Translations under genes and position numbers: made by a program
Part shown: positions 1-64,000 of the stretch, piece by piece
How the letters are laid out: each line of letters starts with the position of its first letter
How positions within the stretch are numbered: the first letter of the stretch is position 1
Notes under the pieces: generated by a model
The model's input: the letters and a program-made list of their open reading frames with translations, nothing else
Databases searched by the model: none
What the model was told of the DNA's origin: nothing
DNA from: Thalassia testudinum
Taxonomy: Eukaryota; Streptophyta; Magnoliopsida; Alismatales; Hydrocharitaceae
Direction: 5' to 3'
Assembly: GCA_037157565.1 (NCBI GenBank)
Contig: JAZHRO010000019.1
Location: 20,709,001-20,773,000, forward strand
Length of the DNA: 64,000 nt

Positions 1-197
1 GGGCACCTCTCCTTGAGGACGTGGAGGGGGAGTCTTTGGTGGGATAGAGAGATCGCCGCAGCACCGAACGAGCAGGAGGGGGAGGGGGTGGTCCTCCACT
101 ACCCCCACTGCACTCTGACACTTCTGAGCATGAGCCCTCCTTACCTGGAGGCATGCCCGTTCCCCCACTGCAATTGCACCACGAGCTTTTCGGACAG

Positions 198-1062
198 TTC
201 TGGAAGCTGAAGCCCCCCTCCTTCAAGAGGGATGAGGACCCATCTGAGGCAAAGGACTAGCTAGAGCAGATAGAGAAGGTGTTTGACACCCTTCACCCTC
301 CTGTAGAGTGCCTCGTGGCCTTTGCCACGTACCAGCTAGAGAGTGCGGCACACGGGTGGTGGAGGGCAGTTAGAGGCCAGGAGAGGGGAGAGCCGACGTG
401 GGATAGTTCGTGACCCTCTTCTGCGAGCAGTACTTCTCGCAGACTTGGCAGGACCAGAGGAGGCGGGAGTTCCACACTCTCCGCCAGAGGACGATGACTG
501 TCAGCGCGTATCGCATGCGCTTTCTGGAGCTGTCATGTTTTGCTTCGACAGTCGTAGCTACAGAGGAGGAGTGCCTGTGGTGGTTCACTGAGGGGCTTTG
601 ACTTGCTATTAGGGGGTATGTCAAACCCTTGAAGCTGCCCACCTTCTCAAGAGTGGTGGAGGAGACCATGACCTACAAGGAGACCAACCCGGCCGCGTGA
701 GACACTGACGGCGGATGGAAGAGGCCCTACTAGCCAGAGTACTCTCAGGGCCATTGAGAGAGGAGGCACGCGGCACTCGTAGGAGAGCTGTCTCATTTTG
801 CAGGGTCGTCAGTGGCCTTTGGGGGCCCTAGATAGGGGCCAGCTGCCAGCACTGGACCCTCGCCCAACCGTCAGCAGGGACCTACCGAGGGAGGGAGTCA
901 AGTTCCCCTCTGCTACCAGTGTGGCCAGTCGAACCACATCAGGAGGGACTGCCCATCTAGGGCTGGAGCACAACAGATGCTCCCCGCACCAAGCGCTAGA
1001 GGCCAAGCTGGTGGTCGTGGTCCCCAGGCACATGGGAGAGGGTAGCAGCCACGAGGAGGGTA
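198..1062 (+). pseudogene. gag: T1 gag (capsid/nucleocapsid) pseudogene
   Basis: Gag forms the virus-like particle that packages the element's RNA. Reading 198-400 in one frame gives a capsid segment with the family motif AAHGWWRAVRG and KVFDTLHPPVE. After a 1-nt loss near 402 the frame moves and continues as TLFCEQYFSQTWQDQRRREF. A nucleocapsid zinc knuckle of the form CX2CX4HX4C is intact at 911-952 (CYQCGQSNHIRRDC), followed by Gly/Arg/Gln-rich sequence. Breaks seen are TAG at 258-260 where a Trp is expected, TGA at 599-601, the frameshift near 402 and further stops between 602 and 910. The start codon is not visible, so 198 is only the first codon I can align to the family. Confidence 0.75.
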
Positions 1063-3270
1063 CCGACCAGTGGTTGCTCTCCCGACACATAGTGTAGCTG
1101 CTTCGTCTGCGCCGAGGGCTGAGGGGCATATCAACGTCCTGACACACAGAGACATCAAGGATTCCAGTTCAGTGGTAGCAAGTATGGTTACCGTTTCTGA
1201 CAGATTAGTGTACGTACTTTTTGATTTCGGCACCATGCACTCTTTTGTCGCTACAAGTTTTGCTGTCAGTTTGGGATAGGACAGTGTGTTGTTAGAGGAT
1301 CTGTTTGTGATCAGAGGGCCAGGTGGCCAGTTGTTTGTAGTTGAGGAGGTATACACAGACTGCGAGATCAGTATAGGGGGACATAGCCTCCCCGTTGACC
1401 TGATTGTGATACCGATGGAGGATTTTGGAGTGATTCTCGGGATGGACTGGCTGTCCACCTACCACACTTTGGTGGATTGTTTTAGGAGGAAGATCGTCTT
1501 CTCCATACCGGAGTTGCCTTCCTTTGAGTTCCACGGACAACCGGTGGACGGAGGTTTCAGATGCATCTCCGCACTTTGGGCAGCGAGGCTATTGAGCCGG
1601 GGGTGTGAGGGCTTCCTAGCCTGTGTAGTATCAGAGCCTAGCCCCATGGCTGACTTTCAGAGCATTCCAGTGGTTTGTGAGTACCCTGACGTGTTTCCAA
1701 AGGAGTTGCTAGGACTACCGCTTGAGCGTGAGATTGAGTTTGAGAACTCACTGGTACCGGGGACCAGCCCCATTTCTACTGCATCGTACTGGATGGCACC
1801 ACTTGAGCTGCGAGAGCTCAAGTCATAGCTACAAGACCTATTGGAGAAGGGCTTTGTGAGGCCTAGTGCATCCCCGTGGGGAGCCCCTATGTTGTTTGTG
1901 AAGAAGAAGGATGGTACCCTGCAACTTTGTGTTGACTACAGATAGTTGAATAAGGTCACCATCAGGAACAAGTATCCGTTGCCGAGGATTGATGACCTTT
2001 TTGACCAGTTGCGAGATGCCACAGTGTTCTCCAAGATAGATCTGAGGTCAGGCTACCATCAGTTGAGGATCAGGGAGACCGATGTCTCCAAGATAGCTTT
2101 CCATACCCACTACGGGCAATACGAGTTCTTGGTCATACTGTTTGGGCTGACCAATGCCCCTGCTGCTTTTATGGATTTGATGAACTGGGTTTTCAGACCG
2201 TACTTGGACCTGTTTGTGGTGGTATTCATCGACGACGTAGTCGTTTACTCGCGGGATCAAGCACAACACGGATAGCATCTACGGATGATTTTGGATACTT
2301 TGAGGCGACGCAAGCTGTATGCCAAGTACAACAAGTGCGAGTTTTGGTTGAGGTAGGTGACTTTCTTGGGCCACGTGATCTCAGGGGATGGTTTGGCTAT
2401 GGACCTAACCAAAGTTGAGGCCATACTCAGGTGGGAGAGGCCACGTATAGTGACAAAGATACACAGCTTTTTGGGACTGACAGGTTACTATCGACGGTTT
2501 ATCAGAGGATTCTCGCAAATTGCGTGTCCTATGACCCAGTTGACTTAGAAGGACGTGCCCTTTGCCTGGATAGATGCATGTGAGGCATGTTTTCAGGAGC
2601 TGAAGGAGAGGCTGACTTCAGCTCTTGTGCTCACCATCCTTGACAGCAGTGGCGATTTTGTGGTCTACACAGACACTTCATTGCAGGGGTTAGGGGGTGT
2701 GCTCATGCAGCAAGGTCACATTGTCACTTACGCCTCATGGCAACTAAAGCCCCATGAGCATAGCTACCCTACCCATGACTTAGAGTTGGTAGCTATTGTC
2801 TTCGCGCTGAAGACATGGAGGCACTACCTTTATGGTGAGACCTTTGAGATTTTCACAGATCATAAGAGCCTTAGGTACTTGTTTGACCAGAAGGAGCTTA
2901 ACATGAGACAGAGACGTTGGTTAGAGCTCCTGAAGGACTATGACTGCAGCATCTCCTACCATCCAGGGAAGGCCAATGTGGTGGCTGACGCCTTGAGCTG
3001 GAAGGTGCCCGCCCACTTGGCCAGTCTATAGGCACAGAGTTGGAGACTTATGGAGGAGTTGGGCAGTTGGCGACCCCGAGAGTCACAGGGATATTGTGGG
3101 GTAGTGGCAGTGACACGGCAGACACGACCAGAGCTGATAGACTGCATCATCACGGGACAGATGACAGATTCGTACTTACAGATGTTGCGGGATAGAGTGC
3201 TGTCAGGGGACTCAGGAGACTTTTCTTTTACAAACGAGGTGCTATGCATGAGGGGACACTTGTGTGCTCC
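1063..3270 (+). pseudogene. pol: T1 pol, part 1: protease, reverse transcriptase, RNase H, start of integrase
   Basis: One reading frame runs through the segment, broken only by nonsense codons (for example TAG at 1826, 1943, 2273, 2354, 2546 and 3029). The protease active site near 1228 reads DFGT where the family has DSGA/DTGA, so the catalytic triad is damaged. RT shows [28 protein letters not shown] and the catalytic FIDD at 2225-2236. RNase H begins near 2655 with [13 protein letters not shown] and ends in VVADALSWK. The integrase N-terminal segment CMRGHLCAP ends exactly at the insertion point of element A. The missing continuation is at 16976. This is inactive and would give at best truncated peptides. 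Confidence 0.88.
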
Positions 3271-4208
3271 TGATGAGAGCCTCATCATGAGCCATAACTA
3301 GCTCATTTTGACCCAATAAAGAAGATAAAAGCTCCTACATAAACTAGAAGAAGGCTTAACTGAAGGAACAAGTGCTCTGAGAAGAAAACATGAAATAAAG
3401 GTTAAAACTGTAATTTTACCATTGCAGTACATAAACGGGATTTCTCAGAAGCAAAACATAGGTCAAATGGTCCAAATAAGATAAAAAGTGGGTTGAGTTA
3501 ATCAGAAATGGGTTCATGTGCAATCTAAGAACTAAATGACACTTGGTAACCCTAAAACAGACCCGCTTAAATTAACAAGGTTCCGGTCAGAACAAAAAGC
3601 AAGTAAACCCTCTAAAAATAATGGAAAAACATCCTCTATGGTTTAGAACACTTAATTTGGCCTTTGGAACCAAGTTTGACCTAGATTAGGGTCCTAGCTC
3701 TTCAATTAACCTAATTTGGGTTTTTACGCAAAATGTCCATTCAAACGAGGTCAAACCTGAAATCCAACTTCGCCATTGGATTCCTTAGGTCCAAATTAGG
3801 TTTATACCAAAATTTGGACCTAAGGAGAGGTCATCTTGACCTACTTTGCAATTTAGTACACCCAAATCACAAATTGGTCCCTATCTTTTGAATACCTTTG
3901 CAGAGAGCCCCCTAGGTTCTTCGCCTCCTTTGCAAACCGGTCCTGCCGCCATTGCTAGGGCAGAACTGAGCTCCGGTGAAGTTTCGAGAGAGATTGCTCT
4001 CTAATTCCTCAGAGATTCTCCCCTAGAAATGGAAGGGGGAATTCTCTGAGGAATTCCCTTCCTTCTAAAGCCAATTACAATCGCTGGTGTGAACCCAATC
4101 TCTCGTGCGAATGCACGAGAGATTTGGGTATCTACCTTCCTTCCATATTCGGTGAGCCGGCAGCGTTGATTGCGCAGTCTCCACGCGCTGGTAGGTGCGG
4201 CCAGCACC

Positions 4209-4216
4209 TATAAAAG
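4209..4216 (+). promoter_or_regulatory. Element A 5' LTR TATA box (TATAAAAG)
   Basis: TATAAAAG lies 80 bp downstream of the second LTR hairpin. The other LTR has the same box at 15192-15199. The analogous position holds TATAAATA in element C (48365-48372 and 59198-59205, minus) and TATTTAAA in element B (26187-26194 and 40408-40415, minus). Transcription should begin about 30 bp downstream, which places the GAA-rich tract in the RNA leader. Confidence 0.7.
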
Positions 4217-5907
4217 ACACCCCAGACCCTGCCGCAGAAGGCAAGCTTGATTTTGACGGAGATCCCTTCCAAATTCCTCCCTCTCCCATCTCCGGCCAAA
4301 CGACCCACAAGCTCCGGCGACCTCCTCCCCTCCTTCTCATCGCTCTGCTGCCATACCAGCAGCAGAGTCCTCTCCGCCGCTTCCTCCCGCGTCGCGCTGT
4401 ACCCCGCACGCGCGCTTCTGACCTCATCTTCGTCGCCGCTTCCTCCCTCAGTGTCTTTCTTCCCCGACGACGGCAGTTACGAGCCGTCCTCTTCGCCGCC
4501 TCCCTTCCTTCCAGACAACCCCAGATACGTTCTCCATCCTCTCCTCTCTTTTTTCCCCCAACTATTTTACTTGATTACCCCTCGACAGTACCTAACCGCC
4601 TCCATCTTCCTCGTCTCCGACCTCACTCCGGCGAGCCGCCCACACCACTCCACCACTCCACACAGCTCGCCAACCACCTCGTGAGCTTCGCCTCACCACC
4701 AGGAACCCATTCCACTCCATCACTGCCACTCCAGACCTCCACAAGCACCCCCCGACCAACCCACCATCTCCGGCCACAGGTTGACCTAGGCACGCACGCC
4801 TAGGCCGACCGGCAACCTGCAGCATCACCCACCGCCTTCGCCGTGCTACGGCGAAGGTTTCCAGCTATTCTGATTGGGCCAATAGGCCATTCTGTTGGAT
4901 GTCAGGTGTAAGCCCCAGCTGCCATTAACAGCCGAAGCAGCAGGGAGCTTGGAGCAGCAGCAGGCATCAGGCTTCCCAAGCGGCAGGTGCAGCAGATTCT
5001 CGCAAGTGTCGCGAAGCAACCGAGGCCAGCCAGTAGCGCCAGCAGAGTCAACAACCTGGGCAATCGAGCGACAAAACTCTGTGGGCGCGCGTGAAGGCGA
5101 GACCAGATAGTCCCACATCGTGGGATTGCAACACTCAGGTACCATATAAGTTGTTTTTGTGTTTTCGTTTAAGTGCCTCCGTAAGCACAGGGGTGAGGTC
5201 CCTCACTGCCCTCACACACGCCTCATCCGCGGCTTGACCTCGCGGATCTGGCAGATCCGACCCGACCTAGACCTACGCACTCCTCGCGCATCACCACTTG
5301 CCGGTGTGCCTGGTCCCGGGTGCGAACCCGACCCGACTACCCGTGTGGCTCTGGGAGAGCATCCTTGAGTGCATTGCTTGAGAGAGAGAGACGCTTGGGT
5401 AGAGGGACGGGGATAGGTTTTTGCTACTGTGTGGTGTGTGCAGGAAGGAAGAACTGACCCAGGCAGCGAACACTTAGCGGCTGCAGAACAGGAAGAGAAG
5501 AAAGAAGAGGCTGTGTAGCAGTGAAAGGAGAAGTCTTCGCAGAGAAGAAGAAGAAGGAAGACAAGGCAGAAGAGAGAGAAGAACGAAGAAGAAGACAAGG
5601 GAAGACTGCAAAGAGATCAGAAGAAAAAGAAGAAGAAGAAAGAAGAAAGGCAAGGCAGGAGAAGAAGGAAAGATACCAGAAGCAAAGAAAGGAGAAGAGC
5701 CACGAAGAAGAAGAGAGAAAGAGAGATCACATTTAAGACGTCTGATACACAAATCAGACGTCCAATTCTACTTTTTTTTCCCAAAATTTTTTTTAAAATT
5801 CTCTCTTTGAATGAATTATATTTGCATTTAAATAGTTGTATTCTTTGGTTTTACAAAGTACTGAGATTGCTCCCTGTGATCGACCTCGGATACTCCGGTC
5901 TTCGAGT

Positions 5908-5913
5908 AATAAA
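5908..5913 (+). promoter_or_regulatory. LTR poly(A) signal AATAAA
   Basis: AATAAA sits in the sequence GAGTAATAAAATT, which is shared by the A, B, C and E LTRs just downstream of the conserved GACCTCGG segment. The partner in the 3' LTR of A is at 16885-16890, and in the C 5' LTR it is 57464-57469 (minus). It probably marks the end of R. Confidence 0.55.
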
Positions 5914-5996
5914 ATTCTTTATATTTGTTTAGACATTTTTTCGGTTATACTACAACGTGACATCCTTTAAACCCGCACAAAACGTCGAGAACATTT

Positions 5997-6014
5997 TGGC
6001 GCTGTTGCCGGGGA
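5997..6014 (+). other. Element A primer-binding site, tRNA-Asp
   Basis: Three bases after the LTR end, the sequence TGGCGCTGTTGCCGGGGA matches 17 of 18 bases of the complement of the plant tRNA-Asp(GUC) 3' end (the expected sixth base is C). This primes minus-strand DNA synthesis. Element C has a perfect 18/18 site and B a 16/18 site at the same spacing. Confidence 0.9.
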
Positions 6015-6961
6015 GCAATGGGCACTTTTAAAGCTTTTGAGTACAACTTTTCTATCTAATATCTGACTTAACTTCTCTCTTTTGTTGTGTTCAAGCAGGG
6101 AAAGCAAAACAAAAAGGAAAGAATAGCAACTGCACAACAGACTCTCCAAGGAACAGGTAATCTCCATAAGCCCTCTCTCTTAACCCTCTCACAATCTAAA
6201 AAAGGAAAAAAAAGAGGGAAATCAACTTAGGGCTACCTGTTTCATATTTAGTAACTCATCAAGTTGCCTGATTTTCATTTCAACATATTTTTGTCTGTTC
6301 ATCCAACTAAGGCAACTAGGGCTAAAACTTTCTTGATTGAGCCTTAGGTGCCAATTTCTAAGGCAACTAAATTGGACCCACTGGAGCCAAGTTAGGGATT
6401 GCAAAGCTAGGGTTTTTAGAGACACATCTTCTCTAAAACAAAGAAACAAACTTTCCAAAAAGAGGTGTGCCTAAACCGTGTCTGAAACGATTTATACAAG
6501 AGGAACCCTAAGCAAATCAGGCTGATAATCCATTTGAACCATAAAAGGAAGGACCTAAAAGCTCTCAAAGGAACAAGAGGTGAAATTGATCCCTTGGGTC
6601 AACCAACCTTAATATTAGGTCACTTTTGCACTCAAAATACTTAAAAGTTCAAGTGGAACATTAAGCACCTTGATCTTAAAATAAAAAAAGGTAGACTTAA
6701 GAGGTCAAGATCCCCATTCTGGTCTACCTGGAATCGCAGTGACAAGAGAGGTCGGGTGGGGGAAACCTTGTAACCCGTGGGGACGCTCTACCGTGTAGGG
6801 GTCTTTGCGGGACTCTCCCTCTCTGGCTGCCCAGGTATTTCTCAGGTGGACGATCTTCTGATCCAGGGGTCCATCTGCCCCGAACCTCTATAGTCACCCA
6901 ACAATTCTTGGGTGTCTTGATTGGGTCCAGCACCTTCTAATCTCATCACATCTTTCGGTGC
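6015..6961 (+). other. Element A untranslated leader
   Basis: I see no open frame of note. The last 230 bases (about 6725-6961) are clearly conserved in the leaders of B and C and include the hairpin arms CACCCAA and TTGGGTG at about 6896-6915, roughly 45 bases before the gag ATG. The conserved block is a candidate packaging or translation signal. The rest (6015-6720) is AT-rich with scattered similarity to the B and C leaders. Confidence 0.6.
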
Positions 6962-9110
6962 ATGTTCGGTAGGAGGTCCTTAAGACCACCTTTAAGACCT
7001 CCTTTAGAAATTCATTCTGGTCGAGGCCAAGCCTCGATGCCCTTGTTTGTGCAGCAACCCCACCTCATAAATCTTTCATCTGATTCAGACCCTGATTCTC
7101 CTTCTTCTCCCATCATGGCACAACCCATTGAAGAGGAGAATAACCTTGAACACCAACTTCAACGCTTGAACGATCTCTTTCAGAACTTTGTAAACCCACC
7201 GCAGCGACCTATGATGCGAGATCACTATAATCCTGCTGCGGTGGCAATCGAACCCCGAGTACGAATCCCAATTGGAGGACCCGATTTTGATCTGAAGCCC
7301 AATATGATTCATGCCATACCGAAGTTCCATGGGCTTAACTCTGAGGATCCATTCCAACACATTAAACAACTCAAGCATTTGGCCTAGACCTTCAGGTAAG
7401 ATGTACAAAACCGGGATATCCTACTCATGAAAATGTTTTCGTTCTCCCTCTTGGACAAGGCTACACACTGGTATCAGACTCAGACCCGCCCGATCAACAC
7501 ATGGGAGGAATTACAGTCTGAATTTTTGAAAAAATTCTTCCCTGTTGTCCAGACGAATGCCTTGCTCCACCAGATCACTCATTTCACTCAACAACCGGGA
7601 GAACCTCTTCACGAAGCTTGGGATCGATTCCTAGATCTCATGCGAAAGTGCCCCCATCACGGAGTTCCTAAGTGGGAACAAGTCCAGTCTTTTTACTAGG
7701 GACTCCGTGAGGATATTCGTCTATTCGTCAATGCAACATGTGGAGGAAACATCATGGGCCAACATGAGGACACGGTGTGGGAGATTCTCGAAAACATGTG
7801 CGAGAACTCCATAAACAATGACTCCTTGGGCTTATTCGACAGGACGAATGCCCGCGCATCGACGAATCTAAGAGGGACACATGAGACGCAGGACCTGTCC
7901 ACTTCTGTCGACCTGGAACTGATGGCCAGTCGGTTGGACAAGGTCTCTATCATAGAAAAGAAGGTGGACGAGCTAACTCGACATTTACAGCAAGCCACCT
8001 CTGCACAAAACTCTTTTGCACGACCTCCTCTGGCAAGGGAAATAGTGCAAAACATCTATCACCAACTTGCCAAGGGGATGGACCCATATCCACCCCCGTC
8101 TACCTCTCGGACCGGAGTGACCTCCGATCCCTTCTATTCGAGTTGGGGAACTCTGAACCCTCGTATTCTGACTTTCCTGAGGTTCCTCAGAATTGCGAGG
8201 ACCTCAACGCCATCCAGAATGACCCATACTCCAATACCTACAACCCTGGATGGCGAAATCATCCTAACTTTCAGTGGGCGGGAAATTCTCAAAAACCACC
8301 ATATCAACCCCGTCCACAAGCTCCTCGTCCATATCAGCCGCCTCAGCCTCGACCTAATCCCACCTACCAATCTGGGCAAAATCAGGATCAACTGACTCTT
8401 ATCCTTCAAACACTGGCTGACATTCAAAAGACGAATGCGGTAATGCAAAAACAGCACAAGGATGAGATCACAGAGGTTCGCAACCAACTGGCCCAAATGG
8501 AAAATTCCCGCCAACCTGGCACCCTTCCTTTGCAACCTCTGCCCAACCCAAATAACGTACCGACCCAGAGGCACGTTATGAATCCAAATCCAGGCCACGC
8601 ACATTTGATTTATCAGGCCCTTGCTACTCCATCACCAGACGGGATGGAGGCTTCAACATCTTATGCAGGATTGCAGCAGCAACCACCCCTCCTACCTAAC
8701 CCAAACCGAAGTCAGGCCGGATTAAACTCTGTAACAACACGTAGTGGTAAAACAACACAAGACCCACATTATCGAACAACTCCAAGCCTGATAATCGCCA
8801 AGACCCTAGGGTAGTCATCCAAGATACTACTGTCCCAGATCAAGAACCTGGACCTATCCTAGAGGAACCAGCTAGGATCCCATTTCCTGAGGCCTTGACC
8901 AAAGGAAAAAGGACAACCAAACCTGTGGCTCCTGAGGACGATCTGGTCAAGCTCTTTGAATAGGTCCAGATAAACATCCCGTTGATGGATGCAATCCGCC
9001 ACATACCAGCTTACGCAAGGTTCTTGAAAGACATATGTACACCTAAACGTAAGCCGTGAACCAAGGATGGGAACCCAATTGTACTATCAGAGCAAGCCAG
9101 CTCTGTCATC
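6962..9110 (+). pseudogene. gag: Element A gag and start of protease region, frameshifted
   Basis: The start ATG at 6962 ([15 protein letters not shown]) matches the intact start in element C. The capsid domain follows: [19 protein letters not shown], then an [19 protein letters not shown] segment and KWEQVQSFY. Breaks are TAG at 7385-7387, a stop near 7697 (CAG to TAG), a 1-nt loss near 8142 (tract of four G where element C's relatives imply five), a second shift near 8770, TAG near 8960 and TGA near 9057. After the capsid comes a Pro/Gln-rich stretch with [18 protein letters not shown] and a [12 protein letters not shown] motif before the protease. No CX2CX4HX4C zinc knuckle is present in any frame. 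Confidence 0.85.
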
Positions 9111-12100
9111 TTGAGCAAACTCCCACCTAAGACTAATGACCCAGGAACTCCCTTGATTTCTTGTAAAATTGGTGAAACCCAACTTGATAGAGCCCTACTA
9201 GACCTAGGTGCCTCCATAAATTTAATACCTACATCCCTCCTTGACCACCTTAAAGAATCTGAACTTAAACCCACTGAGGTGACATTGCAGTTAGCCGATC
9301 GATCCATCAAGTCACCCAAAGGAATACTCGAGGATGTCATTGTTAGGGTACGAGATTTTTATTTCCCAGTGGACTTCATAGTACTGGACATGGATGCACC
9401 TAAGAACCCAAGGGACACACCAATCATATTAGGGAGACCCTTTTTGGCCACTGCTAGGGCCAATATAAACTGCGAAGAGGGCCAGATAGAATTAAAATTT
9501 GGGAATCAAAATCTGAAGATTGACATTTTCAAGGCCCATCAAGGGATTAATTGCGGGGTTATAGAGGAAATTTGTGATGTCGAAGCCGTGGTTGATGAAC
9601 TGCATATAGAGGAAAACCTGATTATTCCCGATCAACCACTAGAGAATCAAAAACCGCTAACAGAGGAGTGCGGACATGATCTAGACACACCTATGACTCC
9701 TACCATTGCTCCTGATACAAACCCCGAACCACCTGCTGCTGCTAACAATCCTGTCATGGAACTCAAGCCCCTTCCCGAACATCTAAAATACGTCTTTTTG
9801 GATTCAAATCAGACGTTTCCTGTGATTATCAATTCTCGACTCACACCTGACCAGGAACTCCGTTTGATTTCTGTTCTCCAGCAACATCGTAGAGCCATTG
9901 GATGGACTCTAGATGATTTGACTGGTATAAGCCCTTCATACTGCACACATCGAATCTACACAGAAGAAGGCTCACGACCTTCAAGAGAAATGCAAAGACG
10001 CCTAAACCCTAACCTACAGGAGGTCGTGAAAAAGGAGATCATTAAGTGGTTAGATGCAGGGATCATCTACCCGATCTCCGACAGTCGTTGGGTGAGTCCA
10101 ATACAAGTGGTGCCTAAGAAGGCAGGACTTACCATCATCACGACTGAAACCGGAGAAGTCATTCCTACCCGAATAGCTAATTCGTGGAGAGTCTGCATTG
10201 ATTACAGAAGACTAAATTCCTCCACGAAGAAGGATCATTTCCCACTATCGTTTATTGATCAGATCCTCGAGAAACTAGCAGGAAATAGATTCTTCTACTT
10301 TCTAGACGGGTACTCCGGTTACAATCAGGTGGCAATCCATCCAGAGGACCAAGAAAAGACCACATTCACCTGCCCCTTCGGGACGTACGTGTTCCGAAGG
10401 ATGCCATTCAGTCTCTTCAATGCACCTGCAACTTTTCAGCGGTGCATGCTTGCCATATTCTCAGATATGGTAGGTGATTATCTGGAAGTCTTCATGGATG
10501 ACTTTTCAGTTTTTGGACAATCATTTGACGATTGCCTCCAACACTTGGTCCATATACTCAGGCGGTGCATCGAGGTGAATTTGGTTCTTTCCTGGGAAAA
10601 GAGCCATTTCATGGTGCCTGAGGGAATTGTCCTGGGACATTTAATCTCAGAGAAAGGCATCCAAGTGGATCGAGCTAAGGTTAACCTGATTTCCAAGCTC
10701 CCTATGCCTAGCTCGATTAAGGACATCCGATCTTTTTTGGGGCACGTCGGTTTCTACCGTCGATTCATCCCTGATTTCTCCAAAATCGCGCGCCCCCTGA
10801 CCAATCTTCTCTCCAAGGATGTGCCTTTCGAAATTTCCAAGGAATGCACTCAAGCATTTGAGATCCTACATGACCGAGTCACCCAAGTCCCAATCCTACA
10901 GTCCCCTGATTGGTCTCAACCCTTTGAGATCATGTGTGATGCATCTGACTTCGCTGTAGGAGCGGTTTTGGGGCAGAAAATTGACGGGAAACCTGTGGTC
11001 ATTTACTACCCCAGCAAAACACTGGATGAGGCTCAGCGTAACTATACGGTTACTGAGAAAGAGCTGCTGGCCGTAGTATTTGCCCTGGAAAAATTCAGAT
11101 CATACCTTCTGGGTTCCCATATTATCATATACTCAGATCACACAGCTGTAAGGCATCTCCTTGCCAAGAAGGATGCGAAACCTCGACTAATCCGCTGGAT
11201 CTTGCTGTTGCAAGAATTTGACCTTGAGATTCGCGACAAGGCGGGAAAGCACAATGTGGTAGCTGATTACTTGTCCCGCCTTCCTTCTGAAATTATTGAT
11301 CCTTCCGGACCTATTACAGAACATTTCCCTGATGAGCACCTCCTGACTATCAGTACAAGTCTTCCATGGTTCGCCGATATAGTTAATTACCTGGCATCAC
11401 ATCAGATTCCGCCCGATTGGTCGAAGGCCAAAAAGGACAAATTACGTTCCGATGCCAAGTATTACCTATGGGAAGACCCGTATCTTTTCCGCATTGGTGC
11501 TGATCAGATAATTCGACGGTGCGTCACAGAAGTGGAAATCAAAGACATACTCTCATTCTGCCATGACCAGGCATGCGGTGGACATTTTTCTGGACATAAA
11601 ATCGCATCGAAAGTCCTCCAGTGTGGCTTCTACTGGCCCACAATTTTTAAGGATGCATACGATCACTGTAAGGCATGTTCCCGTTGCCAGACTCTGGGCA
11701 ACATGAGCCATAGAGACATGATGCCTCTACAGCCGATCTTGGTATGTGAAATTTTTGATATTTGGGGGATTGATTTCATGGGACCCTTTCCGACCTCTGA
11801 TGGCTTCGAATACATCTTACTCGCAGTTGACTATGTGTCCAAGTGGATAGAAGCCATTCCGACCCGAACCAACAATCATAAAGTCGTTATAAAATTCCTC
11901 CATCAGAACATTTTCTCAAGGTTTGGGATTCCGCGTGCTATAATTTCCGACGGAGGGACCCATTTTACGAACGTTCAGTTCAGGTCACTGATGACCAAAT
12001 ACGGGGTGTCACACCGAATCTCTACTCCTTACCACCCCCAAACTAATGGTCTAGCTGAGCTATCTAACCGAGAGATCAAGAAAATCCTTCAGGTTACTGT

Positions 12101-12656
12101 TCGACCTGATAGAAAAGATTGGTCTTCTCGGCTTCCGGAAGCATTGTGGGCCTATAGGACCGCCCACAAGACCCAATTAGGAATGTCTCCCTTCAGACTA
12201 GTGTACGGGAAGGCATGTCACCTCCCCGTCGAATTAGACCATAAAGCCTATTGGGCAGTACGGACCTGTAATCTCGACCTTTCTAAGGCTGGAACCCACA
12301 GAAGACTTCAAATGAGCGAGATCGATGAATTACGCCACGACGCGTATGAGAACTCGCGAATTTACAAAGAATGGGTTAAAGCTTTTCACGACAAACATAT
12401 TTCTAGAAAGGTCTTTCATCCTGGTCAAAAAGTTTTACTCTTTGATGCCCAACTCAAATTATTCCCAGGAAAGCTAAGATCCAAGTGGGTCGGACCCTAC
12501 CTAGTCCGACAAATCTTCGGAAATGGAGCCATTGAAATCAGCCCACTCAGCCATGATTCTGAACCCTTTGTCGTGAACGGTCAGAGACTCAAGCCGTTCA
12601 TTGACATGACCGATATAGATTTGGCTGAGTCATCCTTTACCCTCCATTCCTCTTGA
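9111..12656 (+). CDS. pol: Element A pol: protease, reverse transcriptase, RNase H, integrase (open, N-terminally cut off from gag)
   Basis: This open frame of 1181 codons encodes the enzymes that copy the element's RNA and insert the DNA. Protease active site DLG is at residues 31-33, followed by the Athila-type [36 protein letters not shown], then catalytic FMDD at 461-464. RNase H: first Asp at 610 ([11 protein letters not shown]). Integrase: zinc finger from His818 (HDQACGGH...CKACSRC) and DDX35E core at D888, D947, E983. The C-terminal region ends in LKPFIDMTD. The first Met is simply the first ATG after upstream breaks; in the intact relative C this region is fused to gag, so A can express pol only if translation starts internally. 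No stop has yet arisen in 3.5 kb. Confidence 0.9.
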
Positions 12657-14254
12657 GCTCATTGCGCCCAGCCGATGGCGTAAAACTCAGCGCTTAACGG
12701 GAGGCAACCCGTCATTCTTTGAAAAACCCGAAACCGTTTCTGACATCTCTATGCGGAACTCATATTGCACTTTAGGGTTCATCCATTAGAACAACCGACT
12801 TCACCTCAAGTATACCTACCCGAGATTAGAAATCATTCGCAACAAGTCACTTCGACCCATTCACTCACCACACACCTGTCCTAATACATGAACTAAGCTG
12901 AATTCGAACCCACCTAATTTACAATGGGGACATTGCAAATCTTAGGCATGGGGGGGTATGAAAGTGCAAAATGTCAGAAAATTCATATCAAGAAAGGGTT
13001 TCACATAAAAAAGAAAGAAAAGAGAGAGAGAGAGACTTGATAGAGGGGAGGAACAATTCAGGGTCATACAAATGAGAGGAGGAAAAGAAGGAAAAATGAC
13101 AAAAAGGAGCAAAAAATGAAAATGAAAAGAAATAGTCATTAGTAAAAGATTAAGGGGTTAACTAAAGTTCTAGACTGAATCAAGCAAAAGAAAAGAAAAG
13201 TGCTACGGAGATATAACAAGAGATTAGCGGGAACGCTGGTCTTAGGCCTTTTGGGCTAGTACCTTTAGCTTAAAAATTCACGTATCCGTTAAAATCTGGA
13301 TAATCCTCAAGAGGTTGAGGAAAATGCGAAGCTTAAGTATTAGGTCTAAGGCTTAGGAAGTATTCAGCCTCGTGAACTGACCTCCGGTTTGCGGGATTCG
13401 GTAACCTAAGCACCCAAATTCACACACAGTCTGGTTCAGTGCGCATAAACATCCAAATCACGCGAAAAGCGTTTAATGTTCTGAAAAAGTCACCTAGATT
13501 AGGAGCGGCCAATCAGCACAAATTGATTTGGACAAGTTCCCAGCGCAGAGAGGCGGGAAATTCCCCTCGAAGATGCGTAACAACATATCGTCTCCTCGGT
13601 GCTTGTCTCTTAGGATATTTAAATATCCTACCGGGGGCATGTAAGCACTCTGCTGGTTCAGATACCATGGGCGGCATTATCATGAAATGTCGATCGCCAG
13701 GGTCTGGATTCGGCCACGGAATGCCATGGGCGGGATTATCTTGAAATCTCGAAAGCGAGGGTTCCGGGGGTTGCCATGGGCGGGATTATCTCGAAATCTC
13801 GAAAGCCAGGGACCCTTGAGGATTGATGATGGGGACGAGGAATCCGATACAGACCGTGTTGAGAAGCTAATCAGAAGCTAGAAATAAAAAGAAAAGAGAG
13901 AGAAAAGCTCTCCAAACAAATAAATCTTCTATCTCTCTCTTACAAAAAATGCACTGCAAACTGAACTTAGGCTAAAAATGTCTCAAGCACGGGTGCTTTA
14001 ACCGCGGAGTCCAACAAACCCTAGGTTAGTTTCTGTGGGCTGTAGAAACCTTTGCAGAAGACTGAGGCTAAAGCGGAACAGGTCCGGATTTTGGTTGGTA
14101 CTTGAGTACCTCTAGGCCTATTGTTAGCATTCCCACCTAATCACAAAAGAAAAGGAGAAGCACTTATCATTGTTGACAGACATTCAGGGTCTAGAACGGA
14201 AGTTAAAACTTTGAAATTTTGCTAAGGGACTAGCAAAAGCTAGGCATGGGGGTA
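12657..14254 (+). other. Element A non-coding 3' region with internal and terminal polypurine tracts
   Basis: There is no env-like or other substantial ORF between pol and the 3' LTR. Features shared with B and C: a polypurine motif (GGCATGGGGGGGTAT) at 12943-12960; a perfect 20-bp dyad at 13611-13630; three degenerate copies of a 50-60 bp cassette containing CCATGGGCGGGATTATC (about 13663-13815); the hairpin AAGCAC-GG-GTGCTT at 13985-13998; and the terminal polypurine tract GGCATGGGGGTA directly before the LTR (14241-14254). The last primes plus-strand DNA. Other functions are unknown. Confidence 0.75.
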
Positions 14255-16970
14255 TGATGAGAGCCTCATCATGAGCCATAACTAGCTCATTTTGACCCAA
14301 TAAAGAAGATAAAAGCTCCTACATAAACTAGAAGAAGGCTTAACTGAAGGAACAAGTGCTCTGAGAAGAAAACATGAAATAAAGGTTAAAACTGTAATTT
14401 TACCATTGCAGTACATAAACGGGATTTCTCAGAAGCAAAACATAGGTCAAATGGTCCAAATAAGATAAAAAGTGGGTTGAGTTAATCAGAAATGGGTTCA
14501 TGTGCAATCTAAGAACTAAATGACACTTGGTAACCCTAAAACAGACCCGCTTAAATTAACAAGGTTCCGGTCAGAACAAAAAGCAAGTAAACCCTCTAAA
14601 AATAATGGAAAAACATCCTCTATGGTTTAGAACACTTAATTTGGCCTTTGGAACCAAGTTTGACCTAGATTAGGGTCCTAGCTCTTCAATTAACCTAATT
14701 TGGGTTTTTACGCAAAATGTCCATTCAAACGAGGTCAAACCTGAAATCCAACTTCGCCATTGGATTCCTTAGGTCCAAATTAGGTTTATACCAAAATTTG
14801 GACCTAAGGAGAGGTCATCTTGACCTACTTTGCAATTTAGTACACCCAAATCACAAATTGGTCCCTATCTTTTGAATACCTTTGCAGAGAGCCCCCTAGG
14901 TTCTTCGCCTCCTTTTCAAGCCGGTCCTGCCACCATTGCTAGGGCAGAACCGAGCTCCGGCGAAGTTTCGAGAGAGATTGCTCTCTAATTCCTCAGAGAT
15001 TCTCCCCCAGAAATGGAAGGGGGATTCTCTGAGGAATTCCCTTCCTTCTAAAGCCAATTACAATCGCTGGTGTGAACCCAATCTCTCGTGCGAACGCAGG
15101 AGAGATTTGGGTATCCACCTTCCTTCCATATTCGGCGAGCCGTCAGCGTTGATTACGCAGTCTCCACGCGCTGGTAGGTGCGACCAGCACCTATAAAAGA
15201 CACCCCAGACCCTATCGCAGAAGGCAAGCTTGATTTTGACGGAGATCCCTTCCAAATTCCTCCCTCTCCCATCTCCGGCCAAACGACCCACAAGCTCCGG
15301 CGACCTCCTCCCCTCCTTCTCATCGCTCTGCTTCCATACCAGCAGCAGAGTCCTCTCCGCCGCTTCCTCCCGCGTCGCGCTGTACCCCGCACGCGCGCTT
15401 CTGACCTCATCTTCGTCGCCGCTTCCTCCCTCAGGGTCTTTCTTCCCCGACGACGGCAGTTACGAGCCGTCCTATCCGCCGCCTCCCTTCCTTCCAGACA
15501 ACCCCAGATACGTTCTCCATCCTCTCCTCTCTTTTTTCCCCCAACTATTTTACTTGATTACCCCTCGACAGTACCTAACCGCCTCCATCTTCCTCGCCTC
15601 CGACCTCACTCCGGCGAGCCGCCCACACCACTCCACCACACCACACAGCTCGCCAACCACCTCGTGAGCTTCGCCTCACCACCAGGAACCCATTCCACCC
15701 CATCACTGCCACTCCAGACCTCCACAAGCACCCCCCGACCAACCCACCATCTCCGGCCATAGGTTGACCTAGGCACGCACGCCTAGGTCGATCGGCAACC
15801 TGCAGCATCACCCACCACCTTCGCCGTGCTACGGTGAAGGTTTCCAGCTATTCTGATTGGGCCAATAGGCCGTTCTGTTGGATGTCGGGTGTAAGCCCCA
15901 GCCGCCATTAACAGTCGAAGCAGCAGGGAGCTTGGAGTAGCAGCAGGCATCAGGCTTCCCAGGCGGCAGGTGTAGCAGATTCTCGCAAGTGTCGCGAAGC
16001 AACCAAGGCCAGCCAGTAGCGCCAGCAGAGTCAACAGCCTGGGCAATCGAGCGACAAAACTCTGCGGGTGCGCATGAAGGCGAGACCAGATAGTCCCACA
16101 TCGTGGGATTGCAACACTCAGGTACCATATAAGTTATTTTTGTGTTTTCGTTTAAGTGCCTCCGTAAGCACAGGGGTGAGGTCCCTCACTGCCCTCACAC
16201 ACGCCTCGTCTGTGGCTTGACCTCGCTGATCTGGCGGATCCGATCCGACCTAGACCTACGCACTCCTCGCGCATCACCGCTTGCCGGTGCGCCTGGTCCC
16301 GGGTGCGAACCCGACCCGACTACCCGTGTGGCTCTGGGAGAGCGTCCTTGAGTGCATTGCTTGAGAGAGAGAGACGCTTGGGTAGAGGGACGGGGGTAGG
16401 TTTTTGCTACTGTGTGGTGTGTGCAGGAAGGAAGAACTGACCTAGGCAGCGAACACTTAGCGGCTGCAGAACAGGAAGAGAAGAAAGAAGAGGCTGTGTA
16501 GCAGTGAAAGGAGAAGTCTTCGCAGAGAAGAAGAAGGAAGACAAGGCAGAAGAGAGAGAAGAACGAAGAAGAAGACAAGGGAAGACTGCAAAGAGATCAG
16601 AAGAAAAAGAAGAAGAAGAAAGAAGAAAGGCAAGGCAGGAGAAGAAGGAAAGATACCAGAAGTAAAGAAAGGAGAAGAGCCACGAAGAAGAAGAGAGAGA
16701 GATCACATTTAAGATGTTTGATACACAAATCAGACGTCCAATTCTACTTTTTTTTCCCAATTTTTTTTTTTAAAATTCTCTCTTTGAATGAATTATATTT
16801 GCATTTAAACAGTTGTATTCTTTGGTGTTACAAAGTACTGAGATTGCTCCCTGTGATCGACCTCGGATACTCCGATCTTCGAGTAATAAAATTCTTTATA
16901 TTTGTTTAGACATTTTGTCGGTTATACTACAACTTGACATCCTTTAAACCCGCACAAAATGTCGAGAACA
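14255..16970 (+). repeat. Element A 3' LTR
   Basis: This is the partner of 3271-5993. The first roughly 660 bp are identical to the 5' LTR by eye. The remaining roughly 2.06 kb carry about 70 differences (my count), including a 1-base and a few 3-6 base indels. TATA box 15192-15199, poly(A) signal 16885-16890. It ends GTCGAGAACA, then TSD GCTCC. Confidence 0.92.
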
Positions 16971-16975
16971 GCTCC

Positions 16976-18296
16976 TAGGGATGAGGAGCTGTTGAGAGAG
17001 CTCCTGACGGAGTCACACTGGTCCAGGTTGACCATACATCTTGGGAACACAAAGATGTATCATGATTTGAGGCGCGACTTTTGGTGGAGAGGGATGAAGC
17101 GAGATGTGGGTGAGTTCGTGCAGCAGTGTTTAGTGTGCCTACAGGTGAAGGTCGAGCACCAGAGGCCTGTTGGGCCATTGCAGTCACTTCCTGTGCCATA
17201 GTGGAAGTGGGAGAGCATCACCATGGACTTGGTGGTGGGTCTACCTATTACCTAGGGAGGACACGACGCAGTCTAGGTGATAATGGATAGGCTGACGAAG
17301 ACGGCGCGTTTCTTGTCGATCTGAGTCACCTTGGGACCTGCACAATTGGTAGAGAGATACATTCGTGATGTAGTACGCCTGCATGGAGTTCTGTGTGAGA
17401 TTGTATCTGACAGGGATACCTATTTTACTTCCTAGTTTTGGGCTGAGTTTTAGCAGGCTTTGGAGACGTGGTTGAGGTTCAGTACCGCGTACCACCCCCA
17501 GACGGACGGACAGTCAGAGCGCACCATACAGACACTTGAGGACCTTTTACTCGCCTGTGTATTGAACTGGAGAGGCTCCTAGGAGGAGCATTTACCCCGG
17601 GCAGAGTTCGCATATAATAACAGTTACCACTCGAGCATCGGCATGGCAGCTTACAAGGCTCTGTACGGACAGAGGTGTACTGCACCCTTGAGTTGGGTCG
17701 GGGTGGGGACCAAGTGGGAGGTTGCTCCAGGCTAATCCGATATAGTCAGTAGGTGATAGAGCAGATCCACAAACGACTCTTTTACTGTCAGGAGCAGGCA
17801 GAAGAGTTATGCTGACTAGAAACACAGAGAGGTGCAGTTTGAGGTTGGGGATCACATCTTCCTTCGCGTTTCGCCCATGAAGGGCCTGCAGCGTTTTGGG
17901 GTGAAAGGGAAGCTTGTGTCGAGGTTTATGGGGCCCTTTGAGGTCTTGGAGTGGGTAGGACCCGTTGCTTACCGGCTTACCCATCCTCCCCAGCTTTCTA
18001 GAGTGCACAACGTGTTCCATGTGTCTAACCTCAGGAAGTACGTCGCCAATCCCAGTCACGTTCTGAGCCACGAGAGTGTCGAGGTGGGTGACGACTTGAC
18101 CTACCCTGAGAGACCAGTGCAGATACTAGACAGAGCCGTCCGGAGTCTGAGACAGAAGTAGGTACCCCTGGTGAAGGTTTTGTGGAGAAGCTTGCGGTAC
18201 GAGGAGGCTACCTGGGAGCCTGAGGAGGCAATGCGAGAGTGGTACTCTGAGCTTTTTGAAAGTATGTCTTTTCAGACCTACTTCGATCCTCTTTAA
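16976..18296 (+). pseudogene. pol: T1 pol, part 2: integrase and chromodomain-like tail
   Basis: This continues T1 after element A: RDEELLRELLTESH, then the HHCC zinc finger ending CLVCLQVK. The catalytic codons survive: Asp at 17226, Asp at 17409 and Glu at 17517, giving D-60-D-35-E. The core is broken by many stops (for example 17199, and several between 17250 and 17830). The last part, from 17832, reads MQFEVGDHIFLRVSPMKG, typical of the integrase C-terminal domain. After TAG at 18159-18161 comes VPLVKVLWRSLRYEEATWE, a chromodomain-like tail of the Tekay type that can direct insertion to heterochromatin. It terminates with TAA at 18294-18296. Confidence 0.88.
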
Positions 18297-18380
18297 GTTT
18301 GTTATGCATTTTATGTTCCTTTTTCCGCACCTTAGCTAGTTCAAGTTTTGGGGACGAAACTTCCTTTAAGTTTATTATGA
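18297..18380 (+). other. T1 3' untranslated segment with weak polypurine tract
   Basis: The sequence AGTTTTGGGGACGAAACTTCC matches the usual Tekay motif between pol and the 3' LTR (TTCGAGGACGAAATTT type). The expected pure G run next to the LTR is not preserved; the LTR is preceded by TTTATTATGA. Confidence 0.5.
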
Positions 18381-21032
18381 TGTAAAGACCCATCCCACTT
18401 TTATCCTTTTAAGACGTCTGGAGTCTCAGTCAGACGTCTAGACCCTTTCCCAGACATCTGAAAGTGAAATTTTTGTATGCACTCTGCGTTCTACGCACGG
18501 GCAACGAGCAGAACTTCTTTTCTGTCTCTCTCCTTTCTCCTCTTTCCTACCCGAACACTAATCCCTCAGCTATAAAAAGCCACCCTCCCTTCCTCTCCTC
18601 TCCACTCCACCACCACCACACCCTACCTTCACTGCTGCGAGCGAGGGTGAGTGAGAGAGAGCGAGAAAGAGGAGAAGTGCAGGAGGAGGCCAAGGTCGAG
18701 AGCTTCGGTGGAAGCTCGTCAGAGCTCGTACGGCCACCACAGGCATGTATGGGAGGAGGAGGGAGTCCGGAGCAGCGTCCTCGACCACCTACAGCAGTTG
18801 GAGCTGCAGTGGAGCGAGGAGAAATGCGGCAGAGCATGGCGAGGAGCACTAGGAGCACGTTCTGATACTGGAATTTTTCCAGTATCAGATGTCTGGAGTG
18901 CAGTCCGGATGACTGCTGAGCATCTGCACGTCTGGAGTCAACACCCGACGTCTGAAAGCAACTGTATCGCAAAGGTACGCTCTTTCTGCAGTTACGGCCA
19001 TGCAGGCCGCACCGTAGAAGATATGCCGGCCTGATTTTAGGTGGCTACTCTGTTGTACGTAGGAGCAGCCTTGGGAAGGAGCACGAAACGTCCTCCCACA
19101 CACTTTCGGATGTCTGACCTACTCACCAGATGACTGAAGGTCCTTCCAGACGACCAGAGGAGTGGTCCGACGTTTGGAACCGCTTTTAGACAATCGCAGG
19201 GGAGTCCTAGACATCTGAGGACATCGCAGGAAGTTGAGGTGAGATTCTATAACTTTTAAGACATCTAGACTTGTTTCCAGACGTCTGATTTTGGTCAGTA
19301 GACACGTTTTTGACCCGTTTGGGTTCCGATCGGGATCTGTTTTACGTAAATGAAGTATTTGTGGTTTCCTTGTGAGTTTTTCTACGTACTACAAACCTTT
19401 ATACACTATTTTGAATCTTCCTTTGTGATGTATTCCTTGGTATAGGATTTTGACTTGCTGCGTGTTTGGGGCTCGCAAAGACGCCTGGGTCTACGGTTCA
19501 AGCCCCATTACTCTCGGATTGTCTGGTAGAGTGGTCTACCCCTATTAATCTTATTAAATAAGAATGTATCTGTGGAATTAGCCAACTGGAAACCTAGGAT
19601 GTGGCATGAACCCCAGGACAGAGAAATGAATAAACCAATTGTACTGTATGATTGTATTTGTATACATGAATAAGTTAAACTGCTAGCCATTGCCTGTAAT
19701 AAAGTGAGCTGCCTATTAGAATGTGAGATGCTTGAGATAAATGAACAATTACCTATGAAATCATCAGTTGCATTTATTAAATTGTGGAAACATGAGCTGC
19801 CTGTATATAAATGAGAACTGAATTGTGAATGATGGAATCTAGATCGAGAAAATGTGGTGAACATGAGCATGAACCCTACGGGGAGTTAGGAGTAGAGCTC
19901 CTGTGGTTAGATGGAAAATATGAAATGTGGACGGGAAGTGTGACGACCCTTGAGTACGTGGTACCAAGGAGAGCAATTATCCCTTTTTTGTGCAGAGCGG
20001 AGCTAGCCGCCCTTGGGTTGGGACCCAGGGTTAGGATTGGCCACTCTACACCGACTTCTATTGGCCCTATGTACATGGTGCCGAGGCGAGCTACTAGTGT
20101 AGGGAGGGAGGTAGCCACCTAACAGGGCACAGGGTTCAGCTAGCCACCCTACACCGACTTGTTAGGCCCTTTGGGCAAACTGGGGTAGTCAGACGAGGGG
20201 CGCGGACTGTGGAGGGGGGAGACCCCTATTAAAGAGAGGGCTAGGCCTTATACTATTATGTGCTGTATTTTGGGCGTACCCGCTAGCGGAAATGACTGAC
20301 CGCGTGTTAGTGTGGGGTAGCTACCCATGCGCTTACCATGCGTGCTGTAGTCATCGCTACGTCTTGACAGTTACCTCGGGGTGGTCGACTGGGTGTAGGA
20401 CTACCACGGGGGACTCTTCCGGCTAGGAGAGCACCACGTGTACCTTCTACTCTTCAGAAAAGACTGCAATCAAGATCGTTCCCACGAGGAACATGCAAGA
20501 TCAAGAAAATCTGAAAGTTGATAAAACGGGGTGAAAAGGAAATGCATGTAAAATAAAATAACTAGAAAAGATAATTAAACCTATTACTTTTACTGCATTA
20601 GATAGTATAGTTACCACTCTACTTAGCGTTCGCTGACTCTGTCTCTTTCATAACACTGTTCAGGTCCAGGAGTTGAGCAGCTCGAGCTTTCGGCTGCGGA
20701 GGGTGCTGGGCCTAGTCGAGCCCAAATGTAGTTTTTTTGCTCTTCTTTTTGTACGCCCTTACTGTTGTAGTGAGTTTCTGACTTTTAGTTGCTATTGTTG
20801 TTTCTGTTACTTTCGTTTCCGTTGTCTCTGTTGTTGTGGTGGTATGTATTGGAACAATAGTTTTACTTTCCTTTACTGCTTTGCTCATTTTTACTACTTA
20901 GTTATATTGCATATGTGAATGTGGTTCACTTTCCTACTTTTTGGTTATTTCTTGTTGGACGACTGGGTCTTGGGATTAGTTGAGGTGAGTCAGTCTTGGG
21001 TCCTGTAGGGATCCGGGAACTGGGTCGTAACA
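18381..21032 (+). repeat. T1 3' LTR (Tekay/Del-like)
   Basis: A 2652-bp LTR starting TGTAAAGACCC and ending GGTCGTAACA. TATA box TATAAAAAG at 18571-18579. A near-perfect hairpin (arms of 13 bp) lies at 18861-18889, followed by an array of CAGACGTCTG-type sites: units at 19107, 19127, 19147, 19167, 19187 and 19208, and others at about 18886-18960 and 19258-19287. Homologous LTRs are T2 (41853-43620) and T3 (45902-63878, minus). Confidence 0.85.
18571..18579 (+). promoter_or_regulatory. T1 LTR TATA box (TATAAAAAG)
   Basis: TATAAAAAG lies 190 bp inside the LTR; T2 has TTTATAAA at the matching place (42024-42031). The AGACGTCT pair upstream (18411-18440) and the phased array downstream flank this promoter. 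Confidence 0.6.
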
Positions 21033-21524
21033 AGAACCTTACCTTCCATGTTATGAGGCGAATAACCAATGCAATCTTTTCCTTTTATGTGCGATCGCGA
21101 GCTCTCCCACACACGATGTGGGACTAAGTGAGGTGCCCTTCCTTCATGCAGCATCTGGAGGTGATGGGTGCTTCAATTAAGGTTGAAGGGGACCCCTGCT
21201 GCTTTAATTGAGGACCTGGAGGGGATCTTGGGAGTGTTTTGTAGTGCCTGGAGGTAGTAGCGAGGATGAACTCGATCGGAGAACTGCAGATGGAGGTGGT
21301 GAAGGTGGTGGCGGCAATGGTGCTCTGGTGTATACCTGAAAAGAAAAATACAACCGCTCGGCCCTGTCAGAAAAGCTCAAGAGATTCGGTTGAGTGTGGT
21401 GAACATGTTGGTGATCGTGGCGTGCTATGAGGAGGTGTGTGTGTGAGCGTGGCGAAGTCAAATAAGGTGATCGAAGGTGGTGATGTTCGGTGGGAGGTTT
21501 TTGTGCTCAATAGCACCAATTTTT
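21033..21524 (-). repeat. H: old LTR remnant, first piece (others at 24203-24367 and 41335-41852)
   Basis: This sequence is the host of S and B. When those insertions are removed it joins with 24203-24367 and 41335-41852. It contains GATGTGGGACTAAGTGAGG, like the TGGGACTAAATGTCCCACC segment of the minus-strand B and C LTRs, then a GGTGG-rich stretch of the same type. The third piece has a CTTTTAAAGG TATA-like site and CTCTCAAGGATCTTCCCTCC, resembling the B promoter side. I infer a degraded minus-strand Athila-type LTR. No coding sequence is seen. Confidence 0.45.
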
Positions 21525-21529
21525 CTGGG

Positions 21530-24197
21530 TGATGATAACGCCATCATCAGCCATAACTAGCTTTAATTAGTCAGAACCAATTGACAATTGCTCCTACATA
21601 ACCGGTAGAGAGTCATAATTCATTGCATATCCTTTCTGAGAAGAATGCATTAAATCAAGGATAAATCTTTAGGTTTAACAGAAGATCATAAATGCAGAAT
21701 AATCATGGGGTTTTCCAAGGGTTAAATAAAGGTCAAATGAGCATTAATGACTAATAAGAGGGTTCATACAGATAAAAATGGGTTTTCGCGCATTTCAGAC
21801 CCACTTAATTTACAGAGGTTCTGGTTAGGATAAATTTACCTAAACCTTCTAAAAATCATAGAAAAATATTCCATAAGGTTTGGTATCTTTGATTTGACCA
21901 TTGGTACCCATTTTAACCTAAAATAGTCTTAGAAAGGAAGTTGCCCTAATTTGGGTTTCTACGTAAATTACCCAGGAAAACTTTGTCAAAACCAAAATCC
22001 AACTTCACCATCAGATTCCTTATATCCAAATTAGGTTTGTACCAAAATTAGGGCCAAATCAGAGATCATCTTGACCTAGTTTGCATTCCATTCCAGTCAG
22101 ACTCATTCTCTCACAAAAACCCCTACCTTTCGAAATCTATTGCTAGCAACCCCCTAACTTTGTCATCTTCTTCGTGTTTAGGTCCCTGTCGCAATTGCCA
22201 TGTGAACACACCTGTAGCCAACCTTCAATCAAGGAGTTCTCCCTGATTTCACGCTCAATCTCTTCCAAAATTAGGACTCTTGAGAAGATCCTCTTCCATC
22301 AGAGCCACATCTTAGGCTCTAATTCTTGCCCAAAAGTTGATGTGAACCATTTGAATTCGTGGGTTTCCTATTTCATGAAAGCTCCAAGCTTCCAAGCTTG
22401 GAACGACCCCCTGAACCCTATAGAAGGACCCACATTTCATTTCCGTGCTCCTTAGCTTGGTTTGGTGGTCGGACTCCCCTTCTCTTCTCCCCGACTTCCG
22501 TCTCCACCAACTCCGGCAACCCTCTTCGACCACCTTCTTTGCTCGTCGTCACAGACAATAGCCAGCAGGAACTTCTTCCTTTCATTCCTCCACGTCTCGC
22601 AATACCAGCGAGCATTGCCTAACTCCCCTCGTCCTTGCCACTTCACCCACTGGTGATTTTGTCTTCCCTACGTCTAGCCATCACACCAATGTGGGAAGCC
22701 TCCCCTTTCGACCATTAGTTTAGGATTAGTTAGGATTCTCTCTCTCTCTACTCTTTTTTCCTCTCTTTAAACCCTCAAATCAACTCACGACACCACCACA
22801 CACCATCATCTTCTCCATCTCCGGCTGCACCTTCGGCGAGGTTTCCCCATCGTTCCATCGCACCACACGCCTTGCCAACACCCTCACAAGCTTCGCCACT
22901 CATCCCTGCACAAAACCCCTAAATCAATTCCACGATTCACCCATTCAAGACTGTCACTGAACACCACCACCTGTAACCACCTTCCCTGAGGTCGCCTGAC
23001 CTCTATGCTCCACCAAACTCCACAAAACCACCGTCATCACACTCTACGTCCTCCAGCGACATTGTTGAACCATCTAACTGGGGCTTTTGAGCCCATTTGC
23101 TTATTTCAGGTACTTGCTGACCATCTCCACCACCGCCACTTCGTCCAACCATGTTTGAGCTCCTCTGGCGTTGAGACAACATGGTAATACCCCTAGGTTG
23201 TGCGGACTCCAAGCCAGAACCCCTCCAGATCCTCAATGAGAGGCCTTGTCTGCGACTTCAACCCCAATTGAAGAAGGCTCCACAGCTATACACGCGAAGA
23301 AAGGATTGGGACGATTAGTCCCACATCGGTGGAATATGAGTGCCCGCATGCCCATAAAGTGTTTTGTAATTAGGTTTTATTGTCCAAGTCATGGGGGTTG
23401 GGTCCCCATTACCCCTTCACTTGCTTAACCTGCCTACATGCACTTCTTGGCTACTACACACGATCGGTAGCCCTAGACATTATGCAAGACCCGATAACCC
23501 GATTGAGATCCAAATATACGTTGGGTTTGAGAGAGAATGAAGAGGGGAATTTGTGAGAGAGCGGGGGAGGGTTTTGCTCCTCTGTGTATGCGGCTAACAC
23601 TTGGTCGTTGAAGGCCCCTTGTGCTTGTGAAGGAGAAAAAGGAGGGAAGGCTCTGAAAAAGCAAAGGCTTAAAGAAGAAGGAAAGGGAAGGCCCTGAGAA
23701 GAAGAAGAAGAGAAGGAGAGGGCTCTTGCAGAAAGTAGAAGAGAAGAAACAAAGAAGGCTTTGAGAGCCTTATCATTTAAGTCATCTGATTTGAGAAATC
23801 AACGTCTGATTACAGTAGCATTCAAACTACTGTTGGGTTATTTGGTTTAATTGAGATGTCTGATATATATGCTTAATTAAGGCTAATAATTGGTGATCTA
23901 ATTCACCATTATTTTGTCTTAAATTTCTTTTTATCACTATGATCTATTGAAATACTCATGCTTATAATTGAATATCAATTTGAGTAGATATTATTCATTG
24001 AATATCTCTTTTGTACTTCAATTATGGTGCTCATTTATATGCAATTAAAGATTAGTGTGTGAATTTCATATTTTCTCCCTATGTTCGACCTCGGACTCTA
24101 TTGTAGATTCAGAGTTTATAAATTTTATTTGTTTGAGAGCTATTTATCGACTATACTACAACACATTTCTTAAACTTGACAGAAAGCTTGACAAACA
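21530..24197 (+). repeat. S: solo Athila-type LTR
   Basis: A 2668-bp sequence from TGATGATAACGCC to CTTGACAAACA with the perfect target duplication CTGGG at 21525-21529 and 24198-24202. Start and end match the Athila LTRs (the end most like B: ACGACAAACA). There is no internal sequence, so it probably arose by LTR-LTR recombination. It retains a GAA-rich tract (about 23630-23770), a site pair AAGTCATCTG...CAACGTCTG 20 bp apart (about 23779-23808), the TATACTACAAC U5 motif near 24150 and GTTCGACCTCGG near 24085. Confidence 0.88.
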
Positions 24198-24202
24198 CTG
24201 GG

Positions 24203-24367
24203 GCTTTTGATCGTGAGGTTACGACGATGCTAATGGGCACAATGGCAAGCAGGATGGTGGTTGGTGAAGCTCACGCGATGTCGTCAGAGTTTCGCCAGCT
24301 ATGTAGGAGATGATGGTGGTGTAGGCGATGTAGGGCGTAAACCTGAGTGCTGAAGATGTAGGAAGAG
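24203..24367 (-). repeat. H remnant, middle piece
   Basis: This is host sequence between solo LTR S and element B. It is G/GGTGG-rich on this strand, without an ORF, and continuous with 21033-21524 on the left and 41335-41852 on the right once insertions are removed. Confidence 0.4.
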
Positions 24368-24372
24368 GCAGG

Positions 24373-27120
24373 TGTTTGTCACGCTGAATCGGGTTTTAAA
24401 AGTATTGCGTTGTAGTACAACCGAAATAGCATTCAAAACAAATATAATTTTATTACTCGAAAAGATTTCCGAGGTCGAACACAGGGAGCAAATTGGTATT
24501 TAGAAATCAAGATCACAATTTAAACTGAAAGAAATTGCAATAGTAGCAGTATCAGAGTGCAAAAATATGGGTGTAAAATGGTGATGTAGATCACCAAATA
24601 CTCCTACAATATCACCAAATAATTCAATGTATATGAAATGGAAATTAGAATCTGTCGTCTGATTCCTTAATCAGATGACTTAAAGTGTCTGATTTCTTCT
24701 TCTCTTTCTCTGCCTTTTTCTCTCTGCTTTGGCTTCCTTCTTGAAGCCCTTCTCTTTCTCTTCTTTTCTTCTGCGATCCTTCTCTTTCTCTTTAGCTTTC
24801 TCTATCTTCTGCCTTTACTTCTCCTTCTTCTTCATTCTTCTTCTTCCTGCCTTTACTTTTCTTCTGCCTTGGCCCTTAGCTGCGCTGACCTTCTCTTCTT
24901 CTTTCTTCTGCCTTAAGTCCTGCGGTCCTCTTCTTCTTCTTCTGGCTTCCTCTTCTTCTACAGACTGTGGCTAAGTGTTGGCTGGAGAACCCTGTAGCAA
25001 AACCTTACCCCTACCCACGCACATCTCTCCTCACTTTCTCTCTTAGGATTCGCTCTCCCAAAGCCACACAGGAATTTGGGTAATCGGGTTGGGTGTGTAC
25101 CCAGGACCAGGCCCACCGGCGTGCGATAGTGGGCGAGGAGTGCAATCGGGTCAGGTCAGGCCAGGTCCGCGGGGCGTGTTTGCGGACGAGACCAGGTTGG
25201 GTGAGTGGGACCTCACCCCATGGTACTGAGGCAATAAGGCTACTTCACTTCTTCCCTTTATGCAGGTGCGGGCACTCTTTCACTTCTGAGGTGGGACTAA
25301 ATGTCCCACCTTCCTTTCGCATGCGCCTGCAACAAAGGTTGAGCTCTCAATTGTAGCTGTTGCGAAAGCTTTAGACTCCAATTGAAGGCCTAAGTGCGTA
25401 CATGAGAGGCTTTCGCGTATCCTGGGGTAGTAGCCTGTGCTTGGTGGAACCTGGAGCTGCAGTAAGCTTGCTTCAACCTTCGCAACAATGGGGGAAGGGT
25501 GCCTGAACCTGAGAGTACAAGAATGGCCTCGCGGCCACGTTAAAACATTCAGAGAGGGTCGTCGGAGCACGGCGAAGGTGTTGGCGTGGCATGGCAGTGC
25601 CTGTGAGTGTGTGCCTAGGGCGTATTGTGTGCGAGTGTGTGGGTGTGTTCGAGGGGGTGTTTGGGTGAATGGTGTGGTGTGTGGAGTGAGGGGAAAGGAT
25701 CAGTGAACCGAGGCGGAGGTCGTGGGCTTGTCGGCGAGGGGTGGGGTGGCCTATGGAAGAGGGATGGACTCACCGAAGTTGATGGTCAGAGATGGAAGGG
25801 ATGGAGGTGATGGAGGCCGACAGTGGTCGATTTTGGAGGATAAAGGGTGGAGAAGAAAGTAGAGGGGAGAGGGAGCTTATCTGGGAGGTCAAGGGACGAA
25901 GGAGGTGAGAGGAGGTGTTGGGTCTGGTGTAGCTAACGTCTGAGACGAAGGCAGCTCTGGTGAGATGAGATCGGCGAGGACGAAGAGAGGGAAGCACCTG
26001 CTGGTACGATGAGACGCGGATGAAGTCAGAGAAGGTGGATCCGCTGCAGGTATGGCGATCGGACAATGAGGAGAAGTAGGGAATGTCACCGGACGTCGAG
26101 GAGCCTGCAACCGTGAGGGGAAGAGAGGAATTAGGGGTAGTCGCGGTTGAAATCGAGTGTGGAGAGATTGGAGAGATCTGGGCTCCTTTAAATAGAGCTC
26201 TAGAGGTCGGTTAAGGCTTGAAAAGCAAGCTTCCCAAGCTTGGAGAGTAGCCAGTGATGGAAGCTTGGTAGGATACCCACATCTCTCATGCGTTCGCTTG
26301 AGAGATTGAGAAAGAATCAGGGATCAAAGATAGGTTCAGATTGGAGGGAATTTCTCAGAGAATCTCCTTTCCAATTTTGGAAGAGATTCTCTGAGAAATC
26401 AAAGAGATCTCTGTTAAAGGTTGCTGGAGTAGGTCTCCTCTACGATAATGGTGGAGGGACCTACTTGTAAAGATGAAGAGAAATATAGGGGGGTTTTTGT
26501 AAGAGTTTTTGAAAGTTAGGGGTAGAAATGTAATTAGGTTGGACCTTTTTGCAAACTAGGTCAAGGTAAAGTCATCTTGGGTCCAAATTTTGGTACAAAC
26601 CTAATTTAGACCTATGAAATCCAATGGTGAAGTTGGATTTTGGATTTGACCATTTTTGATAGGAAAATTTATGCAAAAACCCAATTTAAGGCAAATATCT
26701 ATCTGGGACCCCATTCTAGGTCAAGATGGGTTCTAATGGCCAAATTGAAGGTTCTAAACTGTAGAGAATATTTTTATATGATTTTTAGAGGGCTAAAGTG
26801 AATTTTATCATTACTATAACCTTGTTTAATCAAGTGGATCGGTTTTTAGGGTTTCAAGAAGTCATTCAATTTGCAGAACTCGCACAAACCCTTTTATGTG
26901 AAATCCAACCCACTTGCTATCTTATTAAGACCATTTGACCTTTGTTTAGCCATTGAGAAAACCCATGGTTATACTGCATTAGTAAAATTATAATTTTACC
27001 CCTAGTTTCTTGTGTTTCTCTCAGAAAGGTTATGTAGTGAATTATGACCTATGTAGGAGCATTTATTCTCTTCATTGGGTCAAAATGAGTTAGTTAGGGC
27101 TCATGATGGTGTTCCCATCA
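24373..27120 (-). repeat. Element B 3' LTR
   Basis: On the minus strand it starts TGATGGGAACACCATCA, a terminal hairpin. TATA-like TATTTAAA at 26187-26194. Inverted repeats at about 26270-26320 and 26345-26400. It keeps a segment of about 105 bp (about 25327-25440) that the other B LTR has lost. Confidence 0.9.
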
Positions 27121-28770
27121 TACCCCCATGCCTAGATTTTGTTAGTCCCTTAGCAAAATTTTAAGGTTTTAAGTTTGATTCTAGACCATGAAATCCTTTG
27201 ATGCTCAAAAACTGTGATGTGTGCTTTCTTCTGTAGATTAGATTAGAATGCCGATAATAGGCCTAGAGTTACTTAAGTACCAACCAAGATTTGGACTTAA
27301 CCAGCTATAGCCTCAGTCTGCTGCGAAGGTTTTTAAGGCTTACAGGAACTATCCTAAGGTTCGTTGGACTCCGCGGTTAAAGCACCCGTGCTTGTAACAT
27401 ATTTTAGCTTCGGTTCAGTTTGCAGTGCATTTTTGTAAGAGAGAGACAGAGGAATTTTCTTTGTTTGGAGAGTTTTCTCTCTCTTTTCTTTTTATTTCTA
27501 GCTTTGGATTGGCTTCACAACATGGTATGTATCGGATTCCTAGTCCCCATCATCAATCCTCGAAGGGTCCCTGGCAATCGATGCTTCGGGATAGCATTGC
27601 CCATGGAAGCCCCCAGAACCCTGGCTTTCGAGATTTTGAGATAATCCCGACCATGGCATTCTGTAGCTAAATCCAGACCCTGGCAATCGACATTTCGGGA
27701 TAATGCTGCCCATGGCATCTGAACCAGCGCAGGGTGCTTACATGCCCCCGGTAGGATATGTAAATATCCTAGGAGACAAGCACCGTGGAGACGATATGTT
27801 ACTACGCATCTTCGAGGAGAATTTCCTGCCTCTTCGTGCCAAGAACTTGTCTAAATCAACTTGTGTTGATCGACCGCTCCTAATCTAGGTGATTTTTTTA
27901 GAACAACTTAAACGCATTTGCGTGATTTTGATACTTAAGTGCACTGAACCAGACTGTGTGTGGATTGGGGTGCTTAGGTTACCGAGTCCCGCAAACCAGA
28001 GGTCAGTTAACAAGGCCGAATACTCCCTAAGCCTTAGACTTAATACTTAAGCTTCGCATTTTCCCAAACTTCTTGAGGATTATCCAGATCTTAGCAGGTA
28101 CTTGAATTTTTAAGCCTAAGATCACGGCCCAAGAGGCCTAAGATCAGTGTTCCTACTAATCTCTTCTATGTTTCATTAACACTTTTTGCCTTTCATTTTT
28201 TCCTTTTGATATGCTCTAGAACTAAGTTAATTCATTAATTTCTTACTAATGACTATCTCTTTTCTTTTCTTTTCAACTTATGCTCCTTTTTGACAGTTTT
28301 CACTTCTCCCCTTTTTCTCCTCAAAATTGATATGCCCTCAAAATTTCCTCTCCTCTCATTTTTTTTTGTTTTTTTCAAGATTTTTTTTCATTTTTTTTGG
28401 TATTTTTGGGATATGTGATTTTTTGATGAAACCCTTTCTTGTGAGATGATTTTCACGGCATTTTGCACTTTCATACCCCCCTATGCCTATGATTTGCAAT
28501 GTCCCCATGTAAATTAGGTGGGTTCGAGTTCAGCTTAGATCATTTGTTAGAACAGGTTTTGGGTTTGTGAATGGGTCGGGATGACTGTTGCGAACGATTT
28601 CAAGCTTGGGTACGGGTACCTGAGGTGGAGTCGGTTGTTCTAATGGATGAACCCTAAAGTGCAATATGATTTCAGCATAGGAATGTCAAGAAAGGTTTCA
28701 AGTTTTTCAAAATGACGGGTTGCCTCCCGTTAAGCACTGAGTTTTACGCCATCGGTTGGGCGCAATGAGC
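27121..28770 (-). other. Element B non-coding 3' region
   Basis: No env-like ORF. It shares with A and C the terminal polypurine tract (27121-27136), the hairpin AAGCAC-GG-GTGCTT (27380-27393), the three-copy CCATGG cassette (about 27560-27720), the 20-bp dyad with one mismatched pair (27752-27771) and the internal polypurine motif (28473-28488). The order is the same as in A and C. Confidence 0.75.
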
Positions 28771-31700
28771 TCAGGGAGAATGGAGGGTAAAAGATGTCTC
28801 AACCAAATTTGTATTTGTAAGTTCAATGAATGATTTGAGTTTTTGATCGTTCACGATGAAAGGTTTTGAATTGTGGCTGAGTTGACTGATCTCGATGGCT
28901 CCATTTCCAAAGATTCGTCGGACTAGGTAAGGTCCGATCCATTTTGATCTTAGTTTTCCTGGGAATAGTTTGAGCTTGGCATCAAAGAGTAGGACTTTTT
29001 GACCAGGTTTAAAGATCTTTCTGGATATGTGCTTGTTGTGAAAGGCTTTAACCCGCTCTTTGTAAATTCGTGAGTTCTCATACGCGTCGTGGCATAATTC
29101 ATCAATCTCGCTCATTTGAAGCTTTGTATGGTTTCCTGCCTTGGAAAGATCTAGGTTGCAGTTCTGTACTGCCCAATAGGCTTTGTGCTCCAATTTGATT
29201 GGGAGGTGACATGCCTTCTCTTACACTAATCTGAAGGGAGACATACCTAATTGGATTTTGTGGGCGGTCCTATAAGCCCATAAAGCTTTTGGAAGTCGGG
29301 ATGACCAGTCTTTCCTGTCAGGTCAAACAATAACCTGGAGGATTTTCTTGATCTCCCGATTTGATAGCTCAGCTAGACCATTAGTTTGGGGGTGATAAGG
29401 AGTAGAGATTCTGTGTGACACCCCATATTTGGTCATCAGCGACCTGAATTGAGCATTAGTGAAATGGGTCCCTCCATCAGAGATTATAGCACATGGAATC
29501 CCGAATTGAGAAAAGATGTTCTGATGAATGAATTTGATAACCACTTTATGATCATTGGTTCGGGTTGGAATGGCTTCGATCCATTTGGACACATAGTCAA
29601 CAGCGAGTAGAATATACTCGAAGTCGTCTGAAATAGGAAAGGGCCCCATAAAATCAATCCCCCAGACATCAAAGAATTCACATACAAGAATCGGTTGTAA
29701 GGGCATCATATCACGATGACTCATGTTTCCTAAGGTCTGGGAACGAGTGCATGCCTTATAGTGATTGTATGCGTCTTTGAAAATTGTGGGCCAATAGAAG
29801 CTGCACTGGAGGACTTTAGCTGTGGTTTTATGACCAGAGAAGTGTCCACCGCATTCTTGGTCATGGCAGAGGGATAAGATGCCCTAAATTTCCGCTTCCA
29901 GGACACATCGCCGTATGATTTGATCAGCATCGATGCAGAAAAGATACGAGTCTTCCCAAAAGTAGTACTTGTCATCAAAAAGCGATTTGTCCTTTTTGGC
30001 CTTTGGCCAATCGAACGGGATTTGATGTGATGCCAGGTAGTTTACTAATCAGCAAACCATGGAAGCCCTGTATTGATAGTCAGGAGGTGCTCATCTGGAA
30101 AATGCTCTGTAATGGGTCCAGAAGGGTCGATAATATCAGAAGGAAGGCGAGACAAGTGATCAGCTACCATGTTCTATTTTCCCACTTTGTCACAAATCTC
30201 GAGGTCAAATTCTTGTAACAGCAAGATCCAGTGGATTAGTCGAGGTTTCGCATCCTTCTTTGCAAGGAGATACCTCACAGTTGTGTGATCAGAGTAAATG
30301 ACAACACGGGAACCTAGAAGATATGATCTAAACTTTTCCAAAGCAAATACTACAGATAGCAGCTCTTTTTCAGTAACTATGTAGTTATGCTGAGCCTCGT
30401 CAAGTGTCTTGCTAGCGTAGTAGTGACCACAGGTTTCCCATCAATTTTCTGCCCAAGTACCACTCCTACAGCGAAATCAGAAGCATCGCACATGATCTCA
30501 AAAGGTTGAGACCAATCAGGGGACTGTAGGATTGGAGCTTGAGTAATTGGATCACGTAGGGTTTCAAATGCTTGAGTGCATTTCTTGGAAATTTCAAAAG
30601 GAACATCCTTAGATAGTAGAGTAGTCAGGGGGCATGAGATCTTTGAGAAATCAGGAATGAATTGATGGTAAAAACTGACATGCCCCAGGAAAGATCGGAT
30701 GTCCTTGATTGAGCTAGGCATAGGGAGTTTAGAAATCAGATTCACCTTGGCTCGATCAACCTGGATGCCTTTTTCTGATATGAGATGTTCCAGGACAATT
30801 CCTTTAGGCACCATGAAATGGCTCTTTTCCTAGGAAAGAACCAGATTCATGTCAATGCACCGCCTGAGGATCTGGACCAAGTGCAGGAGGCAATCATCAA
30901 GTGATTCGCCAAACACTGAGAAGTCATTCATGAAGACTTCCAGATAATCACCTACCATATCTAAGAATATGGCAAGCATGCACCACTAAAAAGTAGCGGG
31001 TGCATTATAGAGACCGAAAGGCATCCTTCAGAGCGCGTACGTCCCGAAGGGGCAGGTAAAAGTGGTCTTCTCTTGGTCCTCAGGATGGATTGCCACCTGG
31101 TTATAACCGGAGTACCAGTCCAAAAAGCAGAAAAATCTATTTCCTACTAGTTTCTCGAGGATTTGATCAATAAACGATAGTGGGAAATGATCCTTCTTTG
31201 TGGAGGTATTGAGTCTTCTATAATCAATGCAGACTTTCCACGAATTCGCCACATAGGTCGATATGATTTCTCTAGTTTCAGTTGTAATCACGGTGAGTCT
31301 TGCCTTCTTAGGCACAACTTGGATTGGACTCACCTATCGACTGTGGGAGATCGGGTAGATGATCCTAGCATCTAACCACTTGATGATCTCCTTTTTCATG
31401 GCCTCTTGCATATTAGGATTCAGACGTCTTTGCATTTCACAGGAAGGTCGTGTGCCCTCTTCAGTATAGATACGGTGTGTGTAGTAAGAGGGGCTGATAC
31501 TAGTCAAATCATCGAGAGTCCATCCAATGGATCTTCGATGTTGCTGGAGAGCAGTAATCAGACGGGATTCATGATCAGGAATGAGTCTGGAGTTGATAAT
31601 CACAGGAAACATCTGATTAAAACCCAAAAAGACGTACTTTAGATGATCAGGAAGAGGCTTAAGTTCTGAAATAGGGTTATCAGCAGCAGCGGGTAGTTCA

Positions 31701-32610
31701 GGGTGTGTGTTAGGAGCAAGGGAGGGAGTTATGGGTGTGTCTAGGTTAAGTTCGGACTCCTCTAATTGCGGGTTTTGATTCTCTTGTGTTGATCAGAAGT
31801 AGTCAGGTTTTTCTCAATATACGAATCGTCAACCACAGCCTTGATATCACATATCTGTTCTACAACACCGCAATTAACCCCTTATTAGGCCTTAAAGATG
31901 TCAATCTTTAATGTTTGGTTCCCAAATTTCAGTTTAATTTGGCCCTCCTCGCAATTTATGTTGGCCCTAGCAGTGGCCAAAAAGGGTCACCCTAGTATGA
32001 TTGGTGTGTTCCTCGGATTATTTGGAGCATCCATATCCAAGACTACGAAGTCCACCGGGAAATAGAAATCCCAAACCCTAACAATGGCATCCTCAAGAAC
32101 CCCTTTAGGTGACTTAATAGATTGATCTGCCAACTGTAATGTCACCTTTGTCAGTTTGAGCTCAGATTCCTCAAGATGGGCAAGTAGGGATGTAGGTATT
32201 AGGTTTATGGAGGCTCCTAGATCCAATAATGCTCTATCAAATTGGATATCACTAATTATACAGGAAATCAGGGGAGTACCTGGGTCTTTTGCCTTAGGTG
32301 GGAGTTTGCTCAAAATAACAGAGATGGCTTGCTCTGACAATACGATTGGGCTCCCACTTTTGGTTCGCGGCTTATGCTTAGGTGTACACACCTCATTTAG
32401 GAATTGTGCGTAAGCCAGTATGTGGTGAATTACATCCATCAAGGGAATGTTTGTATGGACCTGTTCAAAGAGCTTGACTAGGTCCTCCTCAGGTGCCATG
32501 GATTTGGTTGTCCTCTTTCCCTTGGTCAATGTCTCAGGAAATGGAACCTTGGATGGTTCCTCTAGAATAGGTCCAGGTTCTTGATCTGGGACAGGGATAT
32601 CCTGGATGTC
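28771..32610 (-). pseudogene. pol: Element B pol remnant
   Basis: Fragments in several frames on the minus strand, in order: protease [16 protein letters not shown] (in 31987-32529), RT fragments (31334-31627, 31028-31333, [14 protein letters not shown]), RNase H (30377-30814, [15 protein letters not shown]), integrase zinc finger (29730-29978), core (29323-29724, GIDFMGPFP and IISDGGTHF) and C-terminus (28771-29193). Multiple stops and frameshifts separate them. Homology to C is continuous, so this is decay rather than rearrangement. Confidence 0.85.
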
Positions 32611-33231
32611 TATCCTAGGGTTTGGGTTACTACCAGGCTGAAAGTGGCTTGGGTAAGGTGGGTCCTGTGTTACTTTGCCACTACGGGTTGTTACTAAATT
32701 TAGTCCTACCTAGTTTTGGTTTGGTGTCGGTAAAATAGGTGGCTGTTGTTGAAATCCCGAGTATGATATCGAAGCTTCCATCCCGTCGGGTGATGGAGCA
32801 AAAGGGGCCTGATAAATCATGTGGACTTGACTCGGATTTGGGTTCATAATGCTCCTCTAGTTTGTCACGTTATTCGGATTCGACAGAGGTTGCGAAGGGA
32901 GTGTGCCAGGTTGGCAGGAATTCGTCATCTGGGCGAGTTGATTGCGGACCTCTGTGATCTCGTCTTTGTGCTGTTTTTGCATAGCCGCATTCATCTTTTG
33001 AATGTCAGCCAGAGTTTGAAGGATAAAAGTCATCTGATCTGTTTGAGTTGGCCTAGATTGATAGGTGGAGTTGGGCTGAGGTTGAGGCGACTGATATGGA
33101 CGAGGAGCTTGTGGACGGGGTTGATATGGTGGTCTCTGATTCTGATTATTCCCTGCCCACAGAAAATTGGGATGATTCCGACATCCATGGTTATAGGTAT
33201 TAGAGAATGGGTCATTCTGGATGGCGTTGAG
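32611..33231 (-). pseudogene. gag: Element B gag, C-terminal part
   Basis: Reads [19 protein letters not shown], Pro/Gln-rich sequence and [19 protein letters not shown], matching residues around 420-520 of the C Gag-Pol. It is cut at 33231 by solo LTR X; the TSD TTGAG is 33227-33231. As in A and C, no zinc knuckle is seen. Confidence 0.8.
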
Positions 33232-34763
33232 TGAAAGAGCGATCTTCGTTTTTGATAAAAACTTTATCATGAAATGACGTGTCGTATGTGATCGCATGGT
33301 AGAAAATCACTTTTGAAAACATTTTAATTCTCAGAATCTAACAACGAAAATAGTTAGGTCATCTCCATAGGGAGGAATTAGCCTATTGCAATGATTAATG
33401 ATGACTTATCTATTTGGTAATATCGATGGATGCTCGTTCGAACTCTTGAAATGTTATTTCCAATCTAATTCAACCTTCTATGCAATTACCTCATATCAGG
33501 AGGGTTCTCATGCAAAACTTTCTTAATATAATATTTAGATACATAAACGAATAGTGTTCCTCAATGACACTTGATGGTAAATTTTAATTGGAGGAGAAGT
33601 AGAGGATTTCTCCACTCTCCTCCTCGTGTGAAGGATCGGGTGTGGCTGGCTGCAAGAGTCGTCGGAGGAGTTGGGTCGGAGGAGAGGAATACTCTAGTGG
33701 TGGTGCAGCGGTGAGTGGTCATCGGAGGTCGCTGACTGACGAGGAAGATGATCTTGGTGATGGGTCCTAAGGAGGCCGTGCGCGGGCGTCGGCTGGTGGC
33801 GTGAAGCGGAGGGGAGCAGTGGTGGAGTGAGGGTGTCTCAATCGTGGTGTCAACAACGAGAACGAAGACCAGAGGTGTTCGCTCGGCGAGGAAGATGGTC
33901 GGACGGTGTGGACTCCAGCGACCTGATGGTCGTGTTGGCGAGGTTGGAGGTTGATCGGTGTGGCTGTGCGTGGCCGTGCATGGGTACTGCAGAGCTCGAG
34001 GGGGGTGCCGGTGGTGTTTGCGTCGAAGATGGTGGTCGGTGGTGGTGGTTGTGAGGAGATGACGAAGGGAGGAGTTTGGGTTCTTTTGTGGGTTGCAGGT
34101 GGTGTTGTGGGGAAGAAGACTAAGGAAAAAGAAGCGGATGGGTGTGATGATGGTGGACTTGGTTTAGAGGGAGTGTGGGCTCGATGCTGTCACCACGTAG
34201 CCATCGAATAGGATGTCATGGCAGTCAACGGAAGGCGATGGTGCGCAGGAGATGGAGGGGAATGGAGTACACAACAGCCACAGTGCAAGCCCTGTCCATG
34301 GTGTACACAGTTTCCATGGTAGTAGAGGTGGAGAAGAAGTCCCCACCAGGGGGAGAGATCCTTCCCTCGGTGGACGTAGCTTCTTTTTAAACAAAAACCT
34401 CCTCCTTTTCCTTCAGCCGCAAGTGTCTCCAACTACTCGCGACGATCACGAGTGGTTGGAACGGCAGATAAGCATGGGCGGTTTCTTCTTCAGACGTCTA
34501 ACTAGAGCATCTGACATCTTAAAAAAATGTAATGCTATGAATTTGTGATAGCAGTTCCAGACGTCCAATCAAAGTCGAAAACGTCTCATAGAAGTAAAAA
34601 TGAGTGCCTGATTCTTGTACCTAGCCTGCATTCATCAAATAAATTATATTATCATAACATATGTTATTAAATGTAAAATTGAAGCATAAAATTAAATGCA
34701 GGCCAAGGTGAATTGCCATATAACTCCTAATTAATTAACAACTAAAAACAAATAATTAAATAG

Positions 34764-36466
34764 TGTTGGTGCTAGAGCACCACGATCATTTGTTTTGATG
34801 ATAACAAAACACGTGTCATTTAACATTTGCACTTGGAGTCTTAGATTTCAGGTCAATTGCAAATGTAGACGTGTTTAGACGGAATTCGAGCTCGCTTCCA
34901 GGACGGATTGGAGGAGCTTGATGGAGAACAGAGGAGATTCACGAGGAGCGCTAGATTTAAGATGGAAGGACAAGAAGAATAGGATAGAATTTTGTTTAAT
35001 CCTTTCATGTACTTTTATCTTTATTTTGGCTACTCTTTTTATTTCCTTAGAACATTATGTTAAAGAGCCTCAAAGTACCCTAACAGTAGTCTTAGGAACA
35101 CCTGCACAACCCTAGGATACTTAGGTTTTCTTTAGAATACTTAGAAAACCAATATAGGGTTCAAACAGAGTTTCCAAACGTCTAATTCCCAAATCAAACG
35201 TTTGATAAAGTGTTTTAAGACGTCTGACTGTTGATTCAGACGTTTGATAACTATTAGGCTGGACTTAGTGTTCTGTCTGATGAAATCAGACGTCCAGACC
35301 TTAAACCAGACGTCTCAGGAGATGTCTGATGACTTTGCCAGACGTCCAATTAGTGGACCGTTGGCTGGCTTAGCGAACAGTCAAGAATGTGACCATTAGA
35401 GCCTTATCAGACGTCCATAGGACTTTCCAGACGTCTGGACCGTTTTGCCTCGGCTGACCCAAAATCTCTTCTCAGAGATTTTCTAGCCGTTGCAACGTTT
35501 GGAAATCCATTCCCACAAAAAGTAGGTTTCCAGACATCCAGACATAGTGCCAGACGTCCTATATGTCATCTGATGGACTTGCACAAGAACCCTGTTTAGA
35601 TCTGATTCAAGTCAGGAAGGAACCCGCCCAAAATCAGACGTCTGACCTTGGAATCATACGTCTTAAAGTGAACTTCCAGACGTCTGATGCTAGAATTAGA
35701 CGTCTGATAAGCCTGTCAGAGCAATGATTGTTCCTGATTTCGGGCTGATTCACTTGGGCTTTGTACCCAACGGTTATGGAAGCTTTTCTAAGCCTTCCAA
35801 AGCCTTCCTAAGGCCTCTATAAATAGAGGGGAACCTTTGCAACACAAAGACACCAAGATACACAAGAAACACTTTGTAATACACTTTCCACTCTCTTGTG
35901 TCCTAGCTAGCTCTTGCTCTCCAAGCTCAAGCTCCATTCACTTGAGAGCATCAAGCTGTTGCGCACCCGCTCTCCCGTTGTTGTTCACGAGAGCGATGTT
36001 GCGCCGTCGCGTGGCACACGCATCCGCGTTGTCGACGCACTCCTTTCAAAGGGAAGCATCCTATTTCCTATAGAAGCTTAGGTTAAATATTACTTTGTTG
36101 GCTCTATAGGATTACTTGTTTTATCTTTGTTATTTGGTTGGGTATTCGCTTTGTGAATTCCCGTCTCCTTCGCGAGACAAAATCCTTCTCGAGAAGAGAA
36201 GGAGTTGAGGTACGCTACCCTCATCTAAGTAGCGTGGTTGTAATTGAGGTTGAATCACCCTCGTTTTAAAGTGATTTGGTTTAGTGGATTTTGATCAACT
36301 TGGTTGATCGGAAAATCCTAACTCGAGAGGGTTAGGTGGTGGTTTTCACCCGGTTTGGGTTTCCACCTAAAAGTAATTGTGTACTCGTGTCATTGTCTAT
36401 TTTGTGAGATTGTTTATATTTATTTCCGCAATTATTTCGTCACCCCTCTTAGTAGGGAAAACTACA
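34764..36466 (+). repeat. M1: solo LTR, possibly Ty1/copia SIRE/Maximus-like
   Basis: A 1703-bp sequence from TGTTGGTGCTAGAGCACC to GGAAAACTACA with perfect TSD AATAG (34759-34763 and 36467-36471). The tip contains the hairpin GGTGCT-AG-AGCACC. TTTGTTTTGATGATAACAAA near the start recalls SIRE/Maximus LTRs, hence the tentative lineage. TATA box TATAAATAG at 35818-35826. Upstream of it (35165-35710) lies a dense array of CAGACGTCTG-type sites. M2 (60154-61862) is a second copy in the opposite orientation. Confidence 0.85.
35818..35826 (+). promoter_or_regulatory. M1 LTR TATA box (TATAAATAG)
   Basis: A strong TATA match about 110 bp downstream of the last palindromic site; M2 has the same box at 60796-60804 (minus). 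The palindrome array thus occupies the position of an upstream promoter or enhancer. Confidence 0.65.
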
Positions 36467-36511
36467 AATAGTACTTAGGCTAAATAATAATCCACAAAAG
36501 TGGACTTATCA

Positions 36512-37758
36512 TTGAGGTCCTCGCAGATCTGAGGAACCTCGAAAAAATCAGAGTACGAGGGTTCAGAGTTCCCCCAACTAGAGTGGGCAGGGTTGGAGTT
36601 TCCTCCGGCCCTAGACTTAGACGGGGGTGGATATGGGTCCATCCCCTGAGAAGATCGGTGGTACATGTTATGCACAGCTTCCCTCCTAGAGGGCGGCTGC
36701 GTGAACGGGTTTTGTGCAGAGGTGGCTCACTGCAGATGTCGAGTTAGCTCATCCACCTTCTTCTCAATGATAGAGACCTTGTCCAAACGGCTGGCCATCA
36801 ATTCCAAGTCGATAGATGAGGACAAGCCCTGCGTCTCATGTGCTCCCCTTGGATTCATCGATGCGCGAGCATTTGTTCGGTTGAATAAGCCCGTGGAGTC
36901 ATTATTGATGAAGTTCTCGCACATGGTCTCGAGAATCTCCCACATAGTGTCTTCGTGTTGACCCATGATATTTCCTTCTCAAGTTGCATTGATGAATAAA
37001 CGGATATCTTCACGGAGTCCTTGGTAAAAAGACTGGACTTGTTCCCATTTAGGAACTCCGTGATGGGGGCACTTTCGCATGAGATCCAGGAAACTATCCC
37101 ACGCCTCGTGAAGTGGTTCTCCAGGGTGCTGTGTGAAGTGCGTGATCTGGTGTCATAAAGCATTTGTCCGACCAACTGGGAAGAACTTTTTTAGAAATTC
37201 GGATTGTAGTTCAACCCATGTGTTGATTGGACATGTTTGAGTCAGATACCAGTGAGCTGCTTTGTCCATGAGATAGAAGGAGAACATCTTCATGAGAAGA
37301 ATATCCCGATTTTGGACATTTGACTCGAAGGTCTGGGCCAGATGCTTGAGTTGTTTAATGTGCTGAAAAGGATCCTCGGAATTGAGCCCATGAAATTTTG
37401 GAATAGCATGAATCATGTTGGGCTTGAGTTCAGAATCAGGACCTCTAGTCGGGATTTGGACTTGAGGTTCGATCACCACCACAGCGGGATTGTAATGATC
37501 TCACATCATAGGATGCTGCGGTGGATTCACAAAGGCTTGGAATAAATCATTAAGGTGCTGAAGTTGGTTCTCAAGGTTATTCTCTTCTTCTGCGAGTTGT
37601 GCCATGATAATGGATGAAGGAGAATTTGGTTCAGATGAATCAGAGATGTCTATGTGATGGGGTTGCTGCACAAACATGGAAGTCGAGGCTTGGCCTCGAC
37701 GGGAGTGAATGATTAAAGGAGGCCTCAAGGATGGTCTTAAGGACATCCTACCGAACAT
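36512..37758 (-). pseudogene. gag: Element B gag, N-terminal part
   Basis: The start ATG (complement of 37756-37758) gives MFGRMSLRPSLRPPL, matching A and C. The capsid segments [19 protein letters not shown] and [15 protein letters not shown] are recognisable. Stops and frameshifts occur near 37500, 37153, 36967 and 36727. It ends at the X insertion. Confidence 0.85.
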
Positions 37759-38685
37759 GCACCGATGGTTTGGATGAGAGTAGAATGTGATGGACCCAAT
37801 CAAGACACCCAAAAAATTTGGATGACTATAGAGGCTCGAGGCAGATGATACCCCTTAGTCAGAAAGCCGTCCACTTGAGAAATACCTGGGCAGCCAGAGA
37901 GGGAGAGTCCCGCAAAGACCCCTACATGGTAGAGCACCCCCACGGGTTACAGGGTTTCCCCCACCCGACCCTCTTGTCACTGATGTTCTAGGTAGACCAG
38001 AATGGGGACTTGACCTCTTAAGTCTACCAGTGTTATTAAAGAGCAAGGGTGCTTAAGATTTCACTTGAACTTTAGATGTATTGAGTGCATAAAGTGACCT
38101 AATTTCAAGGTTGGTTGCCCCAACAAGGTGGGTCAACTTCACCTATTTGTCCTTTGAGAAGTTTTAGGTCTCTCTTTCAGGATTCAGGTGAGATTAAGAG
38201 CCTGATTTTTAGGATTTTCTTGAATAGATCAATTCAACCAAGGCTTAGGCACACATCACTTTGGAGAGTTCATTCTTGCTTATGGAAGTGTGTCTCCAAA
38301 ACCCTAACTTGAAATCCTTTATTGTTTCTAGTTTTGGTCCAATTTAATTTGCCAAATGTGGTATCTAGGGCTCAAACAAGAAAGTGATAGCCCTAGTTAC
38401 CTTAAGTGGGTGCACAAATCAGATTTTGTTGTTGAAATCAAATCAGGCAACTTGATGAATTAGCTAAGAATAGAAAGCATGTAGCCCTAATTTATTTTGC
38501 TCTTTTTTTCTTTTATAGAATGAGAGGCTTAAGAGAGAGTAATCAGAAGTTACCTGCCCCTGGCATGTTTGATGTGCGGTTGTCTTTCTTTGAATGTTCT
38601 CCCCTAAAACAACCACAACCAAAGAGATATGGCAAGTTAGTACCAAATTAGGAATTGTAATCAAGAATTCTAAAATGCCCGTTGC
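37759..38685 (-). other. Element B leader
   Basis: Homologous to the A and C leaders. The block next to gag (37790-37990) is best conserved; the CACCCAA/TTGGGTG hairpin is partly decayed here (GGATG side). No ORF of note. Confidence 0.6.
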
Positions 38686-38703
38686 ACCCCGGCAACGGTG
38701 CCA
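38686..38703 (-). other. Element B primer-binding site, tRNA-Asp
   Basis: On the minus strand TGGCACCGTTGCCGGGGT, 16 of 18 bases complementary to the tRNA-Asp 3' end. Three bases separate it from the LTR end at 38707. Confidence 0.85.
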
Positions 38704-38706
38704 AAA

Positions 38707-41329
38707 TGTTTGTCGTGTTGAATCAGGTTTTAAAAGTATTGCGTTGTAGTACAGTCGAAATAGCATTCAAAATAGATATAACTTTATTACTCAAAAAGGT
38801 TTCCGAGGTCGAACACAAGGTGCAAATTGGTATTTAAAAATCAAGATCACAATTTAAACTGAAAGAAATTGCAATAGTAGTAGTATCAGAGTGCAAAAAT
38901 ACGGGAGTAAAATGGTGACGTAGATCACCAAATACTCCAACAATATCACCAAATAATTCAATGTATATGCAATGGAAATTAGAATCTGTCATCTGATTCC
39001 TTAATCAGACGACTTAAAGTGCCTGATTTCTTCTTCTCTCTCTCTACCTTCTTCTCTCTACTTTGGTTTCCTTCTTGAAGTCCTTCTCTTTCTCTTCTAC
39101 TTTTCTTCTGCGATCCTTCTCTTTCTCTTTAGCTTTCTCTGTCTTTTGCCTTTGCTTCTCCTTCTTCTTCCTTCTTCTTCTTCCTGCCTTTACTTTTCTT
39201 CTGCCTTGTCCCTTAGCTACGCTGACCTTCTCTTCTTTCTTCTGCCTTAAGTCTTGCGGTCCACTTCTTCTTCTTCTTCTGGCTTCCTCTTCATCTTCAG
39301 ACTGTGGCTAATTGTTGGTTGGAGAACCCTGTAGCAAAACCCTACCACTACCCATGCGCAGCTCTCCTCACTTTCTCTCTTAGGATTCGCTCTCCTAGAG
39401 CCACACAGGAATTCGAGTAATCGGGTCGGGTGCGTACCTGGGCCCAGACCCACTGGCGTGAGGTAGTGGGTGAGGAGTGCAGTCGGGTCGGGTCAGGCCA
39501 GGTCCACGGGGCATGTTCGTGGATGAGACCAGGTCGGGTGAGTGGGACCACACCCCGTGGTAACTGAGGCCATAAGGCTACTTCACTTTTTCCCTTTATA
39601 CAGGTGCGGGCGCACTTTCACTTTCGAGGTGGGACTAAATGTCCCACCTTCCTCTCACGTGCGCCTGGGCTTAGCGGAACTTGGAGCTGCAGTAAGCTTG
39701 CTTCAACCTCCACAACAATGGCGGAAGGGTGCCTAAACCTGAGAACACAAGAACGGCCTCATGGCCACGTCAAAACCCTCAAAGAGGGTCGTCGGAGGAC
39801 GATGAAGGTGCTGGGGGTGTTGGCGTGGCGTGGTAGTGCTTGTTAGTGCGTGCCTAAGGCATACTATGTGCGAGTGTGTGGGTGTGTTCGAGGGGGTGTT
39901 TGGGTGAATGGCGCGGTGCGTGGAGTGAGGGGAAAGGATTAGTGAACCGAGGCAAAGGTCGTGGGCTTGTCGACGAGGGGTGGGGTGGCCTCGTCGGAGT
40001 TGATGGTCGGAGATGGAAGGGATGGAGGTGATGGAGGTCGGCAGTGGTCGACTTTGGAGGATAAAGGGTGGAGAAGAAAGTAGAGGGGAGAGGGAGCTTA
40101 TCTGGGAGGTCAAGGGACGAAGGGGGTGAGCGGAGGCATCGGGTCTAGTGTAGCCGACGCCGGGGACGAAGGCGGCTCCTATGAGGTGAGATCAGCGAGG
40201 ACTAAGAGAGGGAAGCGCCTCCTGGTATGGCGAGACGCGGACGAAGTCAGAGAAGGTGGATCCATCGCAAGTATGGCAATCAGACGATGAGGAGAAGCAG
40301 GGGATGTTGCCGGACGTCGAGGAGCCTATAGCTGTGAGGAGAGGATAGGAATTAGGGGTAGTCACGGCTGAAATCGAGCATGGAGAGATTGGAGAGATTT
40401 GGACTCCTTTAAATAGAGCTCTGGAGGTCGGTTAGGGCTTGGGAAGCTTGCAATGGAAGCTTGTTAGGCTACCCACATCTCTCATGCATTTGCATGAGAG
40501 ATTGGGAAAGAATCAGGGATCAAAGATAGGTTCAGATTGGAGGGAATTTCTCAGAGAATCTCCTTTCCAATTTTGGAAGAGATTCTCTGAGAAATCAAAG
40601 AGATCCCCTTTGTCAAAGGTCGGCGGAGTAGGTATCCTCCATGATAATGGTGAAGGGACCTACTTGTGTAGACGATGAGAAAGGTAGGGGGCTGGTTGTT
40701 AGGGTTTTTGAAAGTTAGGGGTAGAAATGTAATTATGCTGGACCTTTTTGCAAACTAGGTCAAGGAAAATTCATCTTGGGTCCAAATTTTGGTACAAACT
40801 TAATTTTGACCTAAGGAATTCAATGGTGAATTTAGATTTTGAGTTTTACCATGTTTGATTGGGAAATTTATGCAAAAACCCAATTTAGGGTAAATATTTA
40901 TCTAGGACCCCATTCAAGGTCAAGATGGGTTCTAATAGCCAAATTGAAGGTTCTAAACCCTAGAGAATATTTTTCTATGATTTTTATAGGATTTAAGTGA
41001 ATTTTATCCTGACCAGAACCTTGGTTAATCAAGTGGGTATGTTTTTAGGGTTTCAAGAAGTCATTTAATTCATAGAACTCACACAAACCCTCTTATGCCA
41101 AATCCAACCCACTTACTATCTTATTAAGACCATTTGACCTTTGTTTAGCCCTTGATAAAATCGATGGTTGTACTACATTGGTAAAATTATAGTTTTATCC
41201 CTAGTTTCTTGTGTTTCTCTCAGAAAGGTTATGTAGTGAATTATGACCTTTAGTTGGTTATGTAGGAGCATTTATTCTCTTCATTGGGTCAAAATGAGTT
41301 AGTTAGGGCTCATGATGGTGTTCCCATCA
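38707..41329 (-). repeat. Element B 5' LTR
   Basis: Partner of 24373-27120 with many substitutions and one deletion of about 105 bp near 39665. TATTTAAA at 40408-40415. Upstream of it on the minus strand are a 17-bp perfect inverted repeat (arms 40546-40562 and 40579-40595) and a hairpin (40472-40506). Confidence 0.9.
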
Positions 41330-41334
41330 GCAAG

Positions 41335-41852
41335 GAAGTTAGAGGAGTCAATAGGTAGAGCTTACAGACGAGGGAAGAGCGAGTATGGCATCGACTATGA
41401 TGGGTCGACGTCGGAGAAGGTGAAGGCTCCAGTGAGGGAGATAGCGATGTTTGAAGAGGGACGAAGCTCCTGGCAAGTATGGCAAGGAGTGGATGACGGA
41501 GGGAGGAAGTTTCCCTCTGCCTATAGTATATGGCAGAGGGCGAAGAAGTCGGAGTAGAGGGGTTGCCACAGCAAGTTGGAATAGTCCGAAGGGAGAAGAA
41601 TAAGGGTTTTTGGCCTCAAAACTTGCTAAGGAGCACAACTTTGAGAAGGGGGTCCTTTTAAAGGCCTCAGGGTAAGCTCCAAGCTTGGGAAGGAGCTGGA
41701 ATAGTTTGGAATTTAGGGAAGAAATCCCCGATATTTCTCAGGCTTTAGAGCTTGATTTGAAGGTTAATATGCGACTCGCCAGATCGGGTAACCTCTCAAG
41801 GATCTTCCCTCCAAGTTTGAAGGCAAATAGATTAGATTTGAGGGAGAAAATC
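41335..41852 (-). repeat. H remnant, right piece
   Basis: Continuation of the old LTR after element B. It includes a perfect 9-bp hairpin, CCCTCTGCC and GGCAGAGGG, near 41513-41540, and a TATA-like CTTTTAAAGG near 41655. Compositional ORFs only. Confidence 0.4.
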
Positions 41853-43620
41853 TATAAAGACCCATTTTGTCCTAAGCCTTTTAAGACATTTGGACTGTCG
41901 GTCAGACGTCTAGAAATTGAAATTTTTGTGCAAGCCTTCGCGTCTGCATGCGGGCGGCGCGCAGACAGTACCCTCTTTTTCTTCCCTTCTCTCTTCCCTC
42001 CTCATACGAACCCTAACGCCCTCTTTATAAACCCCTCTTCCCTTCTCTCGTTCTCCCCACTCCACCACCAGCCACCTTCTTCTCTTCCTCTCCACCCCAG
42101 CGAGAAGAGCTAGCAAGAGAGAGAGTGTGAGAGCGGCGACGAGGAGGAGTGGCATGAGGAGAGGAGGAGGAGCTTGAGCTTGTGAGCTCGTGTCGGAGCT
42201 TGCCGGAGAGCGCACGGCTGGAGCGGCACATGCGGGAGGAGGAGAGCGTTGGGGGAGTCATCCTCGACACTACTGCAGCCGGAGCTACAGGCGAGGAGGC
42301 GAGCCGTGGCTGCGCGCGGCGAGAGCGAGCAGGAGCAGGTTCTGGTTTTGGGTTTTTCCCAGAATTAGATGTCTGGAGTGACATCCAGATGACGGAGTGG
42401 ACGTCTGGAGGCGACTCCAGACGTCTAAAGATAGATCTTCGCGAAGGTACGTTCCCTTTGCAGATACGACCATGCAGGTTGCTCCGCAGCTACGCTTTGC
42501 GTGGCTTATTTGAGAAGATTTTGCTGTCCTGTGCAGGGATTGCTTCGGGAAGGCGCGAGACACACCCTCCCACACATTTCAGATGTCTGGGCAGCTTATC
42601 AGACGGATGGAAGCACTCCCAGATGTCCGGAGAGGAGGTCGAACGTCTGGAGCTGGGTCCAGACGGTCCAGAAGAGGTCCTAGATGTCTGAGGTCTACGC
42701 AGAGCCTGAGGTGCATTTCTGGACACTTTTAAGACGTCTGGACATTGTGCCAGACGTCTGATTTGAGTCAGTAACCCTATTTTTGACCCGTTTACGGTTC
42801 GTTTGAGGTCCATTTTATGCAAACTAGATATCGATGTTTTCCTTGTGAGTTCCTCTTCTTGTTAGAAGTCTTTCTATACTACTCTGAATGTTCCATTGTG
42901 ATTGTTCCTTGTTATAGGACTTCATTCCGTTGCAGGTTCGGGGCTTGCTGAGGCCTGTAAGCCTGTTGTTCGAGCCCCCAATACTCCTGGGTTGTCTGGT
43001 AGAGTGGCTTCCCCTAATTTAATTATAAACTTGAATGCATGTGTGGATTGAATAACTAGAACCTAGGATATGGCATGAATCTTAGGACAAGAAGTACTTG
43101 AAATGTCCGTATGCGTGATTGAATTGCAGTCCTGAACGAGTAGATAGAACTATTAACAACTGTTTGTTAATGAACAAGAGCTACCTGTGAGATATGAATT
43201 ACTTGTGCTAGTTAAACAGTTACATGTACCCTTACCTGTTGTATACATTAAATGATAGAATACGTGATGCATGTATATAACCTGAGAATGGAAATGTGAA
43301 TGATAGCAATATGAGATGCATGTGTATAACCTGAGAATGGAAATGTGAATGATGAAACCTGGTACGGAATGACATGAGAAATATGAGCATGAACCCTATG
43401 AAGAATTAGGAGTATAGCTCCTGGAAATAAATGGAATGGATCTGGAAATGTGAGTGGGGAAGTGTGTTGGCCCTTGAGTACGTAGTACCAAGGAGAACGA
43501 CTGTCCCCTATTTAATGTAGAGCAGAGCTAGCCACCCTTGGGTTGGGACCCAGGGTTAGGATTGGCTACTCTGCACCGACTTCTTGTCCCTCGTGTACAC
43601 TGTACCAGGGAGAGCTATGG
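41853..43620 (+). repeat. T2: truncated Tekay-like LTR
   Basis: Homologous to T1 18381-20100. The expected tip TGTAAAGACCC reads TATAAAGACCC. TATA box TTTATAAA at 42024-42031; decayed hairpin at 42340-42368; phased palindrome units at 42580, 42600, 42620, 42640, 42660 and 42681. A 49-bp direct duplication begins at 43266 and 43315. The LTR stops at 43620 where a TGTCGG tip begins; the missing end is not in this window. Confidence 0.8.
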
Positions 43621-44509
43621 TGTCGGACCCGAATAGGTTGTTAATATGATGATTTTATCGTTGAAGTGTGTATAGTGGTTAACCTAAATCGGACCTAACC
43701 ATCTCTTTACAAAATTTTTAACCTGGCCTACTTGATTTTATCTTGTCACTTTTAGGCCCAGGGTTGAACTCAGGGAAGTGGGGTTACAAGTCGAGTTTCT
43801 ACTCCTTTCCTTTCCTACAACGAGTCTCTTCCTTTCGTTTATTATGTTTTTGGTGTTTTTTCTATTTAGATTTTTTTTTTGGTAATCTTTGTCCTTGAGG
43901 CACACCCTCAAAATTGGGTTCTTGGCTTTGAGCCAAACTAGAGTTCCAAAATGGGTTTTGCTATTCGCAAGACGGAGACCTACAAGTCAAAGATTATCTT
44001 TTCTCTTTTATATATATTTTTTATCTTTTTACTAACATGAAAGCGAAATAGAAATAAAGTAAATACAATATATATATATAGGTATATATTATGTATATAA
44101 AGGGGTGGGGGTGGAGGCAGAGATGGAGTGTAGCACGGTGTCGAGTCGGTCGTCGTCTAGAAAGACGCAACCGATAGGACGAGGTGCCGCGTGGAGTGTG
44201 GGATGGATGGTGGAAGATGTATGTAACCACGCTTTTTGTACGCGTGTACCGAGGAATATCAGCAACTGGTGTAGATATTCCCACGATACCACGTATGGTA
44301 AGTAATGTGAAAATATATGTATATATGTATGTAAATATATCTATATATATATATATGGTTATAAATATATAGGTATATATATATGTATATATCTATAGGT
44401 GAATATATATGTATATAAGTATATGTATATGTGTATGTAAATATATACGTATAGAGAGATATTTGTATATATATATATAATACTATATAGATGTATATAG
44501 ATATATATG

Positions 44510-44548
<39 letters not shown>

Positions 44549-44912
44549 ATATATGTCTATATATATATGTATAAGTTTATGTATATATATGTATGTATAA
44601 GTATATGTGTATATGTATGTATATATATATGTATATAGATGTATATGTATATATATATCTGTGTGTATATAGACTAATACATATTTATATAAGTACTAAT
44701 ATATGTATAGATATATGTAAGTATATATATATATATAAGTATATAGATATATGTATATATGTATATAAGTATACTAATACTACTATATATATAGATGTAA
44801 GTATATATATATATATATATGTATATGTATAGTAGTATATGTATATATATATATATGTATGTATGTATGTATATATATATATATATAAATATAAGTATAT
44901 ATATATATATAT

Positions 44913-44979
<67 letters not shown>

Positions 44980-45006
44980 GATATATATATGTATATATAT
45001 ATATAG

Positions 45007-45037
<31 letters not shown>

Positions 45038-45071
45038 GATATATATATATGTATATAGATATATATATATG

Positions 45072-45134
<63 letters not shown>

Positions 45135-45135
45135 C

Positions 45136-45204
<69 letters not shown>

Positions 45205-45901
45205 GGATATATATATATATATGTATATATATATCACTATATATAAGTATACGTATATATATATGTTTATAATAGAGTATAGGTGTGTGTGTGTGTGTGG
45301 AAGTGTTAGTGTAGGTGTGTGTGAGTGTCAGTAAAGAGAGAGTGAGAGAGTGTTTTGAGAGAGGGCAGGAGAGATGGCAGCCGCGCTGCTGGAGTGAAAA
45401 GCTGGAGCAGTTAGGGCGTCTGAGCTGCAGGGCAGTCGTCTGATGGTTCAGGTTCGTGCGCAGGCACGCACGCACGCAGACAAGCATGCGCTGGAGGGCG
45501 AGGGCATGGAGAGAAGACGTAGTGCACCGTGCTGCGCGAAGGCTGGAGTAGGTGCTCGCAAGCGCGATGGGCGAAGCAGACACGCGGGCTGGTGCGGGTG
45601 AAGGCAGGCGCTGGGAGAGGGCTGGCAGACGTGCGGGCGGGCGCGCGCACAGGCGAGGGCTGGTTGCGGCACGCCGGGTGACCGGATAAGTGAGAAGATT
45701 TTCGGTCACCCCACTATAGCCACAGTGTCGTGCAGACTTGCGTGAACAGTGGCTACAGTGGAAGGCCGCGCCGCGCGATTGGGTATGGGCAGTTGTGTGA
45801 GTGCGGGCTGCTCGGCGCACGCGGTGGAATGGCTTCGGCTGCTGGCTTGCAGGCGTGACCTCGCGATAGAGCGCGCGGAGGGGGGTTGGGTCGCGAGCGA
45901 A
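43621..45901 (-). repeat. L: unclassified LTR end, microsatellite and GC-rich stretch
   Basis: It begins abruptly in T2 with TGTCGGACCCGAATAGG. About 140 bp in, GGGTTGAACTCAGGGAAG resembles the antisense of the GTTCGACC segment of the Athila LTRs, suggesting the 3' end of a minus-strand gypsy LTR. From 43980 it turns into AT repeats (44311-45271). The tail, 45290-45901, is GC-rich with an imperfect inverted repeat (CCACTATAGCCACAGTG near 45710 and AACAGTGGCTACAGTGG near 45745). No second tip or TSD is seen, so the lineage and limits are uncertain. No gene. Confidence 0.4.
44311..45271. repeat. AT-rich compound microsatellite (TA/GTATA/TACA/CA)
   Basis: About 1 kb of alternating (TA)n, (GTATATA)n, (GTAT)n and (CATA)n, with a (CA)n block at about 44930-44966. 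(GTAT)n near 44855-44875 and (ATAC)n near 44912-44930 form an inverted repeat around an AT core. Long IYIYIY or VCVCVC open frames on both strands are artefacts of the repeat. Confidence 0.95.
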
Positions 45902-46550
45902 TGTAACGACCTGATTCCCGAGTCCCTACGAGACACGAGAATCGGACCGACTCGACTAATCCCAAGACCTAGTCGTCCAACGAGGAAGTAACCAAAAGAG
46001 CAGTAAAATAAACCACATTCAGCATGTATATAACTAGCAGTAACAAAATACAGCAGTAAGAAAAGGAACTACTACAGTATACACCACCACAACAGTAGAA
46101 CAACAAATATGTACATAACATGAAGCTTACAATAAAGAAGTACAAGGAGTAACAAGGAAACTACTCACTACAGTGGAAGAAAAGTACAAAAAGAACTGCG
46201 CGTAACTCTACTGGACCCTACTAGGCCCAGCATCCTCTGCAGCTGCTGACCCTGGCTGCTCAACACCTGGTCCTGAAAAGTAACGAGTGTAACACGTCAG
46301 CGAAACGCTGAGTAGAGTGGCAACTAAAAGCTAAAGAAGCGGTAGAGTGTACGGTAGCTGTTATATTTTTACTTTCTTTATTTACGTCTTTCTATTATTT
46401 CATGATTTATTTATTTCTCAAATCCTTCACTTGATCTCGAATGTTCCTCGTGGGAACGATCTTGATTGCAGTCTTTTCCAAAAAGTAGAAGTAACACGTG
46501 GTGCTCTCCTGGCCGGGAGAGTCCCCCGTGGTGGTCCTACCCTCAGTCAA

Positions 46551-49297
46551 TGGTGATGGGCGTCGGTTTCTACCGGTTTGAGTTATGTCGTTGTAGTAAA
46601 GCCGGTTGTTACCAACGTATCATATAAAATTTTATTACTCGGAAAACTGAAAGAGTTCCCGAGGTCGAACTCAGGGAGCAAGTTGTATTCTAGAGATATA
46701 CAAGTTCTATTACAAAAATAAAGAGAGAGAGATGAAAAATTGGCTTCTTCTTCTTTTCTTCCTCTTTGTCTTTGGTTCTTCCTGTTCTTCTTCTTCTTCT
46801 TCTTCTTCTTTTTCTTCTGCTTTCTTCAGATTTTTCCCCTCGTGCTCTTCTTCTTGTTTCCTTTCTTTCTTTTTCGTCAGATCATCTTCTTCTTTTCTTG
46901 CTTCTTGCTTCTCTTCATTCCTTCTTCTTCTTTGTCTTCACCTGCCTTGACTTCTCTTTTTCTTCTTTCGCGATGGCCGTTGCTCTTCCTTCTTCTTCAG
47001 CCTGTCTTCTTTGGCTGCTGACCTTCCGTCGTCTGCGCCAGTGCTGAGACGACTTAACAATGCCTTCGCTACAGTGCAGCAGCTCCTTCTTCTTCAGCGG
47101 GTCTGCTTCTTCTTCTTTGGCCTGCACACTTCAGAGTTTATTCGTCAAGGCAAAAACCTACTCTACCCCCCTCCCCCGCGTATCTCTCTCTCTGAAATCA
47201 CTCCTCGGAAGCTCTCCCAGAGCGCTATCGGGTAATCGGGTTCGGGTCAGGCCCGGGTCCAGGCCCACCGGCGTGCGTGGTGGGCGAGGAGTGCAGGTCA
47301 GTCTAATCGGGTCGGGCCAGGTCCGCGGAGCGTGGTCACGGACGAGGCCGAGTCGGGTCGGGTCGGGTGAGAGGGACCTCACCCCGTGGTAACTGAGGCA
47401 AACAGCATACGGCAGTTTTTCAATTTATGTGTCCGCGCGCCTTTGAGAGATTCCGAGGTGGGACTAAATGTCCCACCCCAATTCTCCTACGCCTGCAGCA
47501 GGGATGGTGCTCCCAATTGCATCGGCTGTTGAGGCGTACAGCTCCAATCGAGGGCCAGGGTGTGTGCGTGAGACTCTTCCGCGCTGGCCGTGGCTATTCA
47601 ATCTGGGATATCTCGGCTTGGAGCAACCTCGAGCAGGCTTCGAGCTTCCTCGACAATGGCGGCCAAGGCCTGGAACCTGAAACCAATGGCACGGCCTCTC
47701 GGCCAAATCAGACAGGCGGGGGACCTTCGCCGTGGCACGGCGAAGGTGGTCAGGGGGTCTGCAGGGGGCGAGATGGAGCTGTTAGGTCGTCCTAGGTCAG
47801 ACTGTGAGCGAGGGAGTGGGTGTGTTCGGTGGGTCTGCAGAGGGTGTTTGGTGGGAAGTGGAGGGGCGGAAGAGGATCAGGGTGAGGAGGCGGAAGTTCT
47901 GCGGTGGTTGGCGAGCCGTGTGGGTCGCTGAGGTGATGGGAGCGGCTCGCCGGAGGGTGGTCGGAGGCGGAGAGGATGAGGGTGAACAGGGTCGGTAGAG
48001 GGCTTAATTGACTAAATCGAAAGCGGGGAAAGAAAGAGGAGGAGAAGGGGAGTAAGTCTAACTTAACTGCAGGGACGAAGGGGGGAGGAACAGGGCGACA
48101 GTCGTATCGACTGTCGCCGGAGAAGATGATGCTCAGAGAGAGGGGCGGCGGCGAGCAGAAGGCTGGAGAGGCGCCAGCTGGGTGCGGCGTGGCGCGGGAA
48201 GAGCAGGGGAGGAGGTCTCTGCTGCTGGTAGTGCGGCAGAGCGAAGAGGTGGAGGGAGAGGAAGTCGCCGGAGCTGGTGAGCGTCTGCCGGAGAAAGAAG
48301 AGACGAAAGCTGGGGGTTTTCTCCGTCAGATCCAGGCTGCCTTGGTCGGTGGAGCGGCGGGGGGTATTTATAGGGTTGAAGCAGGGAGGAAGGCGGAGGG
48401 AGACGACGTGTCTCCCTCGCCGGAGCATGGTCGGAATTCGAACCCATACCGTCCGTGCGTTCGCACGGCCGGTATGGGGGGCTGCAATGACCATGGGGGT
48501 GCTCCTGCGACGGCTGACAACGCAGGGCACCCCCGGTACACATGCCAGGTCCTCCACCTCACCCTGCGCGGCGCCATGCTCCGCGCAAGGTCGCCGGAGC
48601 ATGGTGCTGGCAGGGTTTTGCAGGAGGGACCTGTTTGCAAAGAACGAAGGAGAGTTAGGGGCCTAAATGCGAGGGTTCAAAAGTTGAGGGCCAAAGAGTA
48701 AATATATGAGGACCAAAGTGTAAAGTCGGTCAAGGAGGTTTCTTTTTAGGCTCAAGTTTTTATACATGACTAATTAGAACCTAAGGAATCTGATGGTAAA
48801 TTTCATTTTCATATTAAACCTTGTTTGACCGGTCAATTTGCGTAAAGACCCAAATTAAGTTATTAATTGGGCATGGTTCTCAATGTAGGTCAAAATGGGT
48901 TCTAAAGGCCAAATTGAAGGTTCTAAACCCTAGAGATTATTTTTCTATGAATTTTAGAGGGTTTATTCTATTTTTACTTTGCCTCGAACCTTGTGAATTG
49001 AAGTGGGTTGTTTTAGGGTTACAGATTATCATTTGGTTCCTTGGAAGTGCTGTAGCCCTTGCTAGATCATCTCATCCCACTTTTATTCTTATTAAGCTGT
49101 TTTGACCTATGTTTGGGCCCTGAATTACCCTGTATGCAGATTATACTGGTAAAATTGCACTTTTACCCCTTATGGCTGGTTTTCTTCTCAAACTCAGAAT
49201 TCTCTGAGTTAAGCCTTTCCTTGAGATATGTAGGAGCTTTTATCCTTTGTATTGGGTCAAAATGAGCTAGTTATGGCTCATGATGAGGTTCTCATCA
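46551..49297 (-). repeat. Element C 3' LTR
   Basis: Starts (minus strand) TGATGAGAACCTCATCA, ends CGCCCATCACCA. TATAAATA at 48365-48372; hairpins at 48443-48477 and 48495-48534; a CTT-rich tract (46732-46980; GAA on the sense strand) in the transcribed part. ORFs such as 48126-48701 on the plus strand are antisense to the LTR and compositional. Confidence 0.95.
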
Positions 49298-50763
49298 TAC
49301 CCCCATGCCTAGCTTTTGCTAGTCCCTTAGCAAAAAAAACTTAAGGTTTCAACCCTTGTTCTAGACCATGAAGTTTTCAATGGTTTTAGATAAGTGCCTT
49401 TTTATTTGAGCATAGATTAGGTTAGAATGCTGACCATAGGCCTAAAAGATACTCTAGTACCAATCAAGATCCAAATCTGTCTAGCCTTAGCCTCAGTCTT
49501 TTAGCAAAGGTTTTTAAGGCCCGCAAGAACTAACCTAAGGTTTATTGGACTTCGTGGTTAAAGCACCCGTGCTTGAAATGATTTTAGCCCTGGCCCAGTT
49601 CGCAGTGCGTTTTGTAAGAGAGAGATAGAAAGTTTTTTTTTTTTTTTTTTTCTGTTTGGAGAGTTCTCTCTCTCTTTTTCTTTTTAGTTCTAGCCTAGGA
49701 TTAGCTTTTCAACACGGTCTGTATCAGATTCCTTGCTCCCATCATCAATCCTCAAGAGTTCCTGGCGATCGATGCTTCGAGATAGCACCGCCCATGGCAA
49801 CCCCCGGAACCCTGGCTATTGAGATTTCGAGATAATCCCATCCATGGTATTCCGTGGCCGAATCCAGACCCTGGCAATTGACACTTCGAGATAATGCCAT
49901 CCATGGAATCTGAACCAGCAGAGTGCTTACATGCCCCCCGTAGGATATGTAAATATCCTAAGAGACAAGCACCGAGGAGATGATATTTTGTTTCGCATCT
50001 TCGAGGGGATTTCCCGCCTCTCCGCGCTGGGAACTCGTCCAAATCAACTTGTGTTGATCGGCCATTCCTATTCTAGGTGTTCTTTTCAGATTTTTGCGAC
50101 GCTTCTGCGTGATTCTGATTTTTACGCTTACTGAACCAGGCTGTGTGTGAGATTAGGGTGCTTAGGTTACTGAGTCCCGTAAACCAAAAATTAGTTAACG
50201 AGGCCGAATACTTCCTAAGCCTTAGACCTAATACTTCAGCTTTTCATTTTCCTCAACCTCTTGAGGAGTGTCCAGATCTTAATGAGTACTAAGAGTCTAT
50301 TCAAGAATGCCTAAGGTTTGCATTCTTACTAATCTTATTGTGCACTTTTCAGTTATTTTCTTGAATGAGGTCTAGAACTTAGGTTAATTCCTTAGTTCCT
50401 TACTAATGACTATCAACTTTTCTTATAATTTTGTGCTCCTTTTTCATTTTGTTTCTTCTCTCCTTCACAAAATTTTCCTTCTCCTCTTTTCCTCTTATTC
50501 TTTTTCGAAAAATTTTTTAATTTTTATGGTATTTTTGGCATATGTGAATTTTTTGTTTGAAACCTTTTCTTACAAGTTTTTGCACTTTCCTACCCCCCCA
50601 TGCCTAAGATTTGCAATGTCCTCATTGTAACCTAGGGGGTCTTAGTTCAGGGTGAACTTCGAGTGCTGAAAGGTGTCAGAACAAGTTTCAGGTTTTCAAA
50701 GAGAATGACGGGCTGCCTCCCGTTAAGCGCTGAGTTTTACGCCATCGGCTGGGCGCAACAAGC
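49298..50763 (-). other. Element C non-coding 3' region
   Basis: No ORF of interest. Terminal polypurine tract 49298-49313; AAGCAC-GG-GTGCTT hairpin 49561-49574; three-copy CCATGG cassette about 49755-49915; dyad 49941-49960; internal polypurine motif 50591-50606. Order and spacing match A and B. Confidence 0.8.
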
Positions 50764-53700
50764 TCAAGGGGAAAGGAGGATATGAGATGCCTCAGCCAAA
50801 TCAGTGGAAGTTACATCAATGAACGGCTTGAGTCTTTGACCATTCACGATGAAAGGTTCAGAATCGTGGCTGAGTGGACTGATTTCGATTGCTCCATTTC
50901 CAAAAACCTGTCGGACCAAATATGGTCCGACCCACTTAGATCTCAGTTTTCCTGGGAAGAGTTTGAGTCGGGCATCAAAGAGTAGGACCTTTTGACCAGG
51001 ATGGAAGATCTTTCTTGAGATGTGTTTGTCGTGGAAGGCTTTAACCCGCTCCTTGTAGATTTGCGAGTTCTCGTACGCGTCTGTGCGTAATTCATCGATC
51101 TCGCTGATTTGGAGTTTTCTGTGGGTCCCAGCCTTGGAAAGATCTAGATTACAGTTCCGTACTGCCCAATAGGCTTTATGCTCCAGTTCGACGGGAAGGT
51201 GGCATGCCTTTCCGTACACCAATCTAAAGGGAGACATGCCCAATTGGGTCTTGTGGGCGGTCCTATAGGCCCACAATGCTTCCGGAAGTCGGGACGACCA
51301 GTCCTTCCTGTCAGGTCGAACAGTGACCTGTAGGATTTTCTTGATCTCCCGATTCGACAGCTCAGCTAGACCATTAGTTTGGGGGTGGTAAGGAGTAGAG
51401 ATTCGGTGAGACACCCCGTATTTGGTCATCAGTGACCTAAACTGAGCATTTGTGAAATGGGTCCCCCCATCAGAGATTATTGCACGAGGAATCCCGAACC
51501 TTGAGAAAATGTGTTGATGAATGAATTTGAGAACGATTTTGTGATCACAGGTTCGGGTCGGTATGGCTTCGATCCATTTGGACACGTAGTCCACAGCCAA
51601 CAGAATGTATTCGAAACCATCCGAAACAGGAAAGGGGCCCATAAAATCAATCCCCCAAACATCAAAGATTTCGCATACTAGAATCGGTTGCATAGGCATC
51701 ATGTTGCGATGGCTCATGTTGCCCAAAGTCTGGCAACGACTGCATGCCTTGCAATGACTGTATGCGTCTTTGAACAGTGTGGGCCAGTAAAAGCCGCACT
51801 GGAGGACTTTTGATGCGGTTTTATGCCCGGCAAAATGGCCACCGCATGCCTGGTCATGGCAGAAAGAGAGGATATTGTTGACTTCCCCTTCCGGGATACA
51901 TCTCCGGATGATCTGATCGGCACCTATGCGGAAGAGGTACGGGTCTTCCCAAATGTAATACTTGGCATCGGAGCGTAATTTGTCTTTCTTGGCCTTCGGC
52001 CAATCGGACGGGGTCTGATGAGATGCCAAGTAATTTACAATATTAGCAAACCATGGAAGGCTAGTACCAATAGTCAGCAGGTGCTCATCGGGAAAATGCT
52101 CAGTGATGGGTCCGGAAGGGTCTATCATTTCAGAAGGAAGACGGGACAAGTGATCAGCTACCACGTTTTGTTTTCCCGCTTTATTGCGAATCTCGAGGTC
52201 AAATTCTTGCAACAGCAAGATCCATCGGATCAATCGAGGTTTCGCGTCCTTCTTTGCAAGGAGATGCCTCACAGCCGTGTGATCCGAGTATATGATGACA
52301 TGGGAACCCAGAAGGTATGATCTGAATTTCTCTAGGGCAAATACTACAGCTAGCAGCTCTTTCTCAGTAACTGTATAGTTACGCTGAGCCTCATCGAGTG
52401 TTTTGCTGGCGTAGTAAATGACCACAGGTTTCTTGTCATTTTTCTGCCCCAAAACTGCTCCTACAGCGAAGTCGGATGCATCACACATGATCTCAAAGGG
52501 TTGAGACCAATCAGGGGACTGTAGGATCGGGGCTTGGGTGACTCGGTCACGCAGGATTTCAAATGCTTGAGTGCATTCCTTGGAGATTTCGAAGGGAACA
52601 TCCTTGGAGAGAAGAGTGGTCAGGGGGCGTGCGATTTTTGAAAAATCAGGGATAAATCGTCGATAAAAACCGACATGCCCTAAAAAGGATCGGATGTCCC
52701 TGATCGAGCTAGGCATAGGAAGGCGAGAAATCAGATTAACCTTAGCTCGATCCACTTGGATACCTTTCTCCGAAATTGAGTGTCCCAGGACAATTCCCTC
52801 AGGCACCATGAAATGGCTCTTTTCCCAGGAAAGAACCAAATTCACGTCGATGCACCGCCTGAGTATCTGGACCAAGTGTTGGAGGCAATCGTCGAATGAT
52901 GCTCCGAAAACTGAAAAGTCATCCATGAAGACTTCCAGATAATCACCTACCATATCTGAGAATATGGCAAGCATGCATCGCTGAAAAGTAGCGGGTGCAT
53001 TGCAAAGACCAAAAGGCATCCTTCGGAAAGCGTATGTTCCGAAGGGGCAGGTGAATGTGGTCTTTTCTTGGTCCTCAGGATGGATTGCCACCTGGTTATA
53101 ACCGGAGTACCCGTCAAGAAAGCAGAAGAACCTATTTCCCGCTAGTTTTTCGAGAATTTGATCAATGAAGGGTAGTGGGAAATGATCCTTCTTCGTGGAG
53201 GAATTGAGTCGACGGTAATCTATACAGACTCTCCACGAGTTGGCTAATCGGGTAGGAATGATTTCTCCGGTCTCAGTCGTTATAGTGGTGAGTCCTGCCT
53301 TCTTAGGCACGACCTGAATTGGGCTCACCCAACGACTATCGGAGATCGGGTAGATGATCCCGGCATCTAACCACTTGATGATCTCCTTTTTCACGACCTC
53401 CTGCAGATTGGGGTTTAAGCGTCTCTGCATTTCACGAGAAGGTCGTGTGCCCTCTTCTGAATAGATATGATGAGTACAATAAGAGGGACTTATTCCAGTC
53501 AAATCATCGAGGGTCCATCCGATGGCTCTGCGATGTTGCTGGAGGACAACAATCAGACGGGATTCCTGTTCAGGATTAAGGTTGGAATTGATGATCACAG
53601 GAAGGGTCTGATTAGAACCCAAAAAGATGTATTTCAAATGAGCAGGAAGGGGTTTCAATTCAAGGATGGGGTTTTCAGCAGCAGCGGGTGGTTCAGTATA

Positions 53701-56463
53701 GATGTGAGGTTCAAGGGTGGGAGTTATTGGGTTGTTCACATCTGGATTTGACTCCTCTGTTTGCGGGTCAAGATCCTTCTGTGGTTGATGAGGAATACTC
53801 AAGTCATTCTGGAGGTGTGGTTCATCAACCAAAGTCTTGATGTCACAAATTTGCTCGATGACGCCGCAATTAATTCCTTGTTGGGCCTTAAATATATCAA
53901 TTTTCAGTGTTTGATCTCCAAACTTAAGCTCTATTTGGCCCTCCTCACAGCTGATGTTGGCTCTAGCAGTAGCCAAGAAAGGTCTCCCTAGAATGATTGG
54001 TGTATCCCTAGGGTTCTCAGGTGCATCCATGTCTAAGACTATAAAGTCCACTGGAAAATAGAAATCCCGCACTCTTACGATAACATCCTCGAGAATCCCT
54101 TTTGGTGACTTTATAGATCGATCTGCTAATTGTAATGTCACCTCAGTTGGTTTCAGCTCAGATTCTTCCAGATGGTCAAGTAAGGATGTGGGTATCAGAT
54201 TTATAGATGCACCTAAGTCTAATAATGCTCTGTCAAATTGGGTACCACCTATCTTACAGGAGATCAGGGGAGTTCCAGGATCTTTTGCCTTGGGTGGGAG
54301 TCTACTAAGGATTACAGAGCTGGCTTGCTCTGACAGAACAATTGGGCTCCCTCCCTTGGTTCGCGGCTTACGCTGGGGTGTACATATATTCTTTAGAAAT
54401 CGTGCGTAAGCTGGTACGTGGTGGATTGCATCCATCAAGGGGATGTTTATGTGGACCTGCTCAAAGAGCTTGACCAGGTCCTCCTCAGGGGCCACGGGTT
54501 TGGTGGTCTTCTTTCCCTTGGTCAGGGCCTCGGGAAACGGGATCTTGGTTGGTTCCTCTAGGATAGGTCCTGGTTGTGGGTCTGGAACAACGGTACCTTG
54601 GATAACTATCCTAGGGTCATGATTATCAGGCTGGGAGTGGTTTGGATAACGCGGGTCCTGAGTTGTCTTACCACTACGTGTTGTTACAGCATTTAATCCG
54701 GCCTGATTTTGGTTTGGATTTGGTAGGAGGGGTGGCTGCTGCTGAAATCCCGTACGAGAAGTAGAGGCTTCCATCTCGTCTGGAGATGGGGCAGTAGGGG
54801 CCTGATAAATCCATTGAGCGTGGCCTAAATTTGGATTCATAACGCGCTTCTGGGTTGGCACGTTATTTGGGTTAGGAAGGGGTTGGGAAGGGAGTGTGCC
54901 TGGCTGGCGAGAATTTGCCAACTGGGCCAGCTGAGTTTTAACTTCAGTAAGCTCGTCCTTGTGCTGTTTTTGAATGGCCGCATTCGATTTTTGAATGTCA
55001 GCCAGAGTCTGAAGGATTAAGGACATTTGATCTTGATTTGGCCCTGATGGATAAGTAGGGTTGGGCCGAGGCTGAGGCGGCTGGTAGTGATGAGAGGGCT
55101 GTGGGCGGGACTGAAAAGGTGGTCTTCGGGTTTGAGAATTTCCCGCCCACTGAAAATTTGGATGGTTTCGCCATCCAGGGTTGTAAGTGTTGGAGAATGG
55201 GTCGTTCTGGATGGCGTTGAGGTCCTCGCAGGTCTGAGGAACCTCCTGAGAATCAGGGAAAGGGGGAATGGAGTTCCCCCGGCTGGTGAAGAAAGGATCG
55301 GATGATCTTCCAGTCCAAGAATCAGATGGGGATGGATATGGATCCATCCCAGGGGAGGATCGGTGTAGGATGTTTTGCACAGTCTCCTGTGTGGAAAGAG
55401 GTTGTGCAAAGGAGTTACGCGCAGAGGTGGCTCGCTGCAAGTGCTGAGTCAGCTCATCCACCTTCTTTTCAATAATTGAGACCTTGTCCAATCGACTGGC
55501 CATTAATTCCAGGTCGACTGATGCGGACAGGCCCTGCGTCTCATGTGCTCCCTTAAGATTCGTCGCTGCGCGGGTATTCGTCCTGTCGAATAATCCCATG
55601 GAGTCATTGTTGATGGAGTTCTCGCACATGTTTTCGAGAATCTCCCATACGGTGTCTTCATGTTGACCCATGATGTTTCCTCCGCAGGTTGCATTGACGA
55701 AAAGGCGGATGTCCTCACGGAGTCCCTGGTAAAAAGATTGGACTTGTTCCCATTTAGGAACTCCGTGATGGGGGCACTTCCTCATGAGATCCTGAAAACG
55801 ATCCCATGCCTCATGGAGAGGTTCTCCTGATTGTTGAGTGAAGTGTGTAATCTGATGGCGCAAGGCGTTGGTCCGACCAACGGGAAAGAACTTTTTCAAA
55901 AACTCGGATTGAAGTTCTTCCCAAGTGTTGATCGGCCGGGTCTGAGTTTGATACCAATGGGCGGCCTTGTCCATAAGAGAAAAGGAGAACATCTTCATGA
56001 GAAGAATATCCCGATTTTGCGCATCTGATCCAAAAGTGTGGGCCAGATGCTTAAGCTGTTTGATGTGCTGGAAGGGATCTTCAGAATTAAGCCCATGGAA
56101 TTTAGGTATAGCGTGAATCATGTTGGGCTTTAGTTCGGAATCAGGTCCTCCAATCGGGATTCTAACTCGAGGCTCAATTGCCACCGCAGCAGGATTGTAG
56201 TGGTCCCGCATCATAGGACGCTGTGGTGGGTGCACGAAGTTTTGGAAGAGGTCATTGAGTCGCTGGAGCTGGTGTTCCAGATTATTTTCTTCCTCAACTG
56301 GCTGAGCCATGATGGGGGAAGAAGAAGAACTTGGTTCTGAATCAGAAGAGAGAATAATGTGAGGGTGTTGCTGCACAAACACGGGCGTCGAGGCTTGGCC
56401 TTGACGAGAGTGAATTTCTAAAGGAGGTCTTAAGGGTGGTCTTAGAGACCTCCTTCCGTACAT
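50764..56463 (-). CDS. gag-pol: Element C Gag-Pol polyprotein (1899 aa), intact
   Basis: A single frame encodes particle protein and replication enzymes. The capsid domain spans about residues 110-250 ([35 protein letters not shown]). Residues 330-650 are Pro/Gln-rich with a predicted coiled segment ([19 protein letters not shown]) and [10 protein letters not shown]; no CX2CX4HX4C knuckle is present. Protease active site DLG 749-751; RT catalytic FMDD 1179-1182; RNase H first Asp near 1328; integrase zinc finger (HDQACGGH...CKACSRC) and DDX35E at D1606, D1665, E1701. The start MYGRRSLRP aligns with A and B starts. No stop or shift separates gag from pol, so a fused polyprotein processed by its own protease is expected. 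It sits between leader and 3' region as in A. Confidence 0.95.
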
Positions 56464-57362
56464 GCACAGTTGGGAGAGGTAAGTTTAGAAGGTGATGGAC
56501 CCAATCAAGACACCCAAAAATGTGTTGGGTGACTATAGAGGTGCGGGGCAGATGGACCCCTTGATCAGAAAGATCGTCCACCTGAGAATTACCTGGGCAG
56601 CCAGAGAGGGAGAGTCCCGCGAAGACCCCTACACGGTAGAGCGTCCCCACGGGTTACAGGGTTTCCCCCACCCGACCTCTCTTGTCACTGCGGTTCCAGG
56701 TAGACCAGAATGGGGATCTTGACCTCTTAAGTCTACCAATTTTAAGATCAGGGTGCTTAAGGTTTCACTTGAACTTTAGTCTTTTTAAGTGCAAAGAGTG
56801 ACCTAATTTAAGGTTGGTTAACCCAAGGGGTCAACTTTACCTATTGTTCTCTTTAAGAGCTTTTAGGTCCTGTCTTTTAGGGTTCAAGTGTTTAGAGAGC
56901 CAATTGTTTTAGATTTTCTTTGAATAGGTATTTTCAGACTAGGGCTTGGGCACACTTCATTTGGTTTTCTCAATTCTTGCTTAAGGAGTGTGTCTCTAAA
57001 TCCCTAGTGTTGGATCCTAGGTTGGCTCTACTTGGTCCAGTTAACTCTTTGTTGGGTAATTAGGGCTCAAGCAAGAATGTGTTAGCCCTTAAATACCCTT
57101 AATAGTGTGCAGAAATAATGAGTTGAAAACATGCAACTTTTATGGTTACTAAATATGGAAGACAGGTTAGCCCTATATTGCTTGTTCTTTTCTTTTCTTC
57201 CTCTTTAGAGTGTAGGGGTTAATAGTGAGAGAAAAGATTTTACCTGTCTTCGGAGTAGTTGTGTGGTTGCTTGTCTTCTTGAGTTCCTATAGCTGCACAA
57301 AAGAGAGGAGATTATTAGAACTTAAAAGATACAGGAATGTTTACCTCTAGAATAGCCGTTGC
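56464..57362 (-). other. Element C leader
   Basis: About 0.9 kb without ORF. The 240 bases next to gag are conserved with A and B and include the hairpin arms CACCCAA and TTGGGTG (about 56507-56530). The rest is AT-rich. Confidence 0.65.
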
Positions 57363-57380
57363 TCCCCGGCAACGGCGCCA
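57363..57380 (-). other. Element C primer-binding site, tRNA-Asp
   Basis: Minus strand TGGCGCCGTTGCCGGGGA, 18 of 18 bases complementary to the plant tRNA-Asp(GUC) 3' end including CCA, three bases from the LTR. Confidence 0.95.
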
Positions 57381-57383
57381 AAA

Positions 57384-60130
57384 TGGTGATGGGCGTCGGT
57401 TTCTACCGGTTTGAGTTATGTCGTTGTAGTAAAGCCGGTTGTTACCAACGTATCATATAAAATTTTATTACTCGGAAAACTGAAAGAGTTCCCGAGGTCG
57501 AACTCAGGGAGCAAGTTGTATTCTAGAGATATACAAGTTCTATTACAAAAATAAAGAGAGAGAGATGAAAAATTGGCTTCTTCTTCTTTTCTTCCTCTTT
57601 GTCTTTGGTTCTTCCTGTTCTTCTTCTTCTTCTTCTTCTTCTTTTTCTTCTGCTTTCTTCAGATTTTTCCCCTCGTGCTCTTCTTCTTGTTTCCTTTCTT
57701 TCTTTTTCGTCAGATCATCTTCTTCTTTTCTTGCTTCTTGCTTCTCTTCATTCCTTCTTCTTCTTTGTCTTCACCTGCCTTGACTTCTCTTTTTCTTCTT
57801 TCGCGATGGCCGTTGCTCTTCCTTCTTCTTCAGCCTGTCTTCTTTGGCTGCTGACCTTCCGTCGTCTGCGCCAGTGCTGAGACGACTTAACAATGCCTTC
57901 GCTACAGTGCAGCAGCTCCTTCTTCTTCAGCGGGTCTGCTTCTTCTTCTTTGGCCTGCACACTTCAGAGTTTATTCGTCAAGGCAAAAACCTACTCTACC
58001 CCCCTCCCCCGCGTATCTCTCTCTCTGAAATCACTCCTCGGAAGCTCTCCCAGAGCGCTATCGGGTAATCGGGTTCGGGTCAGGCCCGGGTCCAGGCCCA
58101 CCGGCGTGCGTGGTGGGCGAGGAGTGCAGGTCAGTCTAATCGGGTCGGGCCAGGTCCGCGGAGCGTGGTCACGGACGAGGCCGAGTCGGGTCGGGTCGGG
58201 TGAGAGGGACCTCACCCCGTGGTAACTGAGGCAAACAGCATACGGCAGTTTTTCAATTTATGTGTCCGCGCGCCTTTGAGAGATTCCGAGGTGGGACTAA
58301 ATGTCCCACCCCAATTCTCCTACGCCTGCAGCAGGGATGGTGCTCCCAATTGCATCGGCTGTTGAGGCGTACAGCTCCAATCGAGGGCCAGGGTGTGTGC
58401 GTGAGACTCTTCCGCGCTGGCCGTGGCTATTCAATCTGGGATATCTCGGCTTGGAGCAACCTCGAGCAGGCTTCGAGCTTCCTCGACAATGGCGGCCAAG
58501 GCCTGGAACCTGAAACCAATGGCACGGCCTCTCGGCCAAATCAGACAGGCGGGGGACCTTCGCCGTGGCACGGCGAAGGTGGTCAGGGGGTCTGCAGGGG
58601 GCGAGATGGAGCTGTTAGGTCGTCCTAGGTCAGACTGTGAGCGAGGGAGTGGGTGTGTTCGGTGGGTCTGCAGAGGGTGTTTGGTGGGAAGTGGAGGGGC
58701 GGAAGAGGATCAGGGTGAGGAGGCGGAAGTTCTGCGGTGGTCGGCGAGCCGTGTGGGTCGCTGAGGTGATGGGAGCGGCTCGCCGGAGGGTGGTCGGAGG
58801 CGGAGAGGATGAGGGTGAACAGGGTCGGTAGAGGGCTTAATTGACTAAATCGAAAGCGGGGAAAGAAAGAGGAGGAGAAGGGGAGTAAGTCTAACTTAAC
58901 TGCAGGGACGAAGGGGGGAGGAACAGGGCGACAGTCGTATCGACTGTCGCCGGAGAAGATGATGCTCAGAGAGAGGGGCGGCGGCGAGCAGAAGGCTGGA
59001 GAGGCGCCAGCTGGGTGCGGCGTGGCGCGGGAAGAGCAGGGGAGGAGGTCTCTGCTGCTGGTAGTGCGGCAGAGCGAAGAGGTGGAGGGAGAGGAAGTCG
59101 CCGGAGCTGGTGAGCGTCTGCCGGAGAAAGAAGAGACGAAAGCTGGGGGTTTTCTCCGTCAGATCCAGGCTGCCTTGGTCGGTGGAGCGGCGGGGGGTAT
59201 TTATAGGGTTGAAGCAGGGAGGAAGGCGGAGGGAGACGACGTGTCTCCCTCGCCGGAGCATGGTCGGAATTCGAACCCATACCGTCCGTGCGTTCGCACG
59301 GCCGGTATGGGGGGCTGCAATGACCATGGGGGTGCTCCTGCGACGGCTGACAACGCAGGGCACCCCCGGTACACATGCCAGGTCCTCCACCTCACCCTGC
59401 GCGGCGCCATGCTCCGCGCAAGGTCGCCGGAGCATGGTGCTGGCAGGGTTTTGCAGGAGGGACCTGTTTGCAAAGAACGAAGGAGAGTTAGGGGCCTAAA
59501 TGCGAGGGTTCAAAAGTTGAGGGCCAAAGAGTAAATATATGAGGACCAAAGTGTAAAGTCGGTCAAGGAGGTTTCTTTTTAGGCTCAAGTTTTTATACAT
59601 GACTAATTAGAACCTAAGGAATCTGATGGTAAATTTCATTTTCATATTAAACCTTGTTTGACCGGTCAATTTGCGTAAAGACCCAAATTAAGTTATTAAT
59701 TGGGCATGGTTCTCAATGTAGGTCAAAATGGGTTCTAAAGGCCAAATTGAAGGTTCTAAACCCTAGAGATTATTTTTCTATGAATTTTAGAGGGTTTATT
59801 CTATTTTTACTTTGCCTCGAACCTTGTGAATTGAAGTGGGTTGTTTTAGGGTTACAGATTATCATTTGGTTCCTTGGAAGTGCTGTAGCCCTTGCTAGAT
59901 CATCTCATCCCACTTTTATTCTTATTAAGCTGTTTTGACCTATGTTTGGGCCCTGAATTACCCTGTATGCAGATTATACTGGTAAAATTGCACTTTTACC
60001 CCTTATGGCTGGTTTTCTTCTCAAACTCAGAATTCTCTGAGTTAAGCCTTTCCTTGAGATATGTAGGAGCTTTTATCCTTTGTATTGGGTCAAAATGAGC
60101 TAGTTATGGCTCATGATGAGGTTCTCATCA
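57384..60130 (-). repeat. Element C 5' LTR
   Basis: Copy of 46551-49297 at a constant offset of 10,833 bp with one visible mismatch (58742). TATAAATA 59198-59205; hairpin 59276-59310; poly(A) signal 57464-57469; tRNA-Asp 5'-end complement 57420-57430. Confidence 0.95.
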
Positions 60131-60153
60131 GTCAACCACCCCAAGGTCGCTGA

Positions 60154-61862
60154 TGTAGTTTTTCCTACTAGGAGGGGGTGACGTAATAATTGCGGAAATA
60201 AAATATAAACAATCTCACAAGATGCAATCACACAAAGTACATAAAGTATTTTTAGGTGGAAACCCAAACTGGGTGAAAACCACCACCTAACTCTCGAGTT
60301 AGGATTTTTCGATCAACAAAGTTGATTAAAATCCACTAAACTGAATCACTTTAAAACGAGGGTGATTCAACCTCAATTACAACCACGCTACTTAGACGAG
60401 GGTAGCGTACCTCAACCCCTTCTCTTCACGAGAAGGATTTTGTCTCGTGAAGGAGACGGGAATTCGCAAAGCGAATACCCAACCAAATAACAAAGATAAA
60501 ACAAGTAATCCTATAGAGCCAACAAAGTAATATTTAACCTAAGCTTCTATAGGAAATAGGATGCTTCCCTTTGAAAGGAGTGCGTCGACGACGCGGATGC
60601 GTGTGCCACGTGACGGCGCAACGTCGCTCTCGTGAACAACGGCGGGAGAGCGGGTGCGCAACAGCTTGATGCTCTCAAGAGAATGGAGCTTGAGCTTGGA
60701 GAGCAAGAGCTAGCTAGGACACAAGAGAGTGGAAAGTGTATTACAAAGTGTTTCTTGTGTATCTTGGTGTGTTTTTGTGTTGCAAAGGTTTCCCTCTATT
60801 TATAGAGGCCTTAGGAAGGCTTTGGAAGGCTTAGGAAAGGTTCCATAGCCGTTGGGTACAAAGCCCAAGAGAATCAGCCCGAAATCAGGAACAATTATTG
60901 CACTGACAGGCTTATCAGACGTCTGATTCTGGCATTAGACGTCTGGAAGACCACTTTAAGACGTCTGATTTCAAGGTCAGACGTCTGATTTTGGGCGGGT
61001 CTCTTCCTGACTTGGATCAGATCTAAACAGGGTTCTAGCGCAAGTCCATCAGACGACATACAGGACGTCTGACACTATGTCTGGATATCTGGAAACCTAC
61101 TTTTTCCGTGGGAATGGATTTCCAAACGTTGCAACGCCTAGAAAATCTCTGAGAAGAGATTTTGGGTTAGCAGAGGCAAAACGGTCAATTATCAGACGTC
61201 TGGAAAGTCCTATGGACGTCTGATAAGGCTCTAACGGTCACATTCTTGACTGTTCGCTAAGCCAGCCAACGGTCCACTAATTGGACGTCTGGAAAAGTCA
61301 TCAGACGTCTCCTAAGACGTCTGGTCTAAGGTCTGGACGTCTGATCAGATAGAACTAACTATGTCCAGCCTAATAGTTATCAGACGTCTGAATCAACAGT
61401 CAGACGTCTTAAAACACTTTATCAGACGTCTGATTTGGGAATTAGACGTCTGGAAACTCTATTTGAACCCTATATTGGTTTTCTAAGTATTCTACAGAAA
61501 ACCTAAGTATCCTAGGGTTGTGCAGGTGTTCCTAGGACTACTGTTAGGGTACTTTGAGGCTCTTTAACATAATGTTCTAAGGAAATAAAAAGAGCAAGAA
61601 AAATAAAGATAAAAGTACATGAAAGGATTAAACAAAATTCTATCCTATTCTTCTTGTCCTTCCATCTTCAATCTAGCGCTCCTCATGAATCTCCTCTGTT
61701 CTCCATCAAGCTCCTCCAATCCGTCCTGGATGAGAGCTCGAATCCATCTAAACACGTCTACATTTGCAATTGACCTTAAATCTAAGACTCCAAGTGCAAA
61801 TGTTAAATGACACGTGTTTTGTTATCATCAAAACAAATGATCGTGGTGCTCTAGCACCAACA
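60154..61862 (-). repeat. M2: solo LTR, same family as M1
   Basis: A 1709-bp reverse copy of the M1 family from TGTAGTTTTTCC to AGCACCAACA, with perfect TSD GCTGA (60149-60153 and 61863-61867). TATA box on the minus strand at 60796-60804. Seventeen CAGACGTCTG-type units lie between 60916 and 61452 and are less decayed than in M1. Confidence 0.88.
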
Positions 61863-62502
61863 GCTGACAGACGTAACTGTGACTACGGCACGCGCGATAA
61901 GCACACAGGTAGCTACCCCGCACTGGCACGCAGTCAGCCGTTTCCGTTAATGGGTGCACTCAAAACACAGCATGGAACCGGTATAGGGCAGAGCCCTCTC
62001 AGTAACAGGGGTCCAATCGCTCCACAGTCCGCGCACCCTCGCCTGACTACCCTGGTTTGCCTAGTGGGCCTAACAAGTCGGTGTAGGAGGCTAGCAGAAC
62101 CCCGGGGCTCGTGGGGTAGCTAGTGCTCTCCCTACACTAGTATCTCCCCTCGATACTTCGTACGCGAGGACCAGCAAGTCGGTGTACAGTGGCCAAACCC
62201 ACCCTGGTCTCAACCTGAGGTAAATGTGTGCTCTCTTTGGTACCACGTACCCAAGAGACAACACACTTCCACGTTTCACTTTCTCGGTCCCATTCTATTC
62301 TCTTTCCAGGAGTTCTACTCCTAATTCCCCGTAGGTTCGTATTCTTTTTGTTTGGCCATTGTACGTTTCACTGTTCCAGTTTTACGTTCATACAACCCAT
62401 ATTCTCAATCATATTTATTCATTCATAACAGGCAGCTATTAATTTACATGCAGCTATTATTTCCTTTCCACTTTTCCAAGACTGGAATATTTATATATTC
62501 CT

Positions 62503-62705
62503 CTAGTTTTCCAGTCCTAGGATTCATGCCGTTCCCTAGGTTCTATCATTCAATCTAGTTTTCCAATCCTAGGATTCATGCAATACCCTAGGATCTATCA
62601 TTCAATCTAGTTTCTCAGTCCTAGGGTTCATGCAATACCCTAGGATCTATCATTCAATCTAGTTTCTCAGTCCTAGGGTTCATGCAATGCCCTAGACTCT
62701 ATTAA
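62503..62705. repeat. 52-bp tandem repeat, about 4 copies, inside T3
   Basis: Units start at 62503, 62555, 62607 and 62659, each beginning CTAGTTT and containing TCCTAGG.TTCATGC and CTATCATTCAAT; the last is partial. T1 and T2 have a single equivalent segment, so the expansion is specific to T3. Confidence 0.9.
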
Positions 62706-63065
62706 TTGTTCCACAATTGTAACAAATTATGCTAAATAATTTAAAAGCCACTCTACCAGCTACAACGGGAGTACTGGGGGCGTGGTCGGCAATCCCGCAC
62801 GCCACCGCAACCCCCAAGACTGCAATGGAACGAGGTCCTAACAAAAGGATCAAACACAAGGAGTTTCTCAGAATGGTATACAATTACTATAAATGGGTAG
62901 AGGATTTTATTCTGGAAAGAACGCAACTCGAAACGTGGAAAATGGACTTTGAACGGGCCCTAAACGGGTCAAAAATGACGAAACTGTCCAAAATCAGACG
63001 TCTGGAACCTCTTCCAGACGTCTTAAAAGGTGGGTTAGATTGTACCTTAGCTCTGTGTAGTCCTT

Positions 63066-63175
63066 CAGACGTCCAGAAGCCTGCTGAGGCATCTGGCTTA
63101 GTTCCAAGACGTCCGATTGTCACCTCGGACGTCTGGAAGTTCTCTCCGTCGTCTGGCACTGCGGCCAGACGTCTG
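63066..63175. repeat. Phased array of six CAGACGTCTG-type palindromes, 20-bp period (T3)
   Basis: Units start at 63066, 63086, 63106, 63126, 63146 and 63166, with exactly 10 bases between successive 10-bp units. The units are related (CAGACGTCCA, GAGGCATCTG, AAGACGTCCG, CGGACGTCTG, CCGTCGTCTG, CAGACGTCTG); the spacers are unrelated to one another. The core GACGTC is the plant C-box, an ACGT-type bZIP site. Confidence 0.85.
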
Positions 63176-63385
63176 ATTTACGTGGGATGGCGAGCCCTCG
63201 TGCCCTCCTGAGTGGAACTTGCGCACACACTCCTGCTCTCAGCACGACGAAGTGCAGACGAAGTCGCGGCAGACGGCTGCATGGCTGTACGCGCGAAGAA
63301 GGAAGAAGATAGAAATATCTTACCTGTCAGACGTCTGGACAGTCCTCCAGACGTCTTCACCGTCATCTGGTCGTAAGCCCAGACG

Positions 63386-63415
63386 TCTGGTTCTGGAAAA
63401 TTTTCCAGAACCAGA
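63386..63415. repeat. Perfect 30-bp palindrome in T3 LTR
   Basis: Arms TCTGGTTCTGGAAAA and TTTTCCAGAACCAGA. T1 has the same structure with changed bases at 18861-18889 and T2 a decayed form at 42340-42368. Confidence 0.9.
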
Positions 63416-63878
63416 GCCCGACTCGCTCTCCGCCCGCGATGCATGGTCGGGCCGCGCCCCGTCCGCTTGCTGCCCGAGCTGCAGCAGCCCCTCCGCGACA
63501 CCCCACGCCCGCCGCTCCCTCGCCGGCCGGCTCTAGATGCCCCGGTAAGCTCGAACCCTCGCGGTCGAGCTTCCCCCCTTCCGCTCGCAACCCTCCTTCC
63601 CGTACTCTCCCCTCGGCCGCTGCTGCCGCCGTTCCCTTGCTCGCTCACGCTCTCGTACTAGTAGGGAGAAGGAGAAGAGAAAGGCGAAGGAGATGAGGGT
63701 GAGGGAGAGGTCGAAGGGGCCTTATAAGGCCACGCAGGGAGAGAGAAAAAGAGCTGCGTGCCTACAGGAGGAGAGAGAGGAAAAGGAGGAACGAGAGCGG
63801 CGGGTGTAGTCTGCGCACGCAGGCGCGCAGACGCAACCCCGTACGCTGCAAAAATTTATTACCAGACGTCTGGGAAGG

Positions 63879-64000
63879 TGTTCTCACGCTTTTTGTGCGG
63901 GTTTAAAGTGTATCACGTTGTAGTATAACCGACAAAACATTTAAACAAATATAAAGAATTTTATTACTCGAAAAATGGAGTATCCGAGGTTGAACACAGG
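63879..64000 (-). mobile_element. E: Athila-like LTR, 3' end only, runs off the window
   Basis: TGTTCTCACGC onward matches the reverse complement of the element A LTR end (TTTGTGCGGGTTTAAAG, GTTGTAGTATAACCGAC, AATTTTATTACTCG). It interrupts T3; the preceding five bases GAAGG (63874-63878) are the expected target duplication. Whether a full element follows cannot be seen. Confidence 0.8.

Follow-up and report, generated by a model that had tools for sequence, protein, structure and literature searches.

The window, that is the whole 64-kb stretch of DNA analysed here, is plant DNA crowded with nested LTR retrotransposons, whose features are collected in Table 1. The array at the origin of this study consists of six palindromic units at 63066-63166, as stated in the original prediction, and these units match CAGACGTCTG at 7 to 10 of 10 positions. 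The location of the array within an LTR had also been correctly anticipated. This LTR, Y3, has two relatives in the window, Y1 and Y2. The pattern extends further than that prediction had it: other LTR families in the window carry it as well.

Table 1. Coordinates of the palindromic arrays and of the LTRs and elements related to them in the window.
Feature	Position	Strand	Remarks
Reported array, six palindromic units	63066..63175		20-bp steps; matches to CAGACGTCTG: 63066 (8/10), 63086 (7/10), 63106 (8/10), 63126 (9/10), 63146 (8/10), 63166 (10/10)
20-bp unit pair	62995..63024		same Y3 LTR; cap at the right end: CTTAAAAGG (CCTTTTAAG when read from outside inwards)
Units 63328, 63348, 63360, 63380	63328..63389		Y3; 20-12-20 arrangement
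30-bp perfect inverted repeat adjoining the array	63386..63415	-	Y3; in Y1 18861-18889, in Y2 42341-42369
Y3, chromovirus-type LTR piece holding the reported array	61863..63877	-	diverged; homology to Y1
Y1, relative of Y3	18381..20364	+	immediately after chromovirus pol remnants; units 18411-18460, 18886-19287
Y2, third copy of the Y LTR family	41856..43626 (start approximate)	+	units 41883-41912, 42366-42760
S-A, solo LTR, Sirevirus-like	60154..61862	-	TSD GCTGA; array 60916-61452 upstream of TATA 60804; sits in Y3
S-B, second copy of the S solo LTR	34764..36466	+	TSD AATAG; array 35175-35706; sits in W
W, solo LTR hosting S-B	33232..36511		TSD TTGAG; 20-bp pairs, both weak, at 34491 and 34558
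E1, Athila-like Ty3/gypsy element	LTRs 3271-5993, 14255-16970	+	TSD GCTCC; LTR pairs and gag-pol homology
E1 20-bp pair near the LTR 3′ end	5735..5764	+	degenerate copy 16711-16740
E2, Athila-like element	LTRs ~46551-49297, ~57382-60130	-	LTRs 99.96% identical; TSD GTCAA; LTR pairs and gag-pol homology
E3, Athila-like element	LTRs ~24370-27120, ~38707-41329	-	LTR pairs and gag-pol homology
E3 degenerate pair, placed similarly to that of E1	38986..39015	-	other LTR copy 24652-24681

The lineage of the Y family can be read from the surroundings of Y1. E1 interrupts an older gypsy element, of which the RT (1760-3019) and the integrase (17067-17981) are left on its two sides. In Pfam, pieces of the pol of this older element match the RVT_1, SH3_Tf2-1 and Chromo profiles, and a 44-aa piece at 18162-18293, just ahead of Y1, reaches 26.3 bits with PF00385 (cutoff 25.1). 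These matches identify the older element as a chromovirus, presumably of the Tekay/Del lineage. With a chromodomain after the integrase and then the LTR, Y1 is a chromovirus (Ty3/gypsy) LTR; from their homology to it, Y2 and Y3 would be chromovirus LTRs too. A Sirevirus as the host of Y does not agree with the remnants that precede Y1, where a gypsy RT and integrase are accompanied by SH3_Tf2-1 and Chromo domains. Y1 has an LTR-like start, TGTAAAGACCC, at 18381 and a TATA at 18571, about 189 bp into the LTR. Three units lie about 29-69 bp from the LTR start, and eleven, weak ones included, are found at 504-896, downstream of the TATA. Homology of Y3 to Y1 picks up again past nested insertions, at 46548-45902, Y3 being broken further left by S-A and E2. 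Within the Y3 LTR, Tandem Repeats Finder (TRF) reports a 52-bp unit repeated 3.9 times (62502-62702); it finds no array of this 52-bp type in Y1, and in Y2 an array of 49-bp units (43251-43353). An open frame on the plus strand (62723-63208), which runs antisense to the Y3 array, resembles a metagenome protein of 99 aa (60% identity), the one relative among 80 candidates, so that environmental sampling has picked up a related LTR.

S-A and S-B, two 1.7-kb solo LTRs lacking pol, PBS and PPT, are 94% identical. On their sense strand, a TATA, CTATAAATAG, is found in the middle of the LTR, about 1059 bp into its 1709 bp, and the sequence near the 3′ end is rich in C (CACCCCCTCC). Sirevirus LTRs are marked by a mid-LTR TATA of the cTATAAATAg type and by a C-rich signal about 21 bp from the LTR end, according to the excerpts of PMC2829016 used here, and from this layout the S LTRs, which resemble those of Sirevirus copia elements, may be termed Sirevirus-like. 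S-A contains 18 units matching at least 7 of 10 positions, the 15 listed ones starting at offsets 411-938, and its array ends about 110 bp upstream of the TATA.

Three further elements are Athila-like, a name that we take from primer-site features. The pair of E1 lies about 1.5 kb downstream of the TATA. E2 is the youngest of the three; its nearly identical LTRs, its target site duplication and its open gag-pol frame designate it as a recent insertion. It has just a poor pair, seen in both LTRs (47026-47055 and 57859-57888) with the outer bases swapped (GTCGTCT..AGACGAC), which may be due to chance or be a diverged relative of the E1/E3 pair. E2 as a whole (46551-60130) looks nearly intact, with a gag-pol frame of 1906 aa. 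In a virus collection, no locus was found for the Athila RT piece in viral contigs, and the arrangement AGACGTCTG-N0-30-CAGACGTCT was found at 18 loci, none of them with a gap of 10. The full 12-mer pair had no occurrence in prokaryote and virus genome contigs. The collections searched being of prokaryotes or viruses, these absences say little about plants.

The palindromes are both overrepresented and strictly spaced. In the whole window, 91 sites match CAGACGTCTG at 8 or more of 10 positions, as compared with a mean of 23 and a maximum of 31 in 60 first-order Markov sequences. Among these sites, 28 pairs are exactly 20 bp apart. Second in frequency is a spacing of 42 bp, with 8 pairs; spacings of 18, 19 and 21 bp do not occur. 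The 60 Markov sequences contained no 20-bp pair, and 5000 jitters keeping the local density gave a mean of 1.24 and at most 6. With a laxer pair threshold, the 20-bp count rises to 48, the mean across the ordinary spacings from 11 to 60 being 1.8; there are then 2 pairs at 19 bp and none at 18 or 21 bp, and, if single sites of 7/10 are admitted, one 19-bp step turns up in Y1. Considered LTR by LTR with sites of at least 7/10, Y1, Y2, Y3, S-A and S-B have 7-8 twenty-bp pairs apiece, a number matched at any spacing from 10 to 70 in none of 3000 jitters. The two pairs of W (P 0.07) and the single pair in each LTR copy of E1 (P 0.78 and 0.94) are not significant on their own in this jitter test. 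An exact 20-bp period, as originally described, is true of the reported copy, but the length of its last step is not conserved: 41 bp, instead of 40, separate the counterparts of 63106 and 63066 in the two relatives aligned with it. Apart from this step and a small insertion in Y1, the units of the three Y copies are in register.

The recurring palindrome had been described as one of 10 bp. This holds for the core, but the site is longer. In the 28 pairs, the spacer begins with R and finishes with Y in 27 cases each, and positions 3-8 of the spacer are flat in composition. The palindrome thus extends over 12 bp, Y-CAGACGTCTG-R, with 8 essentially free bases between neighbours, and a matrix of 53 units from all families gives the consensus CAG-CTG. 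GACGTC is a bZIP-type core (C-box/ACGT), which the units share with the plant bZIP C-box; R before and Y after GACGTC is not the usual TGACGTCA, conserved R/Y flanks being found in the window instead of T/A. In the range up to 62 bp, spacings of 12, 20, 22, 32, 40, 42, 52, 60 and 62 bp are the more frequent ones. Distances other than 20 are best concentrated at periods of 9.5-10 bp (R 0.65 and 0.61) and less so at 10.5 bp (R 0.31), so the data do not bear out a 10.5-bp rule placing sites on the same face. By arithmetic, 20 bp corresponds to 1.9 turns at 10.5 bp per turn, or about 34 degrees between neighbours and about 170 degrees over six units. The idea that all sites lie on one DNA face can therefore be kept for a pair, but not for six units, which drift around the helix.

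The ends of the arrays have features of their own. The inward-facing first base is A in just 2 of 70 units. At the outward-facing ends, in a comparison made post hoc, TTT is adjacent in 10 of the 13 cases where A replaces the first C, and in 4 of 39 other ends; the end units number 76 in total, and 52 without the 45413 pair and the duplicate copies of LTRs. A module, CACTTTTAAGACGTCTGR-N8-YCAGACGTCTGATTTT, can be recognized in Y and S, where it deviates slightly, and in degenerate form in E1 and E3. It could be a composite site or reflect a shared origin. The 20-12-20 arrangement is likewise found in both Y and S.

Conservation between copies of the Y family argues that it is the units that are maintained. 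When each Y copy in turn serves to define the units, the two remaining copies are in agreement at 77 of 98, 99 of 121 and 108 of 134 unit bases (79%, 82% and 81%), as compared with 80 of 156, 81 of 153 and 104 of 159 neighbouring bases (51%, 53% and 65%; Fisher tests 8e-6, 3e-7 and 0.003 for the three copies). The remaining aligned Y LTR agrees at 58%, 57% and 66%, far above chance, which indicates that the alignment is homologous and not just drawn together by the motifs. In the units of Y1 and Y2, several substitutions turn CG into TG or CA, as would be expected for methylated dead copies. Between S-A and S-B, divergence in the units (11/179) is not significantly below that of the array spacers (26/352) or of the rest (61/1166). 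Such similar rates are as expected for decay after insertion and lend no support to selection. Outside the units, the middle 8 bases of the spacers are no more similar to each other than shuffled ones (2.61 versus 2.68 of 8, P 0.9, 36 pairs). The original prediction, which had noted spacers sharing no sequence and had deduced selection for site and spacing instead of copying, agrees with both observations: spacers are at the shuffled level and units outlast the bases next to them. The data support the view that the units are selected, phase-locked sites and not copies of a 20-bp unit.

We consider it reasonably probable that the arrays are cis-regulatory DNA of the LTRs, made of phase-locked sites to which a dimeric host DNA-binding protein would bind cooperatively, in an enhancer-like manner. 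Each palindrome Y-CAGACGTCTG-R would be the putative site of a sequence-specific dimeric protein of the plant host. Thanks to the 20-bp step, about two helical turns, neighbouring dimers might touch each other and bind cooperatively, and the spacers would be free because site and phase alone matter. Arrays thus occupied would act as an enhancer, located upstream of the TATA in the Sirevirus-like LTR; in the gypsy LTR, it would occupy the beginning of the LTR and the transcribed leader. A host origin of the factor is suggested by the sharing of the site between copia-like and gypsy LTRs, in one genome window, and an activating role by the fact that the elements keep the sites. Several observations fit this enhancer reading less well. 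Most of the Y array lies in the would-be transcribed leader, and the spacers have a slight inverted symmetry, for which protein sites alone give no reason. Relaxing the thresholds brings up a few steps of 19 bp, the pair of E2 is poor, and W and E1 are not significant alone. A broader version may be put forward tentatively, as a possibility that we hold to be somewhat doubtful. Unrelated lineages (Sirevirus-like copia, chromovirus and Athila gypsy) would exploit one host factor through a polar, phase-locked composite site, TTTAAGACGTCTGR-N8-YCAGACGTCTG, the 20-bp step being read by contacts between neighbouring dimers, and Sirevirus palindrome clusters would be one case of a general enhancer code of plant retroelements. 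With a strict spacing rule common to unrelated families, the question of the factor becomes testable. Should copia and gypsy elements depend on one and the same host factor, it would be a common switch of retroelement activity in the plant, and solo LTRs with the array would spread the sites of this factor.

Alternatively, the pairs may fold as stem-loops in the transcript, for packaging or translation, or as a by-product feeding small-RNA silencing. A 20-bp pair is automatically an inverted repeat, and all eight array segments tested fold strongly (z -3.7 to -8.2, as compared with -0.9 and -2.4 for two non-array segments), yet such folding already follows from the palindromes. Changes in the units tell more. 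Pairs were collapsed from 48 to 36 by removing nine S-B pairs and the second copies of E1, E2 and E3; three Y copies, whose counts are not fully independent, and the possible-chance pairs at 45413 and 47026 were kept. In this set, no double change is seen within a unit (5.6 expected) and 5 are seen across a pair (6.1 expected), raw values for all 48 pairs being 2 and 8, respectively. With compensation nil within units and not raised across pairs, it is the sequence that is kept, not the pairing. The spacers give a more nuanced picture. Their inverted symmetry is slightly above expectation (64 of 180 pairs versus 52, P 0.037; 39 of 105 versus 29, P 0.026, for the 21 pairs left with one copy per family), and folding weakens when spacer halves are re-dealt (-387.7 versus -413.7 kcal/mol, P 0.005), whereas shuffling the middle 8 bases alters the folding energy little (P 0.12). 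Moreover, loops of 7 or 9 would be tolerable in hairpins, yet spacings of 19 and 21 bp are missing among good sites. In the Y copies, an inverted repeat, TCTGGTTCTGG..CCAGAACCAGA, sits right before the first unit downstream of the TATA. Over its 11 base pairs, all 33 cells of the three copies remain paired, with two changes affecting both sides, as compared with 30-52% of cells after sliding; with only three sequences, however, the same values are attained in 107 of 500 shuffles. Weighing spacer symmetry and the kept Y inverted repeat against the absent compensation, the hairpin explanation is retained, although the compensation counts weaken RNA structure as the main constraint, and we judge it unlikely in this role.

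Another explanation would be an anti-silencing platform, to which a protein encoded by the element itself binds in order to lift silencing, as VANC proteins do. The original prediction had drawn this parallel with VANDAL transposons, and a dense short-motif array in non-coding DNA of a transposable element is indeed common to both cases (PMC5735166, in the part considered). There, the VANC21 motif YAGTATTAY is non-palindromic, has one orientation, has grown by tandem repetition and is specific to a family of DNA transposons. In contrast, the units of the window are palindromic, their spacers are at shuffled similarity with no sign of a tandem history, and the array is found in copia-like and chromovirus LTRs and, weakly, in Athila-like ones, a distribution difficult to reconcile with a family-specific factor. 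Furthermore, a Pfam scan of four long frames (two with retrotransposon polyprotein domains and two without match) and three pol pieces revealed no extra DNA-binding domain. The parallel with VANDAL is thus not supported, and a self-encoded platform appears very improbable.

It may also be imagined that one module, CACTTTTAAGACGTCTGR-N8-YCAGACGTCTGATTTT, was moved between LTR families by descent or recombination, then decayed, and is now functionless. The end-cap and outer flank are alike in Y, S, E1 and E3, and the 20-12-20 arrangement is common to Y and S. However, under neutral decay units would be lost as fast as spacers, which is not so between the Y copies, and we give this scenario little credence. 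Finally, a remnant of a 20-bp tandem repeat, which the regular step might evoke, can practically be dismissed: spacer similarity is at the shuffled level overall and separately in S-A (P 0.84), Y1 (0.10), Y2 (0.51) and Y3 (0.50), so the units do not share the similar whole repeats of a minisatellite, none of the 20 rows that TRF returns for the window spans 63066-63175, and aligned family copies, the proposed check for such remnants, contradict it with units at 79-82% and neighbouring bases at 51-65%.

Putative phase-locked sites for a host protein have to be viewed in the light of what is described in Sirevirus LTRs, a published precedent (PMC2829016) that the original prediction did not mention. 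These LTRs carry palindromic repeated motifs, the RM boxes (Bousios et al., 2010), of which Table 3 of the paper lists GTCGGACGTCCGAC for Usier and also CGGACCGTCCG for HOPIE. As in S, there are many palindromic copies with diverged flanks in the upper LTR half, upstream of the mid-LTR TATA; S-A has the 8 or more palindromic copies, so placed, by which RM boxes are recognized. The Usier core, CGGACGTCCG, differs from CAGACGTCTG by G for A in each half. The signature of RM boxes is CGG-CCG and that of the window units CAG-CTG. The array of S-A does not define a CpG island either, another trait by which RM boxes are recognized: its CpG observed/expected is 0.86 and its GC 0.45, with 0.89 and 0.43 in neighbouring LTR parts. 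RM boxes are given as Sirevirus specific among the Ty1/copia elements studied there, whereas the motif of the window is also present in Ty3/gypsy LTRs and downstream of the TATA. According to PMC2829016, RM boxes do not have in common a site to which one factor would bind, and its authors were unable to name a shared factor. No spacing rule for RM boxes is found in the excerpts considered, the word 'spacing' being confined to the title of a reference.

Palindrome clusters of maize Sirevirus LTRs are another point of comparison. The parts of PMC10760457 and PMC5311732 used here associate them with secondary structure and small RNAs, for which they are hotspots; the motif is CACCGGACNNNGTCCGGTG, and a role via RNA structure and small RNAs is proposed. 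A palindromic cis-region with strong predicted secondary structure is thus common to maize and to the window, but here the compensation counts disfavour RNA structure as the main constraint. The maize palindrome also occurs in Helitrons (PMC10760457), so that sharing across types of transposable elements was already seen for the maize word. Among the literature matches listed, none concerned CAGACGTCTG arrays in retrotransposons, 20-bp phasing or such a motif in Ty3/gypsy LTRs. Relative to the parts of these sources considered, the new elements would be the exact 20-bp phase, the end-cap (TTTAAG) and the presence of the array in both copia-like and gypsy LTRs of a single genome.

Two minor observations concern other parts of the window. 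On the strand opposite to the E2 gag-pol frame, 55759-55866 matches the Rfam family snoR71 with 44 bits; this family may be, or include, retrotransposon sequence. Between nested elements, a degenerate AT-repeat tract of about 950 bp occupies 44313-45264.
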